Source: an uncultured bacterium (lineage in GTDB: Bacteria; Bacteroidota; Bacteroidia; Chitinophagales; CAIODY01). From it: 57,365 nt of DNA. The position numbers were made by a program, and so were the translations under genes. Shown here in pieces: positions 1 to 57,365 of this stretch. The stretch's first letter is position 1, and every line of letters begins with the position of its first letter. The stretch spans positions 1 to 57,365 of the forward strand of contig CAIODY010000021.1 of assembly GCA_903857255.1 (NCBI GenBank), read 5' to 3'. A model generated the notes under the pieces. That model was not told the origin of the DNA and did not search any database. It worked only from the letters and a program-made list of their open reading frames with translations.

Positions 1-72
1 ATCTAATTGCGTTGCAAAAAATCCTGGTGCTTCAAAACCTGCTGGTGCTTTATCTATTTTTACTGAACTCAT
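1..72 (-). CDS. nuoB: NADH-quinone oxidoreductase subunit B, N-terminal fragment
   Basis: Reading the minus strand from an ATG at 72-70 gives 24 codons running off the window edge, beginning MSSVKIDKAPAGFEAPGFFA. This matches the start of NuoB in Bacteroidetes, the complex I subunit that carries cluster N2 (established family knowledge). The cluster-binding cysteines lie beyond the edge and cannot be checked. It follows nuoA by 65 bp on the same strand, the usual nuoA-nuoB order, so the window opens inside a nuo operon that continues to the left. Confidence 0.8.
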   Translation of the reverse strand, partial: MSSVKIDKAPAGFEAPGFFATQLD

Positions 73-137
73 TTTAATTTTTGTTTTGATTGTATTTTTC
101 AATTAACACATTAGCATATCATAACATTAACAGATTG

Positions 138-506
138 CTATTGTTCCCAATCCAATGCGCCTTTTTTAATGATGTAAATAAATCCGCAAAGAAAAAATCC
201 GATGAAAATTAAAACCGCCATCAAACCTTCCCAACCCAAACCTTTATAATTCACGGCATAAGGGTAAAAGAAAATTACTTCCACATCAAACAACACAAAC
301 AAAATAGCTGTTAAAAAATACTTGATACTGATGGGCTGACGAGCATTATCTACAATTGGCAAACCACATTCAAAATTGTCGTTGTGCTTGCTGCCATGGC
401 GTTTGGTGCCAATGAAATGTGTAGCAGCTATAGTTACACCTACAAAACCTGCGGCACACAAAAACAATAAAAATATCGGTAAAAAATCTGACGGGATACT
501 ATTCAT
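138..506 (-). CDS. nuoA: NADH-quinone oxidoreductase subunit A
   Basis: Small inner-membrane subunit of respiratory complex I. Three hydrophobic helices are visible (near residues 5-28, 63-83 and 90-112), with the family motif NFECGLP in the loop after helix 1 and the acidic FDVEVIFFYPYAV stretch in helix 2. The frame stays open upstream to a TTG at 557, but the ATG at 506-504 (MNSIPSDF) is preferred: it gives the normal length of about 122 residues and the predicted promoter box at 527-534 lies inside the longer version. It is followed by nuoB and is probably the first gene of the nuo operon. Confidence 0.93.
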   Translation of the reverse strand: MNSIPSDFLPIFLLFLCAAGFVGVTIAATHFIGTKRHGSKHNDNFECGLPIVDNARQPISIKYFLTAILFVLFDVEVIFFYPYAVNYKGLGWEGLMAVLIFIGFFLCGFIYIIKKGALDWEQ

Positions 507-526
507 TTCGTGATTGAAAATTTGAA

Positions 527-558
527 CAAAAGTAGTATTCAATCTGTGATTTTCCAAA
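527..558 (-). promoter_or_regulatory. Bacteroidetes-type promoter of the nuo operon
   Basis: On the minus strand a TTTG (558-555) is followed after 20 bp by TACTTTTG (534-527), matching the Bacteroidetes vegetative promoter pattern (TTG or TTTG at -33, TAnnTTTG at -7). The nuoA ATG lies 20 nt beyond the -7 box. Both elements and their spacing fit, so this is one of the better promoter calls in the window; the transcription start itself is inferred. Confidence 0.55.
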
Positions 559-603
559 ACCTTGCAAAGGTTTTAAAACACAAAATTGTACATAAAATTT
601 CTT

Positions 604-1170
604 TCAAAACAAAATCCTTTCAACTGTCCAATACAAAGCCACACAAGCAATTAAACTTGAAATTGGATAAACAATTTTGGTGTAGTAAAAATCTTTTTTA
701 CCAAACCATTTTGCAATTGAAAAATAAACAGCAATTATCACCGTGATTTGCGCCAGCTCAACACCTACATTAAATGAAAGCAAAGAAGCTAAAAAATGTT
801 CGGGCGGCAAACCCACGTCCTTTAATGCGTTGGCGAAACCCATTCCGTGAATTAATCCAAAAATAAAAATGATTAACAAGCGCCAAGAATTGACTTTATG
901 GTGAAATAAATTTTCGATGGAAGCAACCAAAATCGAAATAGCTATAATCGGTTCGATGATTTTCGGATTGGGTAAAATATATCCAGCAGCTGTTAAACCA
1001 AGCGTTACAGAATGTGCCACGGTAAAAACTGAACACTGAATAAGTACTGATTTCAAATTTGAATTCAGAAAGAAAATACTCAAAATGAAAAGTATATGGT
1101 CGAAGCCAAGTGGAATAACATGAGCAAATCCGATTTGTAAATATTGCTTTACCACTTCAATCATTTCCAT
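604..1170 (-). CDS. HupE/UreJ-family membrane protein
   Basis: Polytopic inner-membrane protein of 188 residues with about six hydrophobic helices. The histidine-bearing signatures of the HupE/UreJ_2 family are present: GFDHILFI (residues 22-29), FTVAHS (about 49-54), GLIHGMGFA (about 104-112) and FNVGVELAQ (about 133-141). Characterised HupE/UreJ proteins are nickel permeases linked to hydrogenase or urease, but this subfamily is mostly uncharacterised and no hydrogenase or urease gene is near. It is the last gene of the co-directional run of secreted proteins, 4 bp after the DUF1566 gene, so it is probably co-transcribed. A metal-transport role is inference from family and context. Confidence 0.8.
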   Translation of the reverse strand: MEMIEVVKQYLQIGFAHVIPLGFDHILFILSIFFLNSNLKSVLIQCSVFTVAHSVTLGLTAAGYILPNPKIIEPIIAISILVASIENLFHHKVNSWRLLIIFIFGLIHGMGFANALKDVGLPPEHFLASLLSFNVGVELAQITVIIAVYFSIAKWFGKKDFYYTKIVYPISSLIACVALYWTVERILF

Positions 1171-1174
1171 TCCA

Positions 1175-2395
1175 TTATTGTTTCACAAATTTAGCAATGC
1201 TTGAAAAGCCTTTGGTGTCAGTAGTTCTAACAAAATAGATTCCTGAAATCAAGTTTTCAGTATTCAGTTTGCAGTAATCAGTGTTTTGAAAATAAATAGG
1301 TAAATCAATTTTTTTGCCTTGCATATTCATCACCTCAATTGTTTTTATACTGCCCACTGACAACTTAATACTGATGACTGAATTTACTGGATTTGGATAA
1401 ACTTTCATTTTTATTGCATCATCCACCAAACTATTGATTCCACTTACCTTTGGTGTTGCAGTTCTCACACACATGATATAACAACCTCTTGTTGTTTTTG
1501 AAATGTAAGATGTCAGACCGAAATTTTGAAAATCAATAAACCATGCATTAGTTCCATGATTGAATTGCGAAGTAGATGACCAATATTTTTTTGCAACTAC
1601 ATTCGGAAACGCTGAAATATTGATGGATGGTGCATTTGCTTTTTCATCGTTGAGTGATTCTATCTCTTTGATGTTGGGTAAGCGCCAATCTGAATAACCT
1701 GCTAAGGTTAGATTTTCTGCATGTTGCAAAGCGTTGTCCCAAAACAAAGAATCATTGTAAGGAAATTTCTCCCACATCAATCCAGTTAAATTATCGGTGA
1801 TTGTGCTATCACCATTATCGGTAAAATGATTGGGGATTATTGTTGGAGTTGTTACATCTCTCACAGCTCGTGTATGAAAACTTTTGGTGCCACCTGCGCT
1901 GATAGTTTCTGTTTTTGGATGAGCGCCTTGTCCGCCACCAGCATTGGTTACCCAAATTTTTGAAGGGAAATTATAAGCCGTATCATTCGCCCACCAATAT
2001 TCTGCATTGGTGTTTGGAAAATAAGTAGTGTTGATAGCTGGGTTCAACGCATCTAAAATTAAAATGCTGAAACCCTCATGAACACTGGGTAATCGCCAAT
2101 CATGATGTCCTGCTAAATTTAATTGTTGCACATATTTTTTAGCGCTGTCAATCGTCATTTCGCCGCCATCAGTTTTTTGCCACATCAATCCAGTAACAGT
2201 ATCTGTGATTGTTCCATCACCATTATCGATATAGAAAGGTGGATTGATGGTGTAATCATTATCTTCTCCAAACGTAGTGGTGTAGCTGCTTGTCTGGCCA
2301 GAATCCGGAATTCGATTCATGGTTTTCTTCACACTTTGTGCAAATGAAATTTTCACAAAACACATAATGAAGACAACTACAATTAAACTTTTCAT
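1175..2395 (-). CDS. Secreted DUF1566 (Lcl C-terminal-like) protein with T9SS sorting domain
   Basis: A signal peptide (about residues 1-19, ending SFAQ) is followed by two DUF1566 repeats. Each opens with DNGD-TITD and TGLMW, then an AG-(H/Y)-DWRLP segment, an aromatic YW and a final R(A/T) (roughly residues 56-180 and 190-312). The last ~75 residues are a T9SS type A sorting domain: YPNP at about 332, a central IEV strand, then SGIYFV and FSSIAKFVKQ. DUF1566 has a C-type-lectin-like fold; the ligand is unknown. The sorting-domain part contains two 7-bp tandem repeats. It lies between the YHYH and HupE genes in the same apparent operon. The product should be exported across the outer membrane and displayed or released. 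Confidence 0.82.
   Translation of the reverse strand: MKSLIVVVFIMCFVKISFAQSVKKTMNRIPDSGQTSSYTTTFGEDNDYTINPPFYIDNGDGTITDTVTGLMWQKTDGGEMTIDSAKKYVQQLNLAGHHDWRLPSVHEGFSILILDALNPAINTTYFPNTNAEYWWANDTAYNFPSKIWVTNAGGGQGAHPKTETISAGGTKSFHTRAVRDVTTPTIIPNHFTDNGDSTITDNLTGLMWEKFPYNDSLFWDNALQHAENLTLAGYSDWRLPNIKEIESLNDEKANAPSINISAFPNVVAKKYWSSTSQFNHGTNAWFIDFQNFGLTSYISKTTRGCYIMCVRTATPKVSGINSLVDDAIKMKVYPNPVNSVISIKLSVGSIKTIEVMNMQGKKIDLPIYFQNTDYCKLNTENLISGIYFVRTTDTKGFSSIAKFVKQ
1248..1282. repeat. 7-bp tandem repeat inside a T9SS sorting-domain coding region
   Basis: Five consecutive 7-base units on the coding (minus) strand share the pattern ACTGNNN (for example ACTGATT, ACTGCAA, ACTGAAT; the last is ACTTGAT). 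The block encodes part of the sorting domain between the central strand and the SGIYFV strand (TDYCKLNTENL). Because 7 is not a multiple of 3, the unit is read in all three frames, giving a seven-residue peptide period. Confidence 0.7.
1346..1380. repeat. 7-bp tandem repeat inside a T9SS sorting-domain coding region
   Basis: Five 7-base units on the coding strand have the pattern CAGTNNN (CAGTCAT, CAGTATT, the diverged AAGTTGT, CAGTGGG, CAGTATA). They encode the strand between YPNP and TIEV of the sorting domain. A similar array sits at the homologous position of the neighbouring YHYH gene (2645-2679). Confidence 0.7.
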
Positions 2396-2474
2396 GTTGA
2401 ATTTTTTTCTTGAAAAATACTTTCTAATATTCTTTAAAAACTTTACAAAACTTGAAAAACTTTATGAACTAATT

Positions 2475-4097
2475 TTATTCTTTCACAAATTTTGAAACAC
2501 TTGAAACCCCTTTGCTGTCAATGACTTTAACGAAGTAAACACCACTTGTCAAATTTGAAACATCCACTGAAATTGGTTGAGTTGTTGAATTGTTGATTGG
2601 TTGAGTGAATACATTTTTACCAAAAACATCAAACACTTCAATTGTATTCACTAATGACAAATGACTTATGACTAATGACTTCCCACAAGGATTCGGGTAA
2701 ATCGTCAATCCATTTTCATTCGTTTGCAATTCATTAATCCCATTCGGCGTTGCAGGAACAGTGCATTGTACAAAGCCATGTTTGGTTTCAGATGAATCTA
2801 AATTGCCAGCGGTGTAATATTTAAAAGTATAGTTGCCCAAGGCATCCCAAGAATAAACAACAGAATCTGTATTGCTTTGATAAGTATAAATCATCTTGTA
2901 ACCATTGCCCGTTGCATTCGGATTGCAAACAGTAATCAAAGCTCCATTTAATGGATTCTGACCTGCACGAACTGGATGTGCAGCGGCTTGTGGAACCAAT
3001 TGATGCGTATTGTCTTCCGTTACATTTCCAGCCATGTTGCCTATCATGTAAGGATAAGTTGTGGTGCCATGATAATGATAAGTGCCACCATAACTATGTC
3101 CGTGATTAGCATCCAAAGTTTGCATGTTTGTTCCATCTGGCTCAACACTTCCGTACACTGCAAAACCGTCTAATGCATACGCAATCGGCAGTGTAGCTGA
3201 TGTGTAAGCATACAAATGCAAAGGTGCAATGTGATAATGATAATCATCGCCTCTACCGCAGTGACCACCATAAGTATCTAATTGTCCTGCTGTTAAAGCA
3301 TCAGCGCCAGTGTTGGTGTGTTCGTTGAAAATCGGAACACCATTCACTGCAATCGCAATGGCACCTCTTGTAAAATGCACTGCATCAACAGGAATCGGAT
3401 TTGCTGCCATTGTTGGTTTCAAAGGAATAGGCCAGGCATTGGTTCCCATATAACATTGCGGAATAGGCACCTGACGTTGCCAGCCGCTGTTTGAAATACC
3501 AGCCATCATGGGGTGTGTAGTTGGAATTCCTTTTGATTCCACCCAGAAATAAGTAGTGTCATAAAACGTATGAACATTTGGAACGAAAGGTGCAAAGGCT
3601 GCATTAATCGTATTTGGATTGGTGCTTTGTAATGATTTCAAAGTGAAACTGAACAACGCAAAACATAAACCCATAACAAACACAGGCATAGCATATTTGT
3701 ATTGAGGCTTCTTAGAAATACTAAAAACAAAAATGCCAAACAGCAAAAAGAAAATAGCTACAATGAAAAATTTATAATCAAAAACAGAATGCGATTTCAT
3801 CACCACATTTTGATGTTGTAGTAACTCCCGATTCAATGCCAAAATTTTATTTTCTTTTTCAATAGCGAATTGTTTATCGGCTGCGGATAAGTTTTGCAGA
3901 GGAAAAGAAACAATTTTCTGCTCTGTGGTTTCAATGAAAACTTTTCCATCTTTCAGCATATAAAAACTGCCGTCAATGGTTTTGTTTTCTTTTTCAATTT
4001 TCCACTGATGCGGAATTACTTTTTCATAATTCAAATCGTGTGCTTGTGAAAAATTCACACCGCAGAAAAGAAGCAGTAGGCAGATTATTTTTTTCAT
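2475..4097 (-). CDS. YHYH-domain protein with N-terminal SHD1-like region, two TM helices and T9SS sorting domain
   Basis: Signal peptide (residues 1-19) followed by an SHD1-like segment (about 30-80: GSFYMLKDGKVFIE ... LSAADKQFA), then two hydrophobic helices (about 108-127 and 135-153). A YHYH domain spans about 190-390 with the two signature clusters DDYHYHIAPLH and GTYHYHGTTTYPY, GGHCGRG between them and further His residues. It ends in a T9SS sorting domain (IYPNP ... SGVYFVKV ... SVSKFVKE). YHYH proteins are uncharacterised; the clustered histidines suggest metal binding (inference). Having both internal TM helices and a sorting domain is odd: either the helices are cleaved off or the protein is not a simple T9SS substrate. 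It lies 13 bp after the phosphoesterase pair in the same transcription direction. Confidence 0.8.
   Translation of the reverse strand: MKKIICLLLLFCGVNFSQAHDLNYEKVIPHQWKIEKENKTIDGSFYMLKDGKVFIETTEQKIVSFPLQNLSAADKQFAIEKENKILALNRELLQHQNVVMKSHSVFDYKFFIVAIFFLLFGIFVFSISKKPQYKYAMPVFVMGLCFALFSFTLKSLQSTNPNTINAAFAPFVPNVHTFYDTTYFWVESKGIPTTHPMMAGISNSGWQRQVPIPQCYMGTNAWPIPLKPTMAANPIPVDAVHFTRGAIAIAVNGVPIFNEHTNTGADALTAGQLDTYGGHCGRGDDYHYHIAPLHLYAYTSATLPIAYALDGFAVYGSVEPDGTNMQTLDANHGHSYGGTYHYHGTTTYPYMIGNMAGNVTEDNTHQLVPQAAAHPVRAGQNPLNGALITVCNPNATGNGYKMIYTYQSNTDSVVYSWDALGNYTFKYYTAGNLDSSETKHGFVQCTVPATPNGINELQTNENGLTIYPNPCGKSLVISHLSLVNTIEVFDVFGKNVFTQPINNSTTQPISVDVSNLTSGVYFVKVIDSKGVSSVSKFVKE
2575..2606. repeat. 8-bp tandem repeat inside a T9SS sorting-domain coding region
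   Basis: Four contiguous 8-base units on the plus strand with consensus (G/T)GTTGANT: GGTTGAGT, TGTTGAAT, TGTTGATT, GGTTGAGT. On the coding strand they give the peptide TQPINNSTTQPIS before the final strands of the YHYH protein's sorting domain. The position corresponds to the 1248-1282 array of the next gene. Confidence 0.7.
2645..2679. repeat. 7-bp tandem repeat inside a T9SS sorting-domain coding region
   Basis: Five 7-base units on the plus strand with consensus NNATGAC: TAATGAC, AAATGAC, TTATGAC, TAATGAC, plus the diverged outer unit TATTCAC. The coding strand reads LVISHLSLVN, directly before the TIEV strand, at the same place as the 1346-1380 array. Confidence 0.75.
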
Positions 4098-4110
4098 AAT
4101 GATTCAATTT

Positions 4111-5829
4111 TTATTTTATCAAAACTATTTTCCCTGATTTATTTTCTCCGTTTTTATTTTTCAAAACATACCAGTAAGTACCATTGCTCACATCGGTCTG
4201 ATTGAAATTCTTTCCATCCCACATCATTTGAAATTTCCCGCTGTTCAGGGTTTCATTATCCATTAAGCGGCGCACTAATTTTCCATTGACATCTATAATA
4301 TCTAAAGTAACAGCATCAGGATTTTTTAAAGTGAATTCAATTTTTGTTTGTTGCTGAAATGGATTCGGATACACCACTTCATCAGCATAATTGCTATTCC
4401 AAATCATTGGCGAACCTGTATTCAGCGAATCGTAACAATTTTTTGCATTGATAAAATAGGTAGCCACCACATCGCCATTATGCTGTGTGCCTGTCTGCTG
4501 GCTGGCTTTGTAGGCTTTAACATATTCTACCTTCACTCGTTGCGAAGTTACTGTAACACGAAGATGCCCTGTGTTAGCCAATATCAAACCTTGCAGATAG
4601 CCATATTGTGCAGCTTGACTGGGGTAATTGAAATTAGGTAAACTGGGCTGAGGTGTTTCCTGATAAATCATGCAATCTTTTTGTTGTTGCCCGAAGAAAT
4701 GGTCGTGCCCATGAAAGAAAATATTCACTTTGTTATCGGTCAAAACATCTTTAATGGGTTTTGCCCAACCCGGTCTGTTCGTTGACCAGCCTGGGGTTCC
4801 ATCCAGATTATTACCGCCCCATTCATATTTATCAGCATACTCCACACCGCCTCTGCCTTGTGGGTCGCCACCTACTAATTGATGGGCGAAAACAAATTTG
4901 TATTTAGCTGTGCTGTTTTGCAAAGTTTGTGTAAGCCAGTCGTATTGCTGCTTTCCGAGCGACCAATACCAACCATGCAGCGAATCAGGTTTGGGTTTGG
5001 TATTCCAAAATGGGTCAATCACCACAAACATGGCATCACCCCATTGCCAAGCGTAGTATGATTCACGAGCACCTACAAATGGTGTGTTGGATGTATCACC
5101 TGTATAAAATGAATTTGGAAAAGGATTGGGGAAATATTTTTTTCGTTGCTGTGCATCCCATACCGCAATGTTGTTAGCAGTTCCGTTATTATACCAACCT
5201 TCTTCGCCTTCATGATTGCCCAAAGCAATAAATAATGGCATCGAATGGCAAACATATTCATACTTCGAGCGTAATAAATTACAACGATAAGGAATGGTAT
5301 CGAAAGGCACCACGTGTGAGGCATTCAGCAATTTATCCGTCATTAAAAAATCACCCAAATCAATCATAAAATCGGGATGGTCTTTTAGTTGATTTTGCAA
5401 ACAAACTCTGTACAAAGCGGTATCGCTGGAAGCATCCATGTGTGGGTCGGCTTGAATTACAAACACAAAGGAATCGTTAGTTGGGCGAAGCGTATGAAAT
5501 GTATGTTCAGGGCGGTTTGTAACACTGCCACCGCCACTTGGATGACGATAATTTACTCGATAGAAATATTCAGTGTTAGGTGTTAAACCAGTGAGAACAA
5601 TTTCGGCAGTAACACTATCTGCAAAAGTTTGCCAGTTGGTTTGATTGCTATAAACACCGCTTGCAGTGCCATATTGCACACGTACTTGAGCCGAGTCGGA
5701 AAAAATTAATTGCACCGTAATGCTGTTGTCCATTGGTCGTCCTAAGATTTCAGAACGCCAAAGATGTTGGGCATTTGAAATTTTATTCCACACTAAAAAA
5801 ATCAGGAACAGAAAAAAAATACGCTTCAT
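4111..5829 (-). CDS. Secreted purple-acid-phosphatase-like metallophosphoesterase with T9SS sorting domain
   Basis: Signal peptide (1-20), an N-terminal fibronectin-III-like PAP domain (about 25-112, ending in EYFYRVNYRH and EHTFHT), then a calcineurin-like phosphoesterase domain with all metal motifs: QADPHMD (DxH), DLGDF (GD), LGNHEGE (GNHE), FAHQ and FFHGHDH (GHDH). The C-terminus is a T9SS type A domain (VYPNPFQQQ ... SNGTYWYVLKN ... KIVLIK). It should hydrolyse phosphate esters outside the cell with a dinuclear metal centre (family knowledge); the substrate is unknown. It lies 24 bp downstream of a paralogue with the same architecture, a tandem duplication within the secreted-protein operon. 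Confidence 0.87.
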   Translation of the reverse strand: MKRIFFLFLIFLVWNKISNAQHLWRSEILGRPMDNSITVQLIFSDSAQVRVQYGTASGVYSNQTNWQTFADSVTAEIVLTGLTPNTEYFYRVNYRHPSGGGSVTNRPEHTFHTLRPTNDSFVFVIQADPHMDASSDTALYRVCLQNQLKDHPDFMIDLGDFLMTDKLLNASHVVPFDTIPYRCNLLRSKYEYVCHSMPLFIALGNHEGEEGWYNNGTANNIAVWDAQQRKKYFPNPFPNSFYTGDTSNTPFVGARESYYAWQWGDAMFVVIDPFWNTKPKPDSLHGWYWSLGKQQYDWLTQTLQNSTAKYKFVFAHQLVGGDPQGRGGVEYADKYEWGGNNLDGTPGWSTNRPGWAKPIKDVLTDNKVNIFFHGHDHFFGQQQKDCMIYQETPQPSLPNFNYPSQAAQYGYLQGLILANTGHLRVTVTSQRVKVEYVKAYKASQQTGTQHNGDVVATYFINAKNCYDSLNTGSPMIWNSNYADEVVYPNPFQQQTKIEFTLKNPDAVTLDIIDVNGKLVRRLMDNETLNSGKFQMMWDGKNFNQTDVSNGTYWYVLKNKNGENKSGKIVLIK

Positions 5830-5853
5830 AAAATTGTTTTTTTGAAAAATAAA

Positions 5854-7545
5854 TTAATGATTGATGACTACTTTTTTTATGACTGTTCCTTGATGTTCTG
5901 TTTCAATATTCAAGAAATAAATTCCGTTTGGAATTGTACTTACATCCATCAAAGCCGCATTGGCTGTGGTGTTAGTGTTTTGGGTTAAAACTGTTTTACC
6001 CAGCACATCATTCAATTTTAAATTATAAACACTCACTGAACCATCCAAAATTTCTACCATCAATTTGTCATTGGCAGGATTTGGAAAAATGTTGGCCGAT
6101 GAGTTGGCTAATAAACTTTTAATGCCATTTGGTTGAATAGTGCATGTTCCAATAGTATAGCTAAAAGCCACAGTGCCATTATGATGCAAGCCCGATAAGG
6201 TATCTTTTGGTAAATAAGATTGCACATAATCTACTTGCACACATGATGATGAAACGGTTACCCGAATATAGCCAGAGCCTGCAATGGTATCGGCTGTATA
6301 AGCACTTGCATTTGCTAACATACCTTTTTGATAAGTAGAATCGGCTGCCATTGGCACTTCTTGATACACTACACTATCCAAAATTTCATGGGCAAACAAA
6401 TGGTCATGCCCTTGAAATAAAATTTGAACACCATAGGTTCTGAACAATTGCTGTACTGGCATAGCCCAACCAGGGCGGTTTGTATTAAAGGTGTAATGAT
6501 TTTGAGTGCCTTGGTTTCCTCCCCATTCATATTCTTTTGCAGGAATAATTCCACCTCGGTTTTCTCCAAGTGGATGATGAATAAATGCAAATTTGAATTT
6601 CGCAGTGCTGTTTTGCAATGTGTTTTTTAACCAAGTATATTGCGGTAAACCCAGCGTCCAAGCCCATCCGTTAGGTTTTGGATTAGTATCACAATCAAAA
6701 CGATAAGCATCTAACACCACAAACAAAGCATCGCCCCAAGTGTAAGCATAATAATCTTGCGGCAGGCCTATTCCAAAACCTTCTGCAGTATTATTGCCCG
6801 AATAAAAACCATTAGGTTCGGGGTTTGGGTAATAAACTTTTCTTGATAAAGTGGACCAAACTGCTAAATTATTGGGTGGCATGGTATCTAAATAATATTG
6901 CTTTTCGCCATCATGATTTCCCAAACAAACATTTAAAGGCACTGAATGGCAGATGGCTCCTAATCGTGGCCTGTAAAGGTATCTAAGCGAATCAACTTGG
7001 CGTTGAGTAATGGTAAATGGATAATGGTCATCGCCAAAAATATCTCCTAAGGTGAACATGAAATCAGGATTGTCATTCAATTCATTTTGCAGCGTAATGG
7101 TGTATAGATGCGGATTTCCATAATCATACAAATGTTCATCTGCTTCAACAGTAAAAGTAAAAGTGCTTCCTGAAGCACGTTGCGTATGAAAGGTGTATTC
7201 AGGCGTTGGAGTAAAATTGCCACCCGATGTTTTGTACTGTACTCGATAAAAGTATTTTGTATTTGCTACTAAACCTTGCAAATCAATCTCAAATGGTTTT
7301 TTCGCAACACTGGTAAATGTTGTTGTTTGATTTGGGTAAGAACCAGTAGTAGTGCCATATTCCACATAATATTGCATCACCTGCCCAAACATTATACTGG
7401 CAGTTATAGAGGTATCAGTTGGTCGGCCCAAAATAATATTGGGTGTTTGAGCATTTGCATTTTTATTGGTGAAAAATAAAATTGCAAATAAAATTGCCGT
7501 AGTAATTATTCTCTTGAAATGCAGCGGTGTAGAATGTTTCATCAT
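5854..7545 (-). CDS. Secreted purple-acid-phosphatase-like metallophosphoesterase with T9SS sorting domain (paralogue)
   Basis: Same architecture as the next gene: signal peptide (about 1-32, ending NANAQ), PAP-type fibronectin-III domain (about 35-125), calcineurin-like domain with VEADEHLYD, TLGDIFGDD, LGNHDGEK, FIHHPLGE and FQGHDHLFA, and a T9SS domain (IFPNPANDKL ... IPNGIYFLNIETE ... KKVVINH). The DxH motif reads DEH here against DPH in the paralogue. The protein loops differ a lot, so the duplication is old and the two probably differ in substrate preference (inference). It starts 4 bp after the periplasmic sensor gene, which ties the enzymes to the ECF sigma module. Confidence 0.87.
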   Translation of the reverse strand: MMKHSTPLHFKRIITTAILFAILFFTNKNANAQTPNIILGRPTDTSITASIMFGQVMQYYVEYGTTTGSYPNQTTTFTSVAKKPFEIDLQGLVANTKYFYRVQYKTSGGNFTPTPEYTFHTQRASGSTFTFTVEADEHLYDYGNPHLYTITLQNELNDNPDFMFTLGDIFGDDHYPFTITQRQVDSLRYLYRPRLGAICHSVPLNVCLGNHDGEKQYYLDTMPPNNLAVWSTLSRKVYYPNPEPNGFYSGNNTAEGFGIGLPQDYYAYTWGDALFVVLDAYRFDCDTNPKPNGWAWTLGLPQYTWLKNTLQNSTAKFKFAFIHHPLGENRGGIIPAKEYEWGGNQGTQNHYTFNTNRPGWAMPVQQLFRTYGVQILFQGHDHLFAHEILDSVVYQEVPMAADSTYQKGMLANASAYTADTIAGSGYIRVTVSSSCVQVDYVQSYLPKDTLSGLHHNGTVAFSYTIGTCTIQPNGIKSLLANSSANIFPNPANDKLMVEILDGSVSVYNLKLNDVLGKTVLTQNTNTTANAALMDVSTIPNGIYFLNIETEHQGTVIKKVVINH

Positions 7546-7549
7546 TTAT

Positions 7550-8071
7550 TTAATTGTTGTTGTTGAAATTTTCTTTTTGTTTGGGTTGATTATCGGGTCG
7601 GAAATAGTCGCGTATTTCTTTTACTAAATTTTCAAACTTTTCTAATTGTTCAGCAGTGCAAATGGCTTTCAAATCCTTTGCTTGAGCCCATCGCAGCAAC
7701 TCCATTTGTTCTTCATTCATCGCAATTTCATGTGCTAAATGCTTCACCAATTCATCATTAGTTGATTGATTGAACATGGAAATATTCATCGAATCCTTTT
7801 CGTCACGAATTGTTTTTGCCAACAGTTTTTCTTTTTCAAAATAATTCAATCTAATTTGCTCAATTTGTTCAGTTTGCTTGTCAGTCAAATTTAATTCACT
7901 TTTCAAAATACCCGAAACATCATGGTATTGCTCGATTTTTGGAAATAATTCGGGTTCATGATTTTGATGCCTGAATTCTTTCCAAGCAAATAATCCGATT
8001 GCCATCACATTCAAAATGGCTAAAGCAATTACCGAACGAAACAATAATTTCTTTTGAGAAAAAATATCCAT
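7550..8071 (-). CDS. Periplasmic heavy-metal-sensor-like (CnrX/ZraP/Spy-type) membrane-anchored protein
   Basis: 173 residues with one N-terminal membrane helix (about 12-30) and a mostly helical, charged periplasmic domain. The LNLTDKQTEQIEQIRLNYFEKEK stretch (about 60-82) and a second helix pair with LARTI-like and MNEEQMELLR segments are typical of the heavy-metal resistance/CnrX/Spy-CpxP group, followed by an Asn-rich tail. Proteins of this type sense metals or envelope stress, sometimes with an ECF sigma/anti-sigma pair (CnrX with CnrY and CnrH). Here it lies 2 bp after a small single-pass protein that follows an ECF sigma gene, so a CnrYXH-like arrangement is a reasonable inference. The metal is unknown. 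Confidence 0.72.
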   Translation of the reverse strand: MDIFSQKKLLFRSVIALAILNVMAIGLFAWKEFRHQNHEPELFPKIEQYHDVSGILKSELNLTDKQTEQIEQIRLNYFEKEKLLAKTIRDEKDSMNISMFNQSTNDELVKHLAHEIAMNEEQMELLRWAQAKDLKAICTAEQLEKFENLVKEIRDYFRPDNQPKQKENFNNNN

Positions 8072-8073
8072 GA

Positions 8074-8379
8074 TTAATTGTTTGAAAGGTTTTCGTTAAT
8101 CATCAACTCGTGCTGAATGGCTTTCAGTTTTTCATTTCTTGACAAATATTTTTCGGATGATTTAATCATCGTTTCATAAACAAACAATGAATTGATGGCA
8201 ATCAACAAAACTATGCCCAAAGCCAACTTTGAGCTAACAAGTGAATTGTTTGAATGGCGATTTTTGGCATTCAGTTTTTGTAACAATGTTGCATTCCAAG
8301 TGTTATCCAATGAAACATTAGCATTGGCAAAAGCATCTAAAGTTTGCTGCACTTTACTATTTAATTCTTGCGTTTCCAT
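8074..8379 (-). CDS. Small single-pass membrane protein, probable anti-sigma factor
   Basis: 101 residues: a soluble N-terminus of about 48 residues (QQTLDAFANANVSLDNTWNA), one hydrophobic helix (about 49-68, LALGIVLLIAINSLFVY) and a short charged outer part. There is no zinc-binding HxxxCxxC motif, so it is not a ZAS-type anti-sigma factor. The size, topology and place between an ECF sigma gene (55 bp upstream) and a periplasmic sensor (2 bp downstream) resemble CnrY-type anti-sigma factors. The function is inferred from context only. Confidence 0.55.
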   Translation of the reverse strand: METQELNSKVQQTLDAFANANVSLDNTWNATLLQKLNAKNRHSNNSLVSSKLALGIVLLIAINSLFVYETMIKSSEKYLSRNEKLKAIQHELMINENLSNN

Positions 8380-8434
8380 TTTCTATATTTTAATTTAGAC
8401 GATGATTGATTTTATTTCTGGCACTTTGTTCAAA

Positions 8435-8998
8435 TTATTTTTTCAAAATCATTTCTAGTTCGTGGCTCACTTTCTTTTTTGCTCTGTAAATCAATGATTC
8501 TACTGCAACCGTTGTGGTGTTCATTATCGCTGCGATTTCAGGATTGGAGTAACCTTCGATTTTACTCAATGTAAAAGCTATCCGTTGGTTATCGGGCAAC
8601 TGATTTAAAGCAGCTTCAATTGCTTTCCACTTTTCTTTTTGTTGTAGTTCTTTATCAGGCGAAGTTTCGCCAACTAACCAATGGGCAATTTCATCCAGAT
8701 GCAAAATTTTGCCTAAGGATGTAATGCGTTTTTTACGATTTCGTTTTTTGATTTCATCCAAACATTTTGTAACCGCAATTCTATAAATCCAAGTAGATAA
8801 TTTTGAATCGCCCCGAAATTTTTTAACGGATTCATAAACCTCTATAAACACTTCCTGTGTCAGGTCTTCCGCTTCTTCTTTGTTCAATAAAAATTTGTAG
8901 CAGGTATTAAAAACTTGATTGGAATACAGATTTACCAATTCCGTAAAAGCAGCTCTATCAGCTGCCTTCAATTGAATTAATAAATCATTATCGGGCAT
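8435..8998 (-). CDS. RNA polymerase ECF-type sigma-70 factor
   Basis: 187 residues with sigma region 2 (about 25-90: LNKEEAEDLTQEVFIEVYES, then FRGDSKLSTWIYRIAVTKC) and region 4 (about 125-180: LPDNQRIAFTLSKIEGYSNP, EIAAIMNTTTVAVESLIYRA). Regions 1 and 3 are absent, as in ECF sigma factors. It directs RNA polymerase to a small regulon when its anti-sigma factor is inactivated. The next genes are a putative membrane anti-sigma factor and a periplasmic sensor, so it probably controls this locus. A perfect inverted repeat lies just upstream (9012-9031). Confidence 0.92.
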   Translation of the reverse strand: MPDNDLLIQLKAADRAAFTELVNLYSNQVFNTCYKFLLNKEEAEDLTQEVFIEVYESVKKFRGDSKLSTWIYRIAVTKCLDEIKKRNRKKRITSLGKILHLDEIAHWLVGETSPDKELQQKEKWKAIEAALNQLPDNQRIAFTLSKIEGYSNPEIAAIMNTTTVAVESLIYRAKKKVSHELEMILKK

Positions 8999-9011
8999 CG
9001 GGTAAAAAAGG

Positions 9012-9031
9012 TTTTGCGTAAGAACGCAAAA
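9012..9031. promoter_or_regulatory. Perfect 8-bp inverted repeat upstream of the sigma factor (operator or terminator)
   Basis: TTTTGCGT at 9012-9019 and its exact reverse complement ACGCAAAA at 9024-9031 are separated by 4 bases, in the 63-bp gap between the thioredoxin-like gene and the ECF sigma gene. On the minus strand the hairpin is followed after two C's by a run of six T's, so it may be an intrinsic terminator or attenuator for the upstream genes. Equally it could be a binding site that controls the sigma gene. The sequence alone does not decide. Confidence 0.5.
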
Positions 9032-9061
9032 GTGCAGGAAAGTTTAAAGCAACTGGAAGCT

Positions 9062-9670
9062 TTATTTCCTGTAAAAAATCGCACAACCAAATGATTGTGT
9101 TTCAGGCATTTTTACGGGCTTGCCATGCAGCAAATCATCAACAGCATTGGCAATGTAAGGATTTGCTTTTTCTGGATGTTCACCGTTGTCATCAATTGCG
9201 CCACTATATTTTATTACCCATTGATTATTTTCTTTCCAAATCACAAAAGCATGTGGCGTATGTTCGGCTTTGAAATCTTTTCCAACAGTTTGCATGCAAT
9301 CGTATAAATAAGGGAAGTTGAAATTATCATGCTGGGCTTTGTTTTTCATCAACTCAAAACTTTCTTCTTCATATACTAATGTATCCATTGAATTGATAGC
9401 AAGAAATGGAACTCCTTTCGCTATATACTTTGAATTCAAATCATTAAAACGTTTGGAATATAATTTTGCAAACGGACAATGATTGCATGTAAACACCACG
9501 ATAAATCCTTTTGCATCTGCAAAATCATGGAGCGAAACCATTTTACTATCTACATTTTTTAATGCAAAATCATGCACTACATTGCCAACTAATGTCGTTG
9601 GTTTGGATGGCTTGAAAGCCACAACTGATAAGAGAACTAAAGCGATGCAAATGGATTGAAATAGTTTCAT
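9062..9670 (-). CDS. Secreted thioredoxin-family (redoxin) protein
   Basis: Signal peptide (about 1-20), then an AhpC/TSA-like thioredoxin fold: DFALKNVDSKMVSLHDFADA, the VFTCNHCPFAK motif giving a CNHC active site (CxxC followed by P), NSMD in the third strand and a TPHAFVI cis-proline-type segment. The C-terminal TQSFGCAI cysteine is also typical of this Bacteroidetes redoxin family. It should act in the periplasm as a disulfide reductase or peroxiredoxin-like protein; the partner is unknown. It starts directly after the stop of the arylsulfotransferase-like gene and could keep the cysteines or copper of the secreted multicopper oxidase reduced (inference). Confidence 0.82.
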   Translation of the reverse strand: MKLFQSICIALVLLSVVAFKPSKPTTLVGNVVHDFALKNVDSKMVSLHDFADAKGFIVVFTCNHCPFAKLYSKRFNDLNSKYIAKGVPFLAINSMDTLVYEEESFELMKNKAQHDNFNFPYLYDCMQTVGKDFKAEHTPHAFVIWKENNQWVIKYSGAIDDNGEHPEKANPYIANAVDDLLHGKPVKMPETQSFGCAIFYRK

Positions 9671-11335
9671 TTATTCTTTGATGATTTTTTTTGTTTCGTT
9701 TCCTGCTTGGATAAAATAAATTCCGTTGGGCAAATTTTCAACATTGATGGTTGCTGATTTTTTAGTGCCTGAAAAAACTTGGTCGCTTTGAAAAACAACC
9801 CGACCTAATACATCCGTCATCACAATTTTATGATTCGTTGAATTGTCGAATAGTTGAATGGTAAAGGTTTGGTTGCTGGGGTTAGGAAAAATGTCAAACA
9901 CTTTTTGGGTGTTATCGAATGCTGCAACGCCCGAATTTAGTGTGTCGCAAATGCCTGGCGATAGTGGATTTATCTCAATTGGTTTGCTGGCAATTAAACT
10001 ATGCCCTGTGAAGCCGGCAAAATTTGGCTCGAACAAGGTGCATCTGAAACAACCTAATGTGGTGCTTGTTGTGCCTTGTGCAATTGCACCTGTTGAACCC
10101 ACAGGGTTGATGTATTGCCACACCGTATTCTTATTAGAATCTATTTCGAAAAAATTGCCCGATGTTGCTTCGCAAATAATGGTGTTGCCATTTGATAAGC
10201 GTTGTGCACCGCCCATTACAGGAGTAAAAAATGAGGATGGGGGATTGGCGCTATAACTCCAGTATGCGGCTGATGGTGCAAATGGATTAGTGCCAGTTGG
10301 AAAAGTATAGTCGCCGTTGGCATCAACGGGTTGAGCAATAATATCTACTGAAGCGCTATTACCACCTGAGCGACCAACACCGTTGTTGAAAATCATGATA
10401 TTGCCAGCATCTTTATATCCTGCAGGTATCCATGTTGGATTGTGTTGTTGAAAAAGTTTTTGGTCAGTTGATATACCATGATTATATGCTTGTGGATTTC
10501 CCCAACGATACAAAAAGTCGCCACCTTTATTGTGATTGCCTCCTGCATGCATTGCTGCTTGCGCTGTTGTAGTGCTGTGGTCGATGATATAAATCTCACT
10601 GAGATTATGTGAGCTAATCATGATTTGGTCTAATGTTGGGTTGTAAGTAACGGCATTCACATGCAACCAATCTACACTGGTCGCGGTGTTGGATCCATTG
10701 AAATTTAAGTTGAGTAATTCAGAATGATTAGCCACCACTCCATAATTCGATTTAGTGTTGTCGAAATCCTGAATTAAATGGTCCCAAAATTTCCATTGCC
10801 AAACAATAGTTGCGTTGCTGGTGCCCGATGGTTGCAATTCATAAATTTCTGCACTCCAAAGCGAAGTACCCAATAGCGAAGGGTTTCTGCCTGCTGCAAT
10901 AGCAACTGTGGGTTTTATGTTTACCCAAACCACCACTAAAATATTGCCATTAGGCATTGGATAAATATCGTGGTTTTGAGTATGGAGTGAATCTGAAATT
11001 CGATAACTCCAAACCAAATTGTTGTTCCAATCAATCTTCTCAATTAAGCCACCAGTTGCACCGTTGCTATTGAAATTAGGGTTCGGAATTGCACCAGTTT
11101 TCAACAAACTTCCATCTGATAAAAGATAGGAGGAAAGCCCTGGTTTTCTTGCGCTTGACCATTGATGAACTTTCTTGCCGCATTTGTCAATTAAATAAGT
11201 AGTATCGTTTGATACTGGCGAAAACAAAACATAACCATCCAAATTACTTGATTTGTATTGCATCAGTCCAACGGTTTGCTGCGCTTGCGCTTGAAGGGCA
11301 ATTAAGAAAATTGAAAAGAGAAATGTTATTTTCAT
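9671..11335 (-). CDS. Arylsulfotransferase (ASST)-like secreted protein with T9SS sorting domain
   Basis: Signal peptide (1-18), then a beta-propeller-like region with ASST-family features: repeated W-rich strands (IDWNNNLVWSYRI), HTQNHDIYPMPNGNILVV, DWLHVNAVTYNP, ISSHNLSEIYIIDH, FLYRWGNPQAYNHG and QHNPTWIP. ASST enzymes transfer sulfate between phenolic compounds; the DWLHVNA and NHG histidines match conserved positions, but the catalytic histidine cannot be assigned with certainty. The T9SS domain is IFPNPSNQT ... LPNGIYFIQAG ... KKIIKE. It starts 9 bp after the multicopper oxidase stop. It contains an 8-bp tandem repeat at 9828-9859. Confidence 0.78.
   Translation of the reverse strand: MKITFLFSIFLIALQAQAQQTVGLMQYKSSNLDGYVLFSPVSNDTTYLIDKCGKKVHQWSSARKPGLSSYLLSDGSLLKTGAIPNPNFNSNGATGGLIEKIDWNNNLVWSYRISDSLHTQNHDIYPMPNGNILVVVWVNIKPTVAIAAGRNPSLLGTSLWSAEIYELQPSGTSNATIVWQWKFWDHLIQDFDNTKSNYGVVANHSELLNLNFNGSNTATSVDWLHVNAVTYNPTLDQIMISSHNLSEIYIIDHSTTTAQAAMHAGGNHNKGGDFLYRWGNPQAYNHGISTDQKLFQQHNPTWIPAGYKDAGNIMIFNNGVGRSGGNSASVDIIAQPVDANGDYTFPTGTNPFAPSAAYWSYSANPPSSFFTPVMGGAQRLSNGNTIICEATSGNFFEIDSNKNTVWQYINPVGSTGAIAQGTTSTTLGCFRCTLFEPNFAGFTGHSLIASKPIEINPLSPGICDTLNSGVAAFDNTQKVFDIFPNPSNQTFTIQLFDNSTNHKIVMTDVLGRVVFQSDQVFSGTKKSATINVENLPNGIYFIQAGNETKKIIKE
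9828..9859. repeat. 8-bp tandem repeat inside a T9SS sorting-domain coding region
   Basis: Four 8-base units on the plus strand share the pattern NGTYGAAT (CGTTGAAT, TGTCGAAT, AGTTGAAT; the outermost unit TTATGATT is diverged). On the coding strand they encode IQLFDNSTNHK between the FPNP motif and the next strand, the same location in the domain as the arrays at 1346-1380 and 2645-2679. The motif GTTGAAT is shared with the array at 2575-2606. Confidence 0.6.
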
Positions 11336-11344
11336 AATGTTGTT

Positions 11345-13063
11345 TTATTCTTTTACAAATTTTTTGGTGGTAATTGATTTAGTATTTTTATCCATCAGCT
11401 GAACAAAATAAATTCCTTTTGCCAAGCTCGAAACATCAATGCCCTTCGGTATTTCAGGTTGAGGTAGCATCATCACTGTTCTGCCAATAGAATTGATAAC
11501 GGTGATGTAATACACTTCATTATTCAATTCATTGAATTGCACATAAACCCTTGCTGTGGCAGGATTTGGGAATAAATTATAATCCAGTTCGTGTTTTGAA
11601 ACATTTTCAATGCCGCTGCTATTGCTGAAATCTTTTACAACAAATTGCCCCATCATACCACCATCTTCGTGCGATGTAAAATGGCAATGATACATGTATG
11701 GATGTATTGTATCAGAGTAGTCATTAAATTTTGCAACAAAAGAAACTGTTTCGCTTTTTGGCACATACATCACATCTTTCCATCCGCTTTCATAAGCGCC
11801 AACACCAGCAGCAGAGCCATTTCGGGCAACAATTTTAAATTGGATGTCGTGAATATGAAAGGCATGACCGAATACATTGTTGTTCTTCACCGTCCATTCC
11901 TCAATATTATTAAATGGAATTGTTTTGTTGATGTAATTCAAAACAAATGGTGTTGAATCTAACGAAAATGGCTTTCCGCCTGGGTTTCCTTCGGTTACAT
12001 CAATTCTGCGTTGCACAGTAGCATCAGCAGCAGTCCAATAAACATTATGCGCAAGTGTTGCAGGCACTGCTGTGATTGGGTTTGCGGTTGCAGCAGCAAC
12101 ATTAATATGCAGAACAGGAAAATCAATGTTGTTTAACAAACTTCCAAATTGTCCACTGGTGGCTGGTTCACCACCCGGAAAACCAAATGCTTGACCAGAG
12201 TTGTATGCTTTTAAATCAACCGCTGAACCAATGGCATCATTGCTTAAATCAACCATGATTTCAATTCGTTCACCTACCAATAATTTAACTCGAGTAACAG
12301 CAACAGGCGCATTCAGCAAACCACCATCATTAGCAATAATATAAAATGTGCGATTGTCGCTAAATCCAAGATTGTAGCCTCTTTCAATCTCTGCATTTAA
12401 AATTCTTAATCGCACATATTGTTTCGGCAAACTCACTTGTGCGCTGGGTGTGCCGTTGGTAAGCATATAATCGCCATACACCGAATTGGTGTACACAATT
12501 TGATTGCTACCATCAAATCGGCGGCTGGTTAAAACCAAGGGAACATCATCCACCCCATAAGTTCGTGGTAGTGCTAAAGTTGATTCCAATGAATCGCGGA
12601 TGATGATAAATCCACCAATTCCTTTGGCAATTTCCATCGTTGTTTTTTCATGTAAATGCGGATGATACCACAAAGTGCTGGCTGGATTATTCACTGTCCA
12701 GTAGGGTTGCCAAAGCACTCCTGGCGGAATAGTTTGATGAGGTCCACCATCCATCACAGCAGGTAAATGCATGCCATGCCAATGAATAGTGATGGTGTCG
12801 TTGAATTTATTTTTCAGATTAATATGCACCAAATCTCCTTTCTTCATGATTAATGTTGGTCCCCAGAAATCAGCATTGATGCCACCTGTAACCGTTTGTT
12901 GCCCCGAAAGAATTTGTTTTAGCGTATCTTTTACAGTTAAGTTAAAAGTCGTTCCAGATAATGTGTCTGGAATCCAAAGCTGATTGTAGGTTTGAGCCGA
13001 ACTGCTTTTTACTAAAAACGAAAATAAGAAAACGATAGCGATAAAACGGAAAGTTTGCTGCAT
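11345..13063 (-). CDS. Secreted multicopper oxidase with T9SS sorting domain
   Basis: Signal peptide (1-23) and three cupredoxin domains. All copper ligand motifs are present: HWHGMH (about 97-102), WYHPHLHE (about 136-143), HAFHIHD (about 405-411) and YHCHFTSHEDGGMM (about 462-475), with the type 1 Cys and an axial Met. Multicopper oxidases (laccase/CueO/CotA type) oxidise phenols, Cu(I), Fe(II) or Mn(II) with reduction of O2. The sorting domain (LFPNPATARVYV ... LAKGIYFVQLMDK ... TKKFVKE) should place it at the cell surface. It is the first gene of the eleven-gene run; no clear -7 box was seen in the 179-bp divergent gap upstream. Confidence 0.9.
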   Translation of the reverse strand: MQQTFRFIAIVFLFSFLVKSSSAQTYNQLWIPDTLSGTTFNLTVKDTLKQILSGQQTVTGGINADFWGPTLIMKKGDLVHINLKNKFNDTITIHWHGMHLPAVMDGGPHQTIPPGVLWQPYWTVNNPASTLWYHPHLHEKTTMEIAKGIGGFIIIRDSLESTLALPRTYGVDDVPLVLTSRRFDGSNQIVYTNSVYGDYMLTNGTPSAQVSLPKQYVRLRILNAEIERGYNLGFSDNRTFYIIANDGGLLNAPVAVTRVKLLVGERIEIMVDLSNDAIGSAVDLKAYNSGQAFGFPGGEPATSGQFGSLLNNIDFPVLHINVAAATANPITAVPATLAHNVYWTAADATVQRRIDVTEGNPGGKPFSLDSTPFVLNYINKTIPFNNIEEWTVKNNNVFGHAFHIHDIQFKIVARNGSAAGVGAYESGWKDVMYVPKSETVSFVAKFNDYSDTIHPYMYHCHFTSHEDGGMMGQFVVKDFSNSSGIENVSKHELDYNLFPNPATARVYVQFNELNNEVYYITVINSIGRTVMMLPQPEIPKGIDVSSLAKGIYFVQLMDKNTKSITTKKFVKE

Positions 13064-13242
13064 AAAATATTGGTGTGGATTTTTGTTGTAACTATTTTGA
13101 CGAGGTAAATTAATAATTCCTTCGCAAGCGATTGATTAAACGAAATCTGTTGAAAAAACTGTTAAAATGCAGTCGAATAAGTTGAACAAAATAGAAAACA
13201 AATAATTGGTTTATACCTTTACGCCTCTTTAAAAAGATTTCA

Positions 13243-14118
13243 TTGAAACAAAAAGCACTTTTTATCATCAATCCAAAATCGGGTACGCAACAAAAATGGC
13301 ATTTGCCCGAGTTGATTGAAAAGCACATCAGCAAAGATTTATTCGATTTCAAAATTGAATTTACGCAACATGCCAAGCATGCTAAAACCATTGCTGCACA
13401 AGCCGTTGAAGATAAAATTGATTTGGTAGTAATTGCTGGTGGCGATGGTTCAATTAACGAAGTTGCATCTTCATTAATTCATACAAATGTAGCCATGGGA
13501 ATTGTCCCAATGGGCTCGGGCAACGGACTGGCAAGGCATTTGGGACTTTCATTGAATCCTTTGAAAGCGGTAAAGAAAATAAATTCTTCAAAAAAAATAT
13601 TGATTGATAGTTGTAAAATTAACAACGAAGTTTTTGTGAGTGCTGCTGGAGTTGGCTTTGATGGCTTGGTGGCGCATGAATTTAGCAAACATAAAAAACG
13701 TGGCGTGATGAAATACATTTTGGTTTCTTCACAAAAATTCTTTGGTTACCAACCAAAACATTACGAAGTGGAAGTTGATGGCAAGCAAATAAAAACCGAT
13801 GCTTTTATGGTGGTTGTAGCCAACTCACAACAATTTGGCAGCGGCTTGAAAATAGCTCCACAAGCTGATTTGCAAGATGGATTAATGCATTGCTGCATTT
13901 TAAAACCATTTAATATTGTTGCTGGAACATCACTTTTATATAATGGTTTTGCTGGAAAATTAAAGACGAATAAATTTTACGAATTGCTCGATTGCAAAGA
14001 AGTAAAAATAAAAGCCGCCGAAAATTCGTTGTGGCAAAAAGATGGAGAACCAATGCTATACAATCAACCCGAAGTGCATTTTAAAATCAATCCAAAATCG
14101 CTGTGGATGTGGGTTTAA
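13243..14118 (+). CDS. Diacylglycerol kinase / YegS-like lipid kinase
   Basis: 291 residues of the DAGK catalytic family: IINPKSGTQQ (about 8-17), VVIAGGDGSINEVASSL (the GGDG nucleotide-binding motif, about 63-79), GIVPMGSGNGLARHLGL (about 86-102) and SAAGVGFDG. It phosphorylates diacylglycerol or a related lipid or sphingoid base. No ATG fits; translation probably starts at the TTG at 13243, directly before KQKALFIINP, and the frame is open upstream without an ATG. Its stop codon overlaps the end of the convergent ABC ATPase gene by 4 bp. Confidence 0.87.
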   Translation: MKQKALFIINPKSGTQQKWHLPELIEKHISKDLFDFKIEFTQHAKHAKTIAAQAVEDKIDLVVIAGGDGSINEVASSLIHTNVAMGIVPMGSGNGLARHLGLSLNPLKAVKKINSSKKILIDSCKINNEVFVSAAGVGFDGLVAHEFSKHKKRGVMKYILVSSQKFFGYQPKHYEVEVDGKQIKTDAFMVVVANSQQFGSGLKIAPQADLQDGLMHCCILKPFNIVAGTSLLYNGFAGKLKTNKFYELLDCKEVKIKAAENSLWQKDGEPMLYNQPEVHFKINPKSLWMWV

Positions 14119-15839
14119 GTGAAGTTAAATTTCCCTTTAGGAATGGCATCAATCAATTTTTTAGTGTAATTGCTTTGCGGATTTTTTAAGATTTCGGCAG
14201 CGACATTTAATTCCTCGATTTCTCCTTTGTTCATCACCATAATTTTATCGCTCATAAAATTTACCACCGATAAATCGTGCGAAATAAATAGATAGCTAAA
14301 GCCAAATTCATTTCGTAAATCAGTCAATAAATTCAACACTTGCGCTTGTACACTCACATCCAAAGCCGATACACATTCATCACAAACAATAAATTCAGGT
14401 TGCACTGCTAATGCCCGTGCAATCACTATTCGCTGGCGTTGCCCACCACTAAATTCATGTGGATAGCGGTAATAATGTTCGGGTTTTAAATTTACTTTTT
14501 CCAACAATTCCATCACTTTTTCTTGCTGCTCTTTTTGGTTGGAATAAATAGAATGCACTTGCATTGGTTCTTGAATGGCAGTCCCAATGGTCATTCTGGG
14601 GTTCAAGCTCGAATAAGGGTCTTGAAAAATAATTTGCATTCGCTTTCTGAAATCCATTAAATCGGCACCATACAAATCGAAAATATTTTTTCCGTCAAAT
14701 AAAATTTCACCATCAGCAGGTTGGTTTAATCGCAAAATAGTTTTGCCTAAAGTTGTTTTGCCGCAACCGCTTTCGCCTACCAATCCAAGTGTTTCACCTT
14801 GTCGCACTTGGAAACCAATATTATCAACTGCATTTAAAAATTCAGTTGGTTGCCCTAAAAAATTCTTTTTACTTGGGAATTGAACAGTTAGATTTTTTAC
14901 TTCTAAAATGTTTTTTTGTTGCTCTAATGATTTTAGTTTTTCATCAATTTCTGCAATAGAAAATTCGTTGGAAACACGAGTGTTGATTTCCGATTTATTT
15001 TCGTTTTCAATAAAATCACCAATGATTGGCAATCTTTTTAATCGTTTGTTCAATGGTGGTCGGCAAGCCAGTAAACCTTTGGTGTAAGGATGTTTAGGGC
15101 TTTCAAATATTTCAGCAACATTACCTTGTTCAACAATTTTGCCTTGTTGCATCACCACCACTTTATCAGCAATTTCAGCAATCACGCCTAAATCGTGTGA
15201 AATGAAAATTAAGCTGGAATTATTTTGCAGTTGCAATTCGTGCATCAATTCTAAAATTGTTTTTTGCACGGTTACATCTAATGCCGTTGTTGGTTCATCG
15301 GCAATAATCAATTGTGGATGGCAACACATTGCCATCGCAATCATCACCCTTTGTTTTTGTCCGCCGCTTAATTGATGTGGGTATTTGTTGAAAGTGGCTT
15401 CAGGATTAGGTAATTTAACCTTATCGAGCCATTCAACTGTTTTTTCTTTGGCTTCTTTTTTTGATAAATGGTGATGTAGAATTATTGTTTCAGCAATTTG
15501 TTCGCCGCAAGTAAACACAGGATTGAGCGATGTCATGGGTTCCTGAAAAATCATCGCAATTTCTTTTCCTCGAACTTTTCTGATTTCGTTTTCTTGAAGT
15601 TTTAATAAATCAACTGTTTCATTTTTTGTGGTTTGAAATAAAATTTCTCCACTCGAAATTTTGCCATTTGCTGCTAATAATTGCATGATGGATAAACCCG
15701 TAACAGATTTTCCAGAGCCTGATTCACCAACAATACCAAGGGTTTCACCTTGTTGTAAAGCAAAACTAATTTGATTCACAACATGGGTTGTATTAAAATC
15801 AATGCTTAGATTTTTTATTTGCAGCAATGGTTCGTTCAT
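14115..15839 (-). CDS. Fused dipeptide/oligopeptide ABC transporter ATPase (DppD-DppF type)
   Basis: Two complete ABC domains in one chain. First: GESGSGKS Walker A, LSGGQKQR signature, LIIADEPTTALDV Walker B, then the oligopeptide-type C-terminal piece (HPYTKGLLACRPPLNKRL). Second: GESGCGKT, FSGGQRQR and FIVCDECVSALDVS, followed by a truncated tail (NYTKKLIDAIP). It powers uptake of peptides or nickel-like cargo with separate permease and binding-protein subunits, none of which is nearby. The ATG at 15839 (MNEPLLQIKNLSIDF) is chosen over a TTG eleven codons upstream. Confidence 0.9.
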   Translation of the reverse strand: MNEPLLQIKNLSIDFNTTHVVNQISFALQQGETLGIVGESGSGKSVTGLSIMQLLAANGKISSGEILFQTTKNETVDLLKLQENEIRKVRGKEIAMIFQEPMTSLNPVFTCGEQIAETIILHHHLSKKEAKEKTVEWLDKVKLPNPEATFNKYPHQLSGGQKQRVMIAMAMCCHPQLIIADEPTTALDVTVQKTILELMHELQLQNNSSLIFISHDLGVIAEIADKVVVMQQGKIVEQGNVAEIFESPKHPYTKGLLACRPPLNKRLKRLPIIGDFIENENKSEINTRVSNEFSIAEIDEKLKSLEQQKNILEVKNLTVQFPSKKNFLGQPTEFLNAVDNIGFQVRQGETLGLVGESGCGKTTLGKTILRLNQPADGEILFDGKNIFDLYGADLMDFRKRMQIIFQDPYSSLNPRMTIGTAIQEPMQVHSIYSNQKEQQEKVMELLEKVNLKPEHYYRYPHEFSGGQRQRIVIARALAVQPEFIVCDECVSALDVSVQAQVLNLLTDLRNEFGFSYLFISHDLSVVNFMSDKIMVMNKGEIEELNVAAEILKNPQSNYTKKLIDAIPKGKFNFT

Positions 15840-16010
15840 TGAATTTTTTGTTGCAACTAAGTTAAGCCGCAAATAATTTTAATTGCGAAATCATAATCAA
15901 CAGGGTTAAAAAAAGTGTAGTTATAAATATTGAATTTCAATTCACAACTACAAGTGTTTATTTTTCAAAATAGCATACCATAAAGCATTGTAATTTCGTT
16001 TTATCTTTTT

Positions 16011-19000
16011 CTGAAAAAACTTTATTGCATATCGTTACTTGTTTTTTGCTTTGCAATTTTTGCGAAAGCACAAACTTCTTTTTCCTTATTAAAGCAAAAA
16101 AAAATGGCAGTGATGCAGCTTTCAAAGCCGTTTGATTCATTGCCTTTGCTGCATCATTCACTCATTATCACTGATAAATTTTTCAATAAAATTGATACTG
16201 CTGAATATGAAGTGGATGAACAAAATGATAAAATCTGTTTCAAAAAAACACTTCCAATTGATTCAGTTATTCTTACTTATCGCTTAATTGATTTCAAAAT
16301 TGATTCCGTTTATTTCCATAAAAATCCAAGTTTGCAATCGCCATTGCATGGTTTTGCTATGAATCCCTACGAATACAAACCCGAAGAACAAAGTCTGAAA
16401 AGCGCATTAGACTTAGGTTCGGGGCTGAATTATAATGGTAGTTATTCTCGTGGTTTGCAATTTGGTAACTCACAAAGTTTGGTTACTAACAGCAGTTTTA
16501 ATTTACAAATGAGTGGAAAAATTGCCAACGATGTAACGGTTACAGCAGCGATGACGGATAATAATATTCCTATTCAGCCTGACGGCAACACAGCGCAAAT
16601 ACAGGATTTTGATAAGATTTTTATTAAAGTGCAACGCCGAAATACTTTGCTCACCGCTGGCGATTTTGATTTTCAAAAACCAAATTCGTATTTTTTAAAT
16701 GCTCAAAAAAAATTAGAAGGTTTGCAAGTGCAATCGGTGGATACGTTTAAAAATAAAATGCAAAACAGCATTACTGTGGCAGGTGCAATTTCAAAAGGGA
16801 AATATGCCCGAAATATTTTTCAAGGCACGGAAGGAAATCAAGGTCCATACAGGCTGACAGGCAGCAACGGGGAAACTTTTATTATTGTGTTAGCTGGTTC
16901 GGAAAAAGTGTATATCAATGGGCAATTGCTGAAACGTGGTGCTGAAAGCGACTATACGCTCGATTATAATTTGGGTGAATTGACTTTTACGCCTAACCGA
17001 TTAATTACAAAAGATGCAAGAATTCAGGTTGAATTTCAATACAGCGATAAAAATTATTTGCGAACTACTTTGTTTGCTGCTGATGAACTGAAAATAAAAA
17101 AATGGACTTTCAGAATGAATTTGTATAATGAAGCAGATGCTGCTAATCAGCCACAGCAGCCACTGACAACCGATGAAAAAAAATTATTACAGTCAGTAGG
17201 TGATAGCATTCAAAATGCTTTGATTGGTTCATCAAGTGCAACGAGTTATGACGTGAATAAAATTTTGTATCGAAAAATTGATACCACATTAAGTGGCATT
17301 AAAGATTCAATTTTTGTTTTTTCAGTGAATAAAGACAGTACATTATACAATGTGAGTTTTAGTTATTTCGGTGCAGGCTTGGGCGATTACGAACAACTTA
17401 AAATAGCCGCCAATGGCAGAGTTTACGGTTGGGTGGGCAAACACAAAGGTTCGTATTTACCGATGGTAAAAATCATTGCGCCTAATAAACAAACAGTAAT
17501 TACTGCTTCGGCTGATTTCAAAAATGAGGTACAGAAATTTAATGTAGAAACGGCTGTCAGCCAATTTGACCCGAATACTTTATCAGCGAATAATGTGAAT
17601 CATACAGGTGTTGCGTTGCATTTGAATGATGAACAAAAATGGAATGTGGCAAAAAATATTTTTGCTGATAAGCCGCAAACACAAATAGGCTATGAGTTTG
17701 TGCAAAATACTTTTAAGCCGATTGAAAATTTTAGAACCATAGAATTTACTCGTGATTGGAATTTAACGAATACACAAAACCTTAATCAACAATTATTAAA
17801 TGCTGGTGTGCAATTAAATTTCAAACACAACATCGGCTTGCAATACGCTGCCAATGCGTTGTTGATGGACACTGCGTATAAAGGATTCAAACACAATTTC
17901 AAAGCAACGATTACTCAATCAACATGGAATTTTTCGGCTGGTGGAAGTTATTTGAATTTTGTCAATCAAAAAATAAATGGCTCGTATTTCAGACCTGAAG
18001 CGCATTTGAGCAAATATTTATTTAAAAAGAAAAAAGTAAAAACGGGTTTGAATTGGAGCAGAGAATGGAATCAACAAAAAGTAAATGACACGATGACAAG
18101 AAATTCCTTTGCGTTTGATAATCTGGATTGGTTTGCTCAATCGAATGATACTTCAAAAAATAAATTTGCTTTAACAGCCAGCCGAAGATGGGATAATGCA
18201 GTGGTTACTCATTCCTTTAAACAAAACGCAAAAGCTGATGCAGCCAGCTTTTCATGGCAATTAAATCAATTAGAAAATCAACATCTGACATTCACTGCCA
18301 CTTATCGCCAGTTGCGAATTGCTGATACATCGCTCACTTCGCAGCGCAATGAAAACACGGCTTTAGGAAGAATAAATTATCAGGCAAAAATTTTAAAAGG
18401 ATTTATTCATTTTGAAACTTTGTATGAATTAGCCAATGTGCAAGAACCCAAGCGGCAATACACTTACCTCAAAGTGCCTGATGGAACTGGGCATTACGCT
18501 TGGCACGATTTGAACAACGATGGTATTCAGCAATTGAATGAATTTACTGAAAATGATTTTCAAAATAATTTAAGCTACGAACGAATTTTAATTCCGACCA
18601 CTGATTATGTAAGAGCCAATCAAGTGCAATGGAATCAAACTTTGAATATTGAACCATCGAATTTGTTTGCTGAAAAATATGGTGCAAAAAAATGGATGAA
18701 CAGATTGGTGTGGCAAAGCAATTTGCAATTCATCAAAAAAAGCCTGGCTGATGCTGGCATAAAAAGTTATGAGCCATTTTCTAAAGTGGCTGATTCGTTG
18801 CAGGTTTCAGGCACACAATTATTTAGTTCAACTTTATTTATCAATCGCAATCACCCGAAATGGAGCATGGATGCAGGTTTTATTGATAATACTCAAAAAT
18901 CATTATTGCAATATGGCTTTGAAACACGAACAAAAAAAGATTGGACATTGCACACTAAAATTGGCTTGGGCAGCAAGTTTAACAACACCAACACCTTTAC

Positions 19001-19460
19001 TTTTGGCAACAAAGGCAATACGGATGAAAATGTTTTTAGTCAGAATTATTTATTGAAATATTTTTTGGTGGAGCCTAAATTAAATGTTTACCCAAACAAA
19101 AATATTCGTTTCACTTTTGGCGCTTCATTTAAAAACATTGTGAACACAGTTGCTTTGAGCGGCGATTCGGCTTCAGTAAAAAAAATTACGGCTGAATTAA
19201 AGTGGAATATTTTGAACAAAAGTGTGTTAAATTTTTCCACTTCCATTGCACAAGTAACTTATAATAAAGCCACCAATACCAACGTGGCTTATGCTATTTT
19301 AGAGGGTTTGCAGCCTGGTGCCAATTATTTGTGGAGTGTTTCATTAGAACGAAAATTAGCTGGCAATATTGAAATGAGCATCAATTACGATGGAAGAAAA
19401 ACGGGCACTTCGGGTAAAATAATTCACACTGGCAAAGCTTCGTTGAGGGCGCTGTTTTGA
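16011..19460 (+). CDS. Large outer-membrane beta-barrel protein, probable CTG start
   Basis: Conserved Bacteroidetes family of unknown function. Segments about residues 100-350 (GNSQSLVTNSSFNLQMSGKI, NIPIQPDGNTAQIQDFDKI, GEQ-like GELTFTPNRLITKDARIQVE) resemble parts of very large surface-translocon proteins, and the rest consists of alternating strands ending in SLRALF, a C-terminal Phe typical of barrels. The first ATG (16104) would leave no export signal. The same frame upstream, from CTG at 16011, reads MKK then a hydrophobic core and AKAQ, a textbook signal peptide; the nearest upstream stop is at 15981. A -7-like box TAATTTCG lies at 15991-15998. Start at CTG is therefore inferred. Confidence 0.72.
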   Translation: MKKLYCISLLVFCFAIFAKAQTSFSLLKQKKMAVMQLSKPFDSLPLLHHSLIITDKFFNKIDTAEYEVDEQNDKICFKKTLPIDSVILTYRLIDFKIDSVYFHKNPSLQSPLHGFAMNPYEYKPEEQSLKSALDLGSGLNYNGSYSRGLQFGNSQSLVTNSSFNLQMSGKIANDVTVTAAMTDNNIPIQPDGNTAQIQDFDKIFIKVQRRNTLLTAGDFDFQKPNSYFLNAQKKLEGLQVQSVDTFKNKMQNSITVAGAISKGKYARNIFQGTEGNQGPYRLTGSNGETFIIVLAGSEKVYINGQLLKRGAESDYTLDYNLGELTFTPNRLITKDARIQVEFQYSDKNYLRTTLFAADELKIKKWTFRMNLYNEADAANQPQQPLTTDEKKLLQSVGDSIQNALIGSSSATSYDVNKILYRKIDTTLSGIKDSIFVFSVNKDSTLYNVSFSYFGAGLGDYEQLKIAANGRVYGWVGKHKGSYLPMVKIIAPNKQTVITASADFKNEVQKFNVETAVSQFDPNTLSANNVNHTGVALHLNDEQKWNVAKNIFADKPQTQIGYEFVQNTFKPIENFRTIEFTRDWNLTNTQNLNQQLLNAGVQLNFKHNIGLQYAANALLMDTAYKGFKHNFKATITQSTWNFSAGGSYLNFVNQKINGSYFRPEAHLSKYLFKKKKVKTGLNWSREWNQQKVNDTMTRNSFAFDNLDWFAQSNDTSKNKFALTASRRWDNAVVTHSFKQNAKADAASFSWQLNQLENQHLTFTATYRQLRIADTSLTSQRNENTALGRINYQAKILKGFIHFETLYELANVQEPKRQYTYLKVPDGTGHYAWHDLNNDGIQQLNEFTENDFQNNLSYERILIPTTDYVRANQVQWNQTLNIEPSNLFAEKYGAKKWMNRLVWQSNLQFIKKSLADAGIKSYEPFSKVADSLQVSGTQLFSSTLFINRNHPKWSMDAGFIDNTQKSLLQYGFETRTKKDWTLHTKIGLGSKFNNTNTFTFGNKGNTDENVFSQNYLLKYFLVEPKLNVYPNKNIRFTFGASFKNIVNTVALSGDSASVKKITAELKWNILNKSVLNFSTSIAQVTYNKATNTNVAYAILEGLQPGANYLWSVSLERKLAGNIEMSINYDGRKTGTSGKIIHTGKASLRALF

Positions 19461-19478
19461 TTTTTTTGTTGATGGATA

Positions 19479-20561
19479 TTATCCATTTTTTGCTAAATAG
19501 ATTGCACCGCTGCAACTATCTTTAGTTGCGGCGGTTATTTTTTTAAGCACATTCGTTTCATTGCGCCAACGCAAAACACCCAAAAAAGCGAAGATTAAAG
19601 CCTCTTTGAAGGCAATCAATTTTTTATCAGGAATAATAATTTGCCAATCAGTTTTTGATTGTAAAGTTTCAATTAAGAATGAATTGAAAGCTCCGCCACC
19701 AGTTACCAAACATTTTTTTTGAGCATTATTTTTTGAAGAATTTAATACTTCTGAAATTTGAAAAGCAATGTGTTCTACCACAGTTCGCAATTTATTTTCA
19801 GTTGAATTTTCTTTTTGCAAAATTTCAATCAATGCGTTGGAATATTGATTGGATAAGGATTTAGCGGCTTTGTTTTTGTAGAAATCTAAATCATTTAGTT
19901 GTTGTAAGATGTCAAAATTCACCTTTCCGTTGCTGGCAAAATTTCCATTTTCATCAAAATCTTTTCCCAATTCTTTTGCTAAAAAGTTGAGCAACTGATT
20001 GCATGGCGCAATATCAAAAGCTGAAATTTCATTTTCATTTTTCAAAGTGATGTTACAAATTCCACCCAAATTTAAACAAGCATCAAACTCGTGAAATAAT
20101 TGCAAATCGCCGATTGGAACTAATGGCGCACCTTGTCCGCCCAACGCCACATCAGTCGAGCGAAAATCACAAACGGTTGAAATGCCTGTTAATGCTGCAA
20201 TCGCGGCTCCATTCCCAATTTGTGTGCTGAAATTATTTTGTGGTTCGTGAAAAATTGTGTGTCCATGCGATGCAATAAAATCTACTTTTTCGATTTCATT
20301 TTTTCGGATAAAATTTTTTACCATCATCGCCCAAAGCTTTGCCAATTCAGCATCTTGTTGCATCAATTCTTTTGCTGATGACAAATGAAGTGTGGTTAAT
20401 TTTTGTTGTAATGATAATGTGTAAACGAATGTTTCTGCTTCTAAAATTTCAAAACTCCATTTGCCTTTTGTGTTTTTAAATTGACAATACGCCACGTCTA
20501 GTCCATCTAACGAGCTGCCGCTCATCAAACCAATGACATGATAAATAGAATCAAAATTCAT
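19479..20561 (-). CDS. anmK: Anhydro-N-acetylmuramic acid kinase
   Basis: Recycles anhydroMurNAc released from peptidoglycan to MurNAc-6-phosphate with ATP. Family marks: YHVIGLMSGSSLDGLDVAYC at the N-terminus, SHGHTIFHEP, QIGNGAAIAALTG, VCDFRSTDVALGGQGAPLVP, NLGGICNIT and CLVTGGGAFNSFL. The length of about 360 residues is normal. The ATG at 20561 is preferred to the TTG codon just before it. It follows the DinB gene by 5 bp, so the two are probably co-transcribed. The end is 18 bp from the convergent barrel-protein gene with no clear terminator between. Confidence 0.93.
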   Translation of the reverse strand: MNFDSIYHVIGLMSGSSLDGLDVAYCQFKNTKGKWSFEILEAETFVYTLSLQQKLTTLHLSSAKELMQQDAELAKLWAMMVKNFIRKNEIEKVDFIASHGHTIFHEPQNNFSTQIGNGAAIAALTGISTVCDFRSTDVALGGQGAPLVPIGDLQLFHEFDACLNLGGICNITLKNENEISAFDIAPCNQLLNFLAKELGKDFDENGNFASNGKVNFDILQQLNDLDFYKNKAAKSLSNQYSNALIEILQKENSTENKLRTVVEHIAFQISEVLNSSKNNAQKKCLVTGGGAFNSFLIETLQSKTDWQIIIPDKKLIAFKEALIFAFLGVLRWRNETNVLKKITAATKDSCSGAIYLAKNG

Positions 20562-20566
20562 CAAAA

Positions 20567-21067
20567 TTATTTTTGAATGACACGATAGTAAGTAATTAAA
20601 TCGGTAGAAGAAACTTTTGTAAACCCAGTTTGGCGCAGCATCGTCACCAATTGCCCACGATGAAACGTAGAGTGGTTAATGATGTGCGAATAAGTTTGTG
20701 CAAATTCCATCGTGTATTCTTCGCTATTCAATCTTTTAAAAGTGAGTTGTTGATTGTAATTTTCTTCGGGATATTTTTCAATAAAAGTTTTTAAATCGGC
20801 GGATGATTTTCTCCAAATTTCTATCAATTCATTTTTTGTGCCTTTAAATTCGGCAGTTAAAAAAACTGGATTTTGGATATTTGTCCAGCGGTCAATCCAA
20901 ATTTTTTCTGCTCCTGCAATGTGAATGGCTGTTTGTTCGATGCTGCTAAAACTGCTGGTGATGGCTTGTTTCCACTGCTCATCATTAATTTGATTCAACC
21001 ATTCGATGGCAATATTATTTGCCCAAATGTTGTAATCCGCTAACTCTAAAAAATATTTTTTGTTCAT
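20567..21067 (-). CDS. DinB-family protein (putative metal-dependent hydrolase/transferase fold)
   Basis: 166 residues, four-helix DinB fold. The putative metal ligands are seen as AIHIAGAEKIWIDRW (about 47-61) and HIINHSTFHRGQLVTMLRQTG (about 128-148), the HxxxxxxHRG pattern being the hallmark. Such proteins include thiol S-transferases (BstA/MshB relatives); the actual reaction here is unknown. It sits between the cytochrome c lipoprotein gene and anmK, with gaps of only 6 and 5 bp. Confidence 0.85.
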   Translation of the reverse strand: MNKKYFLELADYNIWANNIAIEWLNQINDEQWKQAITSSFSSIEQTAIHIAGAEKIWIDRWTNIQNPVFLTAEFKGTKNELIEIWRKSSADLKTFIEKYPEENYNQQLTFKRLNSEEYTMEFAQTYSHIINHSTFHRGQLVTMLRQTGFTKVSSTDLITYYRVIQK

Positions 21068-21073
21068 TGTAAA

Positions 21074-21406
21074 TTATTTTTTCAAACTCAACACATATAA
21101 AGCCGCCGCTCTGATTTCGGGTTCGCCCAATTTTTCTTCAAACGCAGGCATATTGCCCTTTCCATGAAAAATTAAATTGCCTACTTCATCAGTATCAGCC
21201 AAAGTTGTTTTGGTTAAATTTGGAATATTGGGCATCATCGAAACACCGCCTTCACCATGGCATTGCTGACAGTTTTTTGCAAAAATTGTTTGCCCGTAAA
21301 CAATCATATCTTTATCATTTTCCAAACTCACATTGCCCGATTTGTCTTTTGGTGTGTTGCATGCAAATGCAATGGTGATAGCACTTAGCGTTAATATTTT
21401 TTTCAT
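21074..21406 (-). CDS. Small cytochrome c lipoprotein
   Basis: 110 residues. The N-terminus MKKILTLSAITIAFACN has a lipobox-like Cys (TIAFAC) and is followed by a single haem-binding CQQCH motif (about residues 47-51). NMPAF (about 86-90) supplies the Met axial ligand and ALYVLSL matches the C-terminal helix of class I c-type cytochromes. It should be anchored on the periplasmic side and carry single electrons; donor and acceptor are unknown. It precedes the DinB gene by 6 bp. Confidence 0.88.
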   Translation of the reverse strand: MKKILTLSAITIAFACNTPKDKSGNVSLENDKDMIVYGQTIFAKNCQQCHGEGGVSMMPNIPNLTKTTLADTDEVGNLIFHGKGNMPAFEEKLGEPEIRAAALYVLSLKK

Positions 21407-21438
21407 CGTGAAATATTTTTGTGGGTTAAAAATTAAAC

Positions 21439-21966
21439 TTACAAAATCATTTTTGCTTCTTTTTTCAACGCTTCTAAAGTGCGATGTGTCGGCAATAATC
21501 CATCTAATTCATTCAGATATTCCAACAACATTCTGTTGAACTCTTTCGCTGGTGCATGTGGTGGAAGCTGCATCCCAAGCCTGTTTATCGTCATTATCAT
21601 TTCTTCCTTGGTGCTGCGAATCATATTCCATAATTCATTGCTCACATAAATTTGCTGACTTAAATTATGTTCAAATTCCATGCGGATTTGGTTGGTCATC
21701 AACAGTTGCAATTCAGCCACAGTCATGTTTTGCGTTCGTAATCTTTGTAACAAAGTGAACAAATCAATGCGTTCCATCAACAACGCCAATCGCTCATAAG
21801 CTTGCAAACGGATGGGCGCAGTTTGATGACGAGTGTTTTCTTTCAGTTTTAATTCTTGAGTTTGCAATTGATTTTTTAAAAAAGAATTTACTGCATAATA
21901 AGCAGTTGCAAACACGATTAGCGAAGGAATAGTGTATTTTAAAATGTCTAAAATTGTTTCAACCAT
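21439..21966 (-). CDS. Conserved membrane-anchored protein of unknown function
   Basis: 175 residues with one N-terminal hydrophobic helix (about 8-29) and a long helical soluble part, including RLQAYERLALLMERIDLFTLLQRL, MRMEF-like MEFEHNLSQQIYVSNELW and a Leu-rich end. A conserved Bacteroidetes family that I cannot name. It is divergently transcribed from iscA. A minus-strand -7 box (TAATTTTG, 21978-21971) ends 4 nt before the ATG, so the mRNA is probably leaderless. Confidence 0.6.
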   Translation of the reverse strand: MVETILDILKYTIPSLIVFATAYYAVNSFLKNQLQTQELKLKENTRHQTAPIRLQAYERLALLMERIDLFTLLQRLRTQNMTVAELQLLMTNQIRMEFEHNLSQQIYVSNELWNMIRSTKEEMIMTINRLGMQLPPHAPAKEFNRMLLEYLNELDGLLPTHRTLEALKKEAKMIL

Positions 21967-21970
21967 TTTG

Positions 21971-21994
21971 CAAAATTAGTGTTTTGTATTTTTG
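21971..21994. promoter_or_regulatory. Divergent -7 boxes between the membrane-protein gene and iscA
   Basis: Two TAnnTTTG boxes lie back to back: TAATTTTG on the minus strand (21978-21971), ending 4 nt before the ATG of the leftward gene, and TATTTTTG on the plus strand (21987-21994), 34 nt before the iscA ATG. No well-spaced -33 TTG is evident for either, so these are supported by the -7 match and position only. Confidence 0.45.
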
Positions 21995-22028
21995 TAATCA
22001 TTAATTTTGCAACAAGATAAAAATCAAA

Positions 22029-22370
22029 ATGGAAACAACGACTCAAACTTTACCAGTTCATTTTACTGAAAATGCGATTGCTGAAATAAAAAGAATTTAT
22101 GCTAATGAAGCGGCGGATAAAAAATTACGAGTGGGTGTGAAAGGCGGCGGATGCAGTGGTATGACATATGTTTTAGAATTTGACAACGAACAAACTGGCG
22201 ATATGCACTTTGAATTGGAAGGTATTCCTGTTTTATTAAATCGTTCGCATGAATTGTATTTAGCAGGCATGGAAATTGAATTTGGCAGCGGATTGAATGA
22301 CCGAGGTTTTACTTTTAAAAATCCGAATGCTACAAAGACTTGCGGCTGCGGAACTTCGTTTGCGGTATAA
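22029..22370 (+). CDS. Iron-sulfur cluster assembly accessory protein (HesB/IscA/ErpA family)
   Basis: 113 residues with the A-type carrier signature: GVKGGGCSGMTYVLEF (first Cys, about residue 44) and the C-terminal TCGCGTSF (CxC pair, about 108 and 110). It binds and passes Fe-S clusters to target enzymes in the cytoplasm. No other isc or suf gene lies near. It stands alone between a divergent promoter and a strong bidirectional terminator. Confidence 0.92.
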   Translation: METTTQTLPVHFTENAIAEIKRIYANEAADKKLRVGVKGGGCSGMTYVLEFDNEQTGDMHFELEGIPVLLNRSHELYLAGMEIEFGSGLNDRGFTFKNPNATKTCGCGTSFAV

Positions 22371-22373
22371 ACT

Positions 22374-22407
22374 AAAAAAGCCTTGATAATTAAATCAAGG
22401 CTTTTTT
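22374..22407. terminator. Bidirectional intrinsic terminator
   Basis: Perfect 14-bp inverted repeat: the arm at 22374-22387 (six A's then GCCTTGAT) and its complement at 22394-22407, with a 6-nt loop. It gives a GC-containing stem with a T-run on either strand, between convergent iscA and the first DUF1573 gene. Confidence 0.88.
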
Positions 22408-22429
22408 GTTTTTGTTAATTGCTCAACAA

Positions 22430-22987
22430 TTATTTATGGTCTGGAACACTGATTGTAGCAGGTGCTTTTTCTGGAGCAGTTGTAGCAGGTGCTTTTTCAA
22501 CTGTACCATTAATCATCAACACAACAGATGGTGTTTTTGCGTTTGAAGTAACTGTGATTGATTTTGTAAATGCACCAGGACGACCTTGTGTATTGTAAAT
22601 CGCAGTAACTTTTGAAGTTTTACCAGGCAAAATTGGTTCTTTAGGCCATTCAGGTGTTGTGCAACCACATGATGCTTGAACATTTGATAAAATCAAAGGT
22701 TCTTTACCTTCATTCGTGAAATCGAAATCGAATTTTGCTTGAGGACCTTCAGGCACGGTTCCAAAATCGTGTTTTTCGATTTTGAATTTCAATACTGGTG
22801 CATTTGGGTTGTCAGCAGGTTGTGCAGGCGCAGCTTGAACTGGTGCAGCAACTGCTTGAGCGGCAGGCGCAGCAACAGGTGCGGCAGCTTGTTTCATAGC
22901 CGCAGGAGCAGCTTTTACATTTTTGTCTTGAGCAAAAGTAGTCATCATACTTCCACTTGCTAATAATACTAAAAATAGCTTTTTCAT
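22430..22987 (-). CDS. DUF1573 secreted protein, Ala/Pro-rich variant
   Basis: Signal peptide (1-19), an Ala/Pro-rich linker of about 45 residues, then a DUF1573 domain (about 68-165): HDFGTVPEGP, FTNEGKEPLILSNVQASCGC, WPKEPILPGKTSKV, YNTQGRPGAFTKSITV. DUF1573 is an immunoglobulin-like fold widespread in Bacteroidetes envelopes; its function is unknown. The CGC pair is conserved. It is a close paralogue of the gene 59 bp upstream; the linker here is an expansion not found there. Confidence 0.85.
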   Translation of the reverse strand: MKKLFLVLLASGSMMTTFAQDKNVKAAPAAMKQAAAPVAAPAAQAVAAPVQAAPAQPADNPNAPVLKFKIEKHDFGTVPEGPQAKFDFDFTNEGKEPLILSNVQASCGCTTPEWPKEPILPGKTSKVTAIYNTQGRPGAFTKSITVTSNAKTPSVVLMINGTVEKAPATTAPEKAPATISVPDHK

Positions 22988-23045
22988 GATTTTTGTTTTG
23001 TTTTTTGAATGTTTAAAAATATAAAGATTTAATTGGTTTGCAAAT

Positions 23046-23561
23046 TTAATTTTTCATCGGCAATTCGTTCATAATATTCGGGGCTTTTTCTGGCGATGAA
23101 TTCGTTGGTGCTTTTTCAACCATTCCTTTTATCAAAATAATTTTATCGCCTGATTTTGCATTTGATTTTATGGTGATTGATTTTGTGAAATTCCCACCTC
23201 GTCCTTTTGTATTATACACTGCTGTTATTTTACTTTTTGCACCAGGCTGAATTGGTTCTTTAGGCCAAACTGGTGTTGTGCAACCGCAGCTGGCATGTAC
23301 ATCAGTCAATATCAACGGTTCTTTTCCAGTGTTTGTAAATTCAAAATCAAACTTTGCTTCTGGTCCTTCGGGAATCGTTCCAAAATCGTGTTGGTCAGTT
23401 TCAAATTTAAAATCAGCTGCATTATTATTGTTAGAAGTTGATACAATTTTTACTTCCGATTTGGAAATATTAATGGGTTGAGTTGGCTTATTGTTTTGTG
23501 TTTGAGCAAAAGCAACCGCACCAATCAAAATAATATTTAGTATTAAAAAACTTCTTTTCAT
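23046..23561 (-). CDS. DUF1573 secreted protein (paralogue)
   Basis: Signal peptide (1-19), a short Thr/Asn-rich linker and a DUF1573 domain: HDFGTIPEGP, FTNTGKEPLILTDVHASCGC, WPKEPIQPGAKSKI, YNTKGRGGNFTKSITI. It is strikingly similar to the downstream copy over the domain but has a different, shorter linker, so the tandem copies arose by duplication. A -7 box on the minus strand (TAATTTTG, 23624-23617) and a 7-bp inverted repeat (ATTGGCA at 23583-23589, TGCCAAT at 23597-23603) lie in its upstream region. Confidence 0.83.
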   Translation of the reverse strand: MKRSFLILNIILIGAVAFAQTQNNKPTQPINISKSEVKIVSTSNNNNAADFKFETDQHDFGTIPEGPEAKFDFEFTNTGKEPLILTDVHASCGCTTPVWPKEPIQPGAKSKITAVYNTKGRGGNFTKSITIKSNAKSGDKIILIKGMVEKAPTNSSPEKAPNIMNELPMKN

Positions 23562-23769
23562 TTTTTGTTTTGCTATTCCATCATTGGCAAGGCTTGTGCC
23601 AATTTTTTTCAGCCCTCAAAATTACTTTGTTTTTACTGCTCAATAATTATTGTTATTGTTAAGTGCTTGTTAAGCGCTTACTGTTGCAGCTTTCGGGGCA
23701 AAGAAAGCAAACAATTTGTGTCAACAACAAAAAAAATGGAAATAAAAATTCTACTTAAAATTTTAGAAC

Positions 23770-23777
23770 TAAATTTG
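23770..23777 (+). promoter_or_regulatory. -7 box of mutL
   Basis: TAAATTTG matches TAnnTTTG and ends 14 nt before the mutL ATG (23792). No -33 TTG was found at the usual distance. Confidence 0.45.
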
Positions 23778-23791
23778 CCAACACCCAATTT

Positions 23792-25672
23792 ATGCCTGAT
23801 AAAATCAACCTCTTACCCGATAACATTGCCAATCAAATTGCTGCTGGCGAAGTGATTCAACGTCCATCATCTGCTATTAAAGAATTGATGGAAAACAGTA
23901 TTGATGCTGGTGCTACGGAAATAAAAGTTATCATTAAAGATTCAGGCAAACAATTAATTCAGATTATTGATAATGGCAGTGGCATGAGCGTGATGGATGC
24001 ACGAATGTGTTTTGAGCGACATGCTACCTCAAAAATCAAAAGCATTGATGATTTATTTTTAATCAAAACGATGGGCTTTCGTGGCGAAGCATTGGCTTCC
24101 ATTGCTGCAATTGCACAAGTTGAATTAAAAACACGAAGAGCCGAAGATGAAGTAGGTACTTTAATTTTGAATGAAGCCTGCGAAGTGAAATTGCAAGAAC
24201 CTTGTCAAACACCAATAGGAACAAGCATTGCGGTGAAAAATTTATTTTACAATGTGCCAGCACGAAGAAATTTTTTGAAAGCAAATCATGTTGAGCTGAA
24301 ACATATTATTGATGAATTTCAACGCATTGTTTTAGCACATCCAGATGTATTTTTTAGTTTGAATAATAATGGTACTGAAATTTTCAATTTACCCAAAGGT
24401 AACTTGAAACAACGTATTGTAGCCTTGTTTGGGAAAAACTATCAAGAGAAATTAGTTACGGTGAATGAAGAAACTTCTATTTGCAACATCGAAGGATTTG
24501 TCGGAACGCCTGATTCTGCTAAGAAATCGAGAGGCGAACAATTTTTCTTTGTGAACAAAAGATTCATCAAAAGTAATTATTTGCATCATGCTGTAAATAC
24601 CAATTATTCGCAATTGCTGCAAACCGATAGTCATCCATTGTATGTTTTGTTTATTGATGTTGACCCGAAAAGGATTGATGTGAATGTGCATCCGACTAAA
24701 CAAGAAATAAAATTTGAGGATGAAAAAATTGTGTATAGTTTTTTGAATTCGGCTGTACGCAAGGCTTTGGGGCAATTCAGTATTACACCATCATTAGATT
24801 TTAATCAGGAAACTGCCTTTAGCAGATTGGAAGGATTTAATCGCGGCATCAAAAAAAGCGATGATAATTCCATTGCTCACTTTGATACTTCTTCACATTA
24901 TTTCCGCCCATTACGAACCGAAAACCCCGATGCACAGCGTAATGCAGATAATTTGAAAAATTGGGAGCAATTATATTCCTCATTAAAAAAAGAAGAAAAC
25001 GAAAAGGATGAAAATGAATCGCTGACTTATGTTTCAAGAAGTTCGTCTTCCAATTCAACCAAAGAAAACGGACAGATGCAATTAACTGATGCGCCACAAT
25101 TCAACGAACAATTGATGACACAATTGCATCAGCAATATATTCTTTCGCCAATCAAAAGTGGTTTTATGTTGATTGACCAACAAGCCGCTCACGAACGTGT
25201 TTTGTTTGAAAAATATTTGTCGTACGTGAATCAACAACAAAAAGCAACACAACATCAGTTATTTCCTGTTAAGATGGAATTGAGCCGACAAGATGCTATT
25301 TTGCTGAAAGAAATTTTGCCTCAAATAAATTTGATGGGTTTCGATTTGCAAGAATTTGGCAACGATACATTTATTGTGCATGGTGTGCCAGCCGAAATGA
25401 AAAATTCATTCAACGAAAAACAAGCGGTGCAATATTTATTGCAACAACTTCGCGAAAACATGGAGTTGAAATTAAATCAACCAGAAAATTTGGCTCGTGC
25501 CATGGCTCGACAATCAAGCGTTAAAAGTGGAACATTGTTGAGTAATAAAGAAATGAAAACTTTAGTAGATGAATTATTCGCCTGCGAAAAGCCTTATGCA
25601 GCGCCAAATGGTAGGCTTACGTTTCTGATTTATAAATTGGATGACATCGAAAAATTGTTTCAGAAAGGGTAG
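23792..25672 (+). CDS. mutL: DNA mismatch repair protein MutL
   Basis: 626 residues. The N-terminal GHKL ATPase has NSIDAGATEIKV, DNGSGM, ATSKI and GFRGEALASI; the C-terminal dimerisation domain spans about 440-620. It couples MutS mismatch recognition to strand incision. The endonuclease motif seen in many MutL proteins (DQHA-x2-E-x4-E) reads DQQAAHERVLFE here, and the later Cys/His metal motifs are not recognisable (APNGRLTF in place of CPHGRP), so nicking activity is doubtful. This may be usual in Bacteroidetes. The ATG at 23792 gives MPDKINLLPDNIANQIAAGE, the standard start. Confidence 0.96.
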   Translation: MPDKINLLPDNIANQIAAGEVIQRPSSAIKELMENSIDAGATEIKVIIKDSGKQLIQIIDNGSGMSVMDARMCFERHATSKIKSIDDLFLIKTMGFRGEALASIAAIAQVELKTRRAEDEVGTLILNEACEVKLQEPCQTPIGTSIAVKNLFYNVPARRNFLKANHVELKHIIDEFQRIVLAHPDVFFSLNNNGTEIFNLPKGNLKQRIVALFGKNYQEKLVTVNEETSICNIEGFVGTPDSAKKSRGEQFFFVNKRFIKSNYLHHAVNTNYSQLLQTDSHPLYVLFIDVDPKRIDVNVHPTKQEIKFEDEKIVYSFLNSAVRKALGQFSITPSLDFNQETAFSRLEGFNRGIKKSDDNSIAHFDTSSHYFRPLRTENPDAQRNADNLKNWEQLYSSLKKEENEKDENESLTYVSRSSSSNSTKENGQMQLTDAPQFNEQLMTQLHQQYILSPIKSGFMLIDQQAAHERVLFEKYLSYVNQQQKATQHQLFPVKMELSRQDAILLKEILPQINLMGFDLQEFGNDTFIVHGVPAEMKNSFNEKQAVQYLLQQLRENMELKLNQPENLARAMARQSSVKSGTLLSNKEMKTLVDELFACEKPYAAPNGRLTFLIYKLDDIEKLFQKG

Positions 25673-25690
25673 GGGGTGTGGCTGAAAAAA

Positions 25691-27031
25691 TTATTTTTTC
25701 TTTTTGATTTTTTGCCCTCTTGTTTTTGGTCTGCCATATTTCAGCATCATTCTGTCTTTGTGTTTTACAATCGTATTCACTCGTTTATTTTTTTCTTTCT
25801 TTTCGTGAAATGCAGCACCCTTATCGGTTTTAGGTTGTTTTACTCGAATGATTTTCATTGTGTCATTCGGGATTTCGTCAGCAATTAATGTTGGGTTTTT
25901 TTCAACACCAGCAGGAAAACGCTTCATTTTAATTTTCATTTTCATCAGCCTTTCAACTCGTTGTTGATTTTCTAATTCAGCTTTTGTTACAAAGCTAATC
26001 GCAATACCATCTTTATCGGCTCTGCCCGTTCTGCCAATGCGATGAATATAATTTTCAGCTTCATCAGGCATATCAAAATTGATGACATGAGTTACTTCGG
26101 CAATATCTAATCCACGAGCCACAATATCAGTAGCAATCAGCACTTTGTTCGTTCCATCTTTAAATTGATTCACTGCGGCAAAGCGCACATTTTGTGCTCT
26201 GTTGGCATGAATAATTCCAATCGTTTCATTAGGTAATTTTGTTTGCAAAGTTTCATGCACCAAATCGGCTTGCTTTTTTGTAGCCACAAATACCAACACT
26301 TTTTTCATGTCGGCATCAGTTTGTAACAAATGCTGTAACAAATTTATTTTGGTGTTAAAATTCAGAACAGGAAAACCTAACTGCGTAATATTTTCAACAG
26401 GAGTGCCTGTGGGCGCAGCTTCTATTATTTGCGGATGACGAAAAAAAGTTTGAATCAATGCTTCCACATCAGTGGTCATGGTAGCTGAAAACATCAAGTT
26501 TTGTCGATTGGGTGGCAACAAATCTAACACTCTTGTTAGTTGTGTTCTGAAACCCAAATCTAACATTTCATCTACTTCATCAATCACCAATCGCTTTACC
26601 GTTTTTAGTTTGAATGAATAATTCAATACCAAATCTAAAAACCTGCCAGGCGTTGCTACCAGTACATCTAAGCCTTTATGAATTTGCGCTGCTTGCACAT
26701 TGATATTGCCACCACCATATACACCCACTACATCAACAGTCATGTATTTAGTTAGTTTTTTCACTTCTTGTTCCACTTGCACAACCAATTCACGAGTGGG
26801 TACTAAAATTAAAACCTGTATTTTTTTTTCTTTTGAAAATTGCAACATTCGCAAGCAAGGCAATAAATAGGCGATTGTTTTTCCAGTGCCAGTTTGTGCA
26901 ATGCCTACCATGTCTTTTCCTGACATGATTGGCGCAAATGCTTTGTGCTGAATGGTTGTAGGCGTTGTTAAACCTAAATCACTTAAAGCATTGAGCAATG
27001 ATTTGTTTAGATTTAATTCGTCGAAAGTCAT
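25691..27031 (-). CDS. DEAD-box RNA helicase
   Basis: 446 residues with all helicase motifs: a Q-motif region near residue 22, AQTGTGKT (I), PTRELVVQ (Ia), TPGRFLD (Ib), DEVDEML (II, DEVD instead of DEAD), SAT (III), ARGLDI (V) and HRIGRTGR (VI). The tail is highly basic (RPKTRGQKIKKKK), typical of RNA-binding RhlE/CsdA-like helicases. It unwinds RNA duplexes in ribosome assembly or decay; the exact subfamily is unclear. Convergent with mutL, 18 bp apart. Confidence 0.93.
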   Translation of the reverse strand: MTFDELNLNKSLLNALSDLGLTTPTTIQHKAFAPIMSGKDMVGIAQTGTGKTIAYLLPCLRMLQFSKEKKIQVLILVPTRELVVQVEQEVKKLTKYMTVDVVGVYGGGNINVQAAQIHKGLDVLVATPGRFLDLVLNYSFKLKTVKRLVIDEVDEMLDLGFRTQLTRVLDLLPPNRQNLMFSATMTTDVEALIQTFFRHPQIIEAAPTGTPVENITQLGFPVLNFNTKINLLQHLLQTDADMKKVLVFVATKKQADLVHETLQTKLPNETIGIIHANRAQNVRFAAVNQFKDGTNKVLIATDIVARGLDIAEVTHVINFDMPDEAENYIHRIGRTGRADKDGIAISFVTKAELENQQRVERLMKMKIKMKRFPAGVEKNPTLIADEIPNDTMKIIRVKQPKTDKGAAFHEKKEKNKRVNTIVKHKDRMMLKYGRPKTRGQKIKKKK

Positions 27032-27108
27032 AAGGATTTTTATTATCCGCTAAAGATAACTTTAAATTGATGGCTGATTGAATGAAGTGCAAAAAAGCTA
27101 ACCAGATT

Positions 27109-28644
27109 TTATCGAATGACTTTAAAAGTTCGTTTTCTCTTTTGTGTGATATTGCTCAACACAGCTACATAAAAGCCATGTTCGGCAAAACCCAAACCAA
27201 GCGATTTGATGCTGTAACTTCCGCCATCAACACTGAATTGTTCTGATTGTTTGACTATTTGTCCTGCTTCATTATAAATCTCTAAAACAAAACTAGTGTT
27301 GCTAAAATCGGCAGGTATTGTAATCTTTAAAGAAGGCTCATTAATGCTGTTTAATAATTCTACTTGCACATCATCATTTGCCGACATCATATTATCAAAA
27401 GTGAGGCTCACAATTTTTGAATATTCATAAGTGCCATCAAAATTCATTTGTTTTAATCGGTAATAATTAATTCCGTTCAATGGCTGTGCATCAATTAATG
27501 AATAATCGTGTGTTACATGGCTGTTGCCTGCTCCAGCTTGTTCGCCAATTTCGGTAAATGAAATTAAATCGGCTGAACGCTCCACAATAAATTTATCGTT
27601 ATTGGTTTCGCTGGCAGTTTCCCATTGTAATAAACTTTGGTTGTCGTTATTTTTTTGTGCAGTAAAACTCACTAATTCAACCGGCAAAACTTCTATGGTG
27701 TTGCCAATTCCTAATGCACTATATCTCGATAAATCAACTGATGAATTGGTGATAGTTCCATTGTTGGTTAAATAATTTGGCATAGCTGTGCCAATGATTT
27801 CCCATTTGGCAGTGGTTACATTCCAACCTACCATTCTTGTAGTTAAAGTGTTGTGATATTGATTCGCAATGCTTTCAAAATTGATGGTAACATCAACAAT
27901 CATTGGCGATTGAACAGTTACAACATCCCAAAATTGCGAATTATCAACCGATGTAAGACCTGTTGCTAAATTAGTTAAAGGATGCGAACCGCCTGTTGGG
28001 TCAGTTGTTGCAGGATTTGAATAATAATAAGCCACACTCAAAGCCGATGATGTGCTGCTGGGTGCTGAAATAGTAAACGGATGATATTTTCCTGAATGAC
28101 CAGTTGGAAAAATAAAAGCATCGTTGCCAATTTTTGTTACATAGCCATTCACATGTTTCGTATTGCTCATAGCGCCAGTATAAGTAGCATTATCAGCCAA
28201 TGTTAAAGCACCTGTGCTGCTATCGCTGCGAACTGTTGAAACTATTGAGGATGCTAAGTTGATATTGTGAGCAACATAAATTCCACTATCATTTGTTATG
28301 GCAAAATTGTTGCTACCATTGTTGAAAACCACATCATAAAATCGTGGGCGAAATGTGCCAGCAATGGTATCAATAGTAGCAGAAATAAAACTGTCTTTAC
28401 TACCTGCGCTGCTAGAATATTTCCCACTGTTAGTAAATTTTCTACCATAAAAAATGAATGTACCATTGTTTGAAACGTTGCCGCTTGTACCATTGGAGTA
28501 GTTGGTTCCCCAATCGCTCCATTGCACATTGGGCGAAATGTAAATCTGATTGGCAGTATTTTTTGTGCTGCTGCTTTGCGCAAAAATATTTTTGCTGGCA
28601 ACAATGCCAATCAGGAAGAATAATATTTTAGAAAATGATTTCAA
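27109..28644 (-). CDS. Secreted surface protein with T9SS-type C-terminus
   Basis: 511 residues: signal peptide (1-22), a Ser/Thr/Asn-rich beta region, then a conserved VSFTAQKNN...LLQWETASETNND...FIVERSADLISFTEIG stretch (about 325-380) found in many Bacteroidetes secreted proteins. The end (FAEHGFYVAVLSNITQKRKRTFKVIR) resembles a T9SS sorting domain but lacks a clear PNP motif. No enzymatic motif is seen; an adhesive or structural role is inferred. It follows the large repeat protein by 39 bp on the same strand, so the two are probably expressed together. Confidence 0.7.
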   Translation of the reverse strand: MKSFSKILFFLIGIVASKNIFAQSSSTKNTANQIYISPNVQWSDWGTNYSNGTSGNVSNNGTFIFYGRKFTNSGKYSSSAGSKDSFISATIDTIAGTFRPRFYDVVFNNGSNNFAITNDSGIYVAHNINLASSIVSTVRSDSSTGALTLADNATYTGAMSNTKHVNGYVTKIGNDAFIFPTGHSGKYHPFTISAPSSTSSALSVAYYYSNPATTDPTGGSHPLTNLATGLTSVDNSQFWDVVTVQSPMIVDVTINFESIANQYHNTLTTRMVGWNVTTAKWEIIGTAMPNYLTNNGTITNSSVDLSRYSALGIGNTIEVLPVELVSFTAQKNNDNQSLLQWETASETNNDKFIVERSADLISFTEIGEQAGAGNSHVTHDYSLIDAQPLNGINYYRLKQMNFDGTYEYSKIVSLTFDNMMSANDDVQVELLNSINEPSLKITIPADFSNTSFVLEIYNEAGQIVKQSEQFSVDGGSYSIKSLGLGFAEHGFYVAVLSNITQKRKRTFKVIR

Positions 28645-28683
28645 AAAAGTTGCAGTGATTGATTTCTTTTTGGGTGGGGGTGA

Positions 28684-31600
28684 TTATTTTTTCTCTAACT
28701 CTTCAATTTTTTTCATCAGCATATCTATCTCTTGCTGTTGCAATTCTACTTTTTCATTCAAAGCTTTGATGGCTGCTAATGAAACGCCGCTGGGGTCAAT
28801 GGTGCTGATGTGTTTATCATCAGTTCCTAATTGAAATTCTTTATAAAAATCTTGTGCCATTGGTCCGATGTGATATTCATCAGTGCCTTTATAACGCCAT
28901 TTGGTAATATCTAATTCAGCTATTTTTTTCAACACATCATTGCCATCTACTTTGGTAAAATTATCTTTCAAATTTCTGTCAGAAGCGTTTGTCCAGGTAC
29001 CACCTTTCGTTAAATAAGCACCATTACCATTTGAATTAGAAGTACCAATTGTTAAAGCATTAGATGTGTTAGATGCGCCACTAAAATTTAAAGAAGTGAC
29101 ACTTGAATTACCGATGGCTACTGTGTTTGCATTACCATTATACAAACTTGTTCCGATAGCAATATTGTTTGTGCCTTGCGCTTGCGCACCATCGCCAATT
29201 GCAATAGCATCTTGTGCGCTTGTGTAACTACTTTTTCCGATTGAAATAGCATAAGCTCCTTGTGCTTGTGATGACCCACCAATTGAAACCGAATAGCTGC
29301 CATTTGTGTATGCACTTGTTCCAATCGAAACGGCGTAAGTAGCTTGGGCTTGCGCTGCATCGCCGATGGCCATTCCATATTGAGAATTCACATTGGCACT
29401 TCTGCCAATTGCTAAACCGTTTGAATTTTGTACTTGCGCCGAAGAACCGATGGCGGTTGAATAATTATAAGCACTGCCACCAGTTACATTGGCTGATGGT
29501 CCGATAGCTATATCATCTGTACTTCCAGATCCTGGTTGTACTTGTGAATTATTGCCAATAGCCAAACTATTTGCCATCGTTGATGAAGCGCTATAGCCTA
29601 ATGCTAAGGAATTTGTTCCAGTTGCTGAAGAAGAAACACCCAGTGAAGTGCTTGTTGCACCTATGTTTCCGGCTGTTACACTGTTTCTTTTAAAAGTTAA
29701 ATCTTGTGCATCAGTAGTGCCAATAAAATTTGTTCCTGCTGTTGTTCCGCTATTACCTGTCAAACTCCAACCACTTCCACCGCCAGCAGTTACCCAACTT
29801 AAATTGCCAGCACCATCCGTTTTTAATACTTGCCCGGCAGTTCCATCAGCACTTGGCAAAGTATAAGTAGTAGAACCTGCTGCTGCTGCACCCTTCAAGC
29901 CAACATAACCAGATGTAGAACCGCTCAATCTTAAAGTTCCTTTTACATCTAAGGCCGAACCCGGTGATGATGTGCCAATGCCAATATTACCAGCCGAAGT
30001 GATACGCATTCGCTCTGCATCATTTGTTCCAAATACCAAATCGTAATTAGTAAATGAACCTATAAAAAGCGGAGCGTTAGATAATGACATTAATGTGGCT
30101 GCCCCTGCCATGCTATTACCAAATCTGGTTTCTGAATAACTTGAGCCATAAGCTCTCATATCTAACATGCCACCATTAGTACCTGTGTTGAAAGCACTCA
30201 AAATAGTTCGGTCGGTTGTTGCAGTACTTACGACTTTACCTTGTACACTGCCACCAGTGCCTGAAACATGCAGTAAATAACTTGGTGTAGTTGTTCCAAT
30301 CCCCACATTCACAGCGCTTGCGCCAGTTCCACCCAACACCATACTATTGCTTGCACCTACCTTTGCATTATAACCAATGGCTGTGGCGTTAGAATAATTT
30401 GTTCTTAATGCATCAGCACCATAACCAATAAATGTATTGTTAGAACCTAAAGTATCGCTCATACCTGCTTGATAACCCATTGCAGTTTTATTGCTCCCGG
30501 TTGTGGCGTTATAAAGTGCTTGGTAACCCATTGATGTATTATTACTGCCTGTAGTATTATTACCTAAGCCTAAGCCACCTAGATTGGTATTGTAACTGCC
30601 TGTTGTAGTTTTTTGTTGTGATTGTCCACCAACCGTTACGTTGCTTGCGCCTGTGGTATTTGCAGCTAATGCAGACTGACCAATAGCCACATTGCTTGAA
30701 CCCGTAGTGTTTAAACCCAATGCAGATTGCCCCATCGCCATGTTATTGCTACCAGTTGTGTTGCTACCTAATGCAGATTGACCTATGGCTGCATTTTGTG
30801 AACCAGTTGTATTACTGCCTAATGCAGACTGTCCAATGGCTACGTTATTACTTGCTGTGGTGTTGGATGATAATGCTGATTGCCCAATAGCCACATTTTG
30901 TGTTCCAGTTGTATTGCTTGTCAATGCCGAACCACCAACGGCTGTGTTGTTGTCGCCAGTTGTGTTTGATGATAAAGCCCAAGTGCCAATGCCCACATTT
31001 TGCGAACCAGTAGTATTACTTTGCATGGCTTGATTTCCAAATGCTGAATTATAACCTCCTGTTGTGTTGGAATACAAAGCGTTGTAACCAGTTGCTGTAC
31101 CACCTGCGCCTGTGGTGTTGGAATAGCCCGACATATAGCCCAATGCAGTATTTTGCGAACCAGAAGTATTGGTATAAAGAGATTTAAAACCTAAGCCAGA
31201 GTTATAATTTCCAGAAGTATTGGAGAATATTGATTTACTACCAATGGCAGTATTAGCAGAACAGCCACTTGTTTGCGAATATAATGCGCTATCGCCCACA
31301 GCTACCATGTTTGCGCCAGTAGTATTATTATAAAAAGCATTTGTACCAATAGCAACGTTGGAATACCCTGTTGTTGAATTATACATGGCTTGATAGCCTA
31401 TCGTTGTATTATTGCTGCTCGAAGTATTTTTAAATAATGAATAATAACCTAATGCAGTATTCTTTCCACCTGTCGTGTTGTAATACATCGAATTATAACC
31501 TATAGAGGTATTAGAGCCGCCCGAACCGTTTGTATATAAAGCATTTACCCCCATTGCTGTATTTCCAGTTCCTGATGTATTAGCATATAAACTTTTCGAA

Positions 31601-32592
31601 CCAACGCCAGTATTATAACTTCCAGATGTATTGGTGAATAAAGTTTTTGAACCAATGGCTGTATTTTGATTGCCAGTCGAATTGCTGTACAATGTTGAAT
31701 CGCCTACTGCTACTGCGTTTGAGGTAGTGGTTAAGCTATATAATGATTTTACACCAATTGCAACATTCGAATTACCAGTTGTGATTGAATTTAAAGCAGC
31801 ATTACCGAAAGCAGCATTACTTGAGCCACTGATGCTTGAAATATTACCAGCGTTTACACCTAAAGCTGTATTTGTTGCTCCCAGCAAACCAGCATTGACG
31901 CTATTTCTTTTTATTCTGAAATCAATATTATCAGTTGTGCCAATAAAATTTGTTCCAGTAGTGGTGCCACTGTTGCCTGTCAGACTCCATGCAGTTGAAG
32001 TAATAGCTGGTGTTAAATCTAATGCAGTTGCTGCCACACCATTTACGGTGGTTGTTAAATTAGTACCACTTAAACTTGTTGCATTTGTATTAATTATATT
32101 CACCGTTGCGCCTGTAACACCATTTACTGTAGTGCTTAAAGTATTGGCAGATGAAATATTGCTTACACTATTCACAGCAGATGCTGTGGCTGCCACACCA
32201 TTAGCTGTTGATGTTAAGGTATTACCTGATGAAGTTAATGTATTGGTATAGGTGGCTGCAATCATGCGTATCCATTGTGTGCCATCGCTATAATAATAAC
32301 TGGGTGTTACAGCCGTGGCACCACTTCCTGCTGTGGCAGTATTATAAACCATCAAACCAGCAACAGGTGATGCTACAGGTGTTGAAATATTTGAAGTAGA
32401 AGTTAATGCAACTCGTGGTGGTAAAAATCCTCTGTTGGGGTCACTCAATTCGAGCTTGGCTGAAGCATTTGGAGTGGTAGTCCCAATCCCCACATTTTGT
32501 GCATGATTTGTTTTGGCAATAATCAACAAACATGCAATGCTGATAAATATTTTAATCGTTTTCATTTTTGAAAATCTATTTTTTTGATTCAT
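28684..32592 (-). CDS. Giant repeat surface protein with 17-residue and YadA-like repeats and C-terminal S74 chaperone
   Basis: 1302 residues. Signal peptide, preferably from the second Met (32565; MKTIKIFISIACLLI). Then QNVGIGTTTPNASAKLELSD, a head start common to Bacteroidetes tail-fibre-like proteins. About 28 repeats of 17 residues (pattern NTTG-x-x-N-x-AIG-x-x-AL-x-S; about residues 256-732) are followed by a region with a second VGIGTTTP and YadA-head 14-residue repeats (S-x-AIG). The end is a peptidase S74/intramolecular chaperone domain with ASDRNLKDNF (the SD-x3-K type catalytic motif) and a coiled-coil tail. Such proteins trimerise and self-cleave (family knowledge). The SLTGNSGTT module occurs twice, about 750 residues apart. 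Confidence 0.82.
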   Translation of the reverse strand: MNQKNRFSKMKTIKIFISIACLLIIAKTNHAQNVGIGTTTPNASAKLELSDPNRGFLPPRVALTSTSNISTPVASPVAGLMVYNTATAGSGATAVTPSYYYSDGTQWIRMIAATYTNTLTSSGNTLTSTANGVAATASAVNSVSNISSANTLSTTVNGVTGATVNIINTNATSLSGTNLTTTVNGVAATALDLTPAITSTAWSLTGNSGTTTGTNFIGTTDNIDFRIKRNSVNAGLLGATNTALGVNAGNISSISGSSNAAFGNAALNSITTGNSNVAIGVKSLYSLTTTSNAVAVGDSTLYSNSTGNQNTAIGSKTLFTNTSGSYNTGVGSKSLYANTSGTGNTAMGVNALYTNGSGGSNTSIGYNSMYYNTTGGKNTALGYYSLFKNTSSSNNTTIGYQAMYNSTTGYSNVAIGTNAFYNNTTGANMVAVGDSALYSQTSGCSANTAIGSKSIFSNTSGNYNSGLGFKSLYTNTSGSQNTALGYMSGYSNTTGAGGTATGYNALYSNTTGGYNSAFGNQAMQSNTTGSQNVGIGTWALSSNTTGDNNTAVGGSALTSNTTGTQNVAIGQSALSSNTTASNNVAIGQSALGSNTTGSQNAAIGQSALGSNTTGSNNMAMGQSALGLNTTGSSNVAIGQSALAANTTGASNVTVGGQSQQKTTTGSYNTNLGGLGLGNNTTGSNNTSMGYQALYNATTGSNKTAMGYQAGMSDTLGSNNTFIGYGADALRTNYSNATAIGYNAKVGASNSMVLGGTGASAVNVGIGTTTPSYLLHVSGTGGSVQGKVVSTATTDRTILSAFNTGTNGGMLDMRAYGSSYSETRFGNSMAGAATLMSLSNAPLFIGSFTNYDLVFGTNDAERMRITSAGNIGIGTSSPGSALDVKGTLRLSGSTSGYVGLKGAAAAGSTTYTLPSADGTAGQVLKTDGAGNLSWVTAGGGSGWSLTGNSGTTAGTNFIGTTDAQDLTFKRNSVTAGNIGATSTSLGVSSSATGTNSLALGYSASSTMANSLAIGNNSQVQPGSGSTDDIAIGPSANVTGGSAYNYSTAIGSSAQVQNSNGLAIGRSANVNSQYGMAIGDAAQAQATYAVSIGTSAYTNGSYSVSIGGSSQAQGAYAISIGKSSYTSAQDAIAIGDGAQAQGTNNIAIGTSLYNGNANTVAIGNSSVTSLNFSGASNTSNALTIGTSNSNGNGAYLTKGGTWTNASDRNLKDNFTKVDGNDVLKKIAELDITKWRYKGTDEYHIGPMAQDFYKEFQLGTDDKHISTIDPSGVSLAAIKALNEKVELQQQEIDMLMKKIEELEKK
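29100..29640. repeat. YadA-head-type 14-residue repeats (42 bp) in the giant surface protein
   Basis: The coding strand gives repeated SxAIG units about 14 residues apart (SLAIGNNSQVQ, GLAIGRSANVN, GMAIGDAAQAQ, SVSIGGSSQAQ, AISIGKSSYTS), as in YadA head domains that form trimeric left-handed beta-rolls. Boundaries are approximate. Confidence 0.7.
30397..31827. repeat. About 28 tandem 51-bp units encoding 17-residue repeats
   Basis: Successive 17-residue units, for example NTTGSQNAAIGQSALGS and NTTGSNNMAMGQSALGL, run with little interruption; unit 12 is 18 residues long. The units near 30650-30900 are most alike, suggesting the youngest duplications lie there. Boundaries are approximate. Confidence 0.75.
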
Positions 32593-32687
32593 GGTTTCTT
32601 TATACCAAGCAAAAGTCTATAATTTCAAAATAGCACCAATTCGTAAAAACACTTAGATTCATAGTTAATTCACTCCATTTTTTAGTT

Positions 32688-32695
32688 TAGATTTG
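32688..32695 (+). promoter_or_regulatory. -7 box of the patatin-like gene
   Basis: TAGATTTG matches TAnnTTTG and ends 18 nt before the ATG at 32714. It also argues against a TTG start at 32693, which would lie inside the box. Confidence 0.45.
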
Positions 32696-32713
32696 TTCGA
32701 TAAATATGTTAGA

Positions 32714-33496
32714 ATGAAAAAAGTTGGATTAGTGCTAAGTGGCGGTGGTGCTCGAGGTTTTGCACATTTGGGTTTGTTGCAATTGTTAGATGAATTGAAA
32801 ATCAGCATTGATTCCATATCAGGCGTAAGTGCTGGAAGTATTGCTGGTGCATTTTATGCAGCAGGTTTTTTGCCTAATGACATTCTGAAAATCTTAAAAG
32901 AAAATTCATACTTGCGTATCAAAAATATATTGTGGAAAGCCGATGGCTTTTTTTCATTAGAGCCGTTACTAAAAATTCTTCAAAAAAATATTCCGCACAA
33001 TCAATTTGAATTGCTACAAAAAAAATTGTTTATCACTGCTACTGATTTGCAAAAAGGAGAAAGTGTAGTATTTGAAAATGGAAATCTTCACAACGCTATC
33101 ATGGCTTCGGCAGCCATTCCTGTTATTTTCAAACCAATTGAAATCAATAATGATAAATTTGTTGATGGTGGGTTGCTAAATAATTTAAACGCTGAAATTT
33201 TAAAACCTACCTGCGATTTTATTATTGGGCATCATGTGAATAAACTGAATCAGCAAAATGTGTTGAGTAGCAAAATTCATTTGTTAGAGCATTGTTTTCA
33301 TTTGTCCATTGCACATCAGGTGTATGAGCAAGCAAAACATTGTGATATTTTTATCGAACCCGATTTGAATCATTACAAAATGTTCGATACGGAAGATGCT
33401 GATAAAATTTTTGAAGCTGGTTATAACGAAGCGTTGAAATACAAAGAGAAATTTTTAAACCAATTGCTTGCCAACAGCACCACCAATGGTTTTTAA
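32714..33496 (+). CDS. Patatin-like phospholipase
   Basis: 260 residues. The oxyanion-hole motif LSGGGARGFAHLG (about 6-18), the nucleophile elbow GVSAGSIAG (GxSxG, about 38-46) and the catalytic Asp in VDGGLLNNL (DGG, about 152) are all present, so it should be an active lipid acyl hydrolase of the RssA/patatin family. The ATG at 32714 (MKKVGLVLSGGG) is chosen. Its last 42 bp overlap the convergent DAHP synthase gene. Confidence 0.92.
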   Translation: MKKVGLVLSGGGARGFAHLGLLQLLDELKISIDSISGVSAGSIAGAFYAAGFLPNDILKILKENSYLRIKNILWKADGFFSLEPLLKILQKNIPHNQFELLQKKLFITATDLQKGESVVFENGNLHNAIMASAAIPVIFKPIEINNDKFVDGGLLNNLNAEILKPTCDFIIGHHVNKLNQQNVLSSKIHLLEHCFHLSIAHQVYEQAKHCDIFIEPDLNHYKMFDTEDADKIFEAGYNEALKYKEKFLNQLLANSTTNGF

Positions 33497-34453
33497 ATCG
33501 CCCATTAACTTGGTGAATGTTGGAAAATCTAATTGTTGCGATGCATCGCTTTTTGCTTTGGAAGGTGTTGGATGCACTTCAATTAAAATACCATCGCAAC
33601 CAAAAGCCATAGATGCTTTTGCTAAATCGGGCACACCATAACTATAACCCATCGCATGGCTTGGGTCAAGCACTACAGGTAAATTTGTATAGTGTTTTAA
33701 ATAAGCTGCACCACACAAATCGAAAGTGAAACGTGTTTTAGTTTCAAACGTTCTGATGCCACGTTCGCAAAGTATTACATTAGGGTTGCCTTTGCATAAA
33801 ACAAATTCGGCTGCTTGTACAAACTCTTGTAAGGTAGTACCAAAGCCACGTTTAATCAATACTGGTTTTTTGCTTGCGCCACACAATTCTAATACACTAA
33901 CATCGTACATAGCTTTTGCACCAATTTGAATAATATCAGCCACATCTAACACTTGTTGTGCATGACTTAAATTTTTTACTTCGGTAATAATGCTTAAACC
34001 AAATCTGCTTCGCACTTTATCTAACAATTCTAATCCTTGCATGCCCAATCCTTGAAAAGTATAGGGCGATGTACGAGGCTTAAATGCACCTGCTCGAAAG
34101 GTTTTAATGCCCATTGATGCAATAAATTCAGCCGATTCCATAATTTGCGATTCAGATTCAACAGCACACGGACCAGCCATCATCACAGTATTATTACTGT
34201 TGCCACCAATTTCGATGTTGCCCCATTTTACTGAACGAGTTTCGGTTAAATATTTTTTACCAGCCAACTGAATATCAGTTTCGGTTTCAATAAATTCTTC
34301 AATAAATTCTTGGGTTTCTTTCAGTGGTTTTTTTATGGAAGAAGAAGTAACTACTACCCAACGCTTAGCATCATAAAACATCACACCTTCGTGTATTTCG
34401 GCAACTTGTTTAACTTGTAATTCGGAAATATTTTTTTTTAAATGTAGAATCAT
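33455..34453 (-). CDS. aroF: 3-deoxy-7-phosphoheptulonate synthase (DAHP synthase), AroAI-beta type
   Basis: First step of aromatic amino-acid synthesis (phosphoenolpyruvate plus erythrose 4-phosphate). 332 residues: an N-terminal ferredoxin-like/ACT-like regulatory domain (about 1-70), then a TIM barrel with AGPCAVES, GAFKPRTSPYTFQGLG, IQIGAKAMYD, KRGFGTT, CERGIRTFE, DPSHAMGYS and EVHPTPSKAKSD. The metal ligands (Cys in GPC, His in DPSH, Glu in EVHP) are visible. It lies 92 bp downstream of lysA. A minus-strand promoter candidate (TTG, 21 bp, TACATTTG) occurs at 34551-34520. The 3' end overlaps the patatin gene on the other strand. Confidence 0.94.
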   Translation of the reverse strand: MILHLKKNISELQVKQVAEIHEGVMFYDAKRWVVVTSSSIKKPLKETQEFIEEFIETETDIQLAGKKYLTETRSVKWGNIEIGGNSNNTVMMAGPCAVESESQIMESAEFIASMGIKTFRAGAFKPRTSPYTFQGLGMQGLELLDKVRSRFGLSIITEVKNLSHAQQVLDVADIIQIGAKAMYDVSVLELCGASKKPVLIKRGFGTTLQEFVQAAEFVLCKGNPNVILCERGIRTFETKTRFTFDLCGAAYLKHYTNLPVVLDPSHAMGYSYGVPDLAKASMAFGCDGILIEVHPTPSKAKSDASQQLDFPTFTKLMGDLKTIGGAVGKQLV

Positions 34454-34519
34454 TTTGAGTAGGAAATTATTGTGAGCAAAACATCAATCATTAAAAAAGG
34501 TTTTCAAAAATTGAAGTTG

Positions 34520-34551
34520 CAAATGTAATGCGATAGAAAGTTCTTTTACAA
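34520..34551 (-). promoter_or_regulatory. Promoter candidate of the DAHP synthase gene
   Basis: On the minus strand TTG (551-549) is followed after 21 bp by TACATTTG (34527-34520), then 66 nt to the ATG at 34453. The upstream element lies at the very end of the lysA coding region. Confidence 0.45.
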
Positions 34552-35781
34552 CTCAACCTCTATCTGATTTTTTAAAATGTCGTCCATCGTTTCGCGTTGG
34601 CGAATTAAATGATGTTTGCCTTTGTGAATCAATACTTCGGCAGGTCGGAAACGTGAATTATAATTAGATGCCATAGCAAAACCATAAGCACCAGCATTTT
34701 GAAATGCTAATACATCGCCTTCGCTTACATCGCTAATTTTTCTGTCCCAAGCAAAAGTATCTGTTTCGCAAATGTAACCCACCACAGTATAAATTCGTGG
34801 TGTTCCTTTTGGGTTTGTTGTATTAATGATGTGATGATAAGCGTTGTACAACATAGGTCGAATTAAATGATTCATACCCGAATCAACACCCACAAAAACC
34901 GTAGCAGTAGTTTGTTTCAGCACATTTACTTTTACTAAAAAAGTACCAGCTTCGCTCACTAAATATTTGCCTGGTTCAAAATGCAATGCTAATTCACGAC
35001 CATAATTTCTGCAAAACTCTTTAAATCGTTCGGTCAGTTTTTTTCCTAATTCTTCAATGTTGGTAGAATAATCTTCGGGTTTATAAGCTACTTTAAAACC
35101 ACTACCAAAATCAATGAATTCTAATTTTGGAAATCGTTGTGCTGTTTCAAATAAAATATCAGCTGCCCGAAGAAAAACATCTACATCTAAAATATCCGAA
35201 CCTGTGTGCATGTGAATGCCGTTGATTTTTATTTTAGTAGTTTCTACAATCCTTTCTACATGGCGCATTTGATGAATGGAAATGCCAAATTTAGAATCAA
35301 TATGCCCAGTAGATATATTGATGTTTCCACCAGCCATAATGTGCGGATTGATACGCAAACAAACAGGAATTTTATTGCCGTATTCATGCCCAAATTGTTC
35401 TAAAATTGACGTGTTGTCAATATTTATTTTCACACCCATTTCAGCAGCAATACCAATTTCGTGCATCGAAACACAATTTGGCGTATAAATAATTTGGTCA
35501 GGCTTAAAGCCTGCTTTTAATCCCAACATTACTTCCTGAATAGAAACGGTATCTAAACCAGCGCCAATTGTTTTGAAAAATTTCAACACATTGATATTAT
35601 TCAATGCCTTGCAAGCAAAATTGATATGCACATCGCAATTTGAAAATGCCTTTTTCAATTTATCGTATTGCGATTTCATCACAGCGGTATCATACACATA
35701 AAGTGGCAAACCGTAAGTTTTTGTCAATTCATTGACAGATACTTTCCCAATTTGATATTCGTTATCAACTAACTTGAGCAT
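34546..35781 (-). CDS. lysA: Diaminopimelate decarboxylase
   Basis: Last step of lysine synthesis; decarboxylates meso-diaminopimelate using PLP. 411 residues of fold type III: YVYD near the N-terminus, NFACKALNN with the PLP lysine (about residue 58), HMHTGSDI, FIDFGSGFKVAY (glycine-rich phosphate loop), EPGKYLVSEAG and ICETDTFA with the catalytic Cys. A -7 box (TATATTTG, 35815-35808) lies 26 nt upstream of the ATG. Confidence 0.94.
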   Translation of the reverse strand: MLKLVDNEYQIGKVSVNELTKTYGLPLYVYDTAVMKSQYDKLKKAFSNCDVHINFACKALNNINVLKFFKTIGAGLDTVSIQEVMLGLKAGFKPDQIIYTPNCVSMHEIGIAAEMGVKINIDNTSILEQFGHEYGNKIPVCLRINPHIMAGGNINISTGHIDSKFGISIHQMRHVERIVETTKIKINGIHMHTGSDILDVDVFLRAADILFETAQRFPKLEFIDFGSGFKVAYKPEDYSTNIEELGKKLTERFKEFCRNYGRELALHFEPGKYLVSEAGTFLVKVNVLKQTTATVFVGVDSGMNHLIRPMLYNAYHHIINTTNPKGTPRIYTVVGYICETDTFAWDRKISDVSEGDVLAFQNAGAYGFAMASNYNSRFRPAEVLIHKGKHHLIRQRETMDDILKNQIEVEL

Positions 35782-35807
35782 AATTTATTTTGTTGGGCAA
35801 ATATAAG

Positions 35808-35815
35808 TTAGGAAA
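35808..35815 (-). promoter_or_regulatory. -7 box of lysA
   Basis: The minus strand reads TATATTTG, 26 nt before the lysA ATG. No -33 TTG at the usual spacing. An identical box precedes glyA (41667-41660). Confidence 0.45.
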
Positions 35816-35958
35816 AGTTGAATGACTAATCTGATTGGGTAATATTATTTTGCTAAAATTTATGAGTAAAAGTAGCGTATTGTCAAGAAGAAACTCTTAA
35901 TAAACGCAATTGTATTGGAATACTACTAACACCATCGGCTGCAAATTTGAAAGGACAA

Positions 35959-37464
35959 TTATCTCATTTCCCTTCTCTTTCTCCATTCATTTTTAGAAAC
36001 GCTTTCTACAACAGTTGCTGGGTTGTTTTTTGTTGAAGCAGTTTTTGTTTCAAAAAATTGGGCTGCCACCAAAGCTGCTATATTGGCTTCTTCGGCCGTT
36101 TCGGTTTTTAAATATTCGGGTTTGAAATTTTTATCGATGAAGTGTGTTGTTAGATTTCCTTTTCTAAAATCTTCATGCTGCACCACCCATTTTCCAAATT
36201 GTAAAGTGGTTTGAATGCCTGTGATTTTGTATTCATCAATTGCTCTGCAAAGCCTGTCAATGGCTTCATCACGAGTTGGTGCATGCACAATTAATTTAGC
36301 AATCATTGGGTCATAATAAATCGGAATTTCCATTCCTTCTTCATAAGCATCATCAACACGAACACCAGTTCCATTTGGCTTTTCATAACGAACTAGTTTA
36401 CCAATATCTGGCAAGAAATTATTCATCGGGTCTTCGGCACAAACACGAAGTTCAATGCTATGTCCATTAATTTTTAAATCTTCTTGTTTAAATGAAAGCG
36501 GTAAATCCATTGCCACTTTTATTTGCTCAGCCACTAAATCTTTATCGCAAATAATTTCTGAAACCGGATGCTCCACCTGCAAACGGGTATTCATTTCTAA
36601 GAAATAAAAATTCAATTTGTCATCCACTAAAAACTCAACTGTACCAGCACCACTATAATTACTTGACAAAGCTAATCTAACAGCGCATTCTCCCATTTCT
36701 TTTCTGATGGCTGGCGTTAAACAAGCTGATGGAGCTTCTTCCACCAATTTCTGATGTCGGCGCTGAATACTACATTCTCTTTCAAAAAGATAAACGCCAT
36801 TACCATGATTATCACACAAAACCTGAATTTCAATATGTCGTGGAGCGGTTACATATTTTTCAATCATCACCGCATCATCACCAAATGAATTTTTTGCTTC
36901 ACTCTTTGCCATTTCATATTGCTCTACCAATTCTTCTTCTTTGTAAACCGCTCTCATGCCTTTACCACCGCCGCCTGCACTTGCTTTAATCAAAATTGGG
37001 AATCCAATTTCTTTGGCAACTTTCAATGCTTCAGCGCTTGTCAATACTGCATTTTCAGTACCTGGTACCAATGGAACATTGTATTTTTTTGCAGTTTCTT
37101 TTGCCGCAATTTTACTCCCCATTGAATTAATTGATTCAGCCGAAGGGCCGATGAAAATCATTCCTGCATCTTTCACAGCCTTCGAAAATCCAGCATTTTC
37201 ACTTAAAAAACCATATCCTGGATGTATAGCGTCAACATTCAAACTTTTGGCAACCGCAATAATTTTATCTCCTAATAAATAAGATTGATTGCTTGGAGGT
37301 GCACCAATGCAAACCGCTTCATCAGCATATCTAACATGCAATGCATTTCTATCGGCTTCGGAAAAAACGGCTACTGTTTTAATTCCCATTTCTTTTGCAG
37401 TTCGCATTACACGAATTGCAATTTCACCACGATTAGCAACTAATATTTTTTTGATGGTTTTCAT
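35959..37464 (-). CDS. accC: Biotin carboxylase subunit of acetyl/propionyl-CoA carboxylase
   Basis: 501 residues. ANRGEIAIRVMRTAKEMGI (about 10-28), the ATP-grasp loop KASAGGGGKGMR, EKYVTAPRHIEIQVL, ERECSIQRRHQK, EMNTRLQVEHPVSE and RVCAEDP are all intact. It carboxylates biotin on the carrier protein for malonyl-CoA or methylmalonyl-CoA formation. About 50 residues follow the usual AccC end, but no biotin-attachment MKM motif is present, so the carrier must be encoded elsewhere. No accB neighbour is seen, which favours a propionyl-CoA-type carboxylase. Confidence 0.93.
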   Translation of the reverse strand: MKTIKKILVANRGEIAIRVMRTAKEMGIKTVAVFSEADRNALHVRYADEAVCIGAPPSNQSYLLGDKIIAVAKSLNVDAIHPGYGFLSENAGFSKAVKDAGMIFIGPSAESINSMGSKIAAKETAKKYNVPLVPGTENAVLTSAEALKVAKEIGFPILIKASAGGGGKGMRAVYKEEELVEQYEMAKSEAKNSFGDDAVMIEKYVTAPRHIEIQVLCDNHGNGVYLFERECSIQRRHQKLVEEAPSACLTPAIRKEMGECAVRLALSSNYSGAGTVEFLVDDKLNFYFLEMNTRLQVEHPVSEIICDKDLVAEQIKVAMDLPLSFKQEDLKINGHSIELRVCAEDPMNNFLPDIGKLVRYEKPNGTGVRVDDAYEEGMEIPIYYDPMIAKLIVHAPTRDEAIDRLCRAIDEYKITGIQTTLQFGKWVVQHEDFRKGNLTTHFIDKNFKPEYLKTETAEEANIAALVAAQFFETKTASTKNNPATVVESVSKNEWRKRREMR

Positions 37465-37486
37465 TTTGTTGATTTTAATAGAACGC

Positions 37487-39193
37487 TTACTTTGATTCAG
37501 AAAATTTCAAATTTTCAACTTTTATTTCTTTCATCGAAACGATTTTATCGTTTTGATTAAATTCAACTTGAGCCGTTACATAACATGATTGATATTTCTT
37601 TAGTGAATTACGATAACATCTGAATTCACCTGTGTAAGTAATTCTGCTAATGTCTTCAACCACAACTATGGTATTTGGCAATATTTCAAATGATGCATCA
37701 GAAAATTCTTTGTAATAGGATTTTAGTTCTGAACTTATGTCTTGGGGAGTGATATTGTACTTTGTATAATATTGGGTAATATTTTCAGCGAAATAATAAT
37801 TTGGGTTTAAATTTCTGCCGCTTAATTGGTTATAGTAATTGTTTAAAATTACGACAAACTTATTTTTAAAATTCTGATTGTCATCTGAATTTCTTTTTTG
37901 CACGATTGCTTGTCTATCTCCTTCACTTGCAGCAATCGCATCAGCAGAACCTTGAGATAAATAAGACTGATTATTTCTGTTTGATAATTCACTCTTTTTT
38001 TGTTCTATCTTTTTGAGTACATCATTTAGCTCTTCATTCTGTGAGGCAGAACTCTCATTTAATTTCTTCCTCCAAGTATCTTTAAGGATTTTCAAATTCT
38101 GTTCATCATTTTCATAAACTTTTTTCTTTCTACCAAAGTAATTGAGATAATCAGAATCTTTGTATTTCTTGTAAATGCTACTAACAGCTTCATTCATGTC
38201 GTTAGTAACTTCATTCTCGGATTGGTATTGCCCTTGTTCAAGTTTAGTTAGAATTGGTTTAATTAACAATAATCTCTCATTGTTATAAATTTCATCAAAC
38301 TCCATTTCTAAAGTTGCTGCTTTTTCCCCATCATGATATGGATTGTCCCTAATGAAATACCACCAAACCGTAAAAACAACTAAAATTAAAGGCACTATTA
38401 TTTTTATTGCTTTTAGAAATTTAGAAATGTTCCCCCTCAATTCTTCTTTTCCAATAAATGTTTTTAAAAAATAAAAATGAATCAATGCCCCAACCCCGAA
38501 TACCAACAATGAAAGCCAATAACCGATTCCATATCCTAATGAAATAATCGAACTATTGCTTGTCATCCTTTCATCAATTCTCATCTTCCATATGAAAAGT
38601 AGCAAGACTCCTAATGAAGATAATATCAATGGGCTTAAATAGTTTCTTGACCTATCAAAAAAGAAAAGTAAGATTCCAATTAATGCAATTAAAATACAAG
38701 CAATGAGTTCTTCTTGGGGGGGAATCTTATTTATGGTGTTATCAGAAGGACTTGATTCATCCATTAGTTGCCTTCTTAAAGTTTCTTGAGTTTCAAATGG
38801 GCTAAACTTGTCTTGATTAGAAAAATCTGGGTGATTTAATTCTATTCCAGTAACTAATTGATAACCGCTAAACTCCATTAACTTCATATTATTATTACCA
38901 CATTTCACAAAAGCAAATGTGAACATAAAACAAATCAAGATGATTGGGAAATTAGCATAAGGTAAACTTTTGTATTTTTTTATGCTTATCGGATTTTCAA
39001 CAGATGCTGTTTCGTGCAGTAAACTTTCACCACATTTCACACAAATTATTGCTTCTGGATTTGTTGAAGCGGCGCAACTTGGGCAATGTTGATTTCCTTT
39101 CGTTGGTGGAACACCACAACTCAAACAAGCAATAGCATTGGGCTTTAATTCGTTACCACAATTACGACAAAATTTATGATTGGTTTCGGTCAT
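37487..39193 (-). CDS. Double zinc-ribbon membrane protein of unknown function
   Basis: 568 residues. Two zinc ribbons at the N-terminus (CRNCGNELKPNAIACLSC and CPSCAASTNPEAIICVKC, about 9-56), then one membrane helix (about 81-100), and further helices at about 165-180, 188-206, 217-245 and 264-282, a charged coiled-coil region (about 290-420, with AAVS-like and KKIEQKKSELS) and an NTF2-like C-terminal domain (about 440-560). I recognise no specific function. It lies 22 bp upstream of accC on the same strand but looks like an accessory gene, at the edge of the 37.5-40.3 kb islet. Confidence 0.6.
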   Translation of the reverse strand: MTETNHKFCRNCGNELKPNAIACLSCGVPPTKGNQHCPSCAASTNPEAIICVKCGESLLHETASVENPISIKKYKSLPYANFPIILICFMFTFAFVKCGNNNMKLMEFSGYQLVTGIELNHPDFSNQDKFSPFETQETLRRQLMDESSPSDNTINKIPPQEELIACILIALIGILLFFFDRSRNYLSPLILSSLGVLLLFIWKMRIDERMTSNSSIISLGYGIGYWLSLLVFGVGALIHFYFLKTFIGKEELRGNISKFLKAIKIIVPLILVVFTVWWYFIRDNPYHDGEKAATLEMEFDEIYNNERLLLIKPILTKLEQGQYQSENEVTNDMNEAVSSIYKKYKDSDYLNYFGRKKKVYENDEQNLKILKDTWRKKLNESSASQNEELNDVLKKIEQKKSELSNRNNQSYLSQGSADAIAASEGDRQAIVQKRNSDDNQNFKNKFVVILNNYYNQLSGRNLNPNYYFAENITQYYTKYNITPQDISSELKSYYKEFSDASFEILPNTIVVVEDISRITYTGEFRCYRNSLKKYQSCYVTAQVEFNQNDKIVSMKEIKVENLKFSESK

Positions 39194-39237
39194 GATTTTT
39201 TATTTAAAGTCTATATGCGTTCAATAATTTTAGGATG

Positions 39238-39549
39238 TTACAAGTTTTTGTTCGCTTGAATAATAAAACTATCAGGCGTATTTTTAAAAATGATTTTGTT
39301 TTTCACTTCTTCAATTGTTGAATCGTTAAATTTTTTGCCATCCATATTTTTCAAAGCACAATAAAACTCTTGCAGAATTGATTTAGTGAAATTCGGACTG
39401 TCATTTTTAACACTTATGAAATATTGATGAGTATGAGTTTGCTTTATTTCATTTGGTGAAATTGAAGTTTTGAAATTCTTACATGCAAGAAGGGTTTTTA
39501 CTTCTTCATTAGTTAATCCATCTACATTAAACTTGATTATTATTTCCAT
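39238..39549 (-). CDS. Small hypothetical protein
   Basis: About 103 residues from MEIIIKFNVDGLTNEEVKTL; the frame is open further upstream to an ATG at 39618, but the shorter start gives a cleaner globular-looking sequence. It is rich in Lys/Asn/Phe, with no signal peptide or membrane helix. No family recognised. It lies between the ORF6N gene and the zinc-ribbon gene on the same strand. Confidence 0.45.
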   Translation of the reverse strand: MEIIIKFNVDGLTNEEVKTLLACKNFKTSISPNEIKQTHTHQYFISVKNDSPNFTKSILQEFYCALKNMDGKKFNDSTIEEVKNKIIFKNTPDSFIIQANKNL

Positions 39550-39681
39550 TATTATTTTTGTGTTAGTAATAATACGAACCCCTTTTAAAATTAAAAAATC
39601 GAATTTATAAGTTTTCAAAAAGCTACATCAGTTCTTCGTTTTAAGGCATCGTAAAATGCGATACCCTAAATTTTTGCTTTT

Positions 39682-40230
39682 TTAGAGTTTAGTTTTTACT
39701 TTCGCTTTCGGCTCATATTTATATCCAATCGGTTTTCTTTTTTCTGCTGGCTCAACAGGATTCATCAATTGTCGAATCGCATCAAACACCACACGAAATT
39801 GTTTGTCGTATTTGCCTTCCATTTCCTCTAATTTTTTTGCTAAATCTTTATGCGTATATATTATTTCACGAAGTTGCACAAATGCTTTCACCACTTGTAT
39901 ACTGGCTTTCACTGCCGTTGACGATTTTAAAACGCTTGATAACATCACAGCTCCATGTTCAGTAAAAGCGTAAGGCAGATAAGGTGAGAATTTTAAAAAT
40001 TGTAAATGCTCACAAGTCTCAACAATTATTTTTTTTTCTTTTTGATTAATCTGAAACATAAATTCATTTGGAAATCGCTCCAAATTTCTTTTCACAGCTT
40101 GATTCAAAATTTTAGTATCAATGCCATAAAGTATTGCTAAATCAGTATCCAACATCACCTTTTCACCTCTCAATAAAATGATAGCTCTATTAGCTTTTTC
40201 AATTGGAATGATGCTTAGGTTTTTACTCAT
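39682..40230 (-). CDS. ORF6N (KilA-N-like) DNA-binding domain protein
   Basis: 182 residues. The N-terminal ORF6N domain (about 10-95) shows IILLRGEKVMLDTDLAILYG, LNQAVKRNLERFPNEFMFQI and PYAFTEHGAVMLSSVL; a helical tail (about 115-165, coiled coil) and a basic C-terminus follow. ORF6N is a DNA-binding domain of phage and large-virus proteins that is also common on Bacteroidetes chromosomes; the chromosomal copies are uncharacterised. The 133-bp upstream gap holds two copies of a 25-bp perfect palindrome, good candidates for its own operator. Sits in an accessory islet between glyA and accC. Confidence 0.85.
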   Translation of the reverse strand: MSKNLSIIPIEKANRAIILLRGEKVMLDTDLAILYGIDTKILNQAVKRNLERFPNEFMFQINQKEKKIIVETCEHLQFLKFSPYLPYAFTEHGAVMLSSVLKSSTAVKASIQVVKAFVQLREIIYTHKDLAKKLEEMEGKYDKQFRVVFDAIRQLMNPVEPAEKRKPIGYKYEPKAKVKTKL

Positions 40231-40254
40231 AATTTTACTTTTATTTTTTTGTGG

Positions 40255-40279
40255 AGGTGGTCACAAATTGTGACCACCT
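40255..40279. repeat. 25-bp perfect palindrome, copy 1 (upstream of ORF6N gene)
   Basis: Arms AGGTGGTCACAA (40255-40266) and TTGTGACCACCT (40268-40279) around a central A at 40267. The copy lies 24 bp upstream of the ORF6N ATG. Likely operator or protein-binding repeat; it could also act as a hairpin in RNA. Confidence 0.85.
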
Positions 40280-40282
40280 ATT

Positions 40283-40312
40283 TTGAAACAGTTGATTTTA
40301 TTGATGTTTCAA
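40283..40312. repeat. 8-bp inverted repeat nested between the two palindromes
   Basis: TTGAAACA (40283-40290) and TGTTTCAA (40305-40312), perfect arms with a 14-nt loop. It sits almost symmetrically between the palindromes, so the whole 40255-40345 block has dyad character at two scales. Confidence 0.6.
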
Positions 40313-40318
40313 GCTTTC

Positions 40319-40345
40319 GAGGTGGTCACAAATTGTGACCACCTC
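40319..40345. repeat. 25-bp perfect palindrome, copy 2, extended to 27 bp
   Basis: The same 25-bp core as copy 1 (identical bases at 40320-40344), with an extra G/C pair extending it to 40319-40345. Centres of the copies are 65 bp apart. It lies 18 bp beyond the glyA stop, between glyA and the ORF6N gene. Confidence 0.85.
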
Positions 40346-40363
40346 TGAATTTTTACCAAAAAT

Positions 40364-41636
40364 TTATTCGTATAATTTGAAACTTTTCATGTAATTATTC
40401 ACTTCATTTTTTACAGCTAATAAAACACTTTCATTTTCTGAATTCATAATGACTTTATCAATGCAATCAGCAATGAATTGCATATCGTTTTCTTTCAAAC
40501 TTCTTGTTGTAATGGCTGGAACACCAATACGGACGCCACTTGTAACGAAAGCAGTTTTATCATCAAACGGCACCATGTTTTTATTGGTAGTGATGTCAGC
40601 CTTTTGCAAAGCCACTTCTGCTTTTTTTGCCGCTGATGTTTTTATTTCGCAAATCAATCAACATTAAATGATTGTCGGTACCACCACTAATGATGTTGTA
40701 ATCTTTCGCCATAAAACATTTTGAAAGTGCTTGTGCGTTGGCAATAATTTGGCGGCAATATTCTGTAAATTCATCCGTCAAACATTCGCCAAAAGCAATT
40801 GCTTTTCCTGCAATCACATGTTCTAACGGGCCACCTTGCGTACCAGGAAACACAGCACTATCAATGATTGCGCTCATCATTCGCACTTCACCTTTCGGCG
40901 TTGTTAAACCAAATGGATTTTCAAAATCTTTACCCATCATAATCACACCGCCTCTTGGTCCTCTTAAAGTTTTGTGTGTAGTTGATGTTACAAAATGACA
41001 ATGTTGAATTGGCGAAGTCAAAAATCCTTTTGCAATCAATGCCGCAGGATGTGCAATATCAGCCATGAGCAATGCGCCAACTTTATCAGCAATTTCACGG
41101 AAACGTTTGAAATCCCAATCGCGGCTGTATGCCGATGCGCCAGTGATAATTAATTTTGGTTTTTCTCTCATCGCCGTTTCTTCCACTTTATTCAAATCAA
41201 TTCTGCCAGTTTCTTTTTCAACACCATAGAAACTTGTTTGATACAATTTACCCGAAAAGTTCACAGGAGAGCCATGCGTCAAGTGTCCGCCATGATTCAA
41301 ATCCAATCCTAAAATTTTATCGCCGGGTTTGATGATGCAACTCATCAAGGCTGCATTGGCTTGTGCACCGCTATGGGGCTGCACATTGGCATATTCAGCA
41401 CCAAATAATTCTTTCAATCGGTCAATGGCTAATTGTTCTACTTGGTCAACCACTTCACAACCACCATAATATCTTTTACCTGGATAACCTTCGGCGTATT
41501 TATTTGTCAAGCAGCTTCCCATGGCATCCATCACTTGTTGTGATGTGAAATTTTCGGAAGCAATCAATTCCAATCCTTCGCGTTGACGATGTAATTCTTT
41601 TTCGATTAAATTAAAAATGGCGGTATCACGTTTCAT
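40364..41636 (-). CDS. glyA: Serine hydroxymethyltransferase, frame broken by one extra A
   Basis: Interconverts serine and glycine, feeding one-carbon units to tetrahydrofolate. The first frame (41636 to about 40630) carries [59 protein letters not shown] (PLP lysine) and [20 protein letters not shown], then runs out of frame. The second frame resumes at [16 protein letters not shown] and runs to the normal C-terminus at 40364. The break is in an A7 run (about 40625-40632); six A's restore the frame. A sequencing error is most likely, but a true mutation or slippage cannot be excluded. Length with repair is about 424 residues, normal. A -7 box TATATTTG (41667-41660) precedes it. Confidence 0.9.
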
Positions 41637-41659
41637 TTGAAAATATTTTTTGTGAACGA

Positions 41660-41667
41660 CAAATATA
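41660..41667 (-). promoter_or_regulatory. -7 box of glyA
   Basis: The minus strand reads TATATTTG, 23 nt before the glyA ATG. It lies between the terminator of the upstream TPR gene and glyA, which supports an independent promoter. Confidence 0.45.
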
Positions 41668-41687
41668 GTTATCGCTTTAATCTAACT

Positions 41688-41718
41688 AAAAAAAGAAGGC
41701 TGTAATTTCTTACAGCCT
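41688..41718 (-). terminator. Intrinsic terminator of the TPR gene
   Basis: Stem GGCTGTAA (41698-41705) and TTACAGCC (41710-41717) with a 4-nt loop and one further A-T pair, followed on the minus strand by a T-run of seven (41694-41688). It starts 8 bp after the TPR gene stop. Confidence 0.85.
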
Positions 41719-41725
41719 CTTTGAA

Positions 41726-42835
41726 TTATTTTTTTAACAGTGTTTTGGTTTTGTTATAAGGTGTTTTTAATTCCTCATCATCAGGATTTATTTTGTAGGC
41801 TTTTTCTAAATAAGTTAAAGCTCGTTCTAAGATTTCATTTCGTTTTTTAATCAAATTATCATACTCCGCTTGCTTTTCAGCAGGTACTTCATTCGCTTGT
41901 TTATTCACTATTACAGCCTGATTAAAAATATTTACACCAATTGCTTTCAACACTTCAAAATTATTTGGGTTGATTTTAAAAGCTTTGTCATATTGCGCTG
42001 CCGATTCAGTTGGCTTGCCCATGATGTCATAAATTTGACCTAAAAAAACAAACAAAATTTCGTTGTTCGGTTCCAATTTAATCACATCATTCACTTTCGC
42101 AATCGCCATTTCATATTTTCTGTTTGAGTATAAAATGTTGATGTACGCTTTTAAAATATCCGCATCATTTTTGGCGATGTTAGTCCCTTTTTCTAAAGTT
42201 GCAATTGCTTTTGCGGTATCTTTTGCGATGCAATAATTTCTTGCCAAAGGTGCAAATGCATCTTTGTAACCCATATCAGCAGCTTGTTGATAGAGTGGGA
42301 GAGCAGCATCCATTTTGCCAGCTTTATCAGCCATGATGGCTTCATTATAAATTGCGCCAGTGTCAATCGGCAATTTTACAAACTTGCTCATCGTGTTGTA
42401 AACATCCATGCGATGTTTAAAATTTTCATATGCACTTGCATAGTTTTTGTTGTTGTAATTTGCAAAAGCCGAATCACCATATTCTTGCATGATTTGCGGA
42501 AAATATTTTTGTGTTAAATCCTCTGCATAATCATGTTTTGGGTCAATATCCAAGCTTTTTTGAAACGCTTGAGTGGCTGTTGCCAAAGCATTTGGTGCAT
42601 TCAATTCTTTTTCTTTGTTTTTTTCGTGAATGGCTTTGTAAATCAAACCACGATAGTACCAAGTCTTCCACATATCTTTTGATGATTCATCTAAAGTGGC
42701 ATCATCAATTGCCGATTTTGCTTTGTCGTATTCTTCATACTTTAAATAATTCCATGCGCTGTTTACTTTTATTTTTTGAGCAAAACTGCTCATTGAAATA
42801 CTGATAAACGCAACGGCTAAAAATACTTTTTTCAT
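41726..42835 (-). CDS. Secreted tetratricopeptide repeat protein
   Basis: 369 residues: signal peptide (1-19, ending SFAQ), then TPR-like helical repeats across most of the length (for example NIAKNDADILKAYINILYSN, YEMAIAKVNDVIKLEPNNEI, GKPTESAAQYDKAFKINPNN, ALTYLEKAYKINPDDEEL). Probably a periplasmic scaffold; partners unknown. It is flanked by a promoter candidate (TATTTTTG, 42922-42915 on the minus strand) and a terminator, so monocistronic. Confidence 0.8.
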   Translation of the reverse strand: MKKVFLAVAFISISMSSFAQKIKVNSAWNYLKYEEYDKAKSAIDDATLDESSKDMWKTWYYRGLIYKAIHEKNKEKELNAPNALATATQAFQKSLDIDPKHDYAEDLTQKYFPQIMQEYGDSAFANYNNKNYASAYENFKHRMDVYNTMSKFVKLPIDTGAIYNEAIMADKAGKMDAALPLYQQAADMGYKDAFAPLARNYCIAKDTAKAIATLEKGTNIAKNDADILKAYINILYSNRKYEMAIAKVNDVIKLEPNNEILFVFLGQIYDIMGKPTESAAQYDKAFKINPNNFEVLKAIGVNIFNQAVIVNKQANEVPAEKQAEYDNLIKKRNEILERALTYLEKAYKINPDDEELKTPYNKTKTLLKK

Positions 42836-43062
42836 TTTTTTATTTTGATTTGATATAAATTGATTGATGAGAAATTATTGAAAATGGTTGCAAGCTACCT
42901 TGCATTTTCGATGCCAAAAATAATACAATTATAAAAGTGAGTGGAATGAAACCGTAAAAATTTCATGGCATCATTCACATTCATTTTAGAAATGATTGCC
43001 GCAGATGAAAACGAATTGCACAAATGTTTGTATTTTGTCGCCTCAATTTTTATGCAATAGAA

Positions 43063-43821
43063 ATGACCGATTGGAAAAAAAATATTGACTTAAACCGCTT
43101 GCCAAAACACATAGCCATCATCATGGATGGCAATGGTAGATGGGCAAAGCAACAAGGTCATTTAAGAGTTTTCGGGCATGAAAATGGCGTTAAATCAGTT
43201 CGTGACATTACGGAAGGATGTGTTGAGTTGGGTGTGAAAAATCTGACGCTTTACGCTTTCAGCACCGAAAATTGGAGCAGACCAAAAGAAGAAGTTGATT
43301 TTTTGATGAGCTTGCTGATAACTACTTTAAAAGGTGAAATTGATACCTTTAATAAAAACGGAATCCGATTGCATGCCATCGGCAATTTAAAATCATTACC
43401 AGCAAAATGTTATGATGAATTGCATGATACGATGGAAAAAACCAAAACCAATAAAAGGCTGAACCTGATATTGGCATTGAGTTACAGCAGTTATTGGGAA
43501 ATCACAGAAGCTACCAAACAAATCGCTTTAGATTTTAAAAATAATAAAATAAAAGAAGAAGAAATTACGCCCGATTTAATTTCCAAACATTTAAATACAG
43601 CTCCATTTCCAAACCCTGAATTGATGATAAGAACTAGCGGCGAACATCGGTTGAGCAATTATTTATTGTGGCAATTGGCTTATGCCGAATTTTATTTTAC
43701 AGATGTTTTGTGGCCCGATTTTAGAAAACCGCATTTGGCTGATGCGATTTATGATTTTCAAAATCGTGAAAGACGATTCGGAAAAACAAGTGAACAAATT
43801 GCAGCCGAACAAACACAATAA
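43063..43821 (+). CDS. uppS: Undecaprenyl diphosphate synthase (isoprenyl transferase)
   Basis: Makes the C55 lipid carrier for peptidoglycan and other glycans by cis-prenyl transfer. Motifs HIAIIMDGNGRWAKQQG (catalytic Asp), FSTENWSRPKEEV, and RTSGEHRLSNYLLWQLAYAE with FTDVLWPDF are intact. The ATG at 43063 (MTDWKKNIDLNRLPKHIAI) is preferred to 43024. It starts the envelope run uppS-bamA-ompH-ompH-murI, with only 62 bp to bamA. Confidence 0.95.
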   Translation: MTDWKKNIDLNRLPKHIAIIMDGNGRWAKQQGHLRVFGHENGVKSVRDITEGCVELGVKNLTLYAFSTENWSRPKEEVDFLMSLLITTLKGEIDTFNKNGIRLHAIGNLKSLPAKCYDELHDTMEKTKTNKRLNLILALSYSSYWEITEATKQIALDFKNNKIKEEEITPDLISKHLNTAPFPNPELMIRTSGEHRLSNYLLWQLAYAEFYFTDVLWPDFRKPHLADAIYDFQNRERRFGKTSEQIAAEQTQ

Positions 43822-43883
43822 TTTTTATTTTTTTTAGTTTGAGAAACAACATTTACGAAACCAGCAAGCAACCAACTATACAG

Positions 43884-46505
43884 GTGAAATTTATAAAAAC
43901 ATTAGCAACAATAGTATCACTGATTTTATTTTCAATTAATTTTTCAAATGCTCAAAGCATTGATTCCATTGGCTTAAATACGCCACAGCAGTACGATTTG
44001 GGCGGTGTTACCATCAGCGGCACACAATATTTAGACCAAGACATTTTAAAAACTTACACAGGTTTAGTAGTTGGTCAAAAAATTTCAATCCCTGGAGATG
44101 AGATTGGTAAAGCGATTCAGGCTTTGTGGAAGCAAGGTTTGTTTGCCAACATCAAAGTAAATATCACTAATACAGTGGGCAGCACTATTTTTTTAGATTT
44201 TGTTTTAACTGAACGACCTAGATTGGGCAAATGGACTTACAGAGGCGTTAGCAAAGGTGATGCAGAAGATTTGAATAAAAAATTGCAACTCATCAAAGGA
44301 AAAGTTTTGACCGAAAACTTGAAAGTGAATGGCATGCAATCTATCAAAGATTATTATTACGAAAAAGGTTATAACGGAATCACAGTAAACTGTTTGGAGA
44401 AAAAAGATACTTCGAGTCGCAATGCGGTGAATATTTTGTTTGTGATTGAAAAAGGAAGAAAACAAAAAATTGAAGACATTTTTTTTACAGGCAACAACAA
44501 TGCTTCGGCTGTAAAACTAAGAGGCTTGATGAAAGATACGAAAGTGAGAAAACGATTCAGACCCATTGAAAAATCTGATTTATATACAATTACACATACT
44601 TCACCAGCAAAATTTTTCAGCAATTTACATCAACTTACTTTGCAACAATTACGTGATGAATTGGCACAAAAATTCAGAATGAATATTTTTGTTTCATCAA
44701 AATATCGCAAAGAAGATTACGAAGGCGATAAACAAAAACTGATTGAATACTATAACAGCAAAGGTTTTCGTGATGCTCAAGTTGCTTCAGATACGATGTA
44801 TAAAAATGCTGATGGCAATTTAATCATCAAAATAAAAATGGATGAAGGAACAAAATATCACTATCGAAATATTTTTTGGAAAGGCAATACAAAATATACC
44901 GACAAAGAATTAGAAAGTGTTTTGGGGATTAAACGTGGCGATATTTATAATCGAACTGATTTAGATTCACGATTAAATATGAATGCCAGTAGCACTGATG
45001 TAAGTTCGCTTTACATGGATGACGGCTATTTGTTTTTTCAAGTAACACCCGTAGAAGTGGCTGTGGAAAAGGATTCTATTGATATGGAAATCAGAATTTA
45101 TGAAGGCAAACAAGCCACCATCAACAAAGTGATTATTAAAGGCAACGACAAAACAAAAGAGTATGTTATTCGTCGTGAATTAAGAACTGTGCCTGGGCAA
45201 AAATTTAGCCGTAGCGATATTATTAGAACGCAACGTGAAATTTCAACATTGGGATATTTTAATCAAGAAAAAATTGGCATCACACCAATTCCACATCCTG
45301 AAGATGGAACGGTGGATATTGAATATAATTTAGAAGAAAAAAGCTCTGACCAATTAGAGTTGCAAGCTGGCTATGGTGGCGCAACTACAGGATTGGTAGG
45401 AACTTTGGGAGTTAACTTTACCAATTTCTCTACCCATAATTTTTTCAAAGGCTCGGCTTGGAATCCAGTGCCAAGTGGCGATGGACAAAAATTAGGTTTG
45501 CGAATTCAAAGCAGTGGCAAATATTATCAATCAGCCACAGCTTCATTTACCGAGCCTTGGTTGGGTGGAAAACGACCAACATCGCTTTCTGTTGCTTTTT
45601 TCAAAACCATTTTCAACACCACTTACAATAGTTTGCCAAGCCGCCAATCAACAAATGGTGTAACGGTAAGTATTGGAAAACGATTGAAATTTCCTGATGA
45701 TTACTTCACTTTAATTAATGGTTTTGATATTGAAAACTATGTTTTACAAAATCAAAACACAGCGTTGATTCCGATTGCAAATGGTACTGCCAATGTATTT
45801 TGCTTGGATGAAACAGTTGCTCGAACTTCATTGAATCAACCATTGTATCCACAAAGTGGTTCAAAAATTTCATTGAATGTAAAAGCAACCTTACCATATT
45901 CTTTATTCAACGGGTTGAATTATGCTGATGCAAGTATTGAACAAAAATATCAGTATGTTGAATTTCATCGTTGGCGTTTTACAAGTGAATGGTTTACGCC
46001 TTTGGAACACTCAAAGAAATTGGTTTTACGTGCCGCTGCTAAATTCGGATTTTTGGGAAGTTACAGCTCGAAAACTGGCGCATCGCCGTTTGATAGATTT
46101 CAAGTGGGTGGTGATGGTATTACTGGCTATCGTCAGTATGGTGTTGAAATCATTGCCTTACGTGGTTATGATGTGTTTACACCAACCACCAATGCTGCAT
46201 TTTTTAATAAATATACTATGGAATTACGTTATCCAATTTCGTTAAATCCATCGAGTACAATTTTTGCCTTAGCATTTTTAGAGGGCGCAAATGCTTGGGG
46301 TTCAATAAAAAATTATGACCCATTTCAATTGAATCGTTCAGCAGGTATTGGTTTAAGAGTGTTCTTGCCGATGTTCGGATTGCTTGGGGTTGATTATGGC
46401 ATACGCTTTGACAATGTTGGCTCGCAGTTGGGCATTTCAAATCCAGGTACAAAATTATCTGATGCTGGCAAATTCAGTATCATCTTAGGTTTTGAGCCTG
46501 AATAA
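43884..46505 (+). CDS. bamA: Outer membrane protein assembly factor BamA
   Basis: Central protein of the BAM complex that inserts beta-barrels. A GTG at 43884 gives MKFIKTLATIVSLILFSINF...NAQ, a clean signal peptide, whereas the longer TTG-initiated form at 43839 would bury the signal 15 residues in. Five POTRA domains are suggested by repeated (Y/F)-x-(G/D) (V/I) elements across about 25-460, followed by a surface-antigen barrel with LQAGYGGATTGLVGTLGVNF, the GGDGITGYRQYG loop (VGGDxxxRGY-like) and a C-terminal FSIILGFEPE. Skp/OmpH genes follow. Confidence 0.93.
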   Translation: MKFIKTLATIVSLILFSINFSNAQSIDSIGLNTPQQYDLGGVTISGTQYLDQDILKTYTGLVVGQKISIPGDEIGKAIQALWKQGLFANIKVNITNTVGSTIFLDFVLTERPRLGKWTYRGVSKGDAEDLNKKLQLIKGKVLTENLKVNGMQSIKDYYYEKGYNGITVNCLEKKDTSSRNAVNILFVIEKGRKQKIEDIFFTGNNNASAVKLRGLMKDTKVRKRFRPIEKSDLYTITHTSPAKFFSNLHQLTLQQLRDELAQKFRMNIFVSSKYRKEDYEGDKQKLIEYYNSKGFRDAQVASDTMYKNADGNLIIKIKMDEGTKYHYRNIFWKGNTKYTDKELESVLGIKRGDIYNRTDLDSRLNMNASSTDVSSLYMDDGYLFFQVTPVEVAVEKDSIDMEIRIYEGKQATINKVIIKGNDKTKEYVIRRELRTVPGQKFSRSDIIRTQREISTLGYFNQEKIGITPIPHPEDGTVDIEYNLEEKSSDQLELQAGYGGATTGLVGTLGVNFTNFSTHNFFKGSAWNPVPSGDGQKLGLRIQSSGKYYQSATASFTEPWLGGKRPTSLSVAFFKTIFNTTYNSLPSRQSTNGVTVSIGKRLKFPDDYFTLINGFDIENYVLQNQNTALIPIANGTANVFCLDETVARTSLNQPLYPQSGSKISLNVKATLPYSLFNGLNYADASIEQKYQYVEFHRWRFTSEWFTPLEHSKKLVLRAAAKFGFLGSYSSKTGASPFDRFQVGGDGITGYRQYGVEIIALRGYDVFTPTTNAAFFNKYTMELRYPISLNPSSTIFALAFLEGANAWGSIKNYDPFQLNRSAGIGLRVFLPMFGLLGVDYGIRFDNVGSQLGISNPGTKLSDAGKFSIILGFEPE

Positions 46506-46573
46506 AATTAATCATTAGTAAATGCAGATGAATTTTTTAAAATAATTTAAACAACAACAAAATCAAAATAATC

Positions 46574-47107
46574 ATGAAAAAACTATTTTCAATTTTAGTA
46601 GTGGTGCTTTTTAGCACGGGAGCATTTGCTCAAAAGTATGCTTATGTGGATACTAAATACATTTTAGATAATGTGCCCGATTACACCAAAGCGCAAAAAC
46701 AATTAGATGATATTTCGGCAGGTTGGCAAAAAGAAATTGAAGCCAAATACAAAGAGATTGACCAAATGTATAAAGATTATCAAGCTGAACAAGTTTTGCT
46801 TTCGGATGAAATGAAAAAGAAACGTGAACAAGAAATTGTTGACAAAGAAAAAGCCGTGAAAGACTTGCAGAAACAGCGTTTTGGCTACGATGGCGACTTG
46901 TTTAAAAAACGCCAGGAATTAGTAAAACCAATTCAAGATAAAATTTATGATGCCATTCAAAAATTGGCACAATCCAAAAGTTTAGATTTAGTATTCGATA
47001 AATCAGCAGGCGGAAGTGCTTTATTGTATACCAATCCAGCTTTAGATAAAAGCAACGACATTTTAAAGGACATGGGATATAAACCAGGCAATAATCCCAC
47101 AAAATAA
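46574..47107 (+). CDS. OmpH/Skp-family periplasmic chaperone (1)
   Basis: 177 residues: signal peptide (1-19, AFAQ), core start YAYVDTKYILDNVPDYTKA, a long charged helical arm (about 50-110) and a closing LVFDKSAGGSALLY strand that completes the Skp trimerisation domain. It should carry unfolded outer-membrane proteins to BamA, whose gene lies 68 bp upstream. It is paralogous to the next gene. Confidence 0.9.
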   Translation: MKKLFSILVVVLFSTGAFAQKYAYVDTKYILDNVPDYTKAQKQLDDISAGWQKEIEAKYKEIDQMYKDYQAEQVLLSDEMKKKREQEIVDKEKAVKDLQKQRFGYDGDLFKKRQELVKPIQDKIYDAIQKLAQSKSLDLVFDKSAGGSALLYTNPALDKSNDILKDMGYKPGNNPTK

Positions 47108-47122
47108 TTTCAATTTTTCAAC

Positions 47123-47130
47123 TACATTTG
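47123..47130 (+). promoter_or_regulatory. -7 box candidate before the second OmpH gene
   Basis: TACATTTG, 45 nt before the ATG at 47176. It suggests that the second OmpH gene can be transcribed separately as well as from upstream; no -33 element is visible. Confidence 0.3.
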
Positions 47131-47175
47131 CCGCTCAATTTTTAAAAAACAAACAAATAATAATAAACAACAAAA

Positions 47176-47763
47176 ATGAAACGTATCTTTTTAGTAGCAG
47201 TAGTAATCGCTGCATTATTCGCTGGAAAATCTTTTGCTCAAGCACCTAAATTTGGTCATATCAATTCAGTTGAATTGGTGCAAATGATGCCAGGCATGAA
47301 AGACGCTGATGAACAATTGCAAGCTTATCAAAAATCGATGGAAGACCAATTTAAAAGTATGCAAGATGAATTTCAAAAAATGCAACAAGATTATCAAGCA
47401 AAAGAAAAATTGATGACTGACGCAGTGAAAGATGTGAAACAGAAAGAAATTCAACAGAAATATCAGTTGATTCAAGATTTTCAACAAACAGCACAAGAAA
47501 AAATTGCTGCAAAAAAAGAAGAATTATACAACCCAATTTTGAAAAAAGCGGAAACTGCTATTAAAGACGTAGCTAAAGAAAATGGCTTCTCTTATGTATT
47601 TGACACCAGTGCTGGCGGATTTTTGTACACACCTGATGGCGACAATATGATGGATTTGGTGAAAAAGAAATTAAACATCACTGCTCCAACCATTCAAAAT
47701 GGTACACCAGGCACTTCAATTCCTTCAACATCAAAAGGAATGGGAACTGCACCGAAAAAATAA
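47176..47763 (+). CDS. OmpH/Skp-family periplasmic chaperone (2)
   Basis: 195 residues: signal peptide (1-21, SFAQ), FGHINSVELVQMMPGMKDAD, a Lys/Gln/Glu-rich helical arm (about 50-115) and YVFDTSAGGFLYTPDG. After the Skp core there is an extra Pro/Ser/Thr-rich tail of about 30 residues missing from the first copy. The same chaperone role is expected. It ends in a clear terminator at 47783-47817. Confidence 0.9.
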   Translation: MKRIFLVAVVIAALFAGKSFAQAPKFGHINSVELVQMMPGMKDADEQLQAYQKSMEDQFKSMQDEFQKMQQDYQAKEKLMTDAVKDVKQKEIQQKYQLIQDFQQTAQEKIAAKKEELYNPILKKAETAIKDVAKENGFSYVFDTSAGGFLYTPDGDNMMDLVKKKLNITAPTIQNGTPGTSIPSTSKGMGTAPKK

Positions 47764-47782
47764 TTTCTTTTTGAAATAATTT

Positions 47783-47817
47783 AAAGGGTTCATCAGTAAA
47801 ATGATGAACCCTTTTTT
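47783..47817 (+). terminator. Intrinsic terminator after the OmpH pair
   Basis: Arms GGGTTCATCA (47786-47795) and TGATGAACCC (47802-47811) with a 6-nt loop, extended by A-T pairs, followed by six T's. The T-run overlaps the -7 box of murI (47817-47824). Confidence 0.9.
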
Positions 47818-47824
47818 ATTTTTG
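47817..47824 (+). promoter_or_regulatory. -7 box of murI overlapping the upstream terminator T-run
   Basis: TATTTTTG ends exactly 4 nt before the murI ATG (47829), predicting a leaderless mRNA. Its first T is the last T of the terminator run. No -33 element found. Confidence 0.45.
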
Positions 47825-47828
47825 CTTT

Positions 47829-48647
47829 ATGCAACAAGATTTATCTTCAACAAATCCTATTGGTATTTTCGATTCGGGCGTAGGCGGATTAACGGTTGCG
47901 AATGCAATTTGCCAATTGTTGCCGCATGAAAACACCATCTATTTTGGCGATACTATTCACTTACCTTATGGTGATAAATCAAGTGAAGCGGTAAAAAATT
48001 ACGCCATAAGAATCACTGAATTTTTGTTAGAGAAAAAATGTAAGATGGTTGTTGTTGCCTGTAACACAGCATCAGCTGCGGCTTTTGAGCTATTGAAAAA
48101 ACAATTTGGAAATAAAATTTTGTTAGTAGATGTGATTGACCCCATGGTAAATTACGTACAAGAACATTTTGCAAAAAATAAAATTGGCATCATTGCTACT
48201 AAAGGAACAATTGCTTCAAAAGTATATGAAAGTAAATTAGCTAATGTTGGTGTTGATGATGTGCAATCTTTAGCAACGCCATTGTTAGTTCATTTAATTG
48301 AAGAAGGATTTAGTCAACACACTGGCAGTCAGCTATTAGTTCAAGAATATTTAAGAAGCAAAGAATTGCGAAAAATTGACGTGTTAGTGTTGGCTTGTAC
48401 ACATTATCCGATTTTAAAAAATACGATTGAAGAGTTTTATCATCATGAAGTGAAAGTGTTGGACTCTACTGAAATAACGGCTTTGGCGGTGAAAGAGAAA
48501 TTGCAATCGCAAAATTTATTAAATCCATCAGGCAATGGCAAACACGAATTTTATGTTTCAGATTTCACCAAAGCTTTTGAAGATATTGCCCAATTATTTT
48601 ATGGCAAACAAATCCATTTAGAGCGAATGAATATTTGGAAGGAATAA
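47829..48647 (+). CDS. murI: Glutamate racemase
   Basis: Supplies D-glutamate for peptidoglycan. 272 residues with IGIFDSGVGGLTVANAI, TIYFGDTIHLPYGDKS, VVACNTASAAAFE (catalytic Cys) and LVLACTHYPILK (second catalytic Cys). It closes the envelope gene run but has its own box. Convergent with hemL, 13 bp apart. Confidence 0.95.
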   Translation: MQQDLSSTNPIGIFDSGVGGLTVANAICQLLPHENTIYFGDTIHLPYGDKSSEAVKNYAIRITEFLLEKKCKMVVVACNTASAAAFELLKKQFGNKILLVDVIDPMVNYVQEHFAKNKIGIIATKGTIASKVYESKLANVGVDDVQSLATPLLVHLIEEGFSQHTGSQLLVQEYLRSKELRKIDVLVLACTHYPILKNTIEEFYHHEVKVLDSTEITALAVKEKLQSQNLLNPSGNGKHEFYVSDFTKAFEDIAQLFYGKQIHLERMNIWKE

Positions 48648-48660
48648 AAAGAGTTTGTTT

Positions 48661-49938
48661 TTATTGAAATTTCTTAACCGCATCCATCGTTTTTTCAATT
48701 TCTTTTTCGCCTAACGAAATACTAAAGAACCAACTTTCATAAGCCGAAGGAGGTAAATAAATTCCTTTGCTAAGCATGTGATGGAAAAATTTGTTGAATA
48801 GTGCAATATCGCAAGCAGCAGCAGTTTCAAAATCTATCACTTTATGTTCACCAAAATGAACGCTAATCATGCTACCTATGTGATTAATGGTGTGTGTAAT
48901 GCCTTTAGCATCAAGGGTTTCGTGCAATTGTTGTTTTAAAATATTGCTCGTTGCTTCTAAATCAGTATAAATTTTCGGATTGTTTTTCAAGATAGATAAA
49001 GTTGCAAATCCTGCCGCCACAGCCACTGGATTGCCACTCAAAGTACCTGCCTGATAAACCTTTCCGACAGGCGCAATGCATTCCATAATTTCTTTTTTAC
49101 CACCAAATGCACCCACAGGCATTCCGCCGCCAATCACTTTTCCATAGCAAACTAAATCAGCATTTACTTTTAATTTTTCTTGTGCACCACCTTCTGCTAA
49201 TCTAAATCCTGTCATCACTTCATCAAAAATCAAAACAGCCTTGTGCTCATCGCACAATTTGCGTAAGCCTTCTACATAGCCATCTTCGGGCAATATGCAG
49301 CCCATGTTGCCAGCAACAGGTTCTAAAATAATGGCAGCAATTTCATTTTGATTTTCGGCAAATAATTTCTTTACAGCTTCCAAATTATTATAAGGTGCAG
49401 TAAGTGTATCATTGCTCACACCGCCTGTTACACCGGGTACAGTTTGAATATTAAATGTTGCCAAACCACTTCCTGCTTTCACCAAAAAAGCATCAGCATG
49501 ACCATGATAACAACCTTCAAACTTGATGAATTTATTTTTGCCCGTATAGCCACGAGCCAAGCGCAATGCACTCATGCAGGCTTCGGTGCCGCTGCTCACC
49601 AATCGAATCAAATCAACATTCGGTGCCATTGATTTTATCAAGGCTGCCATTTGAATTTCTAATTCTGTTGGTGCGCCAAATGAAATGGCTTCTTTCATTT
49701 TTTGTTGCATCGCATCCACTACTTCGGGATGACAATGGCCTAAAATCATTGGTCCCCACGAGTTGATAAAATCAACATAATTATTTCCATCCACATCCGT
49801 CAAATATGCACCAGCAGCAGATTTCATGAATATCGGATTGCCGCCCACACTTTTAAATGCTCTTACTGGTGAGTTGACGCCGCCCGGAATATGTTGTTGA
49901 GCTGTGCTAAATAAATTATTGCTTCGAGTTGTGTTCAT
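48661..49938 (-). CDS. hemL: Glutamate-1-semialdehyde 2,1-aminomutase
   Basis: Makes 5-aminolevulinate, the first haem precursor in the C5 pathway. Motifs: HIPGGVNSPVRAF, GSGTEA-like SSGTEACMSALRLARG, FEGCYHGHAD, FDEVMTGFR and YGKVIGGGMPVGAFGG with the PLP lysine. Length from the ATG at 49938 (MNTTRSNNLF) is normal at about 425; a longer start at 49977 is rejected. The start codon shares its A with the upstream TGA stop (TGATG), so translation is probably coupled to the upstream gene. Confidence 0.95.
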   Translation of the reverse strand: MNTTRSNNLFSTAQQHIPGGVNSPVRAFKSVGGNPIFMKSAAGAYLTDVDGNNYVDFINSWGPMILGHCHPEVVDAMQQKMKEAISFGAPTELEIQMAALIKSMAPNVDLIRLVSSGTEACMSALRLARGYTGKNKFIKFEGCYHGHADAFLVKAGSGLATFNIQTVPGVTGGVSNDTLTAPYNNLEAVKKLFAENQNEIAAIILEPVAGNMGCILPEDGYVEGLRKLCDEHKAVLIFDEVMTGFRLAEGGAQEKLKVNADLVCYGKVIGGGMPVGAFGGKKEIMECIAPVGKVYQAGTLSGNPVAVAAGFATLSILKNNPKIYTDLEATSNILKQQLHETLDAKGITHTINHIGSMISVHFGEHKVIDFETAAACDIALFNKFFHHMLSKGIYLPPSAYESWFFSISLGEKEIEKTMDAVKKFQ

Positions 49939-50576
49939 CAATAGTATTGTTTCTTCTTGAAATCGCCACGTTTCCATGCTTTAAAAAATTCAGCCCATGC
50001 CAAAGGATTGAAAATATTTTGTGGTGGAATTTGTCCTTTGTAATAATAAGAGCTGGCGTAGTTTCTTAAATAAGTTGCCGCAGATTCCCTGCCATCAACG
50101 GGTACTGACATTCGCAAATCATCATTAGCCATTCTTTTTAAATTTTTTTCTGCTCTATCTAAATCATCATCTGGCACTTTTAAATTTAAAAATGCTTTTT
50201 TAAATTCTTCTGGTCGGGGATAAGGACGAATGACTGTAACAGGCAAGTTTACTGTGTCTTCAGATAATAATTGCACAATGCTATATCTATCTTCTTTTAG
50301 GTTAAATGGAATTCGAAATAATTTTTTTCTAAAACCAACATAACTAAAAGTGATGCTATCGCCTTCGGCTGCGGCAAAAGTGAAGAAACCTGCATAGTTG
50401 CTGTAAGTACCCATGCCATTGCTTTTGTCGTAGATAACTGCATAAGGCAATACTTCCAAACTATCACTACTCAACACCATGCCGCTAAATTGAACTACAT
50501 GCTTGGTGGAATTATCTTGTGCAAACAAAATATTTGTTGACAAAAAAAGAGTGAAAATGATAATGAACTTATTCAT
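49938..50576 (-). CDS. Secreted protein with carboxypeptidase-regulatory-like (CarboxypepD_reg) domain
   Basis: 212 residues: signal peptide (1-19), then a beta-sandwich segment (about 28-110: FSGMVLSSDSLEVLPYAVIY, TYSNYAGFFTFAAAEGDSIT, FSYVGFRKKLF) typical of the plug-like domain found before TonB receptors, here on its own with a helical, Tyr-rich end. The function is unknown. Its stop overlaps the hemL start by one base. A -7 box (TAACTTTG, 50588-50581) ends 4 nt before the ATG, so the mRNA is probably leaderless. Confidence 0.75.
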   Translation of the reverse strand: MNKFIIIFTLFLSTNILFAQDNSTKHVVQFSGMVLSSDSLEVLPYAVIYDKSNGMGTYSNYAGFFTFAAAEGDSITFSYVGFRKKLFRIPFNLKEDRYSIVQLLSEDTVNLPVTVIRPYPRPEEFKKAFLNLKVPDDDLDRAEKNLKRMANDDLRMSVPVDGRESAATYLRNYASSYYYKGQIPPQNIFNPLAWAEFFKAWKRGDFKKKQYY

Positions 50577-50580
50577 TTTA

Positions 50581-50588
50581 CAAAGTTA
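50581..50588 (-). promoter_or_regulatory. -7 box giving a predicted leaderless mRNA
   Basis: The minus strand reads TAACTTTG and ends exactly 4 nt before the ATG at 50576. No -33 TTG at 19-21 bp is present. Confidence 0.45.
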
Positions 50589-50648
50589 TTTTTAAAAACA
50601 ATTGCAAGGCGATTTTTAACAAATAATAACAATAGTTTCCGTTGAAAT

Positions 50649-51599
50649 TTATTCCGATAAAATTTCGTTAGTGGCTTTCAATAAAATTTCAAAGGCATTT
50701 TCAGCCATTAAATTTTCTTTGTCTAATGTTGGGTTTACTTCTGTGATTTCGAAGCAACAAATTTTTTCGCTTTGCAATAATCGCACAATCAAATCACCAG
50801 CTTCGCGTTCATTCATCCCATTTCTTACTGGGGTGCCAGTGCCTTTGCTGATGCTACTATCCATGCTATCCACATCAAAACTGATGTAGATGTAATCGCA
50901 ATGTTTTAGATAAGCCAAAATATCTCTGCCCACCCTTTCGGTGCCCATGCGGCGTAATTCGTTGGTAGGCACCACTTTTATTTTGTTGCTTTTTATTACA
51001 AAATCTTCTTGCGATTCAAAATCTCTCAAACAAACGAACACTAAATCTCGTGGCGAAATTTTCGGATTGATACCACCCAGATTTTTTAATTTATTCCAAT
51101 AATCAATCGTTTCAGCATCGGGTTTATTCACTTGTTTTTCCAAATTATCTTCGGCTAAAGTGGCTGCAAGCGGCATCCCGTGCATATTTCCTGATGGTGA
51201 AGTGAATGGCGAATGCAAATCGGCATGGGCATCAATCCAAATCACGCCGATGTGTGATTTTGGATAAGCCATCTTAATACCAGCCACAGTGGCTGCTCCC
51301 GAGCTGTGGTCGCCAGCTAATACAATCGGAAATTCATTCTTCTTCAATGTTTTAAAAACTACATCACTTAATTTTTCAGCCATAGACAACACGCCTTTAA
51401 TGCGCTTAGCATAAGGGCTACCTTGACTTTCGAACAGTAAATTATTTTCGTTGGGAATTTCAACTGAATTATATTTTTTGAAATAATCGCTACGGAAATC
51501 TAACGCTGCAATTTTTATTGCATCAACGCCCAAACTTGCGCCACGTGTGCCTGCCCCGATTTCACTTTTTACTTCAATAATTTTTACTGGCTTTACCAT
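50649..51599 (-). CDS. rocF: Arginase / ureohydrolase family protein
   Basis: 316 residues with the binuclear manganese motifs: AGDHSSGAATVAGI (GDH), WIDAHADLHSPFTSPSGNMHG (DAHAD) and YISFDVDSMDSSISKGTGTP (FDVDSMD). Arginase (arginine to ornithine and urea) is the best fit because of the overall pattern and length; formimidoylglutamase or agmatinase is the alternative. A -7-like box TATCTTCG (51628-51621) lies 21 nt upstream. Confidence 0.82.
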   Translation of the reverse strand: MVKPVKIIEVKSEIGAGTRGASLGVDAIKIAALDFRSDYFKKYNSVEIPNENNLLFESQGSPYAKRIKGVLSMAEKLSDVVFKTLKKNEFPIVLAGDHSSGAATVAGIKMAYPKSHIGVIWIDAHADLHSPFTSPSGNMHGMPLAATLAEDNLEKQVNKPDAETIDYWNKLKNLGGINPKISPRDLVFVCLRDFESQEDFVIKSNKIKVVPTNELRRMGTERVGRDILAYLKHCDYIYISFDVDSMDSSISKGTGTPVRNGMNEREAGDLIVRLLQSEKICCFEITEVNPTLDKENLMAENAFEILLKATNEILSE

Positions 51600-51796
51600 A
51601 CAATGTTTTTAAAACTGCCACGAAGATAGTTCAATTACTTTGAACCGATAAAGCATTGGTAAACAAAACTAAAACCATAGTGGATGAATTAACAAAATAG
51701 ATTCGTGTAGCAGCCAATAGAATAGTAGCAATCCATTTCATAACATATCGCACTCAGTTTGTTGAAAAATGATTGCAAAAGCGCAATTGCATTTTC

Positions 51797-51804
51797 TACC
51801 TTTG
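51797..51804 (+). promoter_or_regulatory. -7 box of the aminotransferase gene, predicted leaderless
   Basis: TACCTTTG ends exactly 4 nt before the ATG at 51809. A TTG at 51773-51775 is 21 bp upstream of the box, so both elements fit the Bacteroidetes promoter pattern. Confidence 0.5.
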
Positions 51805-51808
51805 CGTC

Positions 51809-53005
51809 ATGCCAAAAATTTCACACCGCGGCGAAATAATGCCTGCGTCACCGATTAGAAAATTAGTTCCGTATGCTGAAGCAGCAAAAAAAAGAGGAAC
51901 AAAAGTTTATCACTTAAATATTGGTCAGCCTGATATTGAAACACCAAAGCCTGTGTTAGATGCTGTTCGTCATTCTGATTTCAAAGTATTGGAATACAGC
52001 CACAGTGCTGGGTTTGAGAGCTACAGAAAAAAGTTGGTAGAGTATTATGCAAGGTTTGATATTCAGTTAGATTACAATCAAATCATGGTAACCACGGGTG
52101 GGAGTGAAGCGATTTTGTTTGGTATGATGGCTTGCCTCGATGCAGGCGATGAAGTAATTATCCCTGAACCATTTTATGCCAATTACAATGGCTTTGCAAC
52201 TGCTGCCGATGTAGAAATAGTGCCTGTTACGGCACATATCGAAAGTAAATTTGCGTTGCCGCCGATTGCTGATTTTGAAAAATTAATCACACCAAAAACA
52301 AAAGCCATTATCATTTGCAATCCGAATAACCCGACTGGGTATTTGTATTCACAAGAAGAAATGGAAATGTTGGCGGCATTGGTAAAAAAACACAACTTGT
52401 TTTTATTCAGCGATGAAGCCTATCGTGAATTTTGTTATGATGGCGCAACACCATTTTCGGCTTTGCAATTAAAAGGCGTAGAAGAAAATGTGGTGGTGAT
52501 GGATACCATCAGTAAACGTTATAGTGCTTGTGGTGGCAGGATTGGCGCATTTGTTACACGAAATAAAGAACTGTTTGATGCAACGATGAAATTTGCACAA
52601 GCCCGATTAAGTCCGCCATCCTTTGCACAAATTGCAGGTGAAGCTGCAGTTGATTTACCTGCTGATTACTTTGATGGCATCAAGCAAGAATATACTGACC
52701 GAAGAGATTTGATGGTGAAAATGCTGAATGAAATTCCGGGTGTTTATTGCCCGAATCCGGGTGGTGCATTTTATGCGATTGCCCGATTACCAATTGATGA
52801 TGCAGACAAGTTTTGTCAATGGTTATTGGAAAGTTTTGCTCACGAAAATCAGACCGTGATGTTAGCACCAGCCACAGGATTTTATGCAACGAAAGGCTTA
52901 GGTAAAAATGAAGTCCGCTTGGCTTATGTACTGAACAAACAAGATTTGCAAAAAGCGATGGAATGCCTGAAAGCTGCACTGGAAGCTTATTCCGACAAAC
53001 CATAA
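51809..53005 (+). CDS. PLP-dependent aminotransferase (aspartate aminotransferase family I)
   Basis: 398 residues. Key elements: NIGQPDIETPKPVLDAV near the N-terminus, YSHSAGFESYRKKL, IICNPNNPTGYLYS, FSDEAYREFCYDG, and SKRYSACGGRIGAF, which includes the PLP-binding Lys. Typical of class I/II aminotransferases; the donor and acceptor are not evident. The ATG at 51809 (MPKISHRGEIMPASPIR) is chosen because the -7 box lies just upstream and the earlier ATG at 51773 lies before it. Confidence 0.9.
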   Translation: MPKISHRGEIMPASPIRKLVPYAEAAKKRGTKVYHLNIGQPDIETPKPVLDAVRHSDFKVLEYSHSAGFESYRKKLVEYYARFDIQLDYNQIMVTTGGSEAILFGMMACLDAGDEVIIPEPFYANYNGFATAADVEIVPVTAHIESKFALPPIADFEKLITPKTKAIIICNPNNPTGYLYSQEEMEMLAALVKKHNLFLFSDEAYREFCYDGATPFSALQLKGVEENVVVMDTISKRYSACGGRIGAFVTRNKELFDATMKFAQARLSPPSFAQIAGEAAVDLPADYFDGIKQEYTDRRDLMVKMLNEIPGVYCPNPGGAFYAIARLPIDDADKFCQWLLESFAHENQTVMLAPATGFYATKGLGKNEVRLAYVLNKQDLQKAMECLKAALEAYSDKP

Positions 53006-53280
53006 ATTATTTCGTTGCTAATGAGGGTTGAGAAAATATAAAAGTGCTTGGGTTTGAAATTCAGAACTTGGTTACGCCAAACAATAATTGTTTTAAAACC
53101 TATTGATGTTCGTGCATGAAATATAGAAAGAGTTGTTGTAACTTCGCCACTTCAAATTTCATTATAAACATTAACCGTTCGGGTAATAGTTGAAAAATAA
53201 CAGTTTTATCTTCGATTAAACAGCCGCTGATGAAGCAACTATTAACGATGAAGCCCGACTAAAAACAAAACAAAAATTTT
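53006..53280. other. Intergenic region before pnp
   Basis: 275 bp without a convincing gene. Two -7-like boxes with Y for T in the sixth base are present: TAACTTCG (53139-53146) and TATCTTCG (53207-53214); the latter matches the box before the arginase gene. rpsO, usually found before pnp, is not here. Nothing else recognised. Confidence 0.5.
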
Positions 53281-55593
53281 ATGAGTCAAAAAGGAATCGT
53301 AAAAACATTCGACATGGGCGATGGTCGCAGCATTTCGATTGAAACTGGCAAATTAGCCAAACAAGCCGATGGCAGTGTAGTTGTTCGCATGGGCGATTGC
53401 ATGATTTTAGCCACAGTAGTAAGTTCAACTACTTTAAAAGAAGGACAAGATTTTTTCCCTTTATCAGTTGATTATGTGGAGAAATTTTATTCCACTGGTC
53501 GCATCCCTGGCAGCTTTCCACGTAGAGAAACAAGATTGAATGATTATGAAATATTAATTAGCCGATTGGTGGACAGAACATTGCGTCCGCTTTTCCCTGA
53601 AGATTATTTATACGATACACAAGTAAACGTGTGGTTAATCAGTGGCGATAAAGAAATCATGCCCGATACATTAGCTGGATTAGCTGCCAGCGCAGCTTTG
53701 AGCGTTAGTAATATTCCGTTCAACGGACCAATGAGCGAAGTTAGAGTTTGTCGTATTGATGGCAAATTTGTAGTAAATCCAAACCGTAGCGATTTAGAAA
53801 AAGCCGACATCGATTTATTGATTGGTGGTTCGATGGAAAACATTGTGATGATTGAAGGCGAAATGAAAGAAGTGAGCGAAGATGAAATGATTGAAGCTAT
53901 TCGCATTGGTCATGAAGCCATCAAATTGCAATGCAAAGCGCAAATGGAATTGAGAGAAATGGTAGGCGTAAAAGCTACTCGTGAATATCCTGCACCAGTT
54001 GAAAATGAAGAATTGAAAGCAAAAATTAAAACTGATTGCGAAGCAAAAGTATTAGCTGTTGCAAAAGGAAAATTAGATAAAACCGCTCGTAGCGAAGGTT
54101 TCAAAGCTATCAAAAAAGAATTTGAAGAAGCGATGGGCGAAACATTAACGCCTGAAATGAAACCATTGTTGAAAAAATACTTTGGCGATTTAGAATATGA
54201 TGTGGTTCGTGCCATGATTTTAAATGACCGTCAAAGGCTTGATGGACGTGCATTAGATGAAATTCGTCCGCTTTGGATGGAAATTGATGCATTACCTTCA
54301 CCACATGGTTCTGCCATTTTCACAAGAGGAGAAACACAAGCATTAGCTACTGTTACTTTGGGTGGAAAAGATGACGAACAAATGTTGGATAAAGCACACG
54401 ATTTAACTTTTGCAAAATTCTTATTGCACTATAATTTCCCAGCATTTTCAACAGGCGAAACCAAACCAAATCGTGGACCAGGAAGAAGAGAAATTGGTCA
54501 TGGAAATTTGGCAAAACGTTCATTAGAAATGGTGATGCCTGAAGATTGTCCTTACACTATTCGTATTGTGAGTGAAGTTTTAGAAAGCAATGGTTCGTCA
54601 TCAATGGCTACAACATGCGCCAGCAGCATGGCTTTGATGGATGCAGGTATTGCTATTAGTGGCGGTGTTTCGGGAATTGCAATGGGTATGATTACAAGTC
54701 CTGATGGAAAAAAATACGCAATCCTTTCTGACATCTTAGGTGATGAAGACCATTTGGGTGATATGGATTTTAAAGTAACTGGCACTGCAAAAGGTATTTG
54801 CGGAACGCAGATGGATATTAAAGTGAAAGGGTTGAGTTTTGAAGTGTTGAAAGAAGCTTTGCAACAATCAAACCGTGGTCGTTTGCACATTTTGAACGAA
54901 ATGAATAAAACCATTTCAGTTGCTCGACCTGAATTAAAACCTCATGCACCACGAATTGAGCAAATGATTATCGATAAAGAATTTATCGGTGCAGTAATAG
55001 GACCTGGTGGCAAGATTATTCAAGAAATGCAAAAGGTTACTAAAACACAAATCAACATTGAAGAAGTAATGAAAGATGGTGTTGAAGTTGGGCAAATCAC
55101 CATTTTGAGTACAAGCAAAGAAGGCATGGATGCTGCAAAAGCAACCATTAAAAACATTGTGTTTGTACCACAAGTAGGCGATGAATTTGAAGCCACTGTA
55201 AAATCAGTTGTTGAGTTTGGTGCGTTTGTAGAATTGGTGCCAGGCAAAGAAGGTTTGTTGCACATTTCTGAAATCAGTTATTCTCGTTTAGCATCAATGG
55301 ATGGTGTTTTCAAAGTAGGTGATAAAGTGAAAGTGAAAATAATCGGCACTGACCCACGAACTGGTAAATTGCGCTTGAGCCGCAAAGTGTTGATGCCAAA
55401 ACCAGAAGGTTATGTTGAAGAACCACAACGTGAACATCGCCCAAGCAGCGGTGGTGATAGACGACATGGTGGCGGCGACCGCAGCCGTGGTGGTGATAGA
55501 AGACACAGTGGTAGCGACCGTAGAGATAGCCGACCAAGAAATGATGATAACAACGGCAATCCAACTGCACCTGTAGCACCTACTGCTGAATAA
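53281..55593 (+). CDS. pnp: Polyribonucleotide nucleotidyltransferase (PNPase)
   Basis: 3'-5' phosphorolytic exoribonuclease of mRNA decay. 770 residues: two RNase PH domains (first about 1-230 with GRIPGSFPRRETR; second about 320-545 with DGRALDEIRP, GETQALATVTL and FPAFSTGE), a KH domain (about 560-615, IGAVIGPGGKIIQEMQ) and an S1 domain (about 630-700, GAFVELVPGKEGLLHISEIS). The tail of about 55 residues is rich in Arg, Gly, Asp, Ser and His (GGDRRHGGGDRSRGG), RGG-like and probably RNA-binding. A terminator follows at 55638. Confidence 0.96.
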   Translation: MSQKGIVKTFDMGDGRSISIETGKLAKQADGSVVVRMGDCMILATVVSSTTLKEGQDFFPLSVDYVEKFYSTGRIPGSFPRRETRLNDYEILISRLVDRTLRPLFPEDYLYDTQVNVWLISGDKEIMPDTLAGLAASAALSVSNIPFNGPMSEVRVCRIDGKFVVNPNRSDLEKADIDLLIGGSMENIVMIEGEMKEVSEDEMIEAIRIGHEAIKLQCKAQMELREMVGVKATREYPAPVENEELKAKIKTDCEAKVLAVAKGKLDKTARSEGFKAIKKEFEEAMGETLTPEMKPLLKKYFGDLEYDVVRAMILNDRQRLDGRALDEIRPLWMEIDALPSPHGSAIFTRGETQALATVTLGGKDDEQMLDKAHDLTFAKFLLHYNFPAFSTGETKPNRGPGRREIGHGNLAKRSLEMVMPEDCPYTIRIVSEVLESNGSSSMATTCASSMALMDAGIAISGGVSGIAMGMITSPDGKKYAILSDILGDEDHLGDMDFKVTGTAKGICGTQMDIKVKGLSFEVLKEALQQSNRGRLHILNEMNKTISVARPELKPHAPRIEQMIIDKEFIGAVIGPGGKIIQEMQKVTKTQINIEEVMKDGVEVGQITILSTSKEGMDAAKATIKNIVFVPQVGDEFEATVKSVVEFGAFVELVPGKEGLLHISEISYSRLASMDGVFKVGDKVKVKIIGTDPRTGKLRLSRKVLMPKPEGYVEEPQREHRPSSGGDRRHGGGDRSRGGDRRHSGSDRRDSRPRNDDNNGNPTAPVAPTAE

Positions 55594-55637
55594 TTAATAA
55601 ATGTAGAGACGAATAATTACCCGTCTTTACTTGTAAT

Positions 55638-55675
55638 AAAAAATCCCGAAGCATTAAATTGGTTCGGGATTTTTT
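55638..55675 (+). terminator. Intrinsic terminator after pnp
   Basis: Perfect 13-bp arms: AAAAAATCCCGAA (55638-55650) and its complement (55663-55675), with a 12-nt loop and a T-run inside the second arm. It can work on both strands. Confidence 0.88.
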
Positions 55676-55734
55676 ATGTTTTGACAAATAAAAACATCTG
55701 TAATAGAATTCCGATGGTATTTTACTGTTAAAAT

Positions 55735-55929
55735 GTGGATGAAATGGAGCAACTATTGGGCATAGCCAACCAATGCAGCTTTGAAGGCTGTGGTGCAATT
55801 ATCAATGCAAGGGCAATGCTGCAATTAGTAGGTGATTATAACTTTGATGACCGTGATATGTGCGACCCAGAGCAGTATGCTTTCAGGCAGCACCAACCGA
55901 CACAAAAAAATACAACCAAAAAAAGCTAG
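55735..55929 (+). pseudogene. Fragment of a Bacteroidetes surface protein
   Basis: 64 codons from GTG: EQLLGIANQCSFEGCGAIIN and ARAMLQLVGDYNFDDRDMC, which resembles the short conserved stretch that precedes the sorting domain in large T9SS surface proteins (IANQCP...GGxAVxxARxMLxLV). No start signal, signal peptide or sorting domain is attached, and the frame ends soon after. It is therefore read as a remnant. Confidence 0.45.
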
Positions 55930-56238
55930 GCTTAGCCCCACCTTTTCATTTCCAAAATGTGCATAAGATGTTGTTTTTTGTTCACATCTTTCGTGAAATA
56001 CACTTCCTTTTTATTTGCGATGCAATTTAACTTCGCATTTACAAAAAAGACAATTACTCCCATGCTTACTATCTCTTATTTCTTTTTTGCTTCTTCTTTC
56101 CAGAAGCAAAAGTTCAAGCCCTGCCTTGGCTACTGCTGATTACACAGCAGCCCAAGGCAATCTTTATTTTTTTTATTTCTTCATTTATTGGTCATCATTC
56201 GTTTACATCAAATATTCAAATTTGTAAATCATTTCATT
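55930..56238. other. Gene-free stretch before the debris region
   Basis: About 309 bp, with long T-rich runs on the plus strand. Short open frames exist but show no family features or start signals. I see no promoter or RNA element in it. Confidence 0.5.
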
Positions 56239-56391
56239 ATGAAAAAAACATTACTTCTTTTCGTTGCCTTGTATTTCTCCCTCTCCTTTGGAGAGGGGTG
56301 GGGTGAGGCTGCTTTTGGGCAAAATTTAGTTCCCAATCCATCTTTTGAAGACACCGTTCACTGCCCAACCTGGACCAACAAAAAGCAATGA
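56239..56391 (+). pseudogene. N-terminal fragment of a secreted protein (signal peptide plus VPNPSFED)
   Basis: ATG at 56239 gives MKKTLLLFVALYFSLSFG, then an EGWGEAAFG segment encoded by the hairpin repeat (56277-56309), then QNLVPNPSFEDTVHCP, the usual first residues of mature Bacteroidetes surface proteins. It stops after 50 codons at TNKKQ. One extra base at the end would join it to MNLPSGNQYG of the next reading frame, so the junction looks like a deletion with a frame change. Confidence 0.5.
56277..56309. repeat. Hairpin-containing interspersed repeat, copy 1
   Basis: CTCCCTCTCC followed by a 3-nt loop and GGAGAGGG, then GTGGGGTGAGG. Arms CCCTCTCC/GGAGAGGG form an 8-bp stem. About 30 of 32 positions match copy 2 at 56980-57011. 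It falls inside the signal-peptide coding region of the fragment gene, where it adds SFGEGWGEAAFG in frame. Confidence 0.8.
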
Positions 56392-56963
56392 ACTTGCCAA
56401 GCGGCAACCAGTATGGTTTAATAGCCGAAGATGTGGAGAAAGTAATGCCCGAATTAGTTCGTGATATGAGCGTACCAGCTAAATTAGATAAAAACGGAAA
56501 AGTAATCACCGCAGCACAATCTTTCAAAGGGGTAAATTATGTAGGCATGATTCCTGTTTTAATTGCAGCCTTACAACAAACTGATTCCATCAATAAATCA
56601 TTGCAACAACAAATCAACGCATTGCAAAACTGCTGCGGCTACAACAATAAAGTACCCACCAACTTAGGCAATTCAACCAGCACTGAATTAAGTGATTTAG
56701 GTATTATTTTAGACCAAAATGCACCCAACCCATTTGCCGAGCAAACAGTTATCACCTACACCATTCCCGAAAGCGTACAAGATGCAAGATTGATATTCTA
56801 CACCAACAACGGCACCATTTTAAAAACGGTACAAATCACCGAACGTGGCGCAGGTTCAATCACAGTTTATGCTTCTAATTTAAGCACAGGCATTTACACT
56901 TATTCATTAGTAGCCGATGGCAAAGTAGCCGATACTAAAAAAATGGTGTGTACTAAACACTAA
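56388..56963 (+). CDS. Truncated S74-chaperone/T9SS C-terminal fragment
   Basis: 191 codons. It begins in the middle of a peptidase S74-type region (MNLPSGNQYGLIAEDVEKVMPEL, KGVNYVGMIPVLIAALQQ), then a coiled-coil-like QQINALQN, then a T9SS sorting domain (LDQNAPNPFAEQTVITYTIP ... LSTGIYTYSLVADGKVADTKKM). The catalytic N-terminal half of the S74 domain and any passenger are missing. No promoter is seen. It is probably the 3' part of a gene rearranged with the fragment upstream, and should not be taken as a functional protein. Confidence 0.6.
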   Translation: MNLPSGNQYGLIAEDVEKVMPELVRDMSVPAKLDKNGKVITAAQSFKGVNYVGMIPVLIAALQQTDSINKSLQQQINALQNCCGYNNKVPTNLGNSTSTELSDLGIILDQNAPNPFAEQTVITYTIPESVQDARLIFYTNNGTILKTVQITERGAGSITVYASNLSTGIYTYSLVADGKVADTKKMVCTKH

Positions 56964-56979
56964 AATCAAGCTGCCTTTG

Positions 56980-57011
56980 CTCCCTCTCCTTCGGAGAGGG
57001 CTGGGGTGAGG
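56980..57011. repeat. Hairpin-containing interspersed repeat, copy 2
   Basis: CTCCCTCTCC, loop TTC, GGAGAGGG, then CTGGGGTGAGG. Two mismatches from copy 1 (one in the loop, one after the stem). It lies 17 bp after the stop of the S74/T9SS fragment. Confidence 0.8.
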
Positions 57012-57014
57012 TCT

Positions 57015-57098
57015 TTAAAGGCTGTCGTTGAAGTGTTTGATATAACTGGCGAATTGAAAAACAAAGTATCTTTGCAAAACAAAATAACAACTATTAGT
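57015..57098 (+). pseudogene. Fragment of another T9SS sorting domain, cut at the contig junction
   Basis: The frame LKAVVEVFDITGELKNKVSL followed by QNKITTIS matches the central strands of a type A sorting domain (IEVFDxTGKL). It has no preceding PNP motif and runs straight into GC-rich foreign-looking sequence. Read as gene debris ended by the chimeric join. Confidence 0.4.
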
Positions 57099-57365
57099 TG
57101 CGACCCGCAACGCTGCGGCTCAGTGCCAGCTCGCGGACACGGCCACCCAGCGCCTCTGCCATGGCGGCGCCGATGGCGTCCAGCACGGGCGACGAGGCGC
57201 GCCGTACGTCCAGAAACACGAACAGTGCTCCATCCGGCGCCGCCACAGCCAGGTCCCTGTAGAACTCCCACCCCGTTGCGCGTGCGGCTTTTGCCGTCTC
57301 GTTGGCCACAAAGCTGAAGATGAACAGCGCGGTGTGCGGCGCGGATGACGCCAGCTGCTTGTTGG
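57094..57365 (-). CDS. Partial GC-rich reading frame, probably from another organism
   Basis: From about 57,100 base composition jumps to roughly 65-70% G+C. A minus-strand frame enters from the right edge (NKQLASSAPHTALFIFSFVA, then NETAKAARATGWEFYRDLAV) and ends LALSRSVAGRN at a TAA at 57096-57094, codon use unlike every other gene here. I recognise no family. The stop codon may come from the joined Bacteroidetes DNA. Most likely contamination or a chimeric contig end. Confidence 0.4.
   Translation of the reverse strand, partial: NKQLASSAPHTALFIFSFVANETAKAARATGWEFYRDLAVAAPDGALFVFLDVRRASSPVLDAIGAAMAEALGGRVRELALSRSVAGRN

Follow-up and report, generated by a model that had tools for sequence, protein, structure and literature searches.

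What could bring secreted phosphoesterases, a predicted metal permease and an ECF sigma factor together in one bacterial locus? The question is raised by positions 604-13063 of the 57,365-nucleotide stretch of DNA analysed here (the window), which comes from an uncultured Chitinophagales bacterium. The first-pass annotation knew of no described system with such a composition, and our search of the literature likewise found no published description of a YHYH protein with HupE, or of this gene combination. The eleven-gene locus is a real, conserved, sigma-linked envelope module, with a core that is not a product of chance. As for its role, we give an even chance to the reading that this is a modular Bacteroidota locus for metal handling in the cell envelope, with copper the likeliest metal and with CnrYXH-like control.

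Gene layout and predicted export

The open reading frame list places eleven co-directional frames on the minus strand. From MCO to HupE they are separated by 9, 0, 63, 55, 2, 4, 24, 13, 79 and 4 bp, exactly as had been described. Families were assigned by Pfam and NCBIfam profile searches. The first three products are a three-domain multicopper oxidase of the CueO/SufI type (MCO, 11345-13063; Cu-oxidase_3/_2) with a T9SS type A tail, a T9SS-tailed member of the arylsulfotransferase family (ASST, 9671-11335; Arylsulfotrans, 64.7 bits) and a secreted AhpC/TSA-Redoxin thiol protein (redoxin, 9062-9670). On the same strand nuoA (557-138) begins 46 bp after HupE, outside the conserved block.

The sorting domain Por_Secre_tail was found in six products, MCO, ASST, MPE2, MPE1, YHYH and LclC, with 34.6-56.1 bits against a Pfam cut-off of 27, which bears out the earlier count. 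The genome encodes the T9SS translocon SprA, and the six tailed products are predicted to be exported as T9SS type A cargo. MPE2 (5854-7545), the first core gene, and MPE1 (4111-5829) encode secreted phosphoesterases of the calcineurin type. Residues D128, H130, D160, N205, H206, H316, H373 and H375 of MPE1 are invariant in 82 sequences, and the catalytic ligands of MPE2 are conserved in 78 homologues. LclC (1175-2395) comprises two Lcl_C/DUF1566 domains (Lcl_C, 182 bits). A sequence search of the PDB with YHYH, MPE1 and ASST gave nothing beyond matches to the sorting domain and a weak one to SHD1.

Conservation of the core in Bacteroidota

The core MPE2-MPE1-YHYH-LclC-HupE recurs in Bacteroidota. 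Comparison was made with 79 further loci, mostly from freshwater (lake) metagenome-assembled genomes, together with two cultured Flavobacterium; the cultured hosts are Flavobacterium aciduliphilum DSM 25663 and F. luteum. Neighbouring core pairs are co-directional in 262 cases out of 262, with a median gap of 8 bp, and LclC is found in 62 loci. A comparison of neighbourhoods across Bacteroidetes had been proposed as the check on the locus: core order is kept in about 80 loci, most of them at an MPE1 identity of 55-70%. That unrelated genes for secreted proteins happen to lie side by side is thus refuted for the core, and its probability is next to nil; all that speaks for it is that ASST and MCO are not tied to the core.

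Indeed, MCO is present in about 10% of the loci, redoxin, with its invariant C62-x-H64-C65 motif, in 13, and ASST in 5 of about 80. ASST was considered as a core gene and rejected, its homologues lying mostly outside such loci when neighbourhoods are collected through ASST itself. Of the eleven genes taken as one system, a conserved sigma-linked core therefore stands, with MCO, redoxin and ASST as accessories. The sigma/anti-sigma/Spy-fold cassette is directly upstream of the core in about one third of the loci. MPE2-MPE1, nearly always in tandem, is the most constant pair of all, and because it is often found directly behind the cassette, the join of secreted phosphoesterases to a sigma factor, which had seemed unexpected, is not accidental.

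So constant a pair, with complete active sites, invites an explanation by phosphorus scavenging, in which the secreted enzymes would free phosphate from organic esters in phosphorus-poor fresh water while HupE and YHYH supply cofactor metals. The lake origin of most loci fits, as does the secretion of phosphatases by Flavobacterium under phosphate depletion (PMC8115612). Yet no recurrent phosphate transporter or SusCD family lies nearby, in clusters that were inspected by eye and in part domain-scanned; the Spy-fold/ECF relay is not a known phosphate sensor; and MCO, redoxin and the MbnP-MbnH sister module discussed below would be left without a role. We consider this explanation rather unlikely.

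The sigma cassette and a predicted promoter motif

SigH (8435-8998) is an ECF sigma factor (Sigma70_r2, r4_2, TIGR02937). It is followed by AntiY (8074-8379), a single-TM protein of 101 residues with one hydrophobic stretch, a putative short anti-sigma factor in the position of CnrY; it has no match in Pfam or NCBIfam profile searches, and weakly conserved homologues occupy the same slot. SpyX (7550-8071) is a TM-anchored, predicted periplasmic sensor of the Spy/CnrX fold. Its family match is marginal (LTXXQ, 25.4 bits against a cut-off of 24.3; Metal_resist, 25.5 against 29.2). Its AF2 model (pLDDT 81) retrieves CnrX, CpxP and ZraP in Foldseek at a probability of about 1, but with E values of about 0.1-0.7.

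No column of the SpyX alignment holds a conserved histidine, and a CnrX-type nickel site was rejected on that ground. A methionine stands roughly where CnrX has Met123, the placement being approximate; a Cu(I) site made of Met95, Met99, Met123 and Cys138 was considered, and Met95 and Met99 proved not to be invariant. Lacking conserved histidines, SpyX is CnrX-like in fold only and not a demonstrated metal sensor, and the cue might not be a metal ion at all. The CnrX/Spy-like sensor seen by the first-pass annotation thus keeps its CnrX/CpxP/ZraP-like fold but shows no conserved histidines; we infer the metal-sensing role of the cassette.

Since the Foldseek matches of SpyX include Spy and CpxP as well as CnrX, one may think of a general envelope-stress regulon, in which misfolding or oxidation of envelope proteins would be the cue for SpyX, and SigH would turn on a set of surface proteins. 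The missing histidines agree with this, and so does a promoter motif that in Flavobacterium precedes LTXXQ-type and anti-sigma genes. Against it, the core is devoid of any protease, chaperone or isomerase gene, and neither the HupE permease nor a YHYH protein with an N-terminal histidine is a stress effector. This makes such a regulon unlikely.

Of 43 regions upstream of MPE2, 30 contain this motif, TTAAAC-N17-GTCWW, against 0.4 expected, loci without a sigma gene among them; it appears to be a new predicted promoter motif of the ECF type. Its occurrence in the sigma-anti-LTXXQ system of Flavobacterium relatives means that it is not specific to the core locus. The window copy (9019-9047, minus strand) lies directly before the sigma ATG as TTAAAC-N17-TTCTTA, the first base of its -10 departing from the GTCWW consensus. 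It is the sole match without mismatch in the window (p about 0.009 by shuffling), and it is kept in G001 and also in G002, there with C as the first -10 base. Its -10 overlaps a terminator-like hairpin followed by a T-run (9012-9031, minus strand), located between the redoxin and sigma genes, possibly a terminator parting the MCO-ASST-redoxin block from the sigma genes; terminator patterns in the window are no more numerous than in shuffles. A sigma-70 promoter scan gave no excess over shuffles, and the motif occurs no more often than by chance before YHYH, LclC or MCO genes; regulon scans were made by pattern search. Altogether, there is strong support for a sigma-regulated envelope module.

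Probable metal handling and its known counterparts

The YHYH protein (2475-4097) combines a signal peptide, a histidine (His20), an SHD1-like domain, a hairpin of two TM segments, the YHYH domain and the T9SS tail. The histidine directly follows the predicted signal peptide in 56 of 57 proteins, the -1 residue being small (A/S/C/G) in all 56; two TM segments are seen in 55 of the 57, and the N-domain has an SHD1 fold match, 2hbp. His20 is predicted to be the mature, metal-gripping N-terminus. The HupE/UreJ-2 permease (604-1170; PF13795, 149 bits against a cut-off of 24.5) is the only copy in the genome. Its H17, D24, H25, H53 and H108 are invariant in 37 sequences, and its motif, H17-x2-P-x-G-x-D24-H25, is one residue longer than the HPxxGxDH-like form.

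The best PDB relatives of MCO are copper efflux oxidases of the CueO type, and its copper-ligand His/Cys columns are invariant in 11 homologues. The only other YHYH gene of the genome belongs to a second sigma-anti-Spy module, with MbnP-MbnH, so that both YHYH genes sit in such cassettes; a similar promoter precedes the sigma gene of an MbnP-MbnH-YHYH module in the same genus. The window locus lacks the MbnP-MbnH pair, which is present in this sister module (L135) and in L130. Loci L070 and L074 join MbnH, MCO, YHYHb and redoxin to the core, and L130 adds MbnP. MbnP and CorA/MopE are related. CorA/MopE are cell-surface proteins that bind Cu(I) (PMC3912023). The N-terminal histidine, the HupE motif, the copper ligands of MCO and the MbnP-MbnH module together make metal handling probable, and copper a plausible metal. 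Of the metal or redox sensing first proposed, the link to metal is thus backed, the sensor itself showing no conserved histidines.

Could the metal be nickel or cobalt, with the same architecture? Members of the HupE/UreJ family studied so far move nickel or cobalt, which counts against copper, and CnrYXH senses these metals (PMC7689651). HupE/UreJ-2 fused to an N-terminal-His domain, anglerase, binds copper, and another N-terminal-His protein, DUF4198, prefers nickel (PMC12537917). However, the associations with MCO and MbnP-MbnH favour copper, SpyX is without CnrX-type histidine ligands, and the neighbourhoods show no recurrent family for urease, hydrogenase or B12. We hold nickel or cobalt to be quite improbable.

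Under envelope metal handling, a CnrYXH-like relay of SpyX, AntiY and SigH would read a periplasmic cue and free SigH, which would then act at TTAAAC-N17-GTCWW promoters. In the window SigH would switch on its own operon, SigH-AntiY-SpyX-MPE2-MPE1-YHYH-LclC-HupE, and a further target might be the sister operon that holds MbnP-MbnH. Cut to its N-terminal histidine, the YHYH protein would chelate the metal and pass it to the permease. Both metallophosphoesterases and LclC would reach the surface through T9SS and might there free metal or phosphate bound in organic esters. The accessory MCO and redoxin would control the oxidation state of copper and the redox state of thiols. The identity of the signal and of the metal, the pairing of sigma factor and promoter, the direction of metal flow and the parts played by LclC and the phosphoesterases are what we infer. 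It counts against copper that the most conserved enzymes are the phosphoesterases, MCO being so infrequent, and against the reading as a whole that a TM hairpin and a T9SS tail occur together in the YHYH protein, which may thus lie in the inner membrane or at the surface, and that the window -10 overlaps the terminator-like hairpin. A bolder version, rather unlikely, is an ECF regulon for metal acquisition in which surface copper freed by T9SS-exported phosphoesterases would be handed to the hairpin-tethered, His-first YHYH protein and then to HupE/UreJ-2, a phylum-wide two-membrane relay in which metal would be captured as organic phosphate is broken down.

On the envelope metal-handling reading, three orphan families (YHYH, the MPE pair and the stand-alone Bacteroidota HupE/UreJ-2) become parts of a single system that can be tested and for which a regulator, a promoter and a metal ligand are predicted. 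If true, lake bacteria would acquire a trace metal, or keep it under control, by a route linked to phosphoester breakdown.

Several known systems resemble parts of the locus. CnrYXH of Cupriavidus metallidurans also joins an ECF sigma factor, a short TM protein and a TM-anchored Spy-fold sensor (CnrX against the SpyX model, TM 0.72 by target). By contrast, the window order is H-Y-X, the histidines that, with Met123, bind nickel/cobalt in CnrX have no conserved counterpart in SpyX, and the Cnr target is an RND efflux pump rather than T9SS-tailed enzymes and a HupE permease. Anglerase-HupE/UreJ-2 (PMC12537917) likewise pairs the permease with a predicted N-terminal histidine, but as a fusion and on a beta-sandwich Ang domain. 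Here YHYH and HupE are separate genes (N-domain matches in 395 genomes occur only in frames of YHYH length, none fused to HupE), and the histidine is on a small SHD1-like domain, followed by the TM hairpin, YHYH domain and T9SS tail. MbnP-MbnH, CorA-CorB and MopE-SACCP (PMC3912023) share envelope copper handling, and in the sister module MbnP-MbnH stands beside a YHYH protein and a sigma cassette of the kind described here, although MbnP and MbnH are not in the window locus itself. CueO-type oxidases, the closest solved relatives of MCO, have all their copper ligands kept in it, whereas MCO carries a T9SS tail and is accessory to a non-Cue locus. Finally, the MPEs share with secreted calcineurin-type, purple acid phosphatase-like enzymes a PAP-N-like domain and the full metallophosphoesterase motif set, and differ from them by lacking the GDxxY tyrosine (GDFLM in MPE1, GDIFG in MPE2) and by their tandem arrangement.

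Composition and conservation of the envelope locus

The eleven genes at 604-13063 all lie on the minus strand in our ORF reading of the window, separated in order by gaps of 9, 0, 63, 55, 2, 4, 24, 13, 79 and 4 bp. They encode a CueO-type multicopper oxidase (MCO), an arylsulfotransferase-like protein (ASST), a redoxin, an ECF sigma factor (SigH), a 101-aa one-TM protein (AntiY, a putative anti-sigma), a Spy/Metal_resist protein (SpyX), two calcineurin-type phosphoesterases (MPE2, MPE1), and YHYH, Lcl_C/DUF1566 (LclC) and HupE/UreJ-2 proteins. Six of these products carry a T9SS sorting domain above cut-off, and SprA is encoded in the same genome. The first-pass annotation had listed this direction, this spacing, most of these families and the six tails; all were borne out on re-reading. 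No description of the locus was found in the searchable open literature.

Scanning 84,980 genomes with an MPE1 alignment, we took the best 80 loci (L055 being on the same contig as L036). These are Bacteroidota, chiefly lake MAGs; the cultured hosts are Flavobacterium aciduliphilum and F. luteum, and a few MAG labels (Methylobacter, Nitrotoga) probably reflect contamination. Where flanks sufficed (44 loci), MPE2 was present in 44, YHYH in 40, LclC in 39, HupE in 23, SigH in 15 and SpyX in 13, absolute frequencies that are biased by the MPE1-based choice. Core neighbour pairs were always co-directional (262/262; median gap 8 bp). Annotated loci held a sulfatase in 18 cases, redoxin in 13, MCO in 9, TlpA in 8 and ASST in 5. 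From these frequencies, the window combines a core (MPE2-MPE1-YHYH-LclC-HupE) with an accessory block, MCO-ASST-redoxin, common to its genus. Sigma-anti-Spy-MPE2-MPE1-YHYH-HupE-LclC forms a single run in two same-family genomes, and in a different family MPE2/MPE1 diverge from sigma-anti-Spy-YHYH-LclC-HupE. A search starting from YHYH also gave free-standing YHYH genes (L041, L043). The locus is, with high confidence, a sigma-linked conserved envelope module.

An unnamed T9SS-tailed family of about 410 aa, GSVTQ, with invariant C41 and C83 and many D/E/W (e.g. L070, 13365-14597), occurs in 36 loci, mostly between YHYH and LclC, and is absent from the window; a Pfam search matched its sorting domain only. 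MPE2-SpyX-AntiY (5600-8380) is about 50-75% identical to congener G002 (L036), the sigma-to-MCO flank 82-100%; against congener G001 (L035), MCO (11350-13063) falls to 55-76% and ASST keeps 88-100%. This mosaic points either to chimeric MAGs or to the sensor block and MCO having been exchanged.

Elsewhere in the window, glyA (about 40600-41636) is frameshifted close to its 3' end, the rest of the coding sequence lying in another frame, probably through an assembly indel. A 1302-aa protein (28684-32592) has many NTAIG/NVAIG-type, trimeric-adhesin-like head repeats and a C-terminus that looks peptidase S74-like; two DUF1573-like secreted proteins stand in tandem at 22430-23561.

A shared promoter-like motif

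Regions 5' of MPE2 share TTAAAC(C)-N17-GTCWW, a motif that resembles a bipartite ECF promoter and mostly lies 24-50 bp ahead of the start codon. With the spacing fixed, 30 of 43 such regions score at least 10/11 (shuffles predict 0.4); the same scoring did not find it before YHYH or MPE1. It also occurs where the cluster has no sigma gene, so that a sigma from elsewhere must serve those loci. Flavobacterium relatives carry it 5' of LTXXQ/Spy-like genes and of the anti-sigma gene in an operon of the sigma-anti-LTXXQ type; it is therefore common to a broader envelope regulon, and envelope stress is a live rival account of the locus.

The window has one perfect match to its own-genus version, at 9019-9047, directly 5' of sigH. 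Because the match has TTCTTA as its -10 and overlaps a hairpin followed by a T-run, we rate this candidate sigH promoter as likely only. Genome-wide, that version precedes sigH, a second sigma gene (that of the sister module discussed below), a Rieske-type gene and an outer-membrane-type protein gene, part of the matches being chance according to control counts. Two congeners have the motif at a Rieske-type gene (L188, 1564-1974; L190, 1042-1461), which there adjoins a T9SS-tailed protein whose sequence contains CxxxCH.

Sensor, enzymes and the case for copper

The AF2 model of SpyX (pLDDT 81, pTM 0.57), a TM helix with helical hairpins, matches CnrX, CpxP, ZraP and Spy with probabilities near 1 but E-values of 0.1-0.7. 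SpyX homologues have no conserved His, which leaves copper(I) via Met/Cys, redox or protein damage as candidate cues. The Spy2 sensors of MbnP modules, unlike SpyX, mostly keep His at two places.

Judged by their residues, the locus genes look free of decay: the copper ligands of MCO and the CxHC motif of the redoxin are invariant, HupE retains H17, D24, H25, H53 and H108, and metallophosphoesterase ligands are kept in MPE1 (n=82) and MPE2 (n=78). With two phosphoesterases in the core, phosphate scavenging is a live rival too. We nevertheless lean towards metal handling, and more tentatively, at somewhat under even chances, towards copper in particular.

The main evidence for copper, an association only, is a sister module. 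Both YHYH genes of the genome sit in sigma-anti-Spy cassettes, the second lying 3' of sigma-anti-Spy-MbnP-MbnH (L135; G000:C110, 9834-14730). Two congeners carry this module as well, and it recurs in other families; we found no account of it as a copper module under sigma control. In L070, L074 and L130, a window-type core is physically linked to MbnH, MCO, sulfatase, YHYHb and redoxin. MbnP is presumably a relative of CorA and MopE. The latter two are found on the cell surface, where they bind Cu(I), and their genes are transcribed together with a di-haem cytochrome gene (PMC3912023).

The YHYH protein and known metal-binding systems

A signal peptide, a TM hairpin and a T9SS sorting domain within one protein, as in YHYH (2475-4097), are an unusual combination, kept in about 50 homologues (hairpin in 55/57, T9SS tail in 50/57). 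The YHYH domain has invariant H195, H279, H287, H289, H334, H341 and H343. In 56 of 57 homologues the residue right after the predicted signal-peptide cleavage site is a His, preceded by A, S, C or G, whereas other secreted proteins of the locus have Q after A there. A 2025 study described HupE/UreJ-2 permeases fused to N-terminal-His domains (anglerases), with copper among the metals that these domains bind (PMC12537917). The first domain of YHYH is SHD1-like (match to 2hbp, probability 1.00, 46 columns), and the protein is thus not an anglerase by descent; by analogy, it could work like one. In anglerases the domain and the permease are fused, whereas here the predicted His1 protein and the permease are encoded by separate genes, usually close by.
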